Shown one piece after another: positions 1-64,000 of a stretch of 64,000 bases of DNA; the first letter of the stretch is position 1; every line of letters starts with the position of its first letter. Location of the stretch: contig JAWHQI010000049.1 of assembly GCA_033032865.1 (NCBI GenBank), positions 868,001 through 932,000 of the forward strand, given 5' to 3'. A model generated the notes under the pieces. The model was not told the DNA's origin, ran no database searches, and saw only the letters and a list, made by a program, of their open reading frames with translations. The stretch comes from Dactylorhiza incarnata. Taxonomy: Eukaryota; Streptophyta; Magnoliopsida; Asparagales; Orchidaceae. The position numbers and the translations under genes are program-made.

Positions 1-1175
1 ATTCAATCTGAATTCAATATTCGGGTTGTTAAGATCAGAAGTGATCATGTCATAAAGAGATCTCCACTGATGCTCTGCTAGGAAAGCTCAAGTCATATGA
101 GCTCCTACTAAAGAGCAGGGAAGAGATAGAAGCCAAGGAGATAGTCTCAACACCCAACCAACGGAGTATTGCTCAGAAGGCTTTTGAAGGAGAGCCTTCC
201 ACTCAAGAAGAAGTGATGTTCAGTCTCTTGTCCAAAAGATTCAGGAAATGGGTCAAGACAGAAGTCTCAAGAAGAAGGGACTGGGGCTCAAGCAAACCCA
301 GGTTTGATAACACACCAAAATAGGAAGTGATCTGCTTTGCGTGCAGAAAACCAAGGCACATAGCTTCTGAGTGTCCTGAAGAGCTAAGGGATAGGAGCAT
401 CAATAACAAGGAGCACAAAATGAATAAGCCCTTCAAGAAAAGGACAAGAAGAAGGGAAAGGGTTTCTTTGCTGAAACCTGGAGTGACACATAATCTTACT
501 CAAGCTCCTCTTCATCAGAGAGTGATGAAAAAATTGTTGCTGAAGCTGCTAGCCTAATGGCCTTGGAGGCCTCCTCGGGTAATAAAAAATATCAGGTAAG
601 TCTTTTTGATGACTTTGATTTTGATTCAGAAGAATTTAAAAATTGTTTTAAGGAATTTTGTAATGATTACCTTAAGTTCAAAAAGAAATAGAAATAGTTA
701 GAAAAGAATTAGAAGACTTTAAGAAACATGATTTATATTCAGTTAATTATTATTTGAGAAATCAAATTTATAAAAAGGAAACATTAATAAACAATCTAAC
801 CAATGAAAACTCAAAACTAAAATAAGATGTTATAAAGGCAAAAGATGTTGAAGACTCACTCAATGGGAGGAGTCAAAAGCTCAAGGACATTACACAAAAT
901 CTCTCTGTGAGATTTAAGATTCTTGGTTTAGGAGCAGACTCATCTACCAGCTCAGAAGTCCCAAGTAGACCTACCTGGAAAAATCCAGTCACCTTTGTTT
1001 GACCTTGTGATTTTCAAATAACTGAGGCCAGACCATTAATTGAAACTCTAGATAACAATAACCCTGAAAAACTCACTGTATTTAATAAAGTAAATCCTAA
1101 TAGTGAGAAGAGACCTCTAGGGAAAAACAATTCAGATAAATCAATGAATTTAAATCAAAAGAATAATGTCAAAAG
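1..1175 (+). pseudogene. Ty1/copia gag fragment (element I), broken
   Basis: This is the C-terminal part of a copia capsid protein, read on the plus strand. A CX2CX4HX4C zinc knuckle lies at 333-374 (CFACRKPRHIASEC). Upstream come the end of the UBN2-type gag domain and the segment FSLLSKRFRKWVKTEVSRRR; downstream is a lysine/glutamate-rich coiled coil ending in a GLGADSSTSS box. The same order and boxes recur in the gag of element A (13700-16076, minus strand), so I and A belong to related families. In-frame stops include TAG at 321-323 and others after 690. The left end runs off the window and the right end is cut at 1175 by the LTR of element H. No function is expected. Confidence 0.8.
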
Positions 1176-2539
1176 TGTTGGATCGGAAGGCGCCCTTAGA
1201 CGGGGGGGGGGGGTGAATAAGGGTTTTAAAACTTTTACGATTTAATAGAGTTTAATCAAGTAAGTAGATCGTATTTATAAAAATTATCTCAGATTAAACT
1301 TTGCACTAGGTTTCTCATGAGATTAGGTTGTATTTTGCACGACAGTTGTAAACTCTGTTGTTACCGCCTGCAGTAGTGTTATGGCTCGACGTTAGTGACA
1401 AAGAATGCTTATTCATTTAGATTTCAAAAGACTAGAGATTGCATGGAAATATTAGATTAAAAAGATAGTATTATTGCTTTTAGAAATCATTACAAAAGCT
1501 TATCTCAATGATGCTTGAGATTTAGGCCATTGCATAAAAACCTTTTTGGTTTTCTATACCGACCCTTCTCCCAAGGACCAGTTGGCATTAGCCGATCTAT
1601 CCCCAGATACAGCCTCAAGGAGCTCTAGCCTCTCTATCCCTAGAAAGGCCTCGAGCAGCCCCTAGATCTAGTCCCAAGACCTAGTCGCCATGTGGCGAAT
1701 TCCCAATAGTCCTCGCAAGGCCCTAGTCGCCAACCACACGGTGAATTCTCTACTTGTGATAAAAAGAGTTACAAATAATAGAACATATAAACATCAAAGA
1801 CACTCGCTCAAAGGATTAACTTGAAGATGAAGTCGGCATGATTCATCTTTCTTCAAGACCTTAGCACTCAAGAATGTGACGGAGTTCTCTTGGCTTGCAA
1901 AGTGGAGGCTCTCACGAATACAGGAGTTGTGTATTCAATATCTTCTAAAATCAGCAAGTCAAAATAGAGGCGGACCGCTCTTTACAAAGACTCGGATCCT
2001 AGCACTAGCGGTAATGCTACCATCGGGGGGTAGCCTCTTTAGGCAACAAGCTGGCACGCGGATCGAGCCATTTTTGGCAACCTTCTGGCTATAAAATTTG
2101 TATCCCCTCCTACCGCGCCACAGTAATGCTAGCGCGCTTCGTTAGTGATATATCATTCCCTTTCGTCATATCTCCTTCCTTTTCTACTCCTCAATCAGCA
2201 CCGTGATCTCAGGACTTTCATAAGTTACCGTCGGGCATTAGCCTTAACGCTCTGCGGTAAAGCTTATCATATTTAGTCTCAACGACCTTCCTTTCTCGAC
2301 TAATGTTTCCTTTTCGATGAAGTTTCCAAATTTGCACATTCTACCGCCAGCGGTAGTGCTAGCATGCTGCGCTAGCACCAGAGCTTTGACCTGATAGGGA
2401 ATTCATCGTCTTTCTTTTTCGTACTCATAGAGGCTTGAAAGTTGAAGTTCCTGCACACTATAAACACATGGCAAGTATGATAAAATACAATGGGATTTGT
2501 TATTCTCAAACCAATAGATGTGGAATATATGTTCCAGCA
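1176..2539 (-). repeat. LTR of element H (3' LTR)
   Basis: The plus strand reads TGTTGGATCG at the left and TGTTCCAGCA at the right, next to a CT-rich block that is the reverse of a polypurine tract. A run of 12 G followed by TGAATA lies at 1202-1219. Palindromic words built on TACCGC/GCGGTA and GCTAGC are scattered at about 1357-1395, 2001-2035, 2108-2150, 2222-2262 and 2338-2385. The LTR is about 1.36 kb. Confidence 0.75.
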
Positions 2540-2553
2540 AACTCCCCCTTTTT
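2540..2553 (-). other. Polypurine tract of H
   Basis: On the minus strand this reads AAAAGGGGGAGTT immediately before the 3' LTR. It is the plus-strand priming site and matches the tract of element C at 36651-36662. Confidence 0.7.
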
Positions 2554-4350
2554 ATCATAACAAATACTATTTAGAAAGAAAGCATTTAACAATAAGAAAT
2601 GTGTTTATAAAAAAAGATAGGCGTGATAGTACGAATATGCTCACACTATATAGATGCTCCCCCTATATGAGTTTTCCCCCTAAATTAAAGCATCCTATGT
2701 ATTTTGCTCCCCTTACGTGTGAATATCTTTCAAAGTTATTCTCTCCCTTTTGGTATTATCAAAATAGGGTGGAGAGAAGGGCAAGAGCTTGACAATGATT
2801 TATGACATAGTGATACTACATGGTGTGTGAGTAAAGGATGGAGTTCGAATTACTTAGATATTCTCCTCCTTTTGTAGGAAGTTTGGAGTAATAATGAGTA
2901 TCATTAGATAAGCATCCAATATTGCTTGTTGGGTAAAAAAATATTAATGATCGAGCGTACAAGTAGTAAGGATAGTGGAAAGTATGATTCAAGATAAATA
3001 CACATCGTAATAGGAGTTTGAGCCATAGTAAATGAGTAAGAGTTTTGTTTTAGTAGAAAATAGATGTTTTATCAATTTGAAGGCTAAGATCAAAATATCA
3101 CTTGAGATCAAACTACAATAGCACTTGTGTAAAGAGTAAATAGGCAAGAGTGTGCATACAAGTCGTAGCAGAAGATAAGTTCAAATATGATAAGCACTTT
3201 TAAAATTAACAACCTTTTTGAAATTTGCAAGATAATAAATAAGAGTGTTAGTTTTTGAAATAAGATGTTTTGAATTTTGAAACCCAAGATGTACTTGCGG
3301 TATACAAAAATAATTTAAGCATGATTTTAATTTATCAAGAACAGATAGGAAACGACAATGTTCTAAATTCACAATTCAATTATACTTATACATTGTAGAG
3401 ATCATGTAAAGTTATCTAGTGCATATACTAAAAGATTGGATAAAAGATATGTAAATTTCCAGTAAAGTCTAATACTCATGAGTAGAAGTTGTATAAGAAA
3501 TAATGATGTGTACAAGTAGTGTTTTTGATAAGAGTATAAAAATGGTTTAATTAAAACACATGACATGTATAATGGAATAATGACAACTTTATTGAAATGC
3601 ATTTTTAGAATTACTTCCACCCATATACCTATATTTTATTTCAATGCACATGAAAGTAGTACAACTCCCAAGGTGCTCTTCACACATAATGCACATTAAG
3701 GCTTATCATGGTGCAAAGTAGTGCTTGGGGATCACATATATTTTATCTTTTCTTTTATTTATTTATGATCTGGTGTACAAGAAGTAGTATATAAAAATAG
3801 TTTACACAAGACACTTTACAATTCTCTTCAAAGTGCTCAACCTCGCAATGCTCATTAAGAATTATCAGGAGGGTGAGTAGTTCTTGGTGGAGTTATCTTT
3901 GTCATGTATTCATTTGAATAGTGGTTTGGGACAAAGTTCTCTGAATTCACTTATTTTTTGCAAACATAGAGTTTTTGGATTTATAACACATTTCTTCAAA
4001 AATGTGTGCATGAAAAAATATTTTTATGAGGTGTAGGTGAACTAATCACACATCTAATAATGTTATGTTTTTACAATGCACAATCATGCAAGAGTAAGAT
4101 TAAAATCATATGTAGATTATCAAAGATGTGAGTGAATAAATCTTTATTAAATATAAATCATTACTCATACTTAGAGGCATGTTAAGCACTTCTACACATG
4201 ATTTTATAATCAATTTCATTGCACATTACAAGATAATGTTCAAGGCATGACACAAAATAATGTTTTAAGATATTTGAAATAGAGAATTTTCATTGTATTT
4301 TAATCTTGAAAAGATAAACTAAATCATCCTTGAAACATTTTGATGAATAG
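2554..4350 (-). other. 3' leader of H, non-coding
   Basis: I see no credible gene here. Between about 2655 and 2715 there are several CTCCCCCTA-like blocks, which on the minus strand are extra AGGGGGAG tracts like the cluster of element C at 36460-36525. The stretch 3780-3890 is similar to the reverse complement of C at 35857-35930. The region ends abruptly at the LTR of F. Confidence 0.65.
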
Positions 4351-4596
4351 TGATAGTACATTATTTATAATTATTTTAATATAATATTTTAGAAGTAATT
4401 AATATATTTTTATATAGTTTTAGTTTTATATATGTCTAATTTACTTTATTTCATGTTTTCAGGTAATCTGGGGTTGCTAATAGCAATTTTAAGCTCATAG
4501 TCGTGTTCAGGTGAATTAATGGAATAAATCTGCAAAAACTCCTCAGTACACGCCCTAGGTCATGGGTATGACCAAGGGCGTGAATCCAATCATGGC

Positions 4597-4930
4597 CATG
4601 TTCAAGCGTACACGGCCATATTCAACTGTACACAGCCATGTTCAGCTGTACACGACCATGTTCAGTTATACACGGCCATGTTCAGCTGTACACAGCCATG
4701 TTCAGCTATACACGGCCATGTTCAGTTGTACACAGCCATGTTCAGGCGTACACAGTGATGTTCAGCTATACACGGCCATATTCAACTGTACACGACCATG
4801 TTCAGCTCTACACGGCCATGTTCAGTTGTGCACGAACATGTTCAAGCTTACACGGCCATGTTCAGTCATACACAACCATGTTCATTTGTGCACTGCCTGT
4901 CAGTCATACACGGCCATGTTCAAGCCTACA
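4597..4930 (+). repeat. 20-bp minisatellite in F 5' LTR
   Basis: About 16 tandem copies of a 20-bp unit close to CATGTTCAGCTGTACACGGC. Because 20 is not a multiple of three, all three forward frames stay open here and give repetitive reading frames that are artefacts. Confidence 0.9.
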
Positions 4931-5244
4931 TGGTTTCAGTCACGGGCATGATCAAGGGCATGACTCCAAGTCACTTCCATGATTCAACTCAGCCATCTTC
5001 CAGCTAACAGATCACACCGCTAGCTCATTTTAATATTACAGGCCATCGGTCATAGGCATGACCAAGGGCGTTACCCTTCCCGCAATTGCCAGAATAACTC
5101 TAGATCGCGCCATTTATCGCCGTTTCCAGACTCGGTCAAGACACTCCCTACGTCACAGGCGTGACCTAGGCCGTGACCTACCGTGCAATTGATTTTTGGC
5201 TGATTCTCTTCCCCAACATTCCCGGGCTTTCAAAGTCACAGTTA

Positions 5245-5312
5245 CACACCTTACACACCCTTGTTCATGGGCGTGACTAAGGGCGTGAATCTCCATTTGT
5301 TTTCCTATAAAA
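5245..5312 (+). promoter_or_regulatory. Palindrome plus TATA box of F 5' LTR
   Basis: An inverted repeat built from CACCCTTG..CATGGGCGTGACTAAGGGCGTG sub-words at 5250-5288 is followed directly by CTATAAAA at 5305-5312. Further copies of the same palindromic word occur at about 4551-4580, 5040-5075 and 5143-5185. This is the likely U3 promoter. Confidence 0.65.
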
Positions 5313-6198
5313 GCCAGATGCTGCCAAAGAGTTGATGATCAATCCCTTGCTTAGTTTGGATCATTTCTATTATAGCTTTTCTGCATTTTTCTTAGTGTAA
5401 CTTTATTTTATATTTATTACTTTTAATTCCTAGTTTAAATTTACTTTACTTGCATTTGTACTTTTCTTTTCATAGAAAGAAAAATGTTCTTTTCAATTAT
5501 GAGTAGCTAGTTTAATAGCATCTAATTGGAAGAATTCATAATTTTCTTATTTTGTAATTTCTCATATTCATAGCTTTAGTTTTAGAATTGTTACAATTTA
5601 TTGTTGATTTCTAATTTTTTGATTTCATAGTACTAGTATATAATAGTCAATTTAGATTTGTATTCTAGTTGATCGAGAGATCTGTGAATACGAGAAGATC
5701 ATTCATCAGTGCAAGGAGTTGCATGCACTCCTCGAGAGATGATGACATAAATCTTCTGGATTGGAGTCAAATCCAATAGAGTGGTTCACCGCCTAAAGCA
5801 AGCTTAGGGGTTTCGACTGGCCGAGGGGTCTTACTCGATCAACCTAAGGTTAGTTGGTTGCAGATTCTCGAGAGAGGCGCTTTCATGATTTGGGAACCTC
5901 CACAGTCAAATTATTCCATCATATTCGTTATGAATTTAGATTTTACGATTTATCCAACTTAAGAAGCATTTCTAATCAAATGCTCTCTTCTTCATTTTCT
6001 CTTTAATTATTCTAAACATCCTTTTATATTTAGATAAAATAATATTAATTTGCATGAGTAGAAGTAATCAACAGACCCATGGAATATGACACTTGATATT
6101 TATTTATAAATATCCTATGCTATGAACGATAGGTGCTCTTGCCTATAGTTCGTAGAATTTGGAGAAAATTATATACTAAATTTTACCTATCAAATTTT

Positions 6199-6216
6199 TG
6201 GCGTCGTTGCCGGGGA
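6199..6216 (+). other. Primer-binding site of F (tRNA-Asp)
   Basis: TGGCGTCGTTGCCGGGGA matches the complement of the 3' end of plant tRNA-Asp(GTC) at 17 of 18 positions, six bases after the LTR end. It fixes the plus orientation of F. Confidence 0.85.
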
Positions 6217-6360
6217 CTTATTATTGTTGATATTTTGAAAGCATAAATTATATTACTTTTATCATTCTCTTTCTCAGCACCCATTTCTCTTTTTGATTTT
6301 TCTTTTCAAATTCCATTATATTAGGTGACAGTTGTCAAATTTTCTTTCTTAAAAAAATTA

Positions 6361-7518
6361 TTTCACTTGGCCGCCAAAGTTGCCGAGCTTCAAAACAAAG
6401 TAAATCTTTTGGAAGCCGCACGAAAGCGCCAAATTATTTGTAATTATTCTAGTGTGCCTCATTAAAGTGAAGAATGTTATTTTCATTTTTCTTCCCCAAA
6501 TTTATATAATGACAATGATTTTTCTCAATCATATGCAAATAATTTTGATAATAATTATGATCATAATTTTTCCTCTTTTAATGAAAATAATTGCTCTACC
6601 TTTATTAAAAATATTTTTTCCAATTTTCACGAGAATAATTTTTCAGTTTCTCATACTTTTTCTTCTAGCACCGAAGTGGATTATCCTTTGTGGCAAGCTC
6701 ACCCGGATAGTTTCCGGGGAAATGAAGATAAACCTTTAGATCCGACTTTGTGTTCTTCTTCTTTTGCGTCGCATCTCTCGTAATCTAATTTTGGGGAGTT
6801 TTCATACTTTCAATTTGATCCTCCTCCCCAAAATTTAGATGAGAATATTATTTCTTCTAGTGCTTTTTCTCCTTATTTGGATACTTTAGCTATGGAGGAA
6901 CATGATTTTTCATGTAATCCCATAGTTTCTTTTACCAAAAATGAAGAAAAATTGTTGTACCAATAATATCTTAATGTTATGGGCACACCGGATGAAATAG
7001 CAGAAGAATAAGTTTCTTCCCTTACTCCACACGGATCTTATTTTATTTGCTATGAATTTTCACAAAATTCTTCTATTTTTGTTGAACATGAAATTCATGA
7101 AAACTTTGTGTCCGAAAATTTTATTCTGCTTGGTACTGCACTAGATTTTTCTCAAGAAAAATTTAATTTAGAATATGAACAACCGGAGCTTGGTCATGTA
7201 TTTTCGCATGCGCCTCCTCCTTGCGAAAATTTTTCTGACTCATTTATTTTTGATTCTTTTTCAAGTAATAATTTTCAGGTTGAAGATGAGTCGTTGCCAC
7301 CTCAAATAATTGATTATCCATATGCCGCTCATCTTCACAAATTCAAATCACCTCAGGTATGTATAGGTAATTAGGATTTGCATCTTCATGCTCAAGGACA
7401 ATGGGGGAATCACATATTAAGCGGAGGAGTTGTCGGGCGACTGATTTCGTTACGTTCACCTACGCATGAATTAAGGGAGTTGCCTGTGCATTTTAAATTT
7501 AAATTTCCTTTTAGCTAA
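6361..7518 (+). pseudogene. Unrecognised retrotransposon ORF of F, decayed
   Basis: One reading frame of about 386 codons runs from 6361 to a TAA at 7516-7518, broken by in-frame stops at 6463, 6781, 6964, 7009 and 7372. It starts with a short heptad-like segment (AAKVAELQNKVNLLEAARKR), continues as an Asn/Phe/Ser-rich stretch with acidic patches, and ends in a box SGGVVGRL..RSPTHELRELPVHF. The ORF of element E ends in a clearly similar box (SGRGVTVL..YPLPTRILEQLPVHF), so the two are distant members of one family. I do not recognise the family. No zinc knuckle or enzymatic motif is seen. The start codon is unclear. Confidence 0.55.
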
Positions 7519-9088
7519 CCCATGACGTATAGCTCAAAGACATTAAACAAAGCGCTCTTGGGAGGCACCCCATGGTTATCTTATTTTTCTTGAACTTTTT
7601 TTTTCATATTTTTATTTTTTTTTCTTTTCCCCCTCCTACTTGGCTTTTAAACAATGGGGACAATATTTATTTTTAAGTATAGGGGTGTATCCTCTTATAT
7701 TCTATTTTTATTAAAAATTCCAAAAAAATAATGTTTTTCTTCTCTTCATTTTCAATTTTGTTATAAAATTTTACAAAATACAAAAATGTTTTTCTTTTAA
7801 ATTTTTATGTCTTTGTTTCTTATTTTCTTCTTACGCAAATTAAAATACCAAAAAAAAATTATAAATATTTAAAAATCATATTTCTTGTGAAAGGTCCGTG
7901 TGGGTTTTTATCCTACAAAACCGCCTAGTACCTTGCGAGCCTGTCATTGGGTAGCCATTGGGAAGTCCAAGAATAAAATAAATTTATTTTATTATAAAAA
8001 TCCAAAAAAAATAAAAAAAATTTATTTAAAAAGGGTTTCTAATAAAATAACTTATGTAATATTAAATTTCTCCAAACTTCATTTAGACAAAATTAATTTT
8101 AATTATGAGTTTTCTATAAAGGCTTTTTAAGGAGTCTTCTTTTCATATATCTCTTTATTTTATGTCTCTTCAAAATTTGTTAGATTTAATTTTTAGATGA
8201 ATTTGATTTAATGAATTTTTCATTATCTTGGATTGTTTAGAATATTTCTTTGTTTTACTTTCTCTCATTAAAATGTCATAATTCAATTTTGTAGAAATTG
8301 TGCTTAATATCTTTAGATTTTACTAATATTAATTTTAGCACATGGATGCTTAAGATTGCTCACAATTATTTTCTATGCTCTCAAAATATTGTTCTTTGGA
8401 ATTTTATAGCATTTAAACCCTCGCCCTTCCCCAACATTTTAACCTATTATTTGGCAATATAATAAAAAAAATTAAAAGATCATATGTCATGGAATGAGAG
8501 GATAAAATTAAACATTCCTAAACATATGCAACCAAATTTGTAAAAGATTATACGGCATGGAATTGAGAGGATAAAATTCATCACTCCTAAACATATACAT
8601 TTGGGATATTTAAAAGAAGAAGAAAATTTGATAAAAGATGGAAATGAGAGGATAAAATTCATCATTTCCCAAATAAAAAGATTTCTCCTATGCCAATTTT
8701 CACCCTTTTTATCCAATATCAATTGCTAATCCAAGGTTGATATGAGAGAGCTTATATAGTATTTTGTAGTTTTCTAAAAAGTTTCTTATGAAGTTTAAAA
8801 TTTCTATAATTTTAATCTTAGATTATTTTGCTTAATTCAATGCAATTTTGATTATAAAAATTTAGTTAGAGAATTTTGAACAAATATTTATTCTACTCAA
8901 TTCAATTAATGAATTATAAGTTATTTCTTATGAGTCTAAATTTTATTTTTAAATTGTTTTGATGTTGGTCATATAATGTTTAAAGTGCATAATTAGAAGT
9001 TATTCTTTTTAAAATGTCCTATAGATTCTTCTCATATTTATAAATTGGTTTTGCTCTGGAATAGCAAAAGATTAAGTATGGGGTTATT
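7519..9088 (+). other. 3' non-coding region of F with polypurine tract
   Basis: This is AT-rich and has no convincing gene. About 30 bases after the ORF stop lies GCGCTCTTGGGAGGCACCCC (7551-7570), a box resembling the one after the E ORF. A PPT-like TAAGTATAGGGGTGT is at 7674-7688. The true polypurine tract is TAAGTATGGGGTTATT at 9073-9088, abutting the 3' LTR. Confidence 0.65.
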
Positions 9089-9323
9089 TGATAGTACATT
9101 ATTTATAATCATTTTAATATAATATTTTATAAGTAATTAATATATTTTTATATAGTTTTAGTTTAATATATGTCAAATTTACTTTATTTCGTGTTTTTAG
9201 GTAATCTGGGCTTGCTAATAGCAATTTTAAAATAACAGTCGTGTTCAGGAGAATTAATGGAACAAATCTGCAAAAAATCCTCAGTACATGCCCTAGTTCA
9301 GGGGCATGACTCCAAGTCACGGG

Positions 9324-9622
9324 CATGTTTAGTTGTACACGACCATGTTCAGCTATACACGACCATGTTCAGTTGTACACGGCCATGTTCAGCTATACAC
9401 GGCCATGTTCAGTTGTACACAGCCATGTTCAGGCATACACGGCCATGTTAAGTTGTACACGACCATGTTCAGCTGTACACAGGCATGTTCAGCTCTACAT
9501 ATCCATGTTCAGATGTACACGACCATGTTAAGGCGTACACGTCCATGCTCAGTCATACAATGCCATGATCTGCTGGACACGACCATGTTCAGTCGTACAC
9601 GGATATGTTCAAGCCTACACGC
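9324..9622 (+). repeat. 20-bp minisatellite in F 3' LTR
   Basis: About 15 copies of the CATGTTCAGTTGTACACGAC-type unit, diverged from the 5' LTR array at 4597-4930 in copy number and sequence. Confidence 0.88.
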
Positions 9623-9950
9623 CCTCAGTCATGGGCATGATCAAATGCGTGAGTCTAAGTCACAGACATGACTCAGCCCAGCCGTCTTCCAGCTACCAGA
9701 TCACGCCGCCAGCTTAGTTTAATATAACACGCCCTCTGTCATTGGCATGACTGAGGGCGTGACCCTTCCCGCAACTACCAAAATAACTCCAGATCATGCA
9801 GTTTCCAGCCGTTTCCAGACTTAGTGAAGACACGCCCTAGGTCACGGGCGTGACCTAGGTCGTGACCCTCCGTGCAATTGATTTTTGGATGTTTCTCTTC
9901 CCCAACATTCCAGGGCTTTCAAAGTCATTATTACGCACCTTACACGCCCT

Positions 9951-10001
9951 TGGTCACGGGTGTGACCAAGGGCGTGACTCTCCATTTTTCTGCCTATAAA
10001 A
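9951..10001 (+). promoter_or_regulatory. Palindrome plus TATA box of F 3' LTR
   Basis: The inverted repeat ACGCCCTTGGTCAC..GTGACCAAGGGCGT (9946-9978) is followed by CTATAAAA at 9994-10001. Element A inserted three bases downstream of this TATA box. A second palindrome of the same word (CCTAGGTCACGGGCGTGACC) is at 9836-9855. Confidence 0.65.
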
Positions 10002-10724
10002 GCCTGAAAGTACACAGTTAACCTCACTAGAATTCTCTAGAGGGGGGGGGGGGGGGGTGAATAGAGATTAAAAATACTTTGTGCAAAGTTAACATATATA
10101 TATGTAATAATCACAGATTTAAGCTTTCCACACACACCAACAAAAATTAAGCAAGTAAAGAAAGTAAAATAGCAAGAAGAAAATCACAGCACAACACAAA
10201 GAAATATAGTTGTTCCCCAAACTTTGGGTAGTCCACTCTTCTACCCCCTTGGTAGGAATTCACTAACTTGTACTGAGTCTTTTGATAAGGAGACTCTTTG
10301 AACCAGCCTGAGTCTTTTGATAAGGAGACTCTTAGAACCAGTACAACTGAATTTTTTAAAGAGAGATTCTAAAAACTCTTTTACACAGTTTGAAAATGAA
10401 ATGAGAATAAGAAGAATAAGTAGTAGAGAAACAATAGAAGCATGAAAGAATCTTCTTCCTAGCAAGAAGATTAGAAGCACAGGTATAGTGAATGAAATCT
10501 CTCTTTTATTGTGAGAAGGAGATTGTAAGCCTTTCTCTTTATCAATGAGAGCTTTCAGAAATTGCAGCAGTATGGCTTCAGAAGAAGGAGAAGAAGAGAG
10601 CTAATTGTTTGTTGCAGCACACTTTCACTTCTCTCAAATTTTCTCACTTTTCACTTGGGAGCTTTTCCTCTTTTTCAAAATGGATGGAGTGGATCACTTT
10701 ATTTCTTCTCTGCCGACTTCCCTC

Positions 10725-10735
10725 TTATTTATAGC
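10725..10735 (-). promoter_or_regulatory. TATA box of A 3' LTR
   Basis: On the minus strand CTATAAATAAG lies downstream of the TCGACG palindrome array (11012-11240). The same box is in the other LTR at 16909-16919. Confidence 0.6.
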
Positions 10736-11011
10736 TCTGTTTATTCAAGGAATACTATAGTAGAATAATCAATTAGCATACAGAGAAATAGTAAGAGAGA
10801 AAAGATTCCATAATCAATATTTCTGTAGAAGGAAAGAGATCATTCTGATTTCAAATAATATCCATAATAAACTTAATCAATTTACCCAAGAATCATTTAG
10901 AAAGAAAGATTGATTCAGAACGGCTATAAAAGAATAATATAATTCCATAAGAATCAGATCTACAGAAAGAAGGAAAGAAATATGGCGTGTTTTGAATTTG
11001 ACATAGAAATC

Positions 11012-11240
11012 GATGTACGTCGATTACTATCCGACGTTAGCGTCGATTTCAGACTGGCTGGACGTCGAGAGGAGAATATGGAAGGTGTGTTGACTAAGAT
11101 ACGTCGACTTCATTAGATACGTCGACTATAAGTCAGAGTTACGTCGACACAGGTTACGTCGAATTCTGTCTGGAGTTACTTCGACTCATTCTTTGAGGAA
11201 CGTCGACTACACTTCGACGTTTCGTCGAATACTATTTGAT
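11012..11240 (-). repeat. TACGTCGA palindromic word array in A 3' LTR
   Basis: Roughly a dozen occurrences of GTCGA, ACGTCGAC or their complements stand in 230 bp, spaced irregularly about 15-25 bases apart. The array lies upstream of the TATA box in element sense. The equivalent array of the other LTR is at 17190-17430, and more copies occur at 13400-13650 and 14035-14265. Confidence 0.8.
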
Positions 11241-11324
11241 GCATATTTACTTAGACTAATTTTTCATTCTTAGAATTTATATTCTACTCATTTTTAGGGG
11301 TTAAGATAAATCATTTCCCCAACA

Positions 11325-11338
11325 ATCTCCCCCTATTT
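11325..11338 (-). other. Polypurine tract of A
   Basis: On the minus strand this reads ATAGGGGGAGAT directly before the 3' LTR. Confidence 0.8.
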
Positions 11339-11511
11339 GTCTTAACCCTATTCAGGGAGAAATAGTACCAGCTTTTAATCAACACAGTAAGGCATTTATA
11401 TAGAAAAGAAATATGTTAAGTGCTCAGAAGAAAATAGAATCATATACACAGACTTCATAAACAGTATTTAAGCATGGAGGAAAAATATATATAGTATATC
11501 AACATTATTCA

Positions 11512-13301
11512 TCACTCAGGAGGGGTAGGAGGAGTTTTTCTTTTCCTAGTGAATACTAGAGTTTTTAAATAGGAGAGTTGCTCCTTCTCAGTAACAGGTG
11601 GTTCACTCAGCTCCCCCTGAGTCACAGCAGTTTGCTCCCCCTGAGATGGAATATCCTTTGAGCCTTCTACTTCTGCCTCTTTAGTTTCTTTCTCAGCTCC
11701 AGCTTCAATTATGTCAGCATTTGGCTCCCCCTGAGCTTCAGCTTCTTCAACTTCAGCATCAGTTTCCTTTTCAATTTCTGCTCTGCTAGCCTCCCCTTGA
11801 AGGAGGACTACTTGTTGTGTAGCTTCTCTTGCTATAGAGAGTACATCTGGTATCTGGTCCTCAGCATGTAGCTCTGGTACTAATTCATTCCCAATTGTCT
11901 TAAGCAGTGCAAGACTATCAGCTTTTGAAGTAGGAAGGGACTTGTGTGAGAGAGATTTATGACTTGAGAGCTGCTCTTCATCTAATTTCTCCCCCTTCTT
12001 GACCTTCTTAGCTAAGGAGGTTAAGAAAGACCTGGTCACTTTAGAGGAAGAGACAGAGGACTTCAAGCTTTGCACAGAGGCATTGACCCCATCTATTTGG
12101 GTTTGCATGTGCATGATGGAAGAGTGAAGTTGGGAGCAGTGTCCATCCAGCATTTCTTGAAATTTTTGGGCTGCTGACTGGATACACTGGGTGATGAGAG
12201 TTTGAGTGGATAGAGATGGTTCAAGCTGTGTTGGAGTAGGAGATAATGGTGGAGGTGGAGGTGATGAAGGTGGAGAGAGAGATGTATCATTGTGATGAGG
12301 TGAGTTTGATGGAGGAGGTGGAGGAATAGAGGAGGGTTGAGCAGGTGATTGAATTGGTACTTGTGAAGGTGTAAGTAAGATAGGAAGTGTGAGGGTAGTA
12401 GAAGCTACAGGTGTGGATGATGTTGGTAGAGAAGAGGTGTCTGTATGAAGAGGAGGAGGTGAGGATGGATGGCTAGGAGAGTTAGGAGGAGAGGGAGTCC
12501 TGTCAGGAATGGCACCGGGCTTGGGAATTTGCATGGTCCATTTAGAGAAGAGGGCTATGGACATCCTTTTTCCAGGGGGAATGGGGAATCCTTTTGACCT
12601 ACATAGGTCAGGGAAGGAGTGAACGAGTACCTGACTCATGATCCTCATATAGGCATTCTCTTTGTGAGAATATTTGTAGTCTATCATTTTTAGTAAGCAG
12701 CTGGCCCAGTCAACCTTCTTTTTCAGCACAAGGGCCCCCATGATGTTTAGTTGCTGCTTGGGCACTGCATCATTGTCAGAGATCTTGCATAATAGAACTT
12801 TTCCTACTATGTCTGCCAATAGCCTATATTCCTCAAAAAAATCTATTTTCTTCAGGTGGATTGGTTTATCTTTGGAGAACTTCATGATGAGTAATAGATT
12901 CTTGGTTTCCTCAGGGGTGAGGTCCACAGGTTCATCACCTGGTAAGGGAATGTTGATGAAGATTCTTTTAGCTATTCTTAGAAAATAATTTGTTTTCCTT
13001 TTGATTTGAAATAGAATAGTGGTTGTTGTGTACCTGATGGAAGATCAATGGTGTCCCTATGGTGTTCTGCTGAGATTAAGATAGGTGTCTCATAGAGTGT
13101 TCCTGTGATTTCTCCTTGCTCAGATATCTGAACATGATTCATTAAATCAGTGAGTTCTATCTCTAGGATTCTGCATCTTATGGAAATAAGTTTGTCCAAA
13201 CCAGCTTCAGTGAAGAGAGCTATGATGCTCTTATAGTTTTCGGTGGCGGCTTGGAAGGATTCAAGATCAATGTCAAAACCAGAGTTGATCTTGGGAGCCA
13301 T
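11512..13301 (-). pseudogene. Accessory gene of A (plant retrotransposon extra ORF), one frameshift
   Basis: It lies in sense orientation between gag and the 3' LTR. It starts with MAPK at 13301, runs 107 codons, shifts frame near 13010, and continues as an open 471-codon frame to 11512. The N-terminal half (about 250 residues) matches the accessory protein of B in the boxes ILE..D...NAKI/HVQI..QG and DI(L/V)GKVLLCK, and resembles the antisense protein of C. The domain resembles the family called 'putative plant transposon protein' (Pfam PF20167, from memory). The C-terminal half is Pro/Ser-rich, followed by a Gln-rich helix (residues about 235-300 of the second frame), a basic stretch KKVKKGEKL and an acidic tail. 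Function is unknown. A TATA-like box and CT-rich leader upstream suggest its own promoter. Confidence 0.7.
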
Positions 13302-13660
13302 TTAGGTCAGTGAGAGAGAGAAAGAGATGGCTGGACTGAGAAATGAGAAGGATGAGAGATGCAAAGAGCGTGCTGAATTTTAACTGAAGAGTATTTTTAA
13401 GTCAGGTGAAACTTCGACACGAGACACAACTCGAGGTTTATTCGGTACACCAGAAGATGTGACTGAAAATATTTTGGTATTGCCGCTCACTTTCATGAAG
13501 TCGACGTTGCGTCGAGTGGAAGTCGATGTATGTATCGGTATAGCCTGATAGGGTTTCCTATTGACGTATGCGTCGATATGATTTGACGCATACGTCGATT
13601 TTATTAATCATTTTTAGTTATCGACGATGCGTCGATTAAGGAATCGACTTGATTTTTACT
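13302..13660 (-). promoter_or_regulatory. Candidate internal promoter of A accessory gene
   Basis: In minus-strand order there is a cluster of TCGACG words, including the inverted pair GACGTATGCGTC / GACGCATACGTC (13564-13600). Then comes an AT-rich TTAAAAATACTC near 13385-13397, then a CT-rich leader with TCTCTCTCTCAC, then ATGGCTCCC at 13301. The same word family fills the LTR U3. The layout looks like a promoter with a 5' UTR, but no transcript is known to me. Confidence 0.45.
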
Positions 13661-13699
13661 TTGTTTGAGAATTTTTGGTTTTTCTTGAGGGGTTATTTC

Positions 13700-16076
13700 T
13701 TCCTATTCCTAAGGTTTTCTAAGTCAGCTTTGGACTAATTTTATAGATGATTGGGTTGATTGTGCCAACATTGTTTGGCAATGTGGCCAATTTAATTACA
13801 GATATAACACCTAATTGTCTTTTGGTTAAGGAAATTTGAGTTTAGGGAGGGATAAAGATGGTGATTCGGATAGAGTTGTTGATTAGGATAAAAGTTTTGA
13901 TCAGGATAGTAATTTTGAATATGAAAAGAGTTTTGATTAGGATAGAGGTTTTGATCAGGATAAAAATTTCCTGAATGGGGTTAAGATAGAGAGTTTTTGA
14001 GGGATAGCTATGTCCTGTATTTAAGTTGCTCTGAGGTTTTATGCGTCGATATTTATTCGACGTATGTTGAGAGTTGCGTCGATATGTATTCGGCGCTTTC
14101 TTTAGATTGCGTTGATCTGGAATTGATGCATAGAAGTAGTTGTGTTGATTGTAAGTCGACGTACTGTTATTCATGCATCGATTTGAGGTCGAAGCATCTA
14201 AGTAATTGCGTCGAGTCGAATTTGACGTACTATCATTCATGCGTCGATATCAAGTCGACACAATTTTATCTTCACAGATTTTATTTTTCCCTTTTTCTGA
14301 TTGGAGTTTTGTTTCTTTATAACTTGTTTCTTTTGACATAGTTGCTTTCTCAGAGGTAGTTTGAGAGCCTTCTTCTGAATGGTATGATGATGATTCATTA
14401 AGTTGGTTTATCTCTTTGAAGGTGAGGTCTTCTGTATTTTGTGAGTCTTCTTCTAAGTTTGTTGATTTAATGGGTTTAGTAAATTTAACAGGGCTCATCC
14501 AAGCAGGTTTGGTAGATTGTATTGAACTAGTTGAAGGATCAGCCCCTAACCCAAGATTCTTATGTCTGATTATTTGTTTTTCAGTGATTTCTTTAAGTGT
14601 TTGGCTTCTGACTTTTATAGATTCTTCAAAAGCTTTTGCCTGGGATACCTTATTCTTAAGAAGTTGATTTTCTATTTTAGCACTATTTATTTCCTTTTCT
14701 GTTTTATAGATTTTACACCTAAGTTCATAATTGTTTGAACATGTATCTTCTATTTTTCTCATATTAATTTGTTCTTTTATATCCTTAATTTCTTATTTAG
14801 CTTTTAGTTGATCTAAACAGAGTCTTTCAAAATCATTTTTAAAATCTTCACAGAGAAAAACTATTTCATCAAAAATGCTTACCTCTCCCTTATCCTCAGA
14901 TTCCTCTATGAGAATAAGGCTATTTGCTGTTGAGGAGATGCTTCCTTCTGATCCTGTTTCACTCCATGATTCAGCAATACATTCTTCTTCTGTGCTTCCA
15001 AGAGCCATTAACCATAGATCTTCTTGCTTAGACTCTTCATTGTCACTTTTGGATGAAGTGATGTCTTCAGAATCTGTCTCACTCCAAGCTTATGCAATGA
15101 AGCCACTTTCTTTCTTCTTCCCCTTTTTCTTGAGATCTTTCTTTTTCAGATCTTTCTTTTTCTCACCATTCTCTGGACATTCTGGAGCAATATGCCTAGT
15201 TTTCCTGCAGGAATAACAAATAATTTCTTTAGTAGGAGTCGTATCATACCTTGGTTTTGACTCTCTCCTTCTAGATCCATCTTTCCAGACCCATCTCTTG
15301 AATCTTCTAGCCAGGAGGCTGAATAATTCTTCTTCAGTAACAAAAGTTTCCTCTTCTGTTGCTTTTAATGCAATGTTACTATCTTTTGAGGAGGTTGGTG
15401 TGTTTTCTCTTCTTTCCTTTTCTTCTCTGGTTTTAAGTTGTTGCTCATAAGATTTGAGTTTTCCTAAAAGGGAATCTGTTGAGATTTCCTTTTGTCCTCT
15501 AGTATCCCTTATTGCCCATATTCTTGAGTCCCATGAACTTGGGAGACTCATTAGCAATTTGTCATTTATCTCTGTGAGAGAGATCTCTCTATCCAAGCTC
15601 CTTAGTTGATTGATGATCAGACTGAATCTGTCATACATCTCAGATATGCTTTCTTCATGCTTCTTTTGAAAGTTCTCATATTGGGAGATCAATAGAGCCT
15701 TTCTATCTTTCCTGTCAACAACACTTCCTTCTACTATCTTTGTAAGAGCCTCCCAGATTTCTTTGGCTGATTCACAGTCAACAACCTTTTGAAAGATTTC
15801 ATCTGAGAGGGTTGAGACAAGAATGTTCATAGCTTTTGTATCACTTGTTCCTGCCTTCTTTTCTTCAACTGTCCACTCAGCCCTTGGGACAAGTGTTTGA
15901 GTCACTTTACCACTTGAGTCCTTTCTATATGGCTTAGGAGGACCTGTCAAAATAACATTGAACAAATCTTCATCAATAGAATTCATATAGATCCTAATCC
16001 TTATTTTCCAAAGTGCAAACTTTTCAAGGTTGCAAATTGGTGGTCTGGTGGAAGCATAATCTGTGATTTGTGTCAT
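13700..16076 (-). pseudogene. gag: gag of element A, two zinc knuckles, broken
   Basis: This is the capsid/nucleocapsid protein of a copia element. It starts at ATG 16076 (MTQITDYAST). The DUF4219/UBN2-type capsid domain covers residues about 10-220, and the first knuckle CYSCRKTRHIAPEC about residues 287-300. A lysine-rich stretch and a coiled coil with the GLGADPSTSS box follow. A TCGACG palindrome block lies inside the gene at 14035-14265, then a Tyr/Asn/Gln-rich stretch (13850-13985). The second knuckle at 13768-13809 has an in-frame stop between its second Cys and its His. Stops at about 15090 and 14793 and a frameshift before 13809 break it. It is homologous to fragment I (1-1175). Confidence 0.75.
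14035..14265 (-). repeat. TCGACG palindrome block inside gag of A
   Basis: About ten GTCGA/TCGAC words and degenerate forms, of the same type as in the LTR array (11012-11240). They lie between the coiled coil and the second zinc knuckle of gag. Element C has its own words at the equivalent place in gag (29797-29834). Confidence 0.65.
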
Positions 16077-16164
16077 GTGACAAATAGTTTTTAGAAATCT
16101 ATATATATATATATATGAGGTAGGATCTTTTTGATCAAGGAGTTACCCTTTTTAGATCAACCTC

Positions 16165-16176
16165 GCTTTGATACCA
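16165..16176 (-). other. Primer-binding site of A (initiator Met tRNA)
   Basis: On the minus strand it reads TGGTATCAAAGC, one mismatch from the usual TGGTATCAGAGC, two bases from the 5' LTR end. Confidence 0.85.
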
Positions 16177-16178
16177 AT

Positions 16179-17509
16179 TGAAAGTGCACAGTTAACCTCA
16201 CTAGAATTCTCTAGAGGGGGGGGGGGGGTGAATATAGATTAAAAATACTTTGTGCAAAGTTAACAAATATATATATATATATATATGTGTAATAATCACA
16301 GATTTAAGCTTTCCACACACACCAACAAGAATTAAGCAAGTAAAGAAAGTAAAATAGCAAGAAGAAAATCACAGCACAACACAAAGAAATATAGTGGTTC
16401 CCCAAACTTTGGGTAGTCCACTCTTCTACCCCCTTGGTAGGAAATCACTAACTTGTACTGAGTCTTTTGATAAGGAGACTCTTAGAACCAGCATGAGTCT
16501 TTTGATAAGGAGACTCTTAGAACCAGTACAACTGAATTTTTTGAAGAGAGATTCTAAAAACTCTTTTACACAGTTTGAAAATGAAATGAGAATAAGAAGA
16601 AGAAGTAGTAGAGAAACAATAGAAGCATGAAAGAATCTTCTTCCTAGCAAGAAGATTAGAAGCACAAGTATAGTGAATGAAATCTCTCTTCTATTGTGAA
16701 AAGGATATTGTAAGCCTTTCTCTTTATCAATGAGAACTTTCAGAAATTGCAGTAGTATGGCTTCAGAAGAAGGAGAAGAAGAGAGCTTGTTGTTTGCTGC
16801 AGCACACTTTCACTTCTCTCAGATTTTCTCACTTTTCACTTGGGAGCTTTTCCTCTTTTTCAAAATGGATGGAGTGGATCACTTTATTTCTTCTCTGCCG
16901 ACTTCCCTCTTATTTATAGCTCTGTTTATTCAAAGAATACTATAAGAGAATAATCAATTAGCAGACAGAGAAATAGTAAGAGAGAAAAGATTCCATAATC
17001 AATATTTCTGTAGAAGGAAAGAGATCATTCTGATTTCAAATAATATCCATAATAAACTTAATCAATTTAACCAAGAATCATTTAGAAAGAAAGACTGATT
17101 CAGAACGGCTATAAATGAATAATATAATTCCATAAGAATCAGATCTACAGAAAGAAGGAAAGAAATCTGGCGTGTTTTGAATTTGACATAGAAATCGATG
17201 TACGTTGATTACTATCCGACGTAAGCGTCGATTTCAGACTGGCTGGACGTCGAGAGGAGAATATGGATGATGCGCCGACTAATATACATCGATTTCATTA
17301 GATACGTCAACTAGAAGTCAGAGTTACGTCGACATAGGTTACGTCGGATTATGTCTGGAGTTACTTCGACTCATTCTGAGAGGAATGTCGACTACACTTC
17401 GACGTTGCGTCGAATACTATTCGACGCATATTTACTTAGACTAATTTTTCATTCTTAGAATTTATATTCTACTCATTTTTAGAGGTTAAGATAAATCATT
17501 TCCCCAACA
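16179..17509 (-). repeat. 5' LTR of A
   Basis: 1331 bp, from TGAAAGTGCACAG to ...TTTCCCCAACA on the plus strand. Here the G-run is 13 (16216-16228). A (TA)n tract is longer than in the other LTR. TATA box at 16909-16919 and TCGACG array at 17190-17430. A few percent mismatch to the 3' LTR by eye. Confidence 0.92.
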
Positions 17510-17514
17510 AAGCC

Positions 17515-17743
17515 AGTTGTTTCCAAAGAGTTGAGGATCGATCCCTTGCTTAGTTTGGATCATTTCTAATATAGCTTCTCTGTATTTTTCTTAGTGTAAC
17601 TTTATTTTATTGTCTTGTACTTTTAATTCCTAGTAATGATTTACTTTACTTGCATTTGTACTTTTCTTTTCATAGAAATAAAAATGTTCTTTTCAATAAT
17701 GAGTAGCTTGTTTTATAGCATTTGATTGGAAGAATTCTTAATG
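17515..17743 (+). repeat. 3' LTR of F, second part, truncated
   Basis: It resumes F's LTR exactly where A interrupted it (compare 5316-5543) and stops at about 17743. Some 650 bp of LTR end, present at 5544-6192, are missing. Confidence 0.8.
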
Positions 17744-17841
17744 TTGAAACTGCCAACTAGTCTCTTAAGTTCGGACCCACAGGGGGGTGTAGCCTATGCC
17801 TACTTCTCCCTCACCTAACTCTCCTGACTTTGGATGGAAAA
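17744..17841. other. Unassigned 98-bp segment between F and G
   Basis: It has no match to any other part of the window that I can see. It contains a GGGGGG run in CCACAGGGGGGTGTAG. It may be the target sequence into which G inserted, or a scrap of another element. Confidence 0.4.
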
Positions 17842-17861
17842 TGTAACACCCCAGGCTTCCC

Positions 17862-17985
17862 TCAAGCTGCTTCTCAAGAAACAGCTACTTCTTGAGAAAC
17901 AGCTACTTCTCGAGAAATAGCTACTTCTAAAAAAATGCAGGGTCAAGCTACTTCTCGAGAAACAGCTATTTCTCGAGAAGTAAAG
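17862..17985 (+). repeat. CTTCTCGAGAA palindromic repeats in G LTR
   Basis: Six or so copies of a roughly 20-bp unit with the palindromic core TTCTCGAGAA, linked by ACAGCTA. Confidence 0.8.
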
Positions 17986-17992
17986 TAAGGGA

Positions 17993-18318
17993 GTTCGATG
18001 AAGAGAGAGTTCAGAACCATCGGGACGTTAGTTGGTTTCATCGAACGGAGTTCGATGCCAGAGTTCGACGAAGGGAGTTCGTCGAATGGAGTTCGACGCC
18101 ATAGTTCGACGAAGGGAGTTCGTCGAACAGAGTTCGATGCCAGAGTTCAACGAAGGGAGTTCATCGAATGGAGTTCGACGAAGAGTTCTACGAAGAGTTC
18201 GATGAAGTGAGTTCGTCGAACGGAGTTTAACAAAGAGTTCAACGAAGGGAGTTCATCAAACAGAGTTCGACGAAGGGAGTTCGTCGAATGGAGTTCGACG
18301 AAGAGTTCGATGAAGGGA
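17993..18318 (+). repeat. GTTCGACGAA / TTCGTCGAA tandem repeats in G LTR
   Basis: About 20 irregular units alternating GAGTTCGACGAAG and GAGTTCGTCGAA, so that adjacent units form inverted repeats. The open frame through it is repeat-driven and not a gene. Confidence 0.85.
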
Positions 18319-18967
18319 TTTCCGTAAGTAGCATTTCCTGGACGACCGATCTGTTTGGATCTTGATCCAATAGTCTAGATAAGTGCGTCCTAAGGTTTTA
18401 TTTAGGGCAGCGAAATTCTTTTCTCTTTTCGTGAAGTCCTTTGTACTTCTGGAGGCGTAGAAGAGAGGAAGGGTTTGGAGGAAGAAGAAGGCTAGATCCG
18501 CCATTGTTGGAGCACCGGAGCTCCGTTCGCCGATCCGAGACCAGATCCGTGGAGAGGACTAGAAGGCGCTTATTTCTATCCATGCCTTTCAACCGATCCA
18601 TGGCGAGGAAGAGAACTCTTAGGGTAACGACATCTCTCCTCCCAGTTTTGGGATGCGTGCATGGCATCTATGCTTTTACTTTCTCTATTCTGAAATTTAT
18701 GGCACCAGATCTCTCAAATGATAGGGGTTTGGGTCTCCTTGGTTCAAGAAGAACCATCGGGTTGATTGAGTCCGTCCCCGATATGATTTTGTAATAGAGA
18801 TCCGCTCCGTTAGTGGATTAGGCATTTTGGGTGAAGCCGAAATCGTGACCGGTGGTCCGATTCGGTGATGTTGCTTAATGTGCATTTTAGGGATTTTGCT
18901 AGAAATCTGATGACGGCAAAAATGTGGTATGTGTTGCCCTTATGTTCGTGTGAGAATGAATGTTGGT

Positions 18968-20410
18968 TGATGAGTCCAAATTATATACACATTTTCGGAC
19001 TCATCTGGGCTTGTTTTCACGCACATGCACTTCACTTTCTGCACATTATTGCTTATATTTTACTTGAACACATTTCTTCACGAAGTGCTCATTTTGGCTG
19101 ATTGTGGTGTGCAATTGCGCACTATTCTGCTGGGGGTAAGCACATGATGCTCCCCATGTCTTTATTTTATCGTTATTATATATTTCTGTGTGCTGGTGGT
19201 ATGTTCCCCAGCTTGTTGGTTTATATTGCAGGTGGGCAGATCTTCATTCTATGGGAATTGTAACCTAGAGAAATCGCACGGTCGTGCAATTCCTTAACGC
19301 ACGATTTCAGCCACCGTGTGATTCCTACAGTACATATAATTGGTGATTTGCCCTGGCTCGTGCGTTTTGTTCGCACACGGTCAATTTTGATCGTGCGTGA
19401 GAAAAATCGCACGAGTTTCCCTCTTTTATCTAAGAATTTATGTCATTTTACAATTTTCCAGATCGCACGGTCGTGCGTTTATCCTTCACGCACGATTTTT
19501 TCAATCGTGCGTGTTCATTTGCGACCCAAAATAGCATTCTGAATTTGGTCATGCATTTTTACGCATGGTCGTGGGTTTGGTCGTGCATGAACAAAATTCT
19601 GCAACTTTTCTATTTAAACTGCGATTTTTTGGGTTTTGAGTGTCGATTCTGTTCCGCGATTTCTTCCGCCGGAAGGGGCGACTGCTCCGTTTTTGAAGGT
19701 TTCTTCCTCCCCCTTTCACCCGAGGCCACCTCGCATCATCCAAGCACTTCAAGGTAGAGATCCTAGCCCTACTCTCATCAACGAAGGAAGGAGTACACAA
19801 CTTTTGTGGTGGCCAGATCGTGACACGGAGAAGACGGGTATACTGGAGGGAAGGTGACAGCTACTCTGGACCCCAAACGCAGTTGAGGACCGAGCTTGGA
19901 CGCGGATTGACAACCCGATGATTCCTACCGTGAATCCCAACAAGTCTCTGGATGTGGTATGAGGTGCGCCCCATTCCATCCTCCATCCCACCGTCATGTT
20001 CGTGTGCCGCACTAGCAATTTCTAGTGGCGTGCTTGTCGACGAGGTGCTTGCGACCCTCATTCCGCTTGCCTACTCGTCTATCAGCCCTTGCGAAGCAGC
20101 GCACTCAAGGCCTGCCTAGTCTCCATCCCGCCAAGCAAAGCATTGCATAGCGGCATTGCATAGGAGTAGTTGTAGTTGTTTTCTTTTATTTTCCAAAAGC
20201 CAAATCACCCCGTTTCCGCATCCCATCCGACATAAAGGACTTCAATCTCAAGTCCTTCCTCAATAGTAAACTCCACCTTACTGTGTTCCTTCGAGATCGA
20301 TACTTGGGGATTCACTCCCACATTTTATATTACTTGAATGATTGGTACACTGCCATTTTGTGTCGCAGTCTTGCTATCGCCTATAGCGGTGTGCTAAGAT
20401 TCGCGCATCA
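18968..20410 (+). repeat. LTR 1 of E (outer 5')
   Basis: It runs from TGATGAGTCCAAATTATATA to ...TTCGCGCATCA, 1443 bp. It is about 250 bp shorter than the other two, because the stretch matching 24606-24776 and part of 24840-24960 is missing or rearranged. Palindromic GCACGGTCGTGCG words are at 19266-19590 and TATTTAAA at 19611-19618. Confidence 0.88.
19266..19590 (+). repeat. TCGTGCG palindromic word array in E LTR 1
   Basis: Repeated GCACGGTCGTGC, ACGCACGAT and complements, ending about 20 bases before the TATTTAAA box. Matching arrays are at 23915-24235 and 49815-50130. Confidence 0.8.
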
Positions 20411-20416
20411 AGTTTT

Positions 20417-20434
20417 TGGCGCCGTTGCCGGGGA
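20417..20434 (+). other. Primer-binding site 1 of E (tRNA-Asp)
   Basis: TGGCGCCGTTGCCGGGGA matches the complement of the tRNA-Asp(GTC) 3' end at all 18 positions, six bases after LTR 1. Confidence 0.92.
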
Positions 20435-20629
20435 ACACAGACGTGTGGGTTTTTTGCAGAGGGAGAATCTCAGAGAGAATCCCTTCCATTTATAAATTGC
20501 ATCATTTCTTTATTTTATTTCTTGTTATTCCTTTTTCCTGTTTAATATTAGGTTGCTCTAGTAAATTTTTGTTAGGTGTGGTATTTTGCACAATAGTGTT
20601 TTTATTTTGAATTATTTTATCTTCACACT

Positions 20630-21852
20630 ATGTGGGCTTCATTAAATATTCGTTGCCGTTCGTGTGGAGATATTTCTCATGCTAGTGATAGATGCCCATC
20701 GGGAGATAATAGCCCTAGCACTCAAGGCCCAGCATATGGAGCACCGACTTCGTCTGGTACTCCATATGGTGCGCGTAAGTCCTATGGCTATTCTGCCGAG
20801 CCTTTACCATCACACTTCTTTTTGGCTTCATCTCCTGCTGTGCCAAAGAAGCCCGCAAGGCAGTGCTTGTTTTGTCAGAGCACGGATCATGTCTTGAAGG
20901 ACTGTGCCGAGTATCTTCGCCAATTGGACGAGGATGATGAGCTGGATATCTGGATCGTCCCGACTCCTACTTCTGGCAGCACACCTTCAACATCTGGTTA
21001 TGCGCCCATATCACATTCATGCTTTGAAGGTATGATGTGGACCGAATCACCAGATGTGTGGCTGATCCAGGCTATGACATGGCTGAGCCCATCTCCCCTG
21101 CACATATATCACCATGCATGGATTCGATTCTTTGTGAGGAATCGGTGCATGACATTTATCCAAGCACTATTCCTCCCCCTGTTTTGCGTACTATATTAGT
21201 CTCTGACGATATTGTTGAGGATGTATCGTAGGATGAGGCTGGCGATCAATGTGTTATGCCTGCTCCTATGGAGGAGGACAACCTTCTAGGTGAAGAGGAG
21301 CTTTCCTCAGCACCGGTGGAGGAAGTCCAACTCTTGGGCATGGCCACTGTTGATCCCGCCGAACCTTGTAGCATTGATGACAATGCAAACATTATTTTAC
21401 TTTCCCAACCTGATGGGAGTGAGACCTGGACCACTCCCCCGCTTGATTTTTATTTAAGTCATTCTTCTTGTTTATTTCTTGATCCCCCTTCTTAATCTAA
21501 GCCTGTGCAGGTTGAGTCATCAAAGGTACCCCAGGAGGACTTGGAGCATGATGCTCAAGTCAATGAAGAAAGCATCCTCTTATGTGAGGAGGTTGATCCC
21601 CCCTCCGTAAAAGAATCTCCACTCATTGCCTTCTCCTCCTGCTGCCTCCCTGGAGATGATACCTTGCTGGGCAAGGATAGTTTTGGTGAGTTGAGTGAGG
21701 ATTCCTCCTCTTCTTACTTTTTATTCCCTCTACCTGTGACGAGCAGGTATTATATATATTCGGGTAGAGGCGTGACTGTTCTATCGCCGTATCGGTACCC
21801 GCTACCGACACGCATATTAGAACAGTTACCTGTGCACTTTTCTTTTCATTGA
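20630..21852 (+). pseudogene. Double zinc-knuckle protein of E, copy 1, broken
   Basis: About 407 codons starting MWASLNIRCRSCG. Two CX2CX4HX4C knuckles are at residues 9-22 (CRSCGDISHASDRC) and 79-92 (CLFCQSTDHVLKDC), pointing to RNA binding like a nucleocapsid. The rest is Pro/Ser/Thr-rich then acidic, with repeated EE/DE patches, and closes with the box SGRGVTVL..LPTRILEQLPVHF. No capsid, protease or RT domain is seen. Compared with copy 2, one G is lost near 21030, shifting the frame, and TAG stops stand at 21229-21231 and 21493-21495. The reading frame of copy 2 supports the original order. It is a distant relative of the F ORF. Confidence 0.65.
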
Positions 21853-23614
21853 CCCATTAGCTAGAACTGTTTAAATTTGAATAAGTCGTGCTGGGAAGAC
21901 AATAACCCCAGTAGTTATCTTACTCTTCCTGCAATTCTTATTTCATCTTGTTTAGTTTAGTTAGCTGTATTTCATTTTTATGTTTGTATATTGTCTTTTG
22001 TTTTTGCGGAGCTCACCCCTGTAGGTATTCTTCTGGGTGGCGGATACTGCAGCTTTGTCTTGGTTTACACACCAATCTTCTGGTATGCTCACTTGCTGAG
22101 CATTGGGTACTTTCTTCCCCTAGCCCTCATTTAAATTTCATGTTGATATTTTATGCTGGTTTGTTTAGTATAAGTCTGAAGGAGAGATATTTATTGTACC
22201 CACTGCACGTGCATATCTCAGTGCATGCCATAAGTATTTTATTTCAGTTATTTTATTTGTTCATCTTCATCGCACACCACTACACCCACTTGAGCGCGCA
22301 CTCACTTGTGTGTGTGTTTTCGTTCACGCATATCTTGGTTTGGAATGTGAAATTGGATGTTAGCTTAGGGATTGCAAATCAGAGTGCGATGTTGACTCTT
22401 GTAGTGCTCTAGTCGCATCTGCATGCTCTAGTAGAAATTTTAGTAAAATTAGATTATTTCTATGCATTTAATTTACGATTAGTGTTTGTGCGTAGTGTTA
22501 AATTTATTATACTCAATTGGAGAATGTGAATGAAATTGGCGGTCGCACGGTGTTGTGTGTAGGCAAGCGCTAGTTGTGTGTTGCTCGAGTCGGAAGGAAG
22601 GTTTACCTTTCTCGTGGGCTAAGAACTTGCCCCAAGAGATTCTTGAAGCATGGGCGAGAGCAACTCATATTGTTAAACGTGATGTAGGCCATTTTTTGGC
22701 TAGTTTGAGCCTTGTTTTCCATGACCTATGCGTTTACCTTTGCAAGCCAAGTTTGTGCCTACCATTCCTTTGTTTCAGCTCTTCTTTCAATCACCAAAGC
22801 CTGAAAATTATCCTATTATCGCAACCAAGTAGCGAGTTAACTGAAATCATATTTCTTGATTTGGTGTGATGTTGGGAACCTTTGTGATGTGAAAGAAAAA
22901 GTGTATTGTGTGCTGAACACATTTTTGTAAACCAACCGGGGGATAAAAGAAAAAGAAAAAAATGAAGTTAAAAGAAAGATCTGAAAAGTATTGGAAGGAA
23001 AAAAAATCCTTTAGAGCGTAATAGAAAATTCAGTTGGTATTTGTTGGAGTAGGCTTTGTGCACACCCAGTTTTCAAGCTAAGTCTGGGGGTGTGTCACAC
23101 TAGCATCGTTCTTGGTCTTGTTTTGGTGTAGCGATATCTTTTGACTCAATTGGGTTGCGTAGCCATCTCGTTTATCATTGAATATCATACCGTAACCTAA
23201 GCCCCATTATAACCTGAAAGCCCTATTGATTTAACTTGTGAGTTTGCTAGCGCTGTGGAGAGAGTGTAGCCGGGCAAGCTTTTGGCTCTCGTCGTTGATG
23301 GATTTCAGTGGAGTTATCCCTGAATTCCGATCTTTTGCAACACCCTCCTAAGTGGCTTGTTTACTTTCACATCGGGCATGACCGCACAAATTCTTCATGA
23401 TTCACCATCTGAGTATAACTAAATCTCTACTTATGCCTTAATACTTTTGTAAATTAGTTAGCATAGCTAGAATCTCCTTTTATTGAATTTCTATTTGCAT
23501 GAGTATGCTACTTCGCACCGTACTCCTATTTTGCAATTCTCTTCAAGAACTACCATTTTCATACTCCGCCGAATTTGTTTGCTCGGGACGCGCAAACAGG
23601 TAAGTCTTGGGGTA
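21853..23614 (+). other. 3' non-coding region of E, copy 1, with polypurine tract
   Basis: I see no convincing gene. GTCGTGCTGGGAAGACAATA (21886-21905) follows the stop, similar to the box after the F ORF. PPT-like tracts occur near 22166 and 23083 (TAAGTCTGGGGGTGT), and the terminal one at 23601-23614 has drifted to TAAGTCTTGGGGTA. Confidence 0.6.
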
Positions 23615-25305
23615 TAATGAGTCCCAATTATATACACATTTTTGGACTCATCTGGGCTTCTTTTCACGCACATGCACTTCACTTTCTGCACATTATTGCT
23701 TATATTTCACTTGAACACATTTCTTCATGAAGTGCTCATTTTGGCCGATTGTGGTGTGCAATTGCGCACTATTCTGCTGTGGGTAAGCACATGATGCTCC
23801 CCATGTCTTTATTTTGTCGTTATTATATATTTTTGTGTGCTGGTGGTATGTTGCCCAGCTTGTTGGTTTATATTGCAGGTGGGCAGATCTTCATTCTATG
23901 GGAATTGTAACCTGGAGAAATCGCACGGTCGTGCGATTCCTTGACGCACGATTTCAGCGACCGTGCGATTCCTACAGTACATATAATTGGTGATCTGCCC
24001 CGGCTCGTGCGTTTTGTTCGCGCACGGTCAGTTTTAATCATGCGTGAGCAAAATTGCACGAGTTTCCCTGTTTTATCTAAGAATTTATGTCATTTTACAA
24101 TTTTCCAGATCGCACGGTCGTGCGTTTATCCTTCACGCACAATCTGGTCGATCGCGCGCGTTCATTTACGACCCAAAATAGTATTCTGAATTTGGTCGTG
24201 CATTTTTACGCATGGTCGTGCATTTGGTTGTGCATGAACAAAATTCTGCAACTTTTCTATTTAAACTGCGATTTTTTAGGCTTTGAGTGCCGATTCTGTT
24301 CTGCAATTTCTTCCGCCGGAAGGGGCGATTGCTTCGTTTTTGAAGGTTTCTTCATCCCCCTTTCACCCGAGGCCACCTCGCATCATCCAAGCACTTCAAG
24401 GGAGAGATACTAGCCCTACTCTCATCAACGGAGGAAGGTGTACACAACTTTTGTGGCGGCCAGATCGTGACACGGAGAAGACAGGTATATGGGAGGGAAG
24501 GTGACAGCTCCTCTGGACCCCGGACGCAGTTGAGGACCGAGCTTGGACTCGGATTGACAACCCGACGATTCCTACCGTGAATCCCAACAAGTCTCTGGAT
24601 GTGGTTGTATTTCTAGCTTTCCCTCCTTTCCTCCTTATGATTGTAGTTAGTTTCTCTTATGTTGATGATGTTGCACTCTATATTTGTTGAACATCATGTT
24701 ATATATTATGAAATGTTTTCATGCTTATGAGTGCTTAACATGTGCTTTCGTGGTGATTGTGGTGTGAGTGTTCCGTGTGCCGCACTAGCAATTGCTAGTG
24801 GCGTGCTTGTTGACGAGGTGCTTGCGACCCTCATTCTGCCGGTGTGACCCACTCCATCCGCAAGCCTTCTCGTCCATCCGCGCAGCGAAGCGGTGCATAG
24901 CGGCCCGTGTAATCCATTTACCTAACGAAGCAGTGCGCTCAAGTCCTGCACAGTTCAATTCCGTAGGACTACTCGTCCATCCGCCCTTGTGAAGCAGCGC
25001 GGACATGGCCTGCCTACTCTCCATCCCGCCAAGCGAAGCAGTGCATAGCGGCATTGCATAGAATTAGTTGTAGTTGTATTTCTTTATTTTCCACAAACCA
25101 AATCACCCAATTTCGCACCCATCTGACTAAAGGACTTCAATCTCAAGTCCTGCCTCAATAGTAAACTCCACCTTACTGTGTTCCTCCGAGATTGATACTT
25201 GGGGATTCACTCCCACATTTTATATTACTTGAACGATTGGTACACTGCCATTTTGTGTCGCAGTCTTGCTATCGCCTATAGCGGTGTGCTAAGATTTGCG
25301 CATCA
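23615..25305 (+). repeat. LTR 2 of E (central)
   Basis: 1691 bp, from TAATGAGTCCCAATTATATA (first dinucleotide TG changed to TA) to ...TTTGCGCATCA. Same length as LTR 3. TATTTAAA at 24258-24265. Confidence 0.88.
23915..24235 (+). repeat. TCGTGCG palindromic word array in E LTR 2
   Basis: Includes ATCGCACGGTCGTGCGAT, an 18-base near-perfect palindrome, and ACGCACGAT..ACCGTGCGAT pairs, upstream of the TATTTAAA box. Confidence 0.8.
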
Positions 25306-25311
25306 AGTTTT

Positions 25312-25329
25312 TGGCGCCGTTGCCGGGGA
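25312..25329 (+). other. Primer-binding site 2 of E (tRNA-Asp)
   Basis: Identical to the site at 20417-20434, six bases after LTR 2. Confidence 0.92.
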
Positions 25330-25524
25330 ACACAGACGTGTGGGTTTTTTGCAGAGGGAGAATCTCAGAGAGAATCCCTTCCATTTATAAATTGCATCAT
25401 TTCTTTATTTTATTTCTTGTTATTCCTTTTTCCTGTTTAATATTAGGTTGCTCTAGTAAATTTTTGTTAGGTGTGGTATTTTGCACAATAGTGTTTTTAT
25501 TTTGAATTATTTTATCTTCACACT

Positions 25525-26737
25525 ATGTGGGCTTCATTAAATATTCGTTGCCGTTCGTGTGGAGATATTTCTCATGCTAGTGATAGATGCCCATCGGGAG
25601 ATAATAGCCCTAGCACTCAAGGCCAAGCATATGGAGCACCGACTACGTCTAGTACTCCATATGGTGCGCGTAAGTCCAATGGCTATTCTGCCGAGCCTTT
25701 AACATCACACTTATTTTTGGCTTCATCTCCTGCTGTGCCAAAGAAGCCCGCAAGGCAGTGCTTGTTTTGTCAGAGCACGGATCATGTCTTGAAGGTCTGT
25801 GCCGAGTATCTTCGCCAATTGAACGAGGATGACGAGCTGGATATCCGGATCATCCCAACTCCTACTTCTGGCAGCACACCTTCAACATCTGATTATGTGC
25901 CTGTATCACCTTCATGCTTTGAAGGGTATGATGTGGACACAATCACCAGATGTGTGGCTGATCCAGGCTCTGACATGGCTGAGCCCATCTCCCCTGCACA
26001 TATATCACCATGCATGGATTCGATTCTTTGTGAGGAATCGGTGCTTGAAATTTATCCAAGCACTATTCCTCCCCCTGTTGTGCATACTACATTCGTTTCT
26101 GACTACATTGTTGAGGATGTGTCGCAGGATGAGGCTGGCGATCAATGTGTTATGCCTGCTCTTATGGAGGAGGACAACCTTCTAGGTGAATAGGAGCTTT
26201 CCTCAGCACAGATGGAGCAAGTCCAACTCTTGGGCATGGCCACTGTTGATCCCGCCGAACCTTGTAGCATTGATGACAATGCAAACATTATTTTACTTTC
26301 CCAACCTGATGGGAGTGAGACCGGGACAACTCCCCTCGCTTGATTTTTATTTAAGTCATTCTTCTTGTTTATTTCTTGATCCCCCTTCTTCATCTGAGCC
26401 TGTGCAGGTTGAGTCTTCACAGGTACCCCAGGAGGACTTGGAGCATGATGCTCAAGTCAATGAAGAGAGCATCCTTTTAAGTGAGGAGGTTGATCTCCCC
26501 TCCGTAAAGGAAGCTCCACTCATTGCCTTCTCCTCCTGCTGCCTCCCTGGAGATGATACCTTGCTGGGCAAGGATATTTTTGTTGAGTTGAGTGAGGATT
26601 CCTCCTCTTCTTACTTTTTATTCCCTCTACCTATGACGAGCAGGTATTATATATATTCGGGTAGAGGCATGACTGTTCTATCGCTGTATCGGTACCCGCT
26701 ACAGACACGCATATTAGAACAGTTACCTGTGCACTTT
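25525..26737 (+). pseudogene. Double zinc-knuckle protein of E, copy 2, broken and interrupted by D
   Basis: The second copy of the E protein keeps the first 222 codons open, with both knuckles (residues 9-22 and 79-92) and without the frameshift of copy 1. A TAG at 26191-26193 replaces a GAG of copy 1. A frameshift near 26325 follows, after which the acidic part and the final LPVHF box are read in another frame. Element D is inserted within the last codons. The frame's end lies beyond D at about 47737-47753. Differences from copy 1 are mostly single bases, so the two are recent duplicates. Confidence 0.65.
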
Positions 26738-26825
26738 TGTCACAACCCACATTTTCCCAAGAATATAATACATATTATCAGAGCAAAGGGAAAATATGCG
26801 TCGTGATGCCACTCCTAGAGGAGAT
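26738..26825 (-). repeat. 3' LTR of D, part 1
   Basis: It starts TGTCACAACCC and matches 43595-43682. Element C follows with GAGAT duplicated. Confidence 0.85.
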
Positions 26826-26967
26826 TGTTGGAGCATGCGTTTCGCACTCCTCCGGTTTGATAATAACAAAGTCCCATTTGTATTTGATTCTATTTTCATT
26901 AATGGTGTGCAGATAACAGGTATGAGATGTTCACATTGCTGCTGTAGCTAAAATTGAATGTGGGAAA

Positions 26968-27316
26968 ATTTCACTGTCGGAAAATTCCGACAGCCACTGT
27001 CGCCCAGGCGATAGCAGAGAAGTTACAACTACTTCCCTCCATGGCAGACCCACGATCGACAGTTTTGCGCTGTCGGAAATCCGACATCGATGTCGCCCAG
27101 GCGACAGCTCGACGGTTACAGCAACTGCCCACGACTCCACCCACGACGGCACTCCAGCGGCAGTTTAGCGCTGTCGGAAAATTCCGACAGTCACTGTCGC
27201 CCAGGCGACAGCTCGACGGTTACACCAACTGCCCACGACTCCACCCACGACGCCACTGCAGTGGCAGTTTAGCACTGTCGGAAAATTCCGACAGCCACTG
27301 TCGCCCAGGCGATAGT
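26968..27316 (+). promoter_or_regulatory. Paired palindrome array of C 5' LTR (U3)
   Basis: Four alternating pairs: CTGTCGGAAAATTCCGACAG, then CACTGTCGCCCAGGCGACAG with small variants. The last pair ends seven bases before the TATA box. The matching array of the 3' LTR is 36805-37153. Confidence 0.85.
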
Positions 27317-27322
27317 GAATTT

Positions 27323-27330
27323 CTATAAAT
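27323..27330 (+). promoter_or_regulatory. TATA box of C 5' LTR
   Basis: CTATAAAT directly after the last palindrome of the U3 array, the likely core promoter for the genomic RNA. Confidence 0.7.
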
Positions 27331-28118
27331 TGGTTCCTTTGGTTCGTGCATTCTAAGCTTTTGAGAATTCCAGTCCCTTCCTGAGTGCATACGAACCAGA
27401 GAGCTCCAGAACCTCCTCAACTCCCATTTGTGCAAAGAAGGATTGAAGATTGAAGACGAGATCGGGCGCGCTTCTACATCATCAATCATCTCGAGGCTTC
27501 AACAATCCGTTCAGAGATCTGATTTTCTAGGGAGTTGTTCTTTTCATATTGTAATTTCATTCACATACTTTTTCATTTTGTATTGGTAGAGAAATCGTCG
27601 TCTTGCGTGCGGCGTCTAAGTCCTTGCGCGGCTTAGGGGAAAATCGCTTCCTTGTGCGGAGCGTCCAAGTCCTTGCGAGGCTTGGTGGGAAATCGTGGCC
27701 TTGTGTGCTACGTCTAGATCTTGGGAAGATCTAGAGGATAGACTTGGGCTTGGTCTTGGGAGAGACAAGTGATAGCCTTCCGATCCTTGGGAGAAGGATT
27801 GGTAAACCAAAATTATTGTATTTTTATTATCATAATTGTGCCTTGATCTTAAGCATTGTTAAGATCATTTTTATTGTATGCAAATTTCATGATTAATATA
27901 ATTATGCTCTTTTCACTAATTGCAATTTTGTTTGCTTAAATCTTTATCTTAGAAATTTGTGTTTGGTTAAATACAAAAATTACATTGGTTTAAAATTATT
28001 TATAAGTACCCTTTTTAGTAAAGTAAAATTTGTCTAAAAATTGTTAAGTAAAAATTATATTTTTAAACACACCCTTATTCACCCCCCCCCCTCTAAGGGC
28101 GTCACACGATCCAACAAG

Positions 28119-28130
28119 TGGTATCAGAGC
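28119..28130 (+). other. Primer-binding site of C (initiator Met tRNA)
   Basis: TGGTATCAGAGC, two bases after the LTR end. Confidence 0.95.
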
Positions 28131-28165
28131 CAGGTTACTCCTAAACGGTTTTACCACCTGGAGTA

Positions 28166-30097
28166 ATGGCGCACAACGATCACGCGTTCGTTGAGGGGCA
28201 AGGAATTAGTAGCCCACCACTTTTCACGGGCACAGACTATAATTATTGGAAAACACGTATGCGTTGTTTTCTAATTGCGCTAGATATAGAAGTCTGGAAT
28301 ATGGTAGAATCTAGTTACACTTCTCCAACAATTGTTGTAGGAGATGTAACTATGGATAAGCCCAAAGATAAGTGGGATGATAATGATAAATTAAGATGTA
28401 AGAACAATGCAAAAGCCATGAATGCTTTATTTTGCGCACTAGATCGCACTGAATTTAATAGAGTTTGTGCTTGTAATTCTGCATTTGAAATTTGGAATTT
28501 ATTAGAAATCACTCATGAAGGTACTTCGCAGGTAAAGGATTCAAAGCTTTTTCAACTGGAATCTGAATTTGAAAGGTTCAAAATGGAGGTAGATGAAGAG
28601 ATTGATACAATGTACACACGGTTTACAAAAATCGTGAACGACTCAAAGGTGCTAGGAAAGGTGTTCTCAAATGGAGATTTGGTAAGGAAAATCTTAAGAT
28701 CACTTCCCCCGAAGTTCAATCCTAAAGTGACTGCAATTTCCGAGTCACATGATCTTAAGACCTTACAATTGGAGAGCCTCATTGGAAACTTGAAAACTCA
28801 TGAAGTTGAATTAAAAATTCAACAACAAGAGTATATGGAGCCAAGGAAGAAGGGATTGGCTCTAAGATCAAAGAAGGAAGAAACTAGTGATTCTGAGGAG
28901 GATGAAGATGATGAGGAAAGTTTATTTGTTAAAAAATTTAGAAAATTTATGAAAAATCCGGAGAGAACAAATTCGTTTAAGAAGTATTTTAAGAAGGAGA
29001 CCTTTAGGAAGAAAAAAGGAAAGGAGGGCGATGAGGAGGAAGAGAGACCGCCACCAGAGTGCTATCACTGCAAGAAGTTAGGACACATTCGAAGCAAGTG
29101 TCCAAAGTACTTGAAAGAACTTAAAGAAAAGAAGCACAAAGGGTCGAAGAAGGTGTTGAAGGCGGAAACCTGGGATGATACTACTTCAGAGGATGCAAGC
29201 AGTTCCGACTCAAGTAAAGAGGAGGAGGCCAACATATGCTTAATGGGAAAGAGCGTCATATCTGATGACGAATGCAGTGTCCAAAGCGACACTGAGGTAA
29301 CTCCTCCAACTTATGATGAATTGTTTTCTGAATTTTTAAAAACTTGCAAATTTTTTGAAAAAAGTTTAAAAGATAATGATCTTCTAAAATCTGAAAATGG
29401 AATTTTACTTAAAGAAAACAAAAAATTGTTAAATGAAATTAAGACTATTGGAAAAAGGGATATTTCTAGCCAAGAGTGTGATCACTCTTTGGGAAGAATT
29501 AAAGAACTTGAAGAATCTCTTTCCAAATCTCATTCTACAATAAAAATTCTTACTAAAAAGAATGAGATTTTAGAGAGAGATCTAAAATCTTCAATTTCCA
29601 AAGTCCATGAGGGAAAGAAATCTTTTGATCGGAAATGCGTAAATCTAGTATCCGAGAATACAAAAATGAGACACCAGATTCATGACTTAACACTAGCCAT
29701 GAAAAAATTTGGAATGGGCCGAAGATCACTAGATATGATCTTAGGATACCAACGCCATGGATCTGGAAGGTTTGGGCTCGGATACACATCTGGAAGCTGT
29801 CGCCCGGCGACAACCACTGTCGCCGGCGACAGTGAAAAGTCCAGAAAATTCACTTTTAAAAATTCTAAAATTAATGAAATATCAAATACTGCATCCTCAT
29901 CCAATAAAAGTCCAAAAAAATTATACTCTTCTAAATACATTACATGTGCCAAATGCAATAGATTTGGTCACACTACGGACTCTTGCTGGAAAGAAGGAAA
30001 AAGTAAAATCAAACAAATCTGGCTGCCTAAGGCTTCTACTTATACTATGGGTGGAACCACTTGGGTAACCAGATCTTTACTCACCTCTTCTTTCTAG
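28166..30097 (+). CDS. gag: gag of element C (capsid with two zinc knuckles)
   Basis: An intact frame of 643 residues starting MAHNDHAFVEGQ, 36 bases after the primer site. The DUF4219/UBN2-type copia capsid domain covers residues about 10-230, acidic and lysine-rich linkers follow, and the first knuckle CYHCKKLGHIRSKC is at residues 299-312. A coiled coil spans about residues 380-515, and the second knuckle CAKCNRFGHTTDSC is at residues 594-607. It forms the particle and binds the RNA. Between coiled coil and second knuckle, two LTR-type palindromes (29797-29812 and 29815-29834) are translated as part of the protein. It ends in TAG at 30095-30097, and pol continues in the same frame. B stops at the same place. 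Confidence 0.9.
   Translation: MAHNDHAFVEGQGISSPPLFTGTDYNYWKTRMRCFLIALDIEVWNMVESSYTSPTIVVGDVTMDKPKDKWDDNDKLRCKNNAKAMNALFCALDRTEFNRVCACNSAFEIWNLLEITHEGTSQVKDSKLFQLESEFERFKMEVDEEIDTMYTRFTKIVNDSKVLGKVFSNGDLVRKILRSLPPKFNPKVTAISESHDLKTLQLESLIGNLKTHEVELKIQQQEYMEPRKKGLALRSKKEETSDSEEDEDDEESLFVKKFRKFMKNPERTNSFKKYFKKETFRKKKGKEGDEEEERPPPECYHCKKLGHIRSKCPKYLKELKEKKHKGSKKVLKAETWDDTTSEDASSSDSSKEEEANICLMGKSVISDDECSVQSDTEVTPPTYDELFSEFLKTCKFFEKSLKDNDLLKSENGILLKENKKLLNEIKTIGKRDISSQECDHSLGRIKELEESLSKSHSTIKILTKKNEILERDLKSSISKVHEGKKSFDRKCVNLVSENTKMRHQIHDLTLAMKKFGMGRRSLDMILGYQRHGSGRFGLGYTSGSCRPATTTVAGDSEKSRKFTFKNSKINEISNTASSSNKSPKKLYSSKYITCAKCNRFGHTTDSCWKEGKSKIKQIWLPKASTYTMGGTTWVTRSLLTSSF
29797..29834 (+). repeat. 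LTR-type palindromes inside gag of C
   Basis: CTGTCGCCCGGCGACA, then the perfect 20-base palindrome CACTGTCGCCGGCGACAGTG. They are of the same word family as the U3 array but slightly shorter in the centre. Confidence 0.9.
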
Positions 30098-33000
30098 GTG
30101 TGTTGGCAGGCTAAGGACAAAGAAGACGTGTGGAACTTGGACTCGGGTTGTTCAAAGCACATGACGGGCAATAAAGAGAAGTTCCTTAGCCTGGAGATGA
30201 AGAAAGGAGGAGTTGTTACATTCGGTGACAATGGAAAAGGAAAAATCATCGACATCGGTGTTGTGGGTAACGAAATTTTTTCAATTTCAAATATTTTATT
30301 TGTAGAAGGATTAAAGCATAATTTGATTTCTATTAGTCAATTATGTGATAAGGGTTTAAATGTTTTATTTGAATCTTCTACAAATTTGTGCAAAATTATT
30401 AATTCCAAAACAAATGAAATTGTTTTTACCGCACCTAGATGTCATAATGTATATATGATTAAATTTCTTGATTTTTCAAATTCTACTTTAAAATGTTTTT
30501 TATCAAAAAATGATGAATTAGATTTATGGCATAGGCGACTTGGACATGCTAGTGCCAAGTTAATTTCAAAACTTTCAAAAGATAAATTAATTAAAGGGTT
30601 ACCTTTGCTAAATGGAAATTTATCTTCTTCACTATGTGTGCCTTGCCAAAAAGGAAAATTTTCAAAATCATCTTTCAAAAGTAAAAACATTATTTCTACC
30701 ACTAGGCCACTTCAATTAATACATATGGACTTATTTGGGCCAATTGGAATTTCTAGATTAGGAGGTAGAAAATACACATTTGTTTTGATTGATGATTATT
30801 CTCGTTTTTGTTGGACTTTATTTCTAACCTCCAAATCCGATGAATTTTCAGAATTCTCAAAATTATGTTTGCGTATCCAAAATGAATTTGAGTTGAAAAT
30901 TAAACGCATACGATCGGATCATGGAGGAGAATTTGAAAATGAAAAGTTTATTTCTTTTTGTACGGAGTTAGGAATTAAACATGAATTTTCCGCTCCACGC
31001 ACACCATAGCAAAATGGTGTAGTGGAGAGGAAAAATAGAACTCTTCAAGAGTTAGCCCGTACGATGTTATCTGAATTTAAATTACCAAAATCTTTTTGGG
31101 CTGAAGCGGTTAGCACGGCATGTTATGTAATTAATAGAGTAATGCTTCGCCCTATTTTAAAATTAACTCCTTATGAATTAATATTTAGTAAAAAACAAAA
31201 TGTTTCTTATTTCAAAGTTTTTGGTTGTAAATGTTTTATTTTAAATTCTAAAGATTCCTTAGGAAAATTTGATGAAAAATGTGATAAAGGTATTTTTATT
31301 GGCTATTCTTCAACTAGTAAAGCTTATAGGATTTTTAATAAAAAAACAAAAATAGTTGAAGAATCGATTCATGTTAGGTTTGATGAGTTTGCTTCATGTG
31401 TAGAAAAGAAAATTACAGGAAAAGAAGATGAACCCCTTCCATCGGTGGAGAATGATGATGAAGAACTTGGAGAAAATGAAAAAGAAAAAGAAGAAGAAAG
31501 AGAAGAAGAAAGATAAGAAGAAAGAGAAGAAGAAAGAGAAGAAGAAAGAGAAGAATATGTGTCTCCAAGTGAATTGAGATTCTCAAAGGATCATCCAAAG
31601 GAGCTTATCATTGGAGATCCGCAAAAAGGGGTTAGTACTCGTTCATCTCTATATGTTTTATTTTCAAACCTTTGTTTTGTTTCTGAAATAGAACCAAAAG
31701 ATGTTTCCACCGCTTTAAATGATGAATTTTGGTTTTTAGCTATGAATGAAGAACTTAATCAATTTGAACGTAATAAGGTTTGGAATCTTGTAGAACGACC
31801 AAAAAATCATCCTGTAGTTGGTGTTAAGTGGATTTTTAAAAATAAAATGGATAATGAATCTAGAATTGTTAGAAATAAAGCCAGATTAGTTGCAAAAGGT
31901 TATGCACAAATTGAAGGGATAGATTTTGATGAAACTTTTGCACCCGTAGCAAGATTAGAAGCGATTAGAATATTTCTTGCATTTGCTTGTTTTAAAAGAT
32001 TTAAATTATATCAAATGGATGTCAAAACCGCATTTTTAAACGGGTATATAAAAGAAGAAGTTTATGTAGAACAACCACCTGGCTTTATAAATGAGAAATA
32101 TCCAAATTATGTTTATAAATTAGATAAAGCGCTTTATGGATTAAAACAAGCGCCTCGTGCTTGGTATGATCGATTAACTCAATATTTGTTAAAGCACGAT
32201 TATAAAATAGGAAGTGCTGATTCTACACTCTTCATTAAGCAAATTGATCATGATTTAGTCATTTTACAAATTTATGTTGATGATATTATTTTTGGAGCCA
32301 CTAATGAAGAGTTGTGTAATGAAGTAGTTCAAATTATGAAAAATTAATTTGAAATGAGTATGGTTGGAGAACTTTCATATTTTCTAGGTTTTCAAATTAC
32401 ACAAAAACATGATGGAATATTTATATGTCAAACCAAGTATATTCATGATATGTTAAAAAGATTTGGATTTGAAAATCTTAAGCATGCAAACACTCCTATG
32501 AGTACTTCTCTAAAATTAGGAAAAGATGAAAGTGGTGTTTCAATTGAACAAACCCTTTATAGAAGTATGATAGGGTCTTTATTGTATTTAACCGCATCTA
32601 GACCTGATATTATGTTTGCCGTTTGTTTATGTGCTAGATTTCAAGCTAATCCTAAAGAGTCACATTTAAAAGCGGTGAAACGTATCTTTAGATATCTCAT
32701 TGGAACATCAAAATTAGGTTTATGGTATCCTCATAATGATTCTTTTATTTTGCATGGTTTTTCGGATTCTGATTATGCGGGATGTTCATTAGATAGGAAA
32801 AGCACTAGTGGCACTTGTCACTTTATCGACCCTTCACTTATTTCATGGTCGAGTAGGAAACAGAATTCTGTTGCCCTCTCTACTACCGAGGCCGAATATA
32901 TTGCACTAGGTAGTTGTTGTGCCCAAGCACTTTGGATGTCCCAAACGTTAGAAGATTTTGGCATACAACAAAGTAGTGTAGAATTAAAGTGTGATAATAA

Positions 33001-33220
33001 AAGTGCTATAGACTTAACAAACAATCCCGTATTACATTCTAGATCTAAGCATATAGACGTCCGACATCATTTTATAAGGGATCACATTAAGAAGGGTAAT
33101 ATAAAAATCAACTTTATAGGCACGGAATATCAACTAGCGGATATATTCACTAAGCCGTTACCAGATTCCCGTTTTTCTATGCTTAGGCTAGAATTGGGCA
33201 TTCTAGACATTTCACAATGA
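30098..33220 (+). pseudogene. pol: pol of element C (protease, integrase, RT, RNase H) with three stops
   Basis: A copia polyprotein in frame with gag. The protease has the WNLDSGCSKHMTG active-site region (about 30125-30165). The GAG-pre-integrase zinc region is LWHRRLGH...CVPCQKGK, and the integrase core has HMDLFGP and SDHGGEFEN. The RT has YVDDIIFG (YVDD at 32273-32284), and RNase H has KSTSGTCHF, STTEAEY and DNKSAI. It ends LELGILDISQ at 33220. The in-frame stops are TAG 31007-31009 (in the TPQQNG motif), TAA 31514-31516 (in a GAAGAAAGA microsatellite coding an acidic linker) and TAA 32345-32347 (after RT). No frameshift is seen. The protein would otherwise be about 1040 residues, normal for copia pol. 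Confidence 0.92.
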
Positions 33221-33442
33221 ATATATCACAATTTAAAGCCTATAAAATAAAAAAATTATTATCACAAAACATAAACAATGTAAATACAAAAAGCCAAAAT
33301 TCTAAAAATCAAAACATAAAATTTCAAATGACTTAACAAAAATTCAACATCATTAATATAACATCAATATTGTTCACATAAAAACAGTTGAACAAACTTA
33401 AGGATCAAGTTCTTTAAACAAAAACAGAAATCTAAAGAAGTT

Positions 33443-33485
33443 CACTGTCGCCCAGGCGACAGTGGATGTCGGAATTTTCTGACAG
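33443..33485 (+). repeat. Palindrome pair after pol of C
   Basis: CACTGTCGCCCAGGCGACAG(TG) then TGTCGGAATTTTCTGACAG with one arm mismatch. It lies 26 bases beyond the end of the antisense gene. Confidence 0.85.
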
Positions 33486-33511
33486 CTCCCAGCAGCAGCA
33501 GCAACACAAAC

Positions 33512-34627
33512 CTACTCTGAATCTTCATAACCAGCCCCGCTGCTTTCTGGATAATCTTCTGGAGGTCCTCGTCTCACGGCTTTGCCACGGCGAGTTCGCC
33601 TCACCGATTGGCGTGGCGGTTCTTCGTCCGGAACTTGCCATTCGGCCTCTTCCTCCGGAGTTGGCTTTAACTTCAGACCCTTGACGAGAAACTTCATAAA
33701 TTTCTGCATTCGACTACGGTCCTTCTTCACTTCCCTCTTGTGATCCTCCAATGAATCACGCAAATCATCAATGGACTCTCATAGTGATCCTGCCCTAGAA
33801 ATGGTCGGCTCTCTAATCTCAATCCCTGGATGAGCTTTTCTCTGCGGCTTCTTCACCTTCATTGAACCCGTATAATAAATTTCTGGGTAACAATCATCCA
33901 AATAAGCACCTTGCACTATCCATCCATATTTCTTGTAGAGTACACGCTGTATTACCGCCCCCATTGGCAGCGTATGAACCTTCACCCATCTTGGATGCTT
34001 TAATCTATACGCATATCTAATCTGGGCGAGTATGAAGTCCGCCACATCAAAAAGCTCATCCTCCATAATATAGTATGTAAAGAGGGTCAACTGAGCCGTA
34101 ATGCTTCTTGTGTCTCCACTCTTCAACATCACTGAATTCCTTAATATATCTTGGACTAAGAACGCATCCGGAGTAAGTGAGGTAACTTCAGTGGTAAGAG
34201 TCTTCTTTTGATTCCCATGTAAACTCATGTTTACAAGGGTCCAATCTCTATCCTTTCGATAATTCTCCACTATATCAGGCATATTCTAACTCATCACTAG
34301 TCCAAATTCCTCTCGAAGATCAACATGTGTTATTTCCACATGTTGACCTTGGATCTTTGATCTCACACCGCCATCCAATTCAGTGAAATTTGGGTCTTCC
34401 AAATGGTTATAAAATTCACGAATGAAAAAGGAAGAAAACCCCTCTGGTGTGATTATTGAAATTATACCTGCGTTCGCAAGCCGATCATAGATATGATCGT
34501 GCTTTGGCGACTCAAATTCCACATACTTCGCTATTCCAACAATAGCCTTCTCCACCCCCGGAAAAACTTGATATGAAGTATATGCATCTTCCGAAGTACT
34601 CTTTCGAGCTTTGGAACTGGAAGCCAT
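33512..34627 (-). pseudogene. Antisense accessory gene of element C, two nonsense codons
   Basis: A single minus-strand frame of 372 codons from ATG 34627 to 33512, opposite to gag and pol, broken only by TAG at 34286-34288 and TGA at 33779-33781. Residues about 30-290 look like the plant retrotransposon accessory domain (Pfam PF20167 type, from memory): the box FIREFYNHL...GGVRSKIQGQHVEITHVDL, then an all-helical segment with SITAQL and ADFILAQIRYA, then LPMGAVIQRVLYKKYGW. A charged helix with KREVKKDRSRMQKFMKFL and a basic RRTRRGKAVRRG tail follow, the latter like a nuclear localisation signal. The accessory proteins of A and B resemble it but lie in sense. It has its own TATA box and a probable 5'-UTR intron upstream. 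Biochemical function is unknown. Confidence 0.8.
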
Positions 34628-34628
34628 T

Positions 34629-35172
34629 CTGCAATAACATACAAAAAAATTTGATTAAACAAGGTATCACATTGTGCACTGGAACACTGTCGCCCAGGCG
34701 ACAGTGGCTGTCGGAAATTTCCGACAGCCCTCCAAGTGATTTTCTCTCAAAATTTTTACATATACTTCCAGATCTACTCAAAATAAATGTTATTTCAACA
34801 TCAAGTTTTTTTAAAAAAAACTATATATTTTTTTTCAAATCAACATATTCTACAAATCCTTTACTATTCATCATCTTCCACCTTCTTCTCTACACTAGAT
34901 CTACAAAAATCCTTTAGAAAATGAACAAATGGAAACCTTCATCACCAAATCAAAAAGAAATTTAACAAAGATAAAAATTTTAGCAAAGATCCACCAAGAT
35001 CCACTCGTTTTAAAACTAGATCTACATTTTTTCAAATCAAAAAAAAATTTTCAAAACCTACACCATTCATCAACAATCAACATGAAAACTACATTTTCCT
35101 TCTTCTCTACTATCAAAATCACAAATCCCTAAAAATTTTTGAGTTAAAAACACCAAAATCAAAAACCCATAC
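34629..35172 (-). other. Probable 5'-UTR intron of the antisense gene of C
   Basis: On the minus strand the donor CTAAG|GTATGG lies at 35173/35172. The acceptor, a T-rich tract with TTATTGCAG, ends at 34629, one base before the ATG at 34627. The length is 544 bp and the base composition AT-rich. A palindrome pair lies inside at 34685-34727. Confidence 0.55.
34685..34727 (-). repeat. Palindrome pair inside the antisense-gene intron
   Basis: CACTGTCGCCCAGGCGACAG(TG) followed by the perfect palindrome CTGTCGGAAATTTCCGACAG. Confidence 0.88.
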
Positions 35173-35268
35173 CTTAGATCTAGGGATGTCGCCGACTTCC
35201 GACAGCCTTCCTCTCATTTTTAACTCCAGGAAATGATGCACAATAGGGTTTGACTCGGGCCCCAGCCC

Positions 35269-35324
35269 TATTTATATTTTTCACTGTCGCCCAGGCGACA
35301 GTGAGTGTCGGAAATTTCCGACAG
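35269..35324 (-). promoter_or_regulatory. Promoter of the antisense gene: palindrome pair plus TATA box
   Basis: In minus-strand order there is CTGTCGGAAATTTCCGACA (35306-35324), then CACTGTCGCCTGGGCGACAG(TG) (35282-35303), then TATAAATA (35269-35276). The LTR promoter has the same order with almost the same spacing (27277-27330). Exon 1 of the leader would run from about 35245 to 35173. Confidence 0.65.
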
Positions 35325-35329
35325 CTCCC

Positions 35330-36650
35330 ATTTTAACAAAACTCCAATTTTAGGTCCCTTTGATGATCTACAATAGTTATATGTCATTATTAATGCTTCA
35401 CCTCATGACTTGATGACAAACCATGTGCTATTTATTTAAAAAATGACTTACATGTTTATATGATTTCATTTCCAAGCTATCATCGTATTGACACTTCTAC
35501 TTAGTTGTTTAGACCATTGGAAATTGTTTTCGCATGCCTCTAAGTATGAGAAATTGTTTATCTATCATAATGAACTATCACGTTCACTTCTTTTGATCAA
35601 TACGTATGTCTTTTTATTTAATATATACATAGATCATATTTGCTTTCACATAATAAAATAGCACTTCTTAAATACAACTTTCAACATTGATTTGTTAGCA
35701 CAACAAAAAATACACCATCTTTTGCGATTCAAGTGAATTCGGAGATCCTTGGTCAATTAAAAGAAAATATATCAATATATCACAATTAAGATATCACAAC
35801 GTCTGTGATCAAAAAAAATAAAAAATAAAGACAAGGATACTCCACCAAGCACTACTTACCCTCCTGATAAGTCTTAATGAGCATTGTGAGGTTAAGCACC
35901 TTGGAAAGAATTGTAAAGTGTCTTGTGCAAAAGAAACATGGTTTTCTATTCATTTTGTGCTATATCTTCAAAGTCAAAGTTGCCTTTATATGCTTTTATT
36001 ATGTTCTACATTTTAATGATCATGTAAATTAAATAACTTCATATGTTTGATCTAAGTATCACATGTACACATCATTATGTTATATAAACATTCATCTCAT
36101 GAGAATTGGACCGAAAATATTCCATATATCTATACACTATTGTGTCTTTCTATGATACTTTCAAATGATCTTACTTATGTTTCAAGTTATTTTCTTTCAT
36201 TACTTCCTATGGCTATACCGTCACTTCAAGGGCTTATTCATACTATGGCATATTCCTATTATTTCATGGACTTCATTCATACCAACAATTTGCTTCCGCG
36301 TACTCTTCATTTCTATTTTCTATTACCTTTCCCTTAAAAGCTACTCTTTTATCTAATATTCATTTTTGCTAATACCAAAACGGGGAGAATTTAAAGTATA
36401 AAAAGAAAAGTCACAAATCTATCACACCTAAATATTCCACCTACACAATACATCATATATTTAGGGGGAGCATATATTTAGGGGGAGCATATATGTAGGG
36501 GGAGCTTTTCATTTAGGGGGAGTTTTCATCTAAAGGTAGATCATTTATTTTCAAGAAATATATATTATGTTAATTTTGTGCACACACCAAAGGTTAAAAT
36601 CAACAATCTAAATAGACATGATTTCTTTTTATACGGATTTGTTATTATCA
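35330..36650 (+). other. 3' region of C without a gene, with extra polypurine tracts
   Basis: AT-rich, no convincing coding frame. Four near-copies of TTTAGGGGGAGC lie between about 36460 and 36525, well before the real tract. The stretch 35857-35930 recurs in inverted form in H (3780-3890), so it is conserved between families. Confidence 0.65.
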
Positions 36651-36662
36651 AAAGGGGGAGAT
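36651..36662 (+). other. Polypurine tract of C
   Basis: AAAGGGGGAGAT directly before the 3' LTR. Confidence 0.92.
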
Positions 36663-37956
36663 TGTTGGAGCATGCGTTTCGCACTCCTCCGGTTTGATAA
36701 TAACAAAGTCCTATTTGTATTTGATTCTATTTTCATTAATGGTGTGCAGATAACAGGTATGAGATGTTCACATTGCTGCTGGAGCTAAAATTGAATGTGG
36801 GAAAATTTCACTGTCGGAAAATTCCGACAGCCACTGTCGCCCAGGCGACAGCAGAGAAGTTACAACTACTTCCCTCCACGGCAGACCCACGATCGACAGT
36901 TTTGCGCTGTCGGAAATCCGACATCGATGTCGCCCAGGCGACAGCTCGACGGTTACAGCAACTGCCCACGACTCCACCCACGACGGCACTCCAGCGGCAG
37001 TTTAGCGTTGTCGGAAAATTCTGACAGTCACTGTCGCCCAGGCGACAGCTCGACGGTTACACCAACTGCCCACGACTCCACCCACGACGCCACTCCAGCG
37101 GCAGTTTAGCTCTGTCGGAAAATTCCGACAGCCACTGTCGCCCAGGCGACAGTGAATTTCTATAAATTGGTTCCTTTGGTTCGTGCATTCTAAGCTTTTG
37201 AGAATTCCAGTCCCTTCCTGAGTGCATACAAACCAGAGAGCTCCAGAACCTCCTCAACTCCCATTTGTGCAAAGAAGGATTGAAGATTGAAGACAAGATC
37301 GGGCGCGCTTCTACATCATTAATCATCTCGAGGCTTCAACAATCCGTTCAGAGATCTGATTTTCTAGGGAGTTGTTCTTTTCATATTGTATTTTCATTCA
37401 CATACTTTTTCATTTTGTATTGGTAGAGAAATCGTCGTCTTGCGTGCGGGCGTCTAAGTCCTTGCGCGGCTTAGGGGAAAATCGCTTCCTTGTGCGAAGC
37501 GTCCAAGTCCTTGCGAGGCTTGGTGGGAAATCGTGGCCTTGTGTGCTACGTCTAGATCTTGGGAAGATCTAGAGGATAGGCTTGGGCTTGGTCTTGGGAG
37601 AGACAAGTGATAGCCTTCCGATCCTTGGGAGAAGGATTGGTAAACCAAAATTATTGTATTTTTATTATCATAATTGTGCCTTGATCTTAAGCATTGTTAA
37701 GATCATTTTTATTGTATGCAAATTTCATGATTAATATAATTATGCTCTTTTCACTAATTGCAATTTTGTTTGCTTAAATCTTTATCTTAGAAATTTGTGT
37801 TTGGTTAAATACAAAAATTACATTGGTTTAAAATTATTTATAAGTAACCTTTTTAGTAAAGTAAAATTTGTCTAAAAATTGTTAAGTAAAAATTATATTT
37901 TTAAACACACCCTTATTCACCCCCCCCCCCCTCTAAGGACGTCACACGATCCAACA
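36663..37956 (+). repeat. 3' LTR of C
   Basis: 1294 bp, nearly identical to 26826-28116. Palindrome array 36805-37153, TATA box 37160-37167, C-run of 12 near 37920-37931. Confidence 0.93.
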
Positions 37957-37961
37957 GAGAT

Positions 37962-40900
37962 GACTACAGACACTCAGGCAACACTCCTTATGATAGATTT
38001 ATAAAAGACATATATGTGTTTGGATTAAAAGAGAATTTCCCATAATAGCTTAGGACCACGTGCCTCGGTCCGGTGGATCATCTAGTCCACAAGTAGAAAA
38101 CTATACATATGCAGCGGAAAATAGGTTTGTTTTAGCCTACATGAGCATGACGATAAACATCCAAGACATGTTATGCACATATCTATATTTAGTATAGTAA
38201 GAAAGGATTTTCTACAATTTTCAAAGTATGTTGTATTTGTTTAAAAGTCATGATATGCAAGAATGACATTTTTATACTAATAAAGTAACTAATGCATCCT
38301 AGCATAAAGCTTCCCAGAGAGCAAGTAGGTAAACAACCCAAAAGTAACAGCAATACTACTAACAAGTAATCTAAAGATAAAAGCCATACGGGCGCCAACA
38401 ACTTACACGAACCCGCGGGAAAGAAGGAAAACAACAAAAAGAAACTGCCTCTTACCTAGAAGAGGGGAAGGGCCTCGACAGTAGACCTGAACGACACTGC
38501 TCTAACACCTGCGGCAGCTAAATACCTGAACCTGAGACATTCATAAGAAAAGAATCCCTCAGCCCAAAAGGGTGCAAGAAAACCAAGATTAGCAGCATCA
38601 GAAGCAAAAGAGTGCAGGAAGGAAAAACTAAGCAGATAAACATCTATAATCTTACAACAACCCGAGCCAGCTCAAACGAGTGCACTCGGTAGGAAGAAAA
38701 GCATGCACCAGAAGGTAATAGTCAACACAATCAAAGCCCACCACGTGTCCGCCATTGCGGCTCAGAGGTGATGGTCATACATATAATATCATGATACACA
38801 TATATAAGCATATATGTTTATAAGAACTTGAGACTGATCAGCTCGAGGGAAAAGCATCCCCCAAAAGAAGGCACTACGATGGTGGTATCTCCACTAACGC
38901 CCGCAACCCAAAAACCAAACAGGAGTGCTGCGGCGGTGACTCCAATCCACTCAAACCAACAGCCCAAAAGAGGCACTGTGGCGGTGACCTTTAGCTCACA
39001 CTCCCAACAGACTCACACATAACACCAGAAGCAGGGTGCATAATCATATACATAAGTATATGGATATATATATAAGTATATAACTATACCACGGTGCAGT
39101 TTACCAGGGAATACTCAGAACATCTAAACAACGAAGATCATAGAGATCGGGAACCACTCACCAAAACTATCCCGGAGAATTCAACAACATAGCATACTTA
39201 GCTCATAAATCCCACATAGCAAACAGAGGAGTGTCAGGTGGGGGAACAGGATTTCAGAAAGCCGACACCATGCCAGGTCTGGTGCCGGAACAAGACGAAG
39301 AAAAAATATGACGCGAAGGTCAAACACCTGAACAAAGCTCAACGGTTCATTTGAAAACACTTAGCGAGTCCAAACATGGCTCCTAGCGAACCTCTTGCAA
39401 CGGTACGATGAATAAGGCAAGACAAGACACCGCAAACGAACACTAACCAAATACTGGGCAACTCGAGAAGAGAGCACAGCTTAGTTTGACGGTCAAGGAA
39501 GGTCTCATGATCAACACAGGAGGATGAACTTTAACATTCGCTATGCGAAACGCTATGAAGCAACCTTCAATAACTTTTGTATATATACAGATATATATAT
39601 ATATATATATATATATGTGAGTGCTATATAATGGTATTCGATATTTTTAGCTACTATGAGTACAAAGCTGCCGGTCACTGGAATAAGCAAAAGACCCAAA
39701 ACTGAATTCCGACCACCTACCCTTCAAATTAAACAATTGCTAGCCTCGCTAGGTCACCGAGAACTAGCAAGAGAAATTCCCAGGAAATTTAGCATCTAAT
39801 TTTCCCAAATCGTCAGGAAATTAAAATACGCAAATTTTCAGGGAAGTTTAGCCCGCCACAATAACAAACATAGCCAACAGAAAGGAAGAAAAATACAGGA
39901 TTTGGAAATTTACCGAGCATGACCACTTACGCTTAACTAATTAAATAAGCCCAAGCTTTAGCCGATACATCTAGCCCAAGGAAAAACCCAGCATAAAACA
40001 AATAGCCGACAAGCTCAACCTTCCCCATGAGAACGAAATCTCTAGCATATAGCCTAGGAAATTTAACTTTGCATAAACCTAAGTAAATACCTAGCCCTCA
40101 AATTAAACACAAAAAATTTACGAACCAGGTAATTGACTTAAGTTTAAACCAAGAAAATTTCCTAGCGTATAGGCGCAGAGTTTCGTATATCAAGAGTTTA
40201 AACTAGGAGGAAAATAAGGGAAAATAAAATGAACCAGTAGCTACCATGCTAACATCAGGGAGGAGACAGCCACAATGATATTATAAGGAACCTTGCCCAC
40301 AACCAAGAAGATCACCACAACATAATCCTATTAGGTAGGACCATGAATAAAGCAGCCCCAAAATGACGGGTTTTATAAAGCAGCCCCCAAACAGAGTTCT
40401 ATAAGGCAATCCCCATGATAAAATTTATTAAAGTAGCCCCCCGAATAAAATGCTATAAGGAAGGCCTTGAACAAGAATAAATATGCATAGGAAGCAGCCC
40501 CTAACAAATCCAAACTAGAATTGTATATATATAGCAACCCCCAATTGCAAAATTAAAGGCGGGCCCCAATAGAAGGAGGACCCCAACTTGATTACATAGA
40601 TAGCAGCCCAAACAAAGTTGAAAGGATTCAAGCCCAGCATAACTAACAGGAACCATCAAGGCCACATCCCACTATTAAGTTATAAGATCAACAACACTTA
40701 GTGGACTTCATAAGAATGACCACTTAGCCTATTATAGACTGCAGAAATTCAGCAATGACACCCCACAGATTAGGATAATAGCAGCCGACCAACAAGGAGG
40801 AGTTATAGCAACAACCAAAGCAATGATAAATTAAATGGACAACAGCACAACAGCCCTAAGGGCTGCAGAAAAACAGCCCAATCTCCCCACAAAATCAACA

Positions 40901-41384
40901 TAAGTACATCAAAACTTATGAAATCTGGAAGGAAATCAGCATCCACAGTCCAATCTCTCATTTTTTTTCTCAAAACGTGCTAAAGAAAATAAAATCTCTT
41001 CTAGTGATGCAAGCCTTGGAGCACAAACCCAAACCACAAATCATAAACTTTCAGGAAGAATAAGCAACAGCCACTCTAAACCAAAAGGAAGGGAAAGAAG
41101 GAGAAGGGGGGAGAGGAGGAAGAGTTTTCTTGCCTCGGATCAAATGGCGACTCGCCGGTTCGCGACCACGCAAGGAGAGAGCCGCCTGGATCCCTAGCCC
41201 CGGCGACGAGGACAATCTCCGGCAGCCCCCAAAATCTTCCCCGACGGCCAAAGCCCGACGAACCCTAACTCGCCGCCAACACTAAATCGAAAACCTGAAA
41301 ACATCGGGGAAGGGGGAAGAGCAGGATCGACATCGGGAAAGGAGAGAGCAAGGTTTATAATGACTGCCATCATAGAGTTATAAC

Positions 41385-41419
<35 letters not shown>

Positions 41420-42012
41420 TTTTATATTTAAGTTTCATATATAATTTATATTTATACATAATATATGATTGTATATACATGCATCCACCTGCATAGAGAC
41501 ATAGAGCCTAACGTACCCCAAGTTTTTATACGTATATATACATATATATATTGTAATTATGTTTGAATAAATCTTTACATGCCACTATACGCACAAACAT
41601 AAACCCTTATACAACCCCTTGCACAAGTACGAATACATATATACACTTATATATTTTTCCTACTTATAAACTTCTATATCTATACATTTATATCTATAAC
41701 TATATAAGCCTATTTACTTATAAACTTACCTATATAAAAACATAACCGTATGAGATTGCCCATACACACATAAAACTTCATACATACTCTCTATATCTGT
41801 AAACACCTACCCGCATGAACCTACAAACATGCATATATATATATATACACACATAACAGCATAAATGACTCCATCGAGGATTAACTCGCCGGACGACGAC
41901 GATCACGCAACGGTAACACCCTGAATAAAAATCTCGCTTTAGAATAATTATTATTAATTCCATATGCCTTAAATAAATAATTATAAGTAAAAAAAAAACC
42001 CGGGGCGTTACA
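37962..42012 (-). repeat. 3' LTR of D, part 2
   Basis: It continues D's LTR after C (compare 43683-47731). No gene is seen. Features are a (TA)n tract near 39586-39617, an (AAT)n tract near 41385-41418, a GC-rich leader-like block at 41090-41290, and a minus-strand TATA-like TTATAA at 41355-41360 followed by a CT-rich start region. In the minus direction the block reads like a 5' UTR. Confidence 0.85.
41355..41360 (-). promoter_or_regulatory. TATA box of D 3' LTR
   Basis: Minus-strand ATTATAAACC followed by CTTGCTCTCTCC, a usual plant transcription-start context. The same box in the 5' LTR is at 47089-47095. Confidence 0.5.
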
Positions 42013-42340
42013 TCCACCCGTCCTAACAAAAAGTTTCTCCCCGAAACTTAGAACCGAAACTTAGGAGACATCGAATGAAAAGTACAGAGGGAGAGGTAAG
42101 CTCACACTCGCTAGACAGAAACGTTAACCAAAAAGGGGCTAGGAAAACAGATGCGGATAAGTTTACCCAAAAATAAAAGGACATTACCAAGAACTCGACA
42201 TAACCTAGCCGAGAACAGAAAGCAGATCGCAGAACATCTGACTTGCGGATCCCAAACTAAAGGAAGCCTAAACGAAGATCAACCTTCGAAAACATCAATA
42301 AGCTCAACTGTTTAAGCAAAACATCAATCTGAGGCAATGA
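42013..42340 (-). other. Core of D next to 3' LTR, with polypurine tract
   Basis: Minus-strand AGGACGGGTGGA abuts the LTR (42013-42024) and is a weak polypurine tract. The rest shows no gene. Confidence 0.45.
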
Positions 42341-42632
42341 CTATCTGCTCTTGACGGTCATCTTGATCAGTTCTTGATAATCGACACCCAATCTCACTGA
42401 ACTAACTTTCTTCTTTACGAACAAGACGAGAGCACTCCAGGGCAAGGAACTAGGCCAGGAAAAAGCCGCACTGCAACCACTCATCTGACTGAGTGAGCAA
42501 CTCTCGCAACACACGCGAGGCCAAAGGGTACGGTACCTTAGCAATTGGACGGGTACCCGGCTCAAGATCAGAAACGAACTCCTCAACTCTCACAGGCAGA
42601 AAAAAAACCAGGGGGATTAACTGAGAAGACAT
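42341..42632 (-). pseudogene. pol: Ty3/gypsy reverse-transcriptase fragment of D
   Basis: Two overlapping frames carry the start of a gypsy RT. Frame one (42632-42450) reads RVEEFVSDLEPGTRPIAKVPY, corresponding to the usual REVEFxIDLxPGTxPIxKxPY box. Frame two (to 42341) reads LVLFVKKKVSSVRLGVDYQEL, corresponding to the VLFVKKKDGSxRLCxDYREL box. A frameshift between them and loss of everything downstream, including the catalytic YxDD, make it dead. The motif set is that of chromovirus-type RT. It is the only recognisable pol sequence in D. Confidence 0.75.
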
Positions 42633-43580
42633 CAGGGAACTCCCGCGCCATAGGAAAAAACTCGATACACGGCAAATTGATAACGGTTTCTAGCATAGAA
42701 ATGAGGTAAGCAACCCACCGGGAACTAAAAGGTTACGAGCACACACCGCGGAAAGAATCGGAGGAAAAACCTAGCGCGAAAAGCCAACGCACTCAAGGAA
42801 AGACCGATGTCCAGCTAAAGGACCAAATGCTTTACCTTGCACGCACCCGAAGACTCGCTCTCTAACTGGGGAGTCGACTCTGACGCACTAAGCTCTGGAG
42901 TCATCGACTGTAATTACGAACAACCACTTAGCTTATGACACAACAGCTAGGAACTAGAATTTCCTAACTCGATACAGACCAGAAAAGTGTAGATACTTGC
43001 TCTTGTTGTTACCTTGCTCTGGGAATTCATGAAATGATGTTATGCTTAACCTCGGTTGATATATCATCATCCTATCAACTTATGTGCATATAATATAAAT
43101 GCATGAATGCCAAATTTTATTTCAAATCATGTGTGTACGAGAGTCATCATGTATGTCTTTAGCTTGGCACGTGTGCTAATGCTATGTTATGATGTATATG
43201 CAGTGCTATGCAATCTAAAAAGACCTTAATGCATGCTATGAGCGGCGTACACATGCGATCTTATGCATCCCATACTACATATTATAGCATGTAACGAAAA
43301 AGAAAAACGAGCTAATGGACACGCATGCGACCTACGTTATGCATCCCATACTACATAACAGTCGTATGTTGTCACCTATGAGGATCCATATACAAACACA
43401 TATTATGCATCCCATACTACATAATATGCCCCGTATACTTCTTATCATGCTATGAGTGTAGTTTTCATGCTTCAGCCAAGACATACTGATGACCCCTTGG
43501 TGTGTGTATGCAATGAATAATGATTCTCACCAGGCGGTTAACCGGGCCAACCAAACTATCCCAGCAACCTGGCTAACCTC
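42633..43580 (-). other. Core of D without recognisable gene
   Basis: No gag or protease is seen. Three direct copies of TTATGCATCCCATACTACAT lie at 43261-43280, 43337-43356 and 43403-43422. Confidence 0.55.
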
Positions 43581-43592
43581 CCTCTGATACCA
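43581..43592 (-). other. Primer-binding site of D (initiator Met tRNA)
   Basis: On the minus strand TGGTATCAGAGG, 11 of 12 to the usual site, two bases from the 5' LTR. Confidence 0.85.
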
Positions 43593-43594
43593 AC

Positions 43595-45295
43595 TGTCAC
43601 AACCCGCATTTTCCCAAGAATATAATACATATTATCAGAGCAAGGGGAAAATACGCATCGTGATGCCACGCCTGCAGGAGACGACTACAGACGCTCAGGC
43701 AACACTCCTTACGATAAATTTATAAAAGACATATATGTGTTTGGATTAAAAGAGAATTTTCCATTTTAGCTTAGGACCGCGTCCCTCGGTCCGGTGGATC
43801 ATCTAGTCCACAAGTAGAAAACTATACATACGCAACGAAAAATAGGTTTGTTTTAGCCTACATGAGCATGACGATAAACATCCAAGACATTTTATGCACA
43901 TATCTATATTTAGTATAGTAAGAAAGGATTTTCTACGATTTTCAAAGTATGTGGTATTTGTTTAAAAGTCATGATATGCAAGAATGACATTTTTATACTA
44001 ATAAAGTAACTAATGCATCCTAGCATAAAGCTTCCCAGAGAGCAAGTAGGTAAACAACCCAAAAGTAACAGCAATACTACTAACAAGTAATCTAAAGATA
44101 AAAGCCATACGGGCGCCAACAACTGACACGAACCGGCGGGAAAGTAGGAAAAGAACAAAAAGAAACTGCCTCTTACTTATAAGAGGGGAAGGGCCTCTAC
44201 AGGAGACCTGAACGACGCTGCTCTAACACCTGCGGCAGCTAAAGACCTGAACATGAGACATTCATAAGAATAGAATGCCTCAGCCCAAAAGGGTGCAAGA
44301 AAACCAAGATTAGCAGCATCAGAAGCAAAGGAGTGCAGGAAGGAAAAACTAAGTAGATAAACATCTATAATCTTACAACAACCCGAGCCAGCTCAAACGA
44401 GTGCACTCGGTAAGAAGAAAAGCCTGCACCAGAAGGTAATAGTCAACATAATAAAAGCCCACCACGTGTCCGCCATAGCGGCTCAGAGGTGATGGTCATA
44501 CATATAATATCATGATACACATATATAACCATATATGTTTATAAGAACTTGAGACTGATTAGCTCGAGGGAAAAGCTTCCCCCAAGAGAAGGCACTGCGA
44601 CGGTTGTATCTCCACTATCGCCCGCAGCCCAAAAACTAAACAGGAGTGCTGCGGAGCTGACTCCAATCCACTCAAACCAAGAGCCCAAAAGGGGCACTGT
44701 GGCGGTGACCTTTAGCTCACACGCCCAACAGACTCACACATAACACCAGAAACAGGGTGCATAATCATATACATAAGTATATGGATATATATAAGTATAT
44801 AACTATACCATGGTGCAGTTTACTAAAGAATACTCAGAACATCTAAACAACGAAGATCATAGAGATCGGGAACCACTCACCAAAACTTCCCGAAGAGTTA
44901 AACAACATAGCATACATAGCTCATAAATCCCACATAGCAAACAGAGGAGTGTCTGGTGGGTGAACAGGATTTCAGAAAGCCGACACCATGCCAGGTCTGG
45001 TGCAGGAACAAGACGAAGAAAAAATATGACGCGAAGGACAAACACCTGAACAAAGCTCAACAGTTCATTTGAAAGTACTTAGCGAGTCCAAACTTGGCTC
45101 CTAGCGAACCTCTTGCAACGGTACGATAAATAAGGCATGACAAGCCACCGCAAATTAACACTAACCAACTACAGGGCAACTCGAGAAGAGAGCACAGCTT
45201 AGTTTGACGGTCAAGGAAGGTCTCATGATCAACACAGGAGGATGAACTTTAACATTCGCTATGCGAAACGCTATGAAGCAACCTTCAATAACTTT

Positions 45296-45343
<48 letters not shown>

Positions 45344-47119
45344 AGTGATATATAATGGTATTCGATATTTTTAGCTACTATGAGTACAAAGCTGTCGGTC
45401 ACTGGAACAAGCAAAAGACCCAAAACCGAATTCCGACCACCTACCCTTCAAATTAAACAATTGCTAGCCTCGCTAGGTCACCGAGAACTAGCAAGAGAAA
45501 TTCCCAGGAAATTTAGCATCTGATTTTCCCAAATCGTCAGGAAATTAAAATACGCAAATTTCCAGGGAATTTTAGCCCACCGCAATAACAAACTTAGCCA
45601 ACAGAAAGGAAGAAAAATAAAGGATTTGGAAATTTACCGAGCATGACCACTTCCGCTTAACTAATGAAATAAGCCCAAGCTTTAGCCGATACATCTAGCC
45701 CAAGGAAAAACCCAGCATAAAACAAATAGCTGACAAGCTCAACCTTCCCCAAGAGAACAAAATTTCTAGCATATAGCCTAGGAAATTTAACTTTGCATAA
45801 ACCTAAGTAAATACCTAGCCCTCAAATTAAACACAGAAAATTTATGAACCGTGTAATTGACTTAAGTTTAAACCAAGAAAATTTCCTACCGTATAGGCGC
45901 AGAGTTTCGTATATCAAGAGTTTAAACTAGGAGGAAAATAAGGGAAAATAAAATGAACCAGTAGATACCATGCTAACATCAGGGAGGAGACAGCCACAAT
46001 GATATTATAAGGAACCTTGCCCATAACCAAGAAGATCACCACAACATAATCCTATTAGGTAGGACAATGAATAAAGCAACCCCAAAATGGTGGGTTTTAT
46101 AAAGCAGCCCCAAACAGAGTTCTATAAGGCAATCCCCATGATAAAATTTATTAAAGCAGCCTCCCGAATAAAATGCAATAAGGCAGCCCCCGAACAAGAA
46201 GAAATATGCATAGGAAGCAACCCCTAACAAATCCAAACTAGAATTATATATATATAGCAACCCTCAATTGCAAAATAACAGGCAGCCCCCCCCCCCCCCC
46301 CCAATAGAAGCAGGACCCCAACTGGATTACATAGATAGCAGCCCAAACAAAGTTGAAAGGATTCAAGCCCAGCATAACTAACAGGAACCATCAAGGCCAC
46401 ATCCCACTATTAAGGTATAAGATCAACAGCACTTAGTGGACTGCATAAGAATGACCACTTAGCCTATTATAGACTACAGAAATTCAGCAATGACACCCCA
46501 CAGATTAGGACAATAGCAGTCGGCCAACAAGGAGGAGTTATAGCAACAACCAAAGCAATGATAAAGTAAAGGGACAGCAGCACAACGGCCCGAAGGGCTG
46601 CTGAAAAACAACCCAATCTCCCCACAAAATGTACATAAGTACATCAAAACTTATGAAATCTGGAAGGAAATCAGCATCCACGGCCCAATCTCTCTCTTTT
46701 TTTCTCAAAACGAGCTAAAGAAAATAAAATCTCTACTAGTGATGCAAGCCATGGAGGACAAACCCAAACCACAAATCATAAACTTTTAGGAAGAATAAGC
46801 AACAGCCACTGTAAACCAAAAGGAAGGGAAAGAAGGAGAAGGGGGGAGAGGAGGAAGAGTTTTCTTGCCTCGGATCAAACGGCGACTCGCCGGTTCGCGA
46901 CCACGCAAGGAGAGAGCCGCCCGGATCCCTAGCTCCGGCGATGAGGATGAGCTCCGGCATCCCCCAAAATCTTCCCCGGTGGCCAAAGCCCGACGAACCC
47001 TAACTCCCCACCAACACCAAATGGAAAACCTGAAAACATCGGGGAAGGGAGAAGAGCAGGATCGACATCGGGGAAGGAGAGAGCAAGGTTTATAATGGCT
47101 GCCAGCAAAGAGTTATAAC

Positions 47120-47189
<70 letters not shown>

Positions 47190-47731
47190 CTTTTATATTT
47201 AAGTTTCATATATAATTTATATTTATACATAATATATGATTGTATATACATGCATCCACCCGCATAGAGACTTAGAGCCTAACGTACCCCAAGTTTTTAT
47301 ACGTATATATACATATATATATATATTGTATTTATGTTTGAATAAATCTTTACATGCCACTATACGCACAAACATAAACCCTTATACAACCACTTGCACA
47401 AGTACGAATACATATATACACTAATATATTTTTCCTACTTATAAACTTTTATATCTATGCATTTATATCTATAACTATATAAGCCTATTTACTTATAAAC
47501 ATACCTATATAAAAACATAACCGTACGAGATTGCCCATACACACATAACAAACATGCATATATATATATACACACATAACATCATAAATGACTCCATCGA
47601 GGATTAACTCGCCGGACGATGACGATCACGCAACGGTAACGCCCTGAATAAAAATCTCGCTTTAGAATAATTATTATTAATTCCATATGCCTTAAATAAA
47701 TAATTATAAGGAAAAAAACTGGGGCGTTACA
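43595..47731 (-). repeat. 5' LTR of D
   Basis: 4137 bp, uninterrupted, from TGTCACAACCC to ...GGGGCGTTACA on the plus strand. It has a longer (TA)n (45300-45341) and (AAT)n (about 47121-47187) than the 3' LTR, a 16-base C-run near 46286, and a TATA box at 47089-47095. Unusually long for an LTR. Confidence 0.9.
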
Positions 47732-47736
47732 ACTTT

Positions 47737-49509
47737 TCTTTTCATAGACCCATTAGCTAGAATTATTTAAATTTGAATAAGTCGTGCTGGGAAGACAATA
47801 ACCCCAGTAGTTATCTTACTTTTCAAGCAATTCTTAATTCATCTTGTTTAGTTTAGTTAGCTGTATTTCATTTTTATGTTTGTATATTGTCTTTTGTTTT
47901 TGCAGAGCTCACCCCTGCAGGTATTCTTCTGGATGGCAGATACTGCAGCTTTGTCTTGGTTTACACGCCAATCTTCCGGTATGCTCACTTGCTGAGCCTT
48001 GGGTACTTTCTTCCCCTAGCCCTCATTTAAATTTCATGTTGATATTTTATGCTGGTTTGTTTAGTTTAAGTCTGGGGGAGAGATATTTATTGTACCCACT
48101 GCACGTGCATATCTCAGTGCATGGTAGAAGTATTTTATTTCAGTTATTTTATTTGTTCATCTTCATCGCACACCACTACACCCACTTGAGCGCGCACTCA
48201 CTTGTGTGTATGTTTCCGTTAACGCTTATCTTGGTTTGGAATGTGAAATAGGATGTTAGCTTAGGGATTGCAAATCGGAGTGCGATGTTGACTCTTGTAG
48301 TGCTCTAGTTGCATCTGCATGCTCTAGTAGAAATTTGAGTAAAATTAGATTATTTCTATGCATTTAATTTACGATTAGTGTTTTTGCGTAGTTTTAAATT
48401 TATTATACTCAATTGGTGAATGTGAATGAAATTGGCGGTAGCACGGTGTTGTGTGTAGGCAAGCGCTAGTTATGTGTTGCTCGAGTTGGAAGGAAGGTTT
48501 ACCTTTCTCGTGGGCTAAGAACTTTCCCCAAGCGACTCTTGAAGCATGGGCGAGAGCAACTCATATTGTTAAATGTGATGTAGGCCATTTTTTGGCTAGT
48601 TTGAGCCTTGTTTTCCATGACCTATGCATTTACCTTTGCAAGCCAAGTTTGTGCCTACCCTTCCTTTGTTTCAGCTCTTCTTTCAATCACCAAAGCCTGA
48701 AAATTATCCTATTATCGCAACCAAGTAGCGAGTTAACATAAATCATATTTCTTGATTTGGTGTGATGTTGGGAACTTTTGTGATGTGAAAGAAAAAGTGT
48801 ATTGTGTGCTGAACACATTTTAGTAAACCAATCGGAGGATAAAAGAAAAAGAAAAAAATGAAGTTAAAAGAAAGATCTGAAAAGAATTGGAATGAAAAAA
48901 AATCCCTTTGAGCGTAATAGAAAATTCAGTTGGTATTTGTTGGAGTAGATGTGTGCACACCCAGTTTTCAAGCTAAGTCTGGGGGTGTGTCACACTAGCA
49001 TCGTTCTTGGTCTTGTTTTGGTATAGCGATATCTTTTGACTCAATTGGGTTGCGTAGCCGTCTCATTTATAATTGAATATCATACCATAACCTAAGCCCC
49101 ATTATAACCTGAAAGCCCTATTGATTTAACTTGTGAGTTTGCTAGCGCCGGGGAGAGAGTGTAGCCGGGCAAGCATATGGATCTCGTCGTTGATGGATTT
49201 CAGCAGAGTTATTCCAGAATTCTGATCTTTTGCAACACCCTCCTGAGTGGCTTGTTTACTTTCACGTCCGGCACGACCGCACAAATTCTTCATGATTCAC
49301 CATCTGAGTATAACTAAATCTCTACTTACGCCTTAATACTTTTGTAAATTAGTTAGCATAGCTAGAATCTCCTATTATTGAATTTCTATTTGCATGAGTA
49401 TGCTACTTCGCAGCGTACTCCTATTTTGCAATTCTCTTCAAGAACTACCATTTCCATACTCCGCCAGATTTGTTTGCTCGGGACGCGCAAATAGGTAAGT
49501 CTGGGGGTG
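47737..49509 (+). other. 3' non-coding region of E, copy 2, with polypurine tract
   Basis: It continues E after D (compare 21838-23614). No convincing gene. PPT-like tracts at about 48067 (TAAGTCTGGGGGAGAG), 48976 (TAAGTCTGGGGGTGTG) and the terminal 49497-49509 (AAGTCTGGGGGTG). Confidence 0.65.
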
Positions 49510-51200
49510 TGATGAGTCCTAATTATATACACATTTTCGGACTCATCTGGGCTTGTTTTCACGCACATGCACTTCACTTTCTGCACATTATTGCTTATAT
49601 TTCACTTGAACACATTTCTTCATGAAGTGCTCATTTTGGCCGATTGTGGTGTGCAATTGCGCACTATTCTGCTGGGGGTAAGCACATGATGCTCCCCATG
49701 TCTATATTTTATCGTTATTATATATTTCTGTGTGCTGGTGGTATGTTCCCCAGCTTGTTGGTTTATATTGCAGGTGGGCAGATCTTCATTCTATGGGAAT
49801 TGTAACCTGGAGAAATTGCACGGTCGTGCGATTCCTTGACGCACGATTTCAGCGACCGTGCAATTCCTACAGTACAAATATTTGGTGATCTTCCCCGGCT
49901 CGTGCGTTTAGTTCGCGCACGGTCAGTTTTGATCGTGCGTGAGCAAAATTGCACCAGTTTCCCTCTTTTATCTAAGAATTTATGTCATTTTACAATTTTC
50001 CAGATCGCACGGTCGTGCGTTTATCCTTCACGCACGATCTGGTCGATCGTGCGCGTTTGTTTGCGACCCAAAATAGCATTCTAGATTTGGTCGTGCATTT
50101 TTACGCACGGTCGTGCGTTTGGTCGTGCATGAACAAAATTCTGCAACTTTTCTATTTAAACTACGATTTTTTAGGTTTTGAGTGCCGATTCTGTTCCGCG
50201 ATTTGTTCCGCCGGAAGGGGCGACAGATCCATTTTTGAAGGTTTCTTCCTCCTCCTTTCACCCGAGGCCACCTCGCATCATCCAAGCACTTCAAGGGAGA
50301 GATCCTAGCCCTACTCTCATCAACGGAGGAAGGAGTACACAGCTTTTGTGGCGGCCAGATCATGACACGGAGAAGACGGGTATATTGGAGGGAAGGTGAC
50401 AGCTGCTCTGGACCCCAGACGCAGTTGAGGACCGCGCTTGGACGCGGATTGAAAACCCAATGATTCCTACCATGAATCCCAACAAGTCTCTGGATGTGGT
50501 TGTATTTCTAGCTTTTCCTCCTTTCCTCCTTATGATTGTAGTTAGTTTCTCTTATGTTGATAATGTTGTACTCTATATTTGTTGAACTTCATGTTATATA
50601 TTATGAAATGTTTTCATGTTTATGAGTGCTTGAGGTGTGCTTTCGTGGTGATTGTGGTGTGAGTGTTCCGTGTGCCGCACTAGCAATTGCTAGTGGCATG
50701 CTTGTTGACGAGGTGCTTGCGACCCTCATTCCGCCGGTGTGACCCACTCCATCCGCAAGACTTCTCGTCCATCCGCGCAGCGAAGCGGTGCATAGCGGCC
50801 CGTGTAATCCATTCGCCTAACGAAGCAGTGCGCTCAAGGCCTACACAATTCGATTCTGTAAGACTACTCGTCCATCCGCCATTGCGAAGCAGCGCGCTCA
50901 AGGCCTGCCTAGTCTCCATCCCGCCAAGCAAAGCATTGCATAGCGGCATTGCATAGGAGTAGTTGTAGTTGTTTTTCTTTATTTTCCACAAACCAAATCA
51001 CCCACTTTCGCACCCATCCGACTAAAGGACTTCAATCTCAAGTCCTGCCTCAAAAGTAAACTCCACCTTACTGTGTTCCTTCGAGATCGATACTTGGGGA
51101 TTCACTCCAACATTTTATATTACTTGAACGATCGGCACACTGTCGTTTCATGCCGCAGTCTTGCTACCGCCTCTAGCGGTGTGCTAAGATTTGCGCATCA
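49510..51200 (+). repeat. LTR 3 of E (outer 3')
   Basis: 1691 bp, from TGATGAGTCCTAATTATATA to ...TTTGCGCATCA, followed by the target duplication TTGGT. Palindromic words at 49815-50130 and TATTTAAA at 50153-50160. Confidence 0.9.
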
Positions 51201-51205
51201 TTGGT

Positions 51206-52062
51206 TTGGAAAGGGTAAATGTTATGTGTATGTGAAGGCGTCATTTGTCTTTGTGGTCAGCTGGCTAGCACGTGCATGCTTGGATTCATATGGGAGAGTG
51301 TCCCAGTAGGACAAGTCCCATTCTGGGCTAACTAAAAAGAACAAGTATGTTGGTGCGCCCATTGGCAAGATGAGCCATGTAAGGGGTGAGGTCCTAGTGG
51401 AGTCCTTGGCTTTTGGTTTAGTGATTGTGGCGAGAACAAGTATGCTGATGCGCCCATTGGCAAGATGAGCCATGTAGGGGTGAGGTCTCAGTGGAGTTCT
51501 TGGCCTTGGGCTTGTACGCCTGTGGGGGAATGATAAGTACCCTTGGTTTGTTACTAAATGTTGATGTGTGTTGTTATGTTAGAAGCATACACGCCATAGG
51601 GTGCCTTGGATGAAACACAGGTTTGCATACATGCTGCATTGTTAGATCCCCTTACTTTTATTGCTCAACATTGAAACGTGGATGATAATTGTGACACTCA
51701 TGCCTGTCGTGTTTATGTTAATATTGTTTATTACATTTGCATACGAAGTGCTGACTTGTAGGGTGATGTAGTTCCTCGGGGTCCGCTAGGATGGCCGGGA
51801 GTAGGGGTGTTGTTACACCGTTGTTGGTCAGCCAAAGCTGGATCTCATTATACCGCTCTTTGTGATTTGGATGCAGGGCAAGGATCGCAGGCTAGACCTA
51901 GCTCGCCGGCCAGAAAGGCCTAAGCTTCATGAAATGCACTTTTCATGTTCTCTTGTTTGATTTGATGTCTTTACCTGTTCCGGCTTTCATGCCGAGGTAG
52001 CTTAGGATTATGATGATCTGTTGGACATTTATATGCCCTGTTTTAACTTGAATATGAGTTTT
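51206..52062 (+). repeat. 5' LTR of G, part 2
   Basis: It continues G's LTR after E and ends at 52062 with GTTTT, the target duplication of B. No gene. Confidence 0.7.
51340..51510 (+). repeat. Direct duplication in G LTR
   Basis: Two diverged copies of a segment of about 80-90 bp (51340-51418 and 51430-51510), each with GCGCCCATTGGCAAGATGAG and a GGGGTGAGGTC box. Confidence 0.8.
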
Positions 52063-52802
52063 TGAAAGAACTAGTTGTCTACCTAAATCACCTAAGGGGG
52101 GGCGGGGGGGGGGGGGGTGAATAGGTGATCTCTACTGCGCTTGCGGAATAAAAATTTAGCACACACAACAATAAAAATCACAGCACAGAGACACAAGATT
52201 TATAGAGGTTCCCCAAGGTGGGTACTCCTCTCTCCCTCTCCGCCTATCTAGCACTTCAGGCTAGCGTCGGCAACTTCACCAAAACTCGGATTTATCAACA
52301 AATCCTACACTCGGAGACTACGACTCCTACAAGCTCGGAGAACAACCTCTCCTACAAAAACACTCGGAGATAAACTCCTACAACTCGGAGCGAACAACTC
52401 CTACAAAATAACTCGGAGTAAAACTCCTACAGAAATCAAATAGAGATTGAAATAAAATAATTCTTCTAAATCACAATAGAGATTAACTTTAGATCTTGAA
52501 AGACTGAATCTTCTTCTTCTTCCTTGAGAATGAAAGCTTGGATCTGTAAAGATTTGGAAGAGAAAAGACTCGGCAAACCTGATCTGATTAGGCCCTTTGA
52601 TTTATTTGAAAAGTTCTTCAATAGAGAGAGTAGAAACAAGATCAAAGGCCTTCTTATCTGAGAAATCTTTAGTAGCACTGGAGAACAAATCTTGAGCGGC
52701 GCAGAAGTTAGATCTCAGAAACTTGTTCAGCAAAGAGATGAAGAAGACGGCTAGAAAATTATCTCACTTTTTAACATTGGTGTTTGCCCTAAAAATAAAG
52801 AA

Positions 52803-52811
52803 GTATTTAAA
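52803..52811 (-). promoter_or_regulatory. TATA box of B 3' LTR
   Basis: Minus-strand TTTAAATAC, downstream (element sense) of the CGACGAAT array at 52930-53250. The other LTR has it at 62266-62274. Confidence 0.5.
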
Positions 52812-52929
52812 GGGAAACCTCCAACGGCTCGGGCGACAGATAAGGAGAGGTCGCCACGTGTACTAGACATGTCGACCAACCCTAATTTTCAAAAACGAAA
52901 CATAAATTTGAAATCCGTCTGTCCGTCAT

Positions 52930-53250
52930 TCGTCGAGACTTCACGTGAACATTCGACGAATTGACTTAGCCATTGGAAATGCTGATCAAGCCGTGGAAAA
53001 CACCTTCTGTTTTCATTCGTCGGGAGCTCTCGAGAACTCTCGACGAATTGACTTAGCTGCACAGATTCCTTCACAAAGCTGCCTTTTGGCTTCTGTCAGC
53101 ATTCGTCGACATTCGTCGGGAGTTCACGAGAACATCCGACGAATGGACTTGGCCGCAAAACATTCTTCTTCAAACTGGAAAATTGGCTTTTGTCAGGATT
53201 CGTCGGGAGTCACGGGACTTCACGTGACATCTCGACGAATTGACTTAGCA
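52930..53250 (-). repeat. ATTCGTCG palindromic word array in B 3' LTR
   Basis: Four modules of the form ATTCGTCGGGAG..CGAGAACNNNCGACGAAT(TGACTTAGC), with arms about 8 bp and loops of 20-30. The matching array is at 62390-62725. Confidence 0.85.
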
Positions 53251-53554
53251 AAAATTCCTTTTTTTTCTGAAAACCTGCTCCACTCCTCAACCTTGAAGGC
53301 CATTAGTTGTGAGAATATGAAGTGCACCCCAAAAGAGAGATTACACATGAACCAACACTTTGTTCTACACAATGAGGGATTACATTGTCTAGAACTATGT
53401 TTGGTGATCCATTGCAACCTGACTTTGGTGTGCACTTAGCATTATGACCTATCACAATACAACTAAAGAGAAATCATCAAATACATACTCAATTCAATTT
53501 AGTTCATTAGGGGACACCTTCAAATCCAGGTGATTGTGGATACAATACCCAACA

Positions 53555-53569
53555 ATCTCCCCCTATTTG
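53555..53569 (-). other. Polypurine tract of B
   Basis: Minus-strand AAATAGGGGGAGAT directly before the 3' LTR. Confidence 0.88.
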
Positions 53570-53736
53570 AAGATGTCATAACCCTATGCACTAAGTTGAA
53601 TTGCACAGAAAATATAATGAATAAAATAGCACAAACACAGGCAGTTATAATTTAAGGAGAGAATCAATGTTTTATCCAAACACAAAAATAGATATATATA
53701 AACAAAGAAATCAGTATGATTCCAGAGTAGTTCAGC

Positions 53737-55684
53737 TCATGCTTGGTCCTTGCCTTTCATCTTTCCAAAAATTCTGTCTACTGCTTCAGCTCTCTTTCTC
53801 TGTTCAGATTCCATTCTCTCAAAGAATGCATTTGGCTTGGGCCAGTATCTATCAGGAGCAGTCTCTTTAGATCCACCTATCTTGAAATGAATTCTCCTTT
53901 CATTTGTCCTTCTTTTGAACTTCTCCCATTCCTCCTGACTGTAATGTTTATTGACACTTTCATTTTTCTTGCTAACAAGGTTGAAAGCTGTAAGAATGAT
54001 ATCCTTTGAAGAGGGACTCCAGCTTTCTTGGAAATTTCTTGGAGGAGGCAAATCATAGAATTCTCTGATCTTCTTGTGAGGATTAGACCTTTTTGTAGAA
54101 GGTTTGTCACCAAAGATCTTCCTTTTCAAAGATTTTTCAGAAGATTCAGGAGCTTTGGAGCTTTCAAGCACTGGATAATCCCAGAATTCTTGATAGGAGG
54201 AAACTGGGATGTCTGCTATATCAAAATCAGGATCCTCAACAGGAAAAAGATAAGGGTTTGGAGCACTTGGACCTGGAACACTTGAGGAAGGAGCATCTGG
54301 CATCTTGTCTTCAACAGTAAAACCAAGCATACCTGCAACTTCTTTGAATAGCCAACTGGTTGATTCATGAGTGTACCCCTGGACATCTGTAATAGATTGC
54401 ATGATGTTTTACTGAAGCTCTTGCATCTTGGAGAAGACATTTCCATCCAAAACATTAGTTGTACCAGCACTTTCTTCTATTTTAGACACAATACTCATGG
54501 GTATAGAGTTTGTTCATGGGTATAGAGTTTGTTCAGCTGACATCTTCTTTGCTAGCTTCAACTGAGCACCAAGACTGCCCATCTCCATAGAATCTGATTT
54601 CTCAGAGGGAACAGATTCATGATCTGCCAAGTCTTCACTATGTTCTGAATTATAAGCAAACTCTGCAGGGGATCTTCTGGAGTCTTCTAACATAGCAGAT
54701 TCATTTTCAGCAGCAGATTTCTCTTGGGCTTCTAGGTCTGGAACAGTATCAGGGACAGCAGGATTGACTGGATCAACATACACTGGATCAGTTTCACTGG
54801 GAGGAATTTCCTTTGATGCATCACCACTTGCCACAATGTTTCTTGGGGTTGAAGGCTCCCCCTCAACATGTTCACTTCTGCCCTGATCAGGAACTGGACT
54901 GGGTCCACTACTCCTTGAGGGTTGAACTTTGTCAAGAGTCCTATTCTCATTAAGCAGAGGGTCCACATCACCACAAGCAGCAGCTTTAACTCCACCCTTT
55001 GGAATGACCCTTTCCCATTTGGAGAAAATGGATGAGTTTATTTTCTTGGTGTGGTGGATGGGGATACCTATTCCAAGATTAAAAAAATTTGGATTGCTAC
55101 CATTTAGAAGCAGACTGAGAATTCTTCCAAAATTGGGAGCAAGAAAACTCTCTTTAATTTTCTCAAAATTTACTTCTCCAAAATTAAAAAAAAATTCTAC
55201 AGATAATAGCAGTGTGAATTTTGAAAGCTTTTTCAGAGAGGTAGTCGTGAGAGCCTACCTTGCACAATAGGACTTTTCCTAAAATGTCACATAGAAGCTT
55301 ACCTCCATCATTCATGAATTTCCTTCTGATTTTAGAGCTTTCATCACGAATACCACAGAATCTCTTGGCCCTGAGAAAGTCTTCAGCAAACAGTTCTTCT
55401 GTTTCGACTTCAGGCATCCTTAAAAGTCTGTTGATGCCACTAGCCTTCAAGATAATTTTGCATGACCTAATTGAGCTTTTTATCTTCTTACCTTGACTGG
55501 TGATTTTTGCATTTCTAAAGAACTCAAGAACGTCTTGTTCTAAGATTTTAGTCGGCTCCTCCAAAACAAAACTGAACCCGGCCACATCAAGCATCACGAT
55601 GATGTTTATGAACTCTTCTGAAGTTGTTCGAAAAGCACCTCGCACCAGCTCCCCACCGGAATGCAGACCTGCCTTTGGAGCCAT
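53737..55684 (-). pseudogene. Accessory gene of B (plant retrotransposon extra ORF), broken
   Basis: In sense orientation after pol. It starts ATGGCTCC at 55684 (MAPKAGLHSGGELVRG), as in A. The domain (about 270 residues) shows ILEQDVLEFFRNAKITSQG, CDILGKVLLCKVGSHD and, in a shifted frame, GIGIPI...SSIFSKWE, each matched in A. A frameshift sits in a run of A/T near 55190. The rest is a Pro/Ser/Glu-rich linker (54966-54514) and a C-terminal part with a basic KRKIFG stretch and a charged helix KRRTNERR...ERMESEQRKRAEAVDRIF (54402-53737). A 19-bp tandem duplication (54495-54532) and a TAA at 54403-54405 lie at the joint. Unknown function; 'env-like' is a label used for such ORFs, but I see no membrane segment. 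Confidence 0.7.
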
Positions 55685-56043
55685 CGAGCTCGTCGAAGTC
55701 GGGGAAGAAGAATAGTGTTTTATCGCAAGGAAGACGAAAGGACGGGAAGGGTTTCACGGAAGAATGCGTGGAATCACGTGTTCTCTTTGTTTATATATAT
55801 ATAAATAAATTTTGGGCGCATACCTGATTTTATGGAGGACTCTTTGGATCCAATAAATCGTATTTAATAAAAGAAATATGTCCGAGAAGATTAGGTCTTG
55901 ACCCGTGAAATCCCGTGAGATCCTCTAGAGAATGAGAACTAATCTTATGAGAATACTTGTGAAAACCCGTGAAATTTCATAAAATTTTCTGAGATATCCC
56001 GTGAAATCCCATGCAATTTCATAAAATTCCAACAGTCTTGACC
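55685..56043 (-). promoter_or_regulatory. Candidate internal promoter of B accessory gene
   Basis: In minus order: several CACGGGATTTCACGGG-type direct repeats (about 55895-56010), then TTTATATATATATAAAC (55791-55808), then a leader of about 110 bases and ATGGCTCC. The repeats resemble the CACGGGACTTCACGTG word of the B LTR (53211-53226). Confidence 0.45.
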
Positions 56044-59000
56044 TCATGATTCCTTGTTGAGCATACCAAGTTCCATTTTGAAGAAATTGAACTTGGTCTC
56101 GTCCAGAGGCTTCGTAAAAATATCTGCAATTTGTTTGTCAGTGTTAACATATAACAAATCAATATTCTTACTCTCAACATGTTCCCGGATAAAGTGGTAG
56201 CAAAGCTCGATGTGCTTTGTTTTGCTGTGAGAGACTGGATTGTTTGCTATGGCAATAGCACTTGAGGAGTCACAGAACATGGGGATTTCTGTGAGCTTTA
56301 AGTTATAGTCCTCAAGCTGATTCTTTATCCACAAGAGTTGTGCACAACAACTGCCGGCAGAGATATACTCTGATTCTGCAGTTGATATTGCAAAACAGTT
56401 TTGCTTCTTGCTACTCCATGAAACAAGCCTTTTTCCCAAGAATTGGCAAGTTCCTGAAGTACTCTTTCTATCATCTTTGCTACCTGCAAAATCAGCATCT
56501 GAAAAACCAATTAGTTCAAAATCATTGCTTCTCGGGTACCATAAGCCGAGATTTGGTGTACCCTTAAGGTATCTCAAAATCCTCTTTGCAGCAGCATAAT
56601 GAGATTCCTTACAGTTCACCCGATACCTGGCACACACACATGTTGAGAACATTATATCGGGCCTACTGGCAGTAAGGTAGAGCAAGGACCCAATTATGCT
56701 TCTGTACTTGGTTTCATCAAAAGGTTTCCCTTTCTCATCCTTGTCCAGAGACATACTTGAGCCCATTGGAGTCCTCATAGAGGTTGCACTCTCCATTCCA
56801 AATTTCTTAAGGAGCTCTTTGGTGAACTTCGTCTGAGAGATGAAAATTCCATCTTCAGATTGGTGCACCTGGAGTCCTAAGAAATATTTCAGCTCTCCCA
56901 TACTGCTCATTTCAAACTTACCTTGCATCAAATTAGAAAATTTTTTGCAAAGTTTGTCATCTGTAGAGCCAAAAATAATATCGTCGACATAGATTTGCAC
57001 CAGCAAAATCTCGCCTTTTACTTTCCTAAGAAACAATGTCTTATCTATAGTTCCTCTTGTGAATTTGTTCTCAAGAAGGAACCTAGATAATGTCTCATAC
57101 CAGGCTCGGGGTGCCTGTTTGAGACCATACAAAGCCTTATGTAAATAATATACATGATCAGGAAGGTTAGAATCTACAAAACCTGGAGGCTGAGCTACAT
57201 ATACTTCCACTTTAAGGTCTCCGTTCAGGAAGGCTGACTTCACATCCATCTGAAAAACCTTAAAGCCCTTATATGCAGCATAAGCCAGAAATAGTCTGAT
57301 GGCTTCAAGTCTTGCTACTGGTGCAAAAGTCTGATCAAAGTCAATTCCTTCTTCTTGCATGTATCCTTGTGCAACCAGTCTTGCTTTGTTCTTTGTAATG
57401 ATGCCCTTTTCATCAAGCTTGTTCCGGTAGACCCATTTGGTTCCGATCACGTTCTGTACTTTGGGTCTTGGTACCAACTCCCAAACTTTACATCTCTTGA
57501 ATTGGTTGAGCTCTTCTTGCATAGCAAGGATCCAAGATGGATCGGAGTTTGCTTCATCAAACTTCTTTGGCTCAATCTGTGAAAGAAAACTTAAATGTAC
57601 AACATCGTTAGTTGTACCTCTTCTTGTTAGAACTCTGCTTGAAGGATCTCCGATAATTTGATCAACTGGATGATCTCTTGAATATCTGACTCCCAAGTTG
57701 CTTGCATTTTCAGGAGCAACTTGAGGTTCAGCTACCTCTGGAGCATCTTCTCCTTCATGAACTTCTTGTTCATCTTCAGAGTGATCTGAGATCTCTTCTA
57801 CCATCTTTGGAGCATCATCTGTGGTTTTTACTCCATCTTGCATAGAGAGTTCTTTTAACTTTTCACCTACATCTTCAATGAACACACTAGACGAGTTGCT
57901 ATGCAGCAGGCTCGTCTCATCAAATACAACATGGACTATTTCCTCTACCACCAGAGTTTTCTTATTGAAAATCCTATATGCCTTACTATGGCTACTATAT
58001 CCTACGAAAATACCTTCAAAACATTTTTCACTAAACTTAGTTGTAGGATGCTTCCCGTTGTTAAGTACATAGCATTTACTGCCAAAAATTCTAAAATATG
58101 AAATCTTTGGTTTTCTGCCCTTTAGAATCTCATATGGGGTCTTACGATGGTTCTTATTGATGAGTGCTCTGTTTTGCACATGGCAAGCTGTGTTGATAGC
58201 TTCTGCCCAGAAATATTCTGGAAGAGCATAATCACTCAACATAGACCTGCCAGCTTCTATGAGGGTTCTATTCTTTCTCTCGGCTACTCCATTTTACTGT
58301 GGAGTACGAGGAGAGGAAAACTCATGGGAGATACCTTGACTTTCACAATACTCTGTCATGGCCCCAGACTGAAATTCTGTTCCATGGTCACTTCTGATTT
58401 TGACCACTGAACAGTCAAGTTCATTCTGAATAAGCTTGACAAAGTTAGTGAATATGCCAAAGGTTTCTGACTTAAGTTTTAGAAAGAACACCCATGCAAA
58501 CCGAGAGTAATCATCAACAATAACCAAGGTGTAAGCTTTCCCACCTAAGCTTCTAACTGACATTGGACCAAATAAATCCATATGCAGCAGATGAAGACAT
58601 CTGGTAGAATTATTTCCAATTATGCTCTTAAAGCTAGCCTTTGTTTGCTTACCCATTTGGCAAGCATGGCAAGGGCTTTCTTTAATGCATTTAACTTTGA
58701 GAGCATCCCTTACCAAGTTGTGAGAAAATAACATAGATATAGTTTTGAAATTAATATGTGCTAATATCTTGTGCCATTGGTCACAGAGAAATGCACTATC
58801 TTTGGCAACAAAACACACTGGGGTAGAAGACTGTAAGCATATAAAATCTAAACAGTAAATACCACTACTCCTAGAGCCTGTTAAAATAGTTTCCGCAGAC
58901 ACGGACATCCTTATCAGGCATCTATCTCTAAAGAACTCAATGGTATAGCCTTTGTCACACAGTTGGCTTATGCTAATCAGATTGCATTTCAATCCTTTCA

Positions 59001-59217
59001 CATGGGCTACGCGTGTGAAAATGACTGAGCCGTTGGTTATTGAGCCATAACCAATAATAATTCCTCGTTCAGATCCGCCAAACTTTACTTTAGGCCCGTT
59101 CTCAACTAGAACATAATCCTGAAGTAATCTTCTTCTCCCGGTCATATGCCGAGAGCAACCACTGTCCAAATACCAGATGGGAATTTCGTTGGCCTTTGGA
59201 CATTCCTGCAAACATGA
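56044..59217 (-). pseudogene. pol: pol of element B (protease, integrase, RT, RNase H), one stop
   Basis: A copia polyprotein of 1058 codons in the same frame as gag, starting right after gag's TGA. The protease has WYLDSGCSRHMTG, the integrase HMDLFGP, DDYSRF and SDHGTEFQ, the RT has YVDDIIFG (YVDD at 56980-56991), and RNase H has [16 protein letters not shown] and CDSSSAI. The end is [11 protein letters not shown] single TAA at 58294-58296 falls in the TPQQNG motif after the integrase core, one codon from the stop in C. Otherwise the frame is open throughout, including the whole RT and RNase H (732 codons from 58242). Confidence 0.92.
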
Positions 59218-61476
59218 TCAATACCCCTTAGGAACCCAAACATTTTTGGGTCCTTGGTTCCTTGTTAGTGGAACGCCACTTGGAACATTAACTTTGCAAG
59301 TGGTCGGTCTTGCACTGTTAACTCGTGGAGTTCTTGGCACGGTAAGTTTGAACCAGCAATCTATGGCAAAATGACCAATTTTGCCACAACACCAGCATTC
59401 AAATCTATTGTATCTCCTCTTTGTGTTCTGCTGAGCCTTTTGAACGGGTGGCTTTGCAGGAGGAGCAACCTTGGAGGTAGAAGCCTTGTTTGTGCAACAT
59501 ACACAATTTTTAGTCACAATAGGCTTGACCTGTGGTGCTTTCTTAACATTTGATCCATGAACGAATGGTCCATGATGCTTCAATTGAATTTCATCGTAAG
59601 GAGCCTTGAGGGAGCTAGATCCAAGGTTTCTTGGTCTGGTCCACATTGAGTTCACCTTGGCAGGATCAACATGAGTTGGTCTGCTGAAGTGACCATACAT
59701 GCTCTCAAAATCATAGGTGTTCGTAGGAAAAATCACCTTATTGAAATTTGGTGCACACTGTGGACCTTTACCCTTGGCTTTAGCAGCTCTTCTTTTGGCT
59801 GACTTACTTAGACTCTTTTCAGCAACATGGCCCAAACCACTACTACTAGAACCAACAGTGAAGGTGTCTATGATAGGCAAAACTGCCTTGGGCTTAGAGA
59901 AGTTCATTGTGATCTTTTTTTCAGCCTCAAGCTGTTTCGTCAAATCATTGATAATTTCACTCTTCTAAATGCCTGCTGAAGTGGCCTCGGAGAGAGCAAT
60001 CTTCAAGGATAAGATTTCATCCCTGAGTAAATTAGATTCTTCAATCTCCTTCCTCAGGTTTGATTCTTGATCCTTTAGGGATTGAATCTCCTTTGATTGA
60101 GTTTTAACAAGCTTTCGACACTTATTAAACCCCTTCAACATTTCCTCATACTTAGCAGTCAACTCAGAATCCTCTTCCGAATAGTAGTTTTCATTAGCAT
60201 CAGATGCCGTTTCTGAACATGAAAGAGGTGTAGAATATAATACCTGACCGGTGAAAGGAACAATATCCTTGAGATCATCTGACATGGCCATTTGTCCAAA
60301 GAATGCCTCTTCATCTGTGTTAGACTCATTTGAGTCACTATCACTCAGAGTCTTGGACTTCTTGGCAAAAAAACTCTTCTCCCCTTTCTTCTTTCCTTTG
60401 AAGGACTTCTTTTCTTCCTTTCTTGAGGATTCCTTCTTCTTGTGTGGGCAGTCAGCTATCATGTGCCCTGGCTTTTTACAACAATAACAAACGGGGTCAG
60501 TATAATCATGTTTGTTCGGTTTAGAACCATACCTGTCGTTTCTGTCATGGTGTGATCTCCTGTGATCTCTTGAGGAAGATGCGCCTTTTCTTATTTTCCT
60601 CCTTTTGCTAAGCAACTTCTTGAATTGCTTGGAGAGAAGGGAAAATTCTCCTTCAGATAGTTCTGAATCTGCAGAACTGCTTTCAGCTTTATCTTCAGAA
60701 GATTCATCCCTCACAGGGGACAGAGCCCTGCTTCTCCGGGAGCTTTCAGCCTTTTGAGCAATGGGCTTCTCCTTGCCAGAGCTCCTACTGCTTTCCTCTT
60801 CTGACTTCCTGATGTTCAACTTCAGCTCATGGGAGAGCAGCTTCCCATACAGAATCTGTGGCTCCGTAGTAGCCAACTTACCATATTCTCTGATAGCTAT
60901 CACCTTGGGGTCCCATTCCTTAGACAGGGATCTAAGAAATTTGTCGTTCAGTTCACCCATGGTGAATTCTCTACCATAATTTCTCAGACCATTAACTATC
61001 TTGAAGAATTTCTCGTAGGTGTCAGAAATTGTGTCTTTGCCTTGTTGCTTGAAGGCTTCGTATTCTTGGTTCAGCAAAGACTTCCTGTCATCTCGAACTT
61101 CTTCAGTACCTTCCATCAAAACCACAAGAGAATCCCACATCTCTTTTGCAGACTTGTAGTGAATCAGATTTTGTAGCATAGAATCATCAATTGCACCTGC
61201 TATGATGTGTTTTGCTTTCTTGTCTAGAGTGACAAGTGCAATTTCATCCTTTGTCATGTCCATCGTTTTCTTTGGCACTTGTTTGGTGGCATCAATGGTA
61301 GAAGCAACCATGGGAATATGGGGACCTTCCTTCACTATCTGAGAGATTCGGGGATCACTAGCTTCCATGTAGAAGATAACTCTTTCTTTCCACATGGGGA
61401 AGTTCTCCTTAGTGCAAACTGGGAGCTTGGAGGAAAATCTTTCCATGCCTCTGTCCATAGAGAGAGATCTTGACAA
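59218..61476 (-). pseudogene. gag: gag of element B (capsid with two zinc knuckles), one stop
   Basis: 753 codons from ATG 61476 (MSRSLSMDRG) to TGA 59218-59220. The DUF4219/UBN2-type capsid domain covers residues about 15-230, a Ser/Lys-rich linker follows, and the first knuckle CYCCKKPGHMIADC is near residues 330-343. A coiled coil lies at about 440-510, and the second knuckle CWCCGKIGHFAIDC at 59397-59356 (residues about 694-707). A TAG at 59965-59967 interrupts the coiled coil at codon 504. The order of parts is the same as in C and A. Pol continues in frame after the TGA. Confidence 0.88.
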
Positions 61477-61523
61477 CGTATAGGAATCTTTAATCTAGGT
61501 GTTAACCTCTTAAAGATAACCTA

Positions 61524-61535
61524 GCTCTGATACCA
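61524..61535 (-). other. Primer-binding site of B (initiator Met tRNA)
   Basis: Minus-strand TGGTATCAGAGC, two bases after the 5' LTR end. Confidence 0.95.
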
Positions 61536-61537
61536 AT

Positions 61538-63028
61538 TGAAAGAACTAGTTGTCTACCTAAATCACCTAAAGGAGGGGGGTGAATAGGTGATCTCTACTG
61601 CGCTTGCGGAATAAAAATTTAGCACACACAACGATAAAAATCACAGCACAGAGACACAAGATTTATAGAGGTTCCCCAAGGTGGGTACTCCTCTCTCCCT
61701 CTCCGCCTATCTAGCACTTCGGGCTAGCGTCGGCAACTTCACCAAAACTCAGATTTATCAACAAATCCTACACTCGGAGACTACGGCTCCTACAAGCTCG
61801 GAGAACAACCTCTCCTACAATAACACTCGGAGATAAACTCCTACAACTCGGAGCGAACAACTCCTACAAAATAACTCAGAGTAAAACTCCTACAGAAATC
61901 AAATAGAGATTGAAATAAAATACTTCTTCTAAATCTCAATAGAGATTAACTTCAGATCTTAAAAGACTGAATCTTCTTCTTCTTCCTTGAGAATGAAAGC
62001 TTGGATCGTTAAAGATTTGGAAGAGAAAAGACTCGGCAAACCTTATCTGATTAGGCCCTTTGATTTATTTGAAAAGATCTTCAATAGAGAGAGTAGAAAC
62101 AAGATCAAAGGCCTTCTTATCTGAGAAATCTTTAGCAGCACTGGAGAACAAATCTTGAGCGGCGCAGAAGTTAGATCTCAGAAACTTGTTCAACAAAGAG
62201 ATGATGAAGACGGCTAGAAAATTATCTCACTTTTTAACATTGGTGTTTGCCCTAAAAATAAAGAAGTATTTAAAGGGAAACCTCCAACGGCTCGGGCGAC
62301 AGATAAGGAGAGGTCGCCACGTGTACTAGACATGTCGGCCAACCCTAATTTTCAAAAACGAAACATAAATTTGAAATCCGTCTGTCTGTCATTCGTCGAG
62401 ACTTCACGTGAACATTCGAAGAATTGACATAGCCATTGGAAATGCTGATCAAGCCGTGGAAAACACCTTTTGTTTTCATTCGTCGGGATTCGTCGGGAGC
62501 TCTCGAGAACTCTCGACCAATTGACTTAGCTGCACAGATTCCTTCACAAAGCTGCCTTTTTGGCTTCTGTGAGCATTCGTCGACATTCGTCGGGAGTTCA
62601 CGAGAACATCCGACGAATGGACTTGGCCGCAGAACTTTCTTCTTCAAACTAGAAAATTGGCTTCTGTCAGGATTCGTCGGGAGTCACGGGACTTCACGTG
62701 ACATCTCGACGAATTGACTTAGCAAAAATTCCTTTTTTTTCTGAAAACCTGCTCTACTCCTCAACCTTGAAGGCCATCAGTAGTGAGAATATGAAGTGCA
62801 CCCCAAAAGAGAGATTACACATGAACCAACACTTTGTTCTGCACAATGAGGGATTACATTGTCTAGAACTATGTTTGGTGATCCATTGCAACCTGACTTT
62901 GGTGTGCACTTAGCATTATGACCTGTCACAATACAACTAAAGAGAAATCATCAAATACATACTCAATTCAATTTAGTTCATTAGGGGACACCTTCAAATC
63001 CAGGTGATTGTGGATACAATACCCAACA
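61538..63028 (-). repeat. 5' LTR of B
   Basis: 1491 bp, close to 52063-53554. Here the G-run is only GGAGGGGGG. CGACGAAT array at 62390-62725 and TATA box at 62266-62274. Confidence 0.93.
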
Positions 63029-63033
63029 GTTTT

Positions 63034-63231
63034 GTAAGGCCTTAGGGCCGTAGTACTCCTATGTAGATGTGGACAACTTCTGTGGTTTTTTTTATTGTTT
63101 CCGCTGTGTTGGTTCTGAGTTTTGAGATGGTTAGATCTATATCACTTTTTAATTCTAAAGCTGTGGCGATTATATGCTGTGGGGTCCCGGCCGGACCTAT
63201 ATTATATAGTCATTAAAGGGGAGGTGTTACA
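63034..63231 (+). repeat. 5' LTR of G, part 3
   Basis: It finishes G's LTR after B and ends GGGGAGGTGTTACA, the inverted match of the LTR start TGTAACACCCC at 17842. Confidence 0.78.
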
Positions 63232-63234
63232 ATT

Positions 63235-63246
63235 TGGTATCAGAGC
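63235..63246 (+). other. Primer-binding site of G (initiator Met tRNA)
   Basis: TGGTATCAGAGC, three bases after the LTR end. Confidence 0.93.
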
Positions 63247-63401
63247 TAGGTTAGCATTATTGTTTAGGTTTAGCGTGTTTGGATCGCGTTTAGAGGTTTT
63301 CCACATAGGAGTACCTTGCGGGACCATGAGTGTATTTGCGTTCGAGTCTTGCGAATAGAGTTTGATTCATGTTTCCTTGCTTATGTTAAGCGGGAGAGAC
63401 T

Positions 63402-64000
63402 TTAGTGGACAAGCAGTCCCAGTTCGCAGCGTTTATGTTAGAAGGCGACGCCAAGCTGTGGTGGGTGAATCATAGCGGTCATGATTTCCCTAAACATGCC
63501 CCGTCCATGGAAGAGTTCAGGAATGCCTTCCTGAAGCATTATATCCCCTCTTCGATGAGGTTAGCCCTTCAGGGCAGTTTATGCACTTGGTGCAGCTCGA
63601 AAAGACCGTAGACGAGTACTTGAAGGATTTTACTCGGTTGGGTCGTTACACGGGAACGACCATGGCAGGCGATGAGGAGAGGGATAATCTCTTCTATCAG
63701 GGTCTGTGAGAGAATTTAAGGCAACCTATGATAGCCTTAAAGAATGTGGGGTTCAATGAGTTACTTGAAGCTGCTCGAACTTTGGAGAACGATATGGAGC
63801 GAACCCAGTTCCAAAAGGGCTTGAAGGCAAAGTAGGGAGAAAGTAAGACATCTCAGCCTCAAGGGAAGTCTGAGAAAAGTTGGTGGAAGAAAATACACCA
63901 TCCTTTTAGGACTGGCGAGAGGAGTGGTGCAGCTTCTGGAGAGTCCCGTTCCAAGGGGCCAGTGACTTTCTACAAGTGTGGCAAAGTGGGCCACATAGCT
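63402..64000 (+). pseudogene. gag: gag of element G, broken, running off the window
   Basis: A gypsy-type retrotransposon gag (Retrotrans_gag family). It shows AAFMLEGDAKLWWVN, then EEFRNAFLKHYIPSSMR, then after a frameshift near 63575 LEKTVDEYLKDFTRLGRY, DNLFYQGL and NELLEAARTLEND. Stops stand at 63707-63709 and 63833-63835. At the window's end FYKCGKVGHIA begins a zinc knuckle in which Phe replaces the first Cys. The start codon is not clear, as no good ATG precedes the conserved part. Downstream pol lies outside the window. Confidence 0.75.

What the first reader, a model, noticed from the sequence alone, without database searches (positions are those of the whole stretch)
33443..35324. 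Antisense accessory gene in C with its own palindrome-marked promoter and 5'-UTR intron
Between pol and the 3' LTR of a copia element lies a 372-codon minus-strand frame (34627-33512) broken by just two nonsense codons. Upstream on the same strand stand a TATA box (35269-35276), a palindrome pair (35282-35324), a donor site (35173/35172), and an acceptor TTATTGCAG one base before the ATG. The promoter repeats the LTR order, palindrome then TATA, with nearly the same spacing. Palindrome pairs also bracket the gene at its far end (33443-33485) and occur in the intron. Antisense extra ORFs are known in some plant gypsy elements; I do not recall one in copia sharing its promoter words with the LTR.
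Basis: partly seen in the sequence, partly recalled or inferred. Interest (0 to 1): 0.88.

Follow-up and report, generated by a model that had tools for sequence, protein, structure and literature searches.

The report
Antisense accessory gene in plant Sirevirus
A plant jumping element of the Sirevirus kind carries an extra protein gene on its opposite strand, kept intact by natural selection and apparently switched on through the same palindromic DNA boxes that mark the element's main promoter.

Summary
The listed sequence features are all present. The element (26826-37956) looks like a SIRE/Sirevirus copia retrotransposon. Its minus-strand frame (34627-33512) is a real gene: with X at its two nonsense codons it matches Pfam PF20167 (E 5e-7, below Pfam's cut-off). 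Across 70 copies from the host genome, changes private to one copy look neutral (omega-like 1.02), while changes shared by three or more are constrained (0.14; 20 replacement or stop against 46 silent). The flanking palindromes look constrained too. The TATA box lies 7 nt from the palindrome, against 8 nt in the LTRs. The intron has the best-scoring donor and acceptor of its region, but no RNA was seen and the splice words are not unusually conserved. Known before: palindromic boxes in Sirevirus LTRs and before their sense env-like gene; antisense accessory genes in gypsy elements. Apparently new (ten searches, open-licence library): an antisense PF20167-type gene in a copia element, with LTR-type boxes in inverted order at its promoter. 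PF20167 proteins lie in sense in gypsy elements of this genome (2 of 2 read) and in a second copia of this window.

The parts
26826..37956 (+). Whole element: SIRE-type copia retrotransposon, GAGAT target duplications at 26821-26825 and 37957-37961
26826..28116 (+). 5' LTR (1291 bp) with four palindrome modules; the last is followed after 8 nt by a TATA at 27324
28145..33220 (+). gag-pol frame (stop-to-stop), one frame with four internal stops
33445..33484 (-). Palindrome pair just past the stop codon of the antisense gene
33512..34627 (-). Antisense accessory gene, 371 codons plus stop, two nonsense codons in this copy; remote PF20167 relative
34629..35172 (-). Predicted 5'-UTR intron (inferred), 40% T on the minus strand
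34687..34726 (-). Palindrome pair inside the predicted intron
35173..35245 (-). Predicted exon 1 (the start at 35245 is assumed)
35269..35276 (-). TATA box TATAAATA of the antisense promoter
   Evidence: TATA-type word in 69 of 70 copies
35284..35323 (-). Promoter palindrome pair, in the LTR order when read on the minus strand
36464..36660 (+). Five GGGGGAG polypurine tracts before the 3' LTR
36663..37956 (+). 3' LTR (1294 bp)

Best explanation
The element is a Sirevirus (SIRE-lineage copia) with a protein-coding accessory gene on the strand opposite gag-pol. Shown: the frame is under purifying selection in the lineage that keeps transposing, single copies decay neutrally after insertion, the palindromes beside the gene vary little among shared changes, and the promoter module has the LTR's order and spacing. 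Inferred: a host factor that acts on the LTR palindromes also acts on those upstream of the antisense TATA box, so both strands are switched on together; transcription starts near 35245; the 5'-UTR intron is removed, which takes away 14 of the 15 upstream ATGs of this copy; the protein, a remote relative of the sense post-pol protein of Athila-type gypsy elements, works in trans as an accessory factor, most likely nuclear. The two nonsense codons in this copy are post-insertion decay.
For: 0 of 2000 shuffles. PF20167 match, colinear across the first stop. Private changes 163 replacement or stop to 53 silent (omega-like 1.02), shared by three or more 20 to 46 (0.14) in 70 copies. pN/pS 0.25 in set 1 (bootstrap 0.15-0.40) and 0.23 in set 2 (0.16-0.32), against 0.246 for RNase H in 26 clean copies. 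43 of 70 copies uninterrupted. Palindromes: 53 private, 8 shared changes in 108 sites, against 147 and 110 in 489 intron sites. Gap of 7 nt to TATA in 68 of 70 copies. Best donor and acceptor of the region. No strong membrane segment (maximum 19-residue hydropathy 1.16) and basic stretches.
Against: No RNA data. Splice words not conserved above background: 61 of 691 windows are as conserved as the donor, 174 as the acceptor, 376 as the TATA window. Only the middle one of three protein pieces matches PF20167 alone, and even read through the match stays under Pfam's cut-off. The window's copy keeps an upstream ATG in exon 1. CpG decay inflates private changes in palindromes, and the promoter pair alone has only 19 private and 4 shared. 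Changes carried by ten or more copies are few and less skewed (6 to 7, omega-like 0.29). One plus-strand frame also has a low ratio (0.44 and 0.36), though it holds 20 stops. In the 26 copies used for RNase H the gene's ratio is 0.32 (0.0072/0.0224). The copies are related, so test p-values are rough.
Confidence: 0.75

Rival explanations
1. The antisense RNA, not the protein, is what matters: it pairs with the gag-pol transcript and feeds silencing or self-limitation; the frame is a bystander.
For: The gene lies convergent to gag-pol, so transcripts would overlap; PMC7264820 proposes such a role for antisense transcripts in general (part 2).
Against: Selection acts on the amino-acid sequence of the minus frame; an RNA-only role does not predict that. 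Both roles could coexist.
Confidence: 0.08
2. The gene is a protein gene, but it is expressed from the LTR or a nearby host promoter; the linker palindromes are only spread copies of LTR repeats without a promoter role.
For: Palindrome pairs also lie in the predicted intron and past the stop codon, and related ones in gag (29796-29834), where no promoter is expected.
Against: Order and spacing to the TATA match the LTR; the linker pairs resemble each other more (39-41 of 43) than the LTR pairs (35-39 of 43), so they are not fresh copies; shared changes per site are lowest in the palindromes.
Confidence: 0.13
3. Chance open frame or a decaying captured fragment without function.
For: The window's copy has two nonsense codons, and 27 of 70 copies are interrupted.
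Against: 0 of 2000 shuffles; constrained shared changes against neutral private ones; PF20167 match.
Confidence: 0.02

Closest known systems
Sirevirus env-like gene with upstream palindromic repeated motifs (PMC2829016; passages, section 9)
   Same: Palindromes in the LTR upstream of TATA and again upstream of an accessory gene between pol and the 3' LTR
   Different: There the gene is in sense; here it is antisense and the boxes are in inverted order. The protein here shows no strong membrane segment
Antisense accessory genes of gypsy elements: Grande gene23, RIRE2, Retand, PvRetro13 (PMC7264820 parts 1 and 2; PMC11963269 passages; PMC4093653 passages)
   Same: Antisense gene between pol and 3' LTR; for Grande transcription from its own promoter is reported
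   Different: Gypsy hosts (for PvRetro13 and Retand stated in the passages, for the others recalled); other protein families where named; no boxes shared with the LTR were mentioned in what I read
Sense PF20167 ORF of Athila elements (PMC11728184 passages)
   Same: Same Pfam family and same slot after pol; also seen in two gypsy loci of this genome
   Different: Sense orientation, gypsy host, much stronger PF20167 score (159 bits against 30)
Foamy-virus Tas with its internal promoter, and HTLV antisense gene (recalled; HTLV also mentioned in PMC7264820)
   Same: A second promoter for a regulatory gene sharing response sites with the LTR, or an antisense gene
   Different: Animal retroviruses, no homology tested, and no regulator function shown here

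Membership tests
SIRE lineage / Sirevirus (Ty1/copia) | copia domain order: integrase before reverse transcriptase | tested here: met
   rve in 30098-31009, RVT_2 in 31517-32347 and 32348-33220
SIRE lineage / Sirevirus (Ty1/copia) | multiple polypurine tracts before the 3' LTR | tested here: met
   Five GGGGGAG tracts
SIRE lineage / Sirevirus (Ty1/copia) | palindromic boxes with CGG-CCG type core upstream of the LTR TATA | tested here: met
   TGTCGGAAAATTCCGACA and the second palindrome, four modules per LTR, TATA after 8 nt; the second palindrome has a GCC-GGC core instead
SIRE lineage / Sirevirus (Ty1/copia) | placement in a tree of reverse transcriptases | not tested
   No tree with named elements was made
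Sirevirus env-like gene | sense orientation after pol | tested here: not met
   The gene is on the minus strand
Sirevirus env-like gene | transmembrane segment | tested here: inconclusive
   Maximum 19-residue hydropathy 1.16, under the recalled threshold of 1.6; no dedicated predictor was run
PF20167 (Transposase_32) | score at or above Pfam's curated cut-off (45 bits) | tested here: not met
   30.2 bits with X at the stops, E 5.2e-7; filed as a remote relative, not a member
Antisense accessory ORF (eORF-3'R / aORF-3R) | frame of at least 250 codons, antisense, between pol and 3' LTR, kept in most copies | tested here: met
   371 codons; gene present full length in 36 of 39 copies picked by another stretch; 43 of 70 uninterrupted
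Antisense accessory ORF (eORF-3'R / aORF-3R) | transcription from its own promoter (as in Grande) | not testable with these tools

The most novel reading that the evidence does not exclude
The antisense protein itself regulates the palindrome boxes: an element-encoded factor that binds the boxes in the LTR and in its own promoter, making a two-promoter feedback switch in a plant copia element, similar in layout to foamy-virus Tas and its internal promoter.
Probability: 0.12. Interest if true: 0.88.

Novelty: new variant of a known kind. Interest (0 to 1): 0.62.

Why it matters
In the papers I read, antisense genes of plant retrotransposons have no known function (PMC7264820, PMC11963269), and the role of Sirevirus palindromes was left open (PMC2829016). 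This element ties the two together in a high-copy family (2863 first-look candidates in one genome): the same kind of box stands at both promoters and looks constrained. Which factor binds the boxes and what the antisense protein does become directly testable. Neutral private against constrained shared changes is also a simple test for other accessory genes.

Tried and rejected
Homolog search of the protein in the large protein collection: 1138 candidates, none at E 0.001. Scans of viral contigs with the antisense middle piece and the RNase H piece, and of bacterial and archaeal genomes with the RNase H piece, gave no relative. The palindrome pattern hit one viral contig (L001), which I did not examine. 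Structure prediction of the 168-residue middle piece: mean pLDDT 37, not interpretable, so no fold search was made. Direct alignment of the antisense protein with the three ORF pieces of the second copia: nothing significant (best E 0.29); only the shared Pfam match links them. Splice-site conservation as proof of splicing: rejected. Repeated palindromic boxes shared between LTR and linker of the second copia: none found. Searches for a more divergent relative (window 2585-4190) and for copies of the second copia's sense ORF did not complete, nor was the protein search, which I did not repeat.

Full report
What is there. The element spans 26826-37956 with GAGAT target duplications. Its LTRs of 1291 and 1294 bp differ at 18 of 1291 aligned sites (K2P 0.014; about 0.5 to 1.0 million years with recalled plant rates). 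gag-pol is one frame, 28145-33220, with four internal stops and copia domain order. Five GGGGGAG tracts precede the 3' LTR, a poly-C stretch lies near the LTR's 3' end, and palindromic boxes precede the LTR TATA. These are hallmarks listed for Sireviruses in PMC2829016 (passages). The repeat map suggests that the element sits inside the LTR of a larger one. No phylogenetic placement was made.

The antisense frame. It reads 371 codons on the minus strand with two internal stops. Shuffles of the same DNA never had two or fewer stops (0 of 2000). Of its three uninterrupted pieces only the middle one matches PF20167 alone (E 1.7e-4; the others none). With X at the stops the match grows to E 5.2e-7 and runs colinear across the first stop. 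None of nine other ORFs scanned matched PF20167. The score, 30 bits, is under Pfam's cut-off of 45, so I call it a remote relative.

Copies. The host genome (3.27 Gb, unnamed) gave 40 scored copies, the window's included, of 2863 first-look candidates; all 40 are essentially full length at 98-100%. In this set 1 no copy has an indel in the gene, 28 of 40 have no internal stop, and stops are private except one position found in three copies. Because set 1 was picked by similarity of the gene, I drew set 2 by a non-coding stretch near the 3' LTR (top 40 of 1623 candidates, window included). Of the 39 others 36 hold the full gene; 3 show none in the 2.7 kb fetched. With the window that makes 37: 28 have a length divisible by three, 20 of these without internal stop, and 9 do not. 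Together there are 70 distinct copies, 43 with an uninterrupted frame.

Selection. Changes found in one copy behave neutrally: 163 replacement or stop against 53 silent, where their mutation spectrum predicts 75% replacement or stop; 14 stops were seen and 14.4 expected. Changes shared by three or more copies are 20 against 46 (omega-like 0.14). Those in ten or more copies are few, 6 against 7 (0.29) (all). So copies decay after insertion, as the window's copy has, while the replicating lineage keeps the protein. pN/pS is 0.25 in set 1 and 0.23 in set 2, and 0.246 for RNase H in 26 clean copies of set 1; in those 26 copies the gene itself gives 0.32. The middle part of the protein is the most constrained (0.16, against 0.44 and 0.29). 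The five other frames give 0.44 to 1.64 in set 1 and 0.36 to 1.21 in set 2. The low one is a plus-strand frame that holds 20 stops; I take its low ratio as an echo of the overlapping codons, which I did not test.

The promoter. Each LTR has four palindrome modules; the last is followed after 8 nt by TATAAATT. The antisense promoter has the same pair, read on the minus strand, followed after 7 nt by TATAAATA. Two more inverted pairs lie in the predicted intron and just past the stop codon. The three linker pairs are closer to each other (39-41 of 43) than to the three LTR pairs compared (35-39 of 43). In 70 copies the palindromes show 53 private and 8 shared changes in 108 sites, the rest of the intron 147 and 110 in 489, the stretch upstream 60 and 37 in 269, and exon 1 with the TATA gap 59 and 24 in 109. 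CpG decay raises the private count in palindromes, but shared changes per site are also lowest there (0.07, against 0.22, 0.14 and 0.22). I conclude that the palindromes are probably under selection; the promoter pair alone (19 and 4) is too small a sample. A TATA-type word is present in 69 of 70 copies, though its exact word is no better conserved than half of the leader.

The intron. Donor and acceptor are the best-scoring of the region; they are present in 69 and 70 of 70 copies. The predicted intron is T-rich and holds 12 to 16 ATGs per copy in set 1, while exon 1 has none in 36 of 40 and 27 of 37. Against this, the splice words are not unusually conserved. I regard splicing as likely and unproven.

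Relatives. PF20167 is very common in this genome: 8771 first-look candidates, 150 scored, every one over the cut-off. I could read two of those 150 loci. In both the protein lies in sense behind pol; in L088 Pfam shows gypsy domain order and PF20167 at 159 bits, and L089 was judged by its ORFs only. The name Athila rests on PMC11728184, which reports PF20167 similarity in a sense ORF of a sunflower Athila element (passages), and on recall. A second copia of this window (LTRs 52062-53554 and 61537-63028, minus strand) has a PF20167 match, also under the cut-off, in a sense ORF after pol (E 1.4e-4). So the same slot is filled by relatives of one family in either orientation. An inversion of a sense gene with its boxes would explain the layout; that is inference.

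Against the literature. PMC2829016 reports repeated palindromes in 13 Sireviruses, with additional linker copies, mostly upstream, in the nine that have the sense env-like gene (section 9). PMC6317226 reports forward extra ORFs in 74% of SIRE elements and distinguishes reverse ones as a class; the passages I saw do not say whether any copia has them, so an earlier antisense case in its tables cannot be excluded. PMC7264820 (parts 1 and 2 of 3), PMC11963269 (passages) and PMC4093653 (passages) describe antisense genes in other elements; PMC7264820 also names antisense promoters in AtRE1, a copia by my recall. My ten searches brought up no report of an antisense gene in a copia element sharing boxes with its LTR; the library lacks most subscription papers, and I read passages, not whole texts.

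Mechanism. I commit to an antisense accessory protein gene, co-activated with the LTR through shared boxes. The gene and its constraint are shown; co-activation, splicing and a nuclear role of the protein are inferred.

Noticed in passing
52062-63028, minus strand; ORF pieces 55753-55184, 55254-54514, 54408-53737: A second copia element with a sense PF20167-like ORF after pol, broken into three frames, and a TATA-like AT palindrome at 55786-55809 upstream of it.
   Followed up: partly
29796-29834: Two palindromes of the second LTR type (GTCGCC-GGCGAC) lie inside the gag frame, one a perfect 20-mer at 29815-29834.
   Followed up: no
33445-33462, 34687-34704, 35284-35301 against LTR copies: The linker modules are inverted as pairs, but the off-centre CA in the middle of the second palindrome reads the same way on the plus strand as in the LTR; a clean inversion would flip it.
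   Followed up: no
1176-4181: A minus-strand remnant related to this element's linker and LTR ends (76-89% identity in pieces), without a match to the antisense gene in the window.
   Followed up: partly
35217 and L010-L087: The window copy's exon 1 has an upstream ATG that most other copies lack, so this copy may be defective in its leader as well.
   Followed up: partly
4490-4984 and 9217-9711: Arrays of a 20-bp tandem repeat inside a pair of diverged long repeats.
   Followed up: no
26738-26824 + 37957-42012 and 43595-47731: A pair of about 4.1-kb direct repeats with only about 1.6 kb between them, interrupted by this element; possibly a non-autonomous large element.
   Followed up: no
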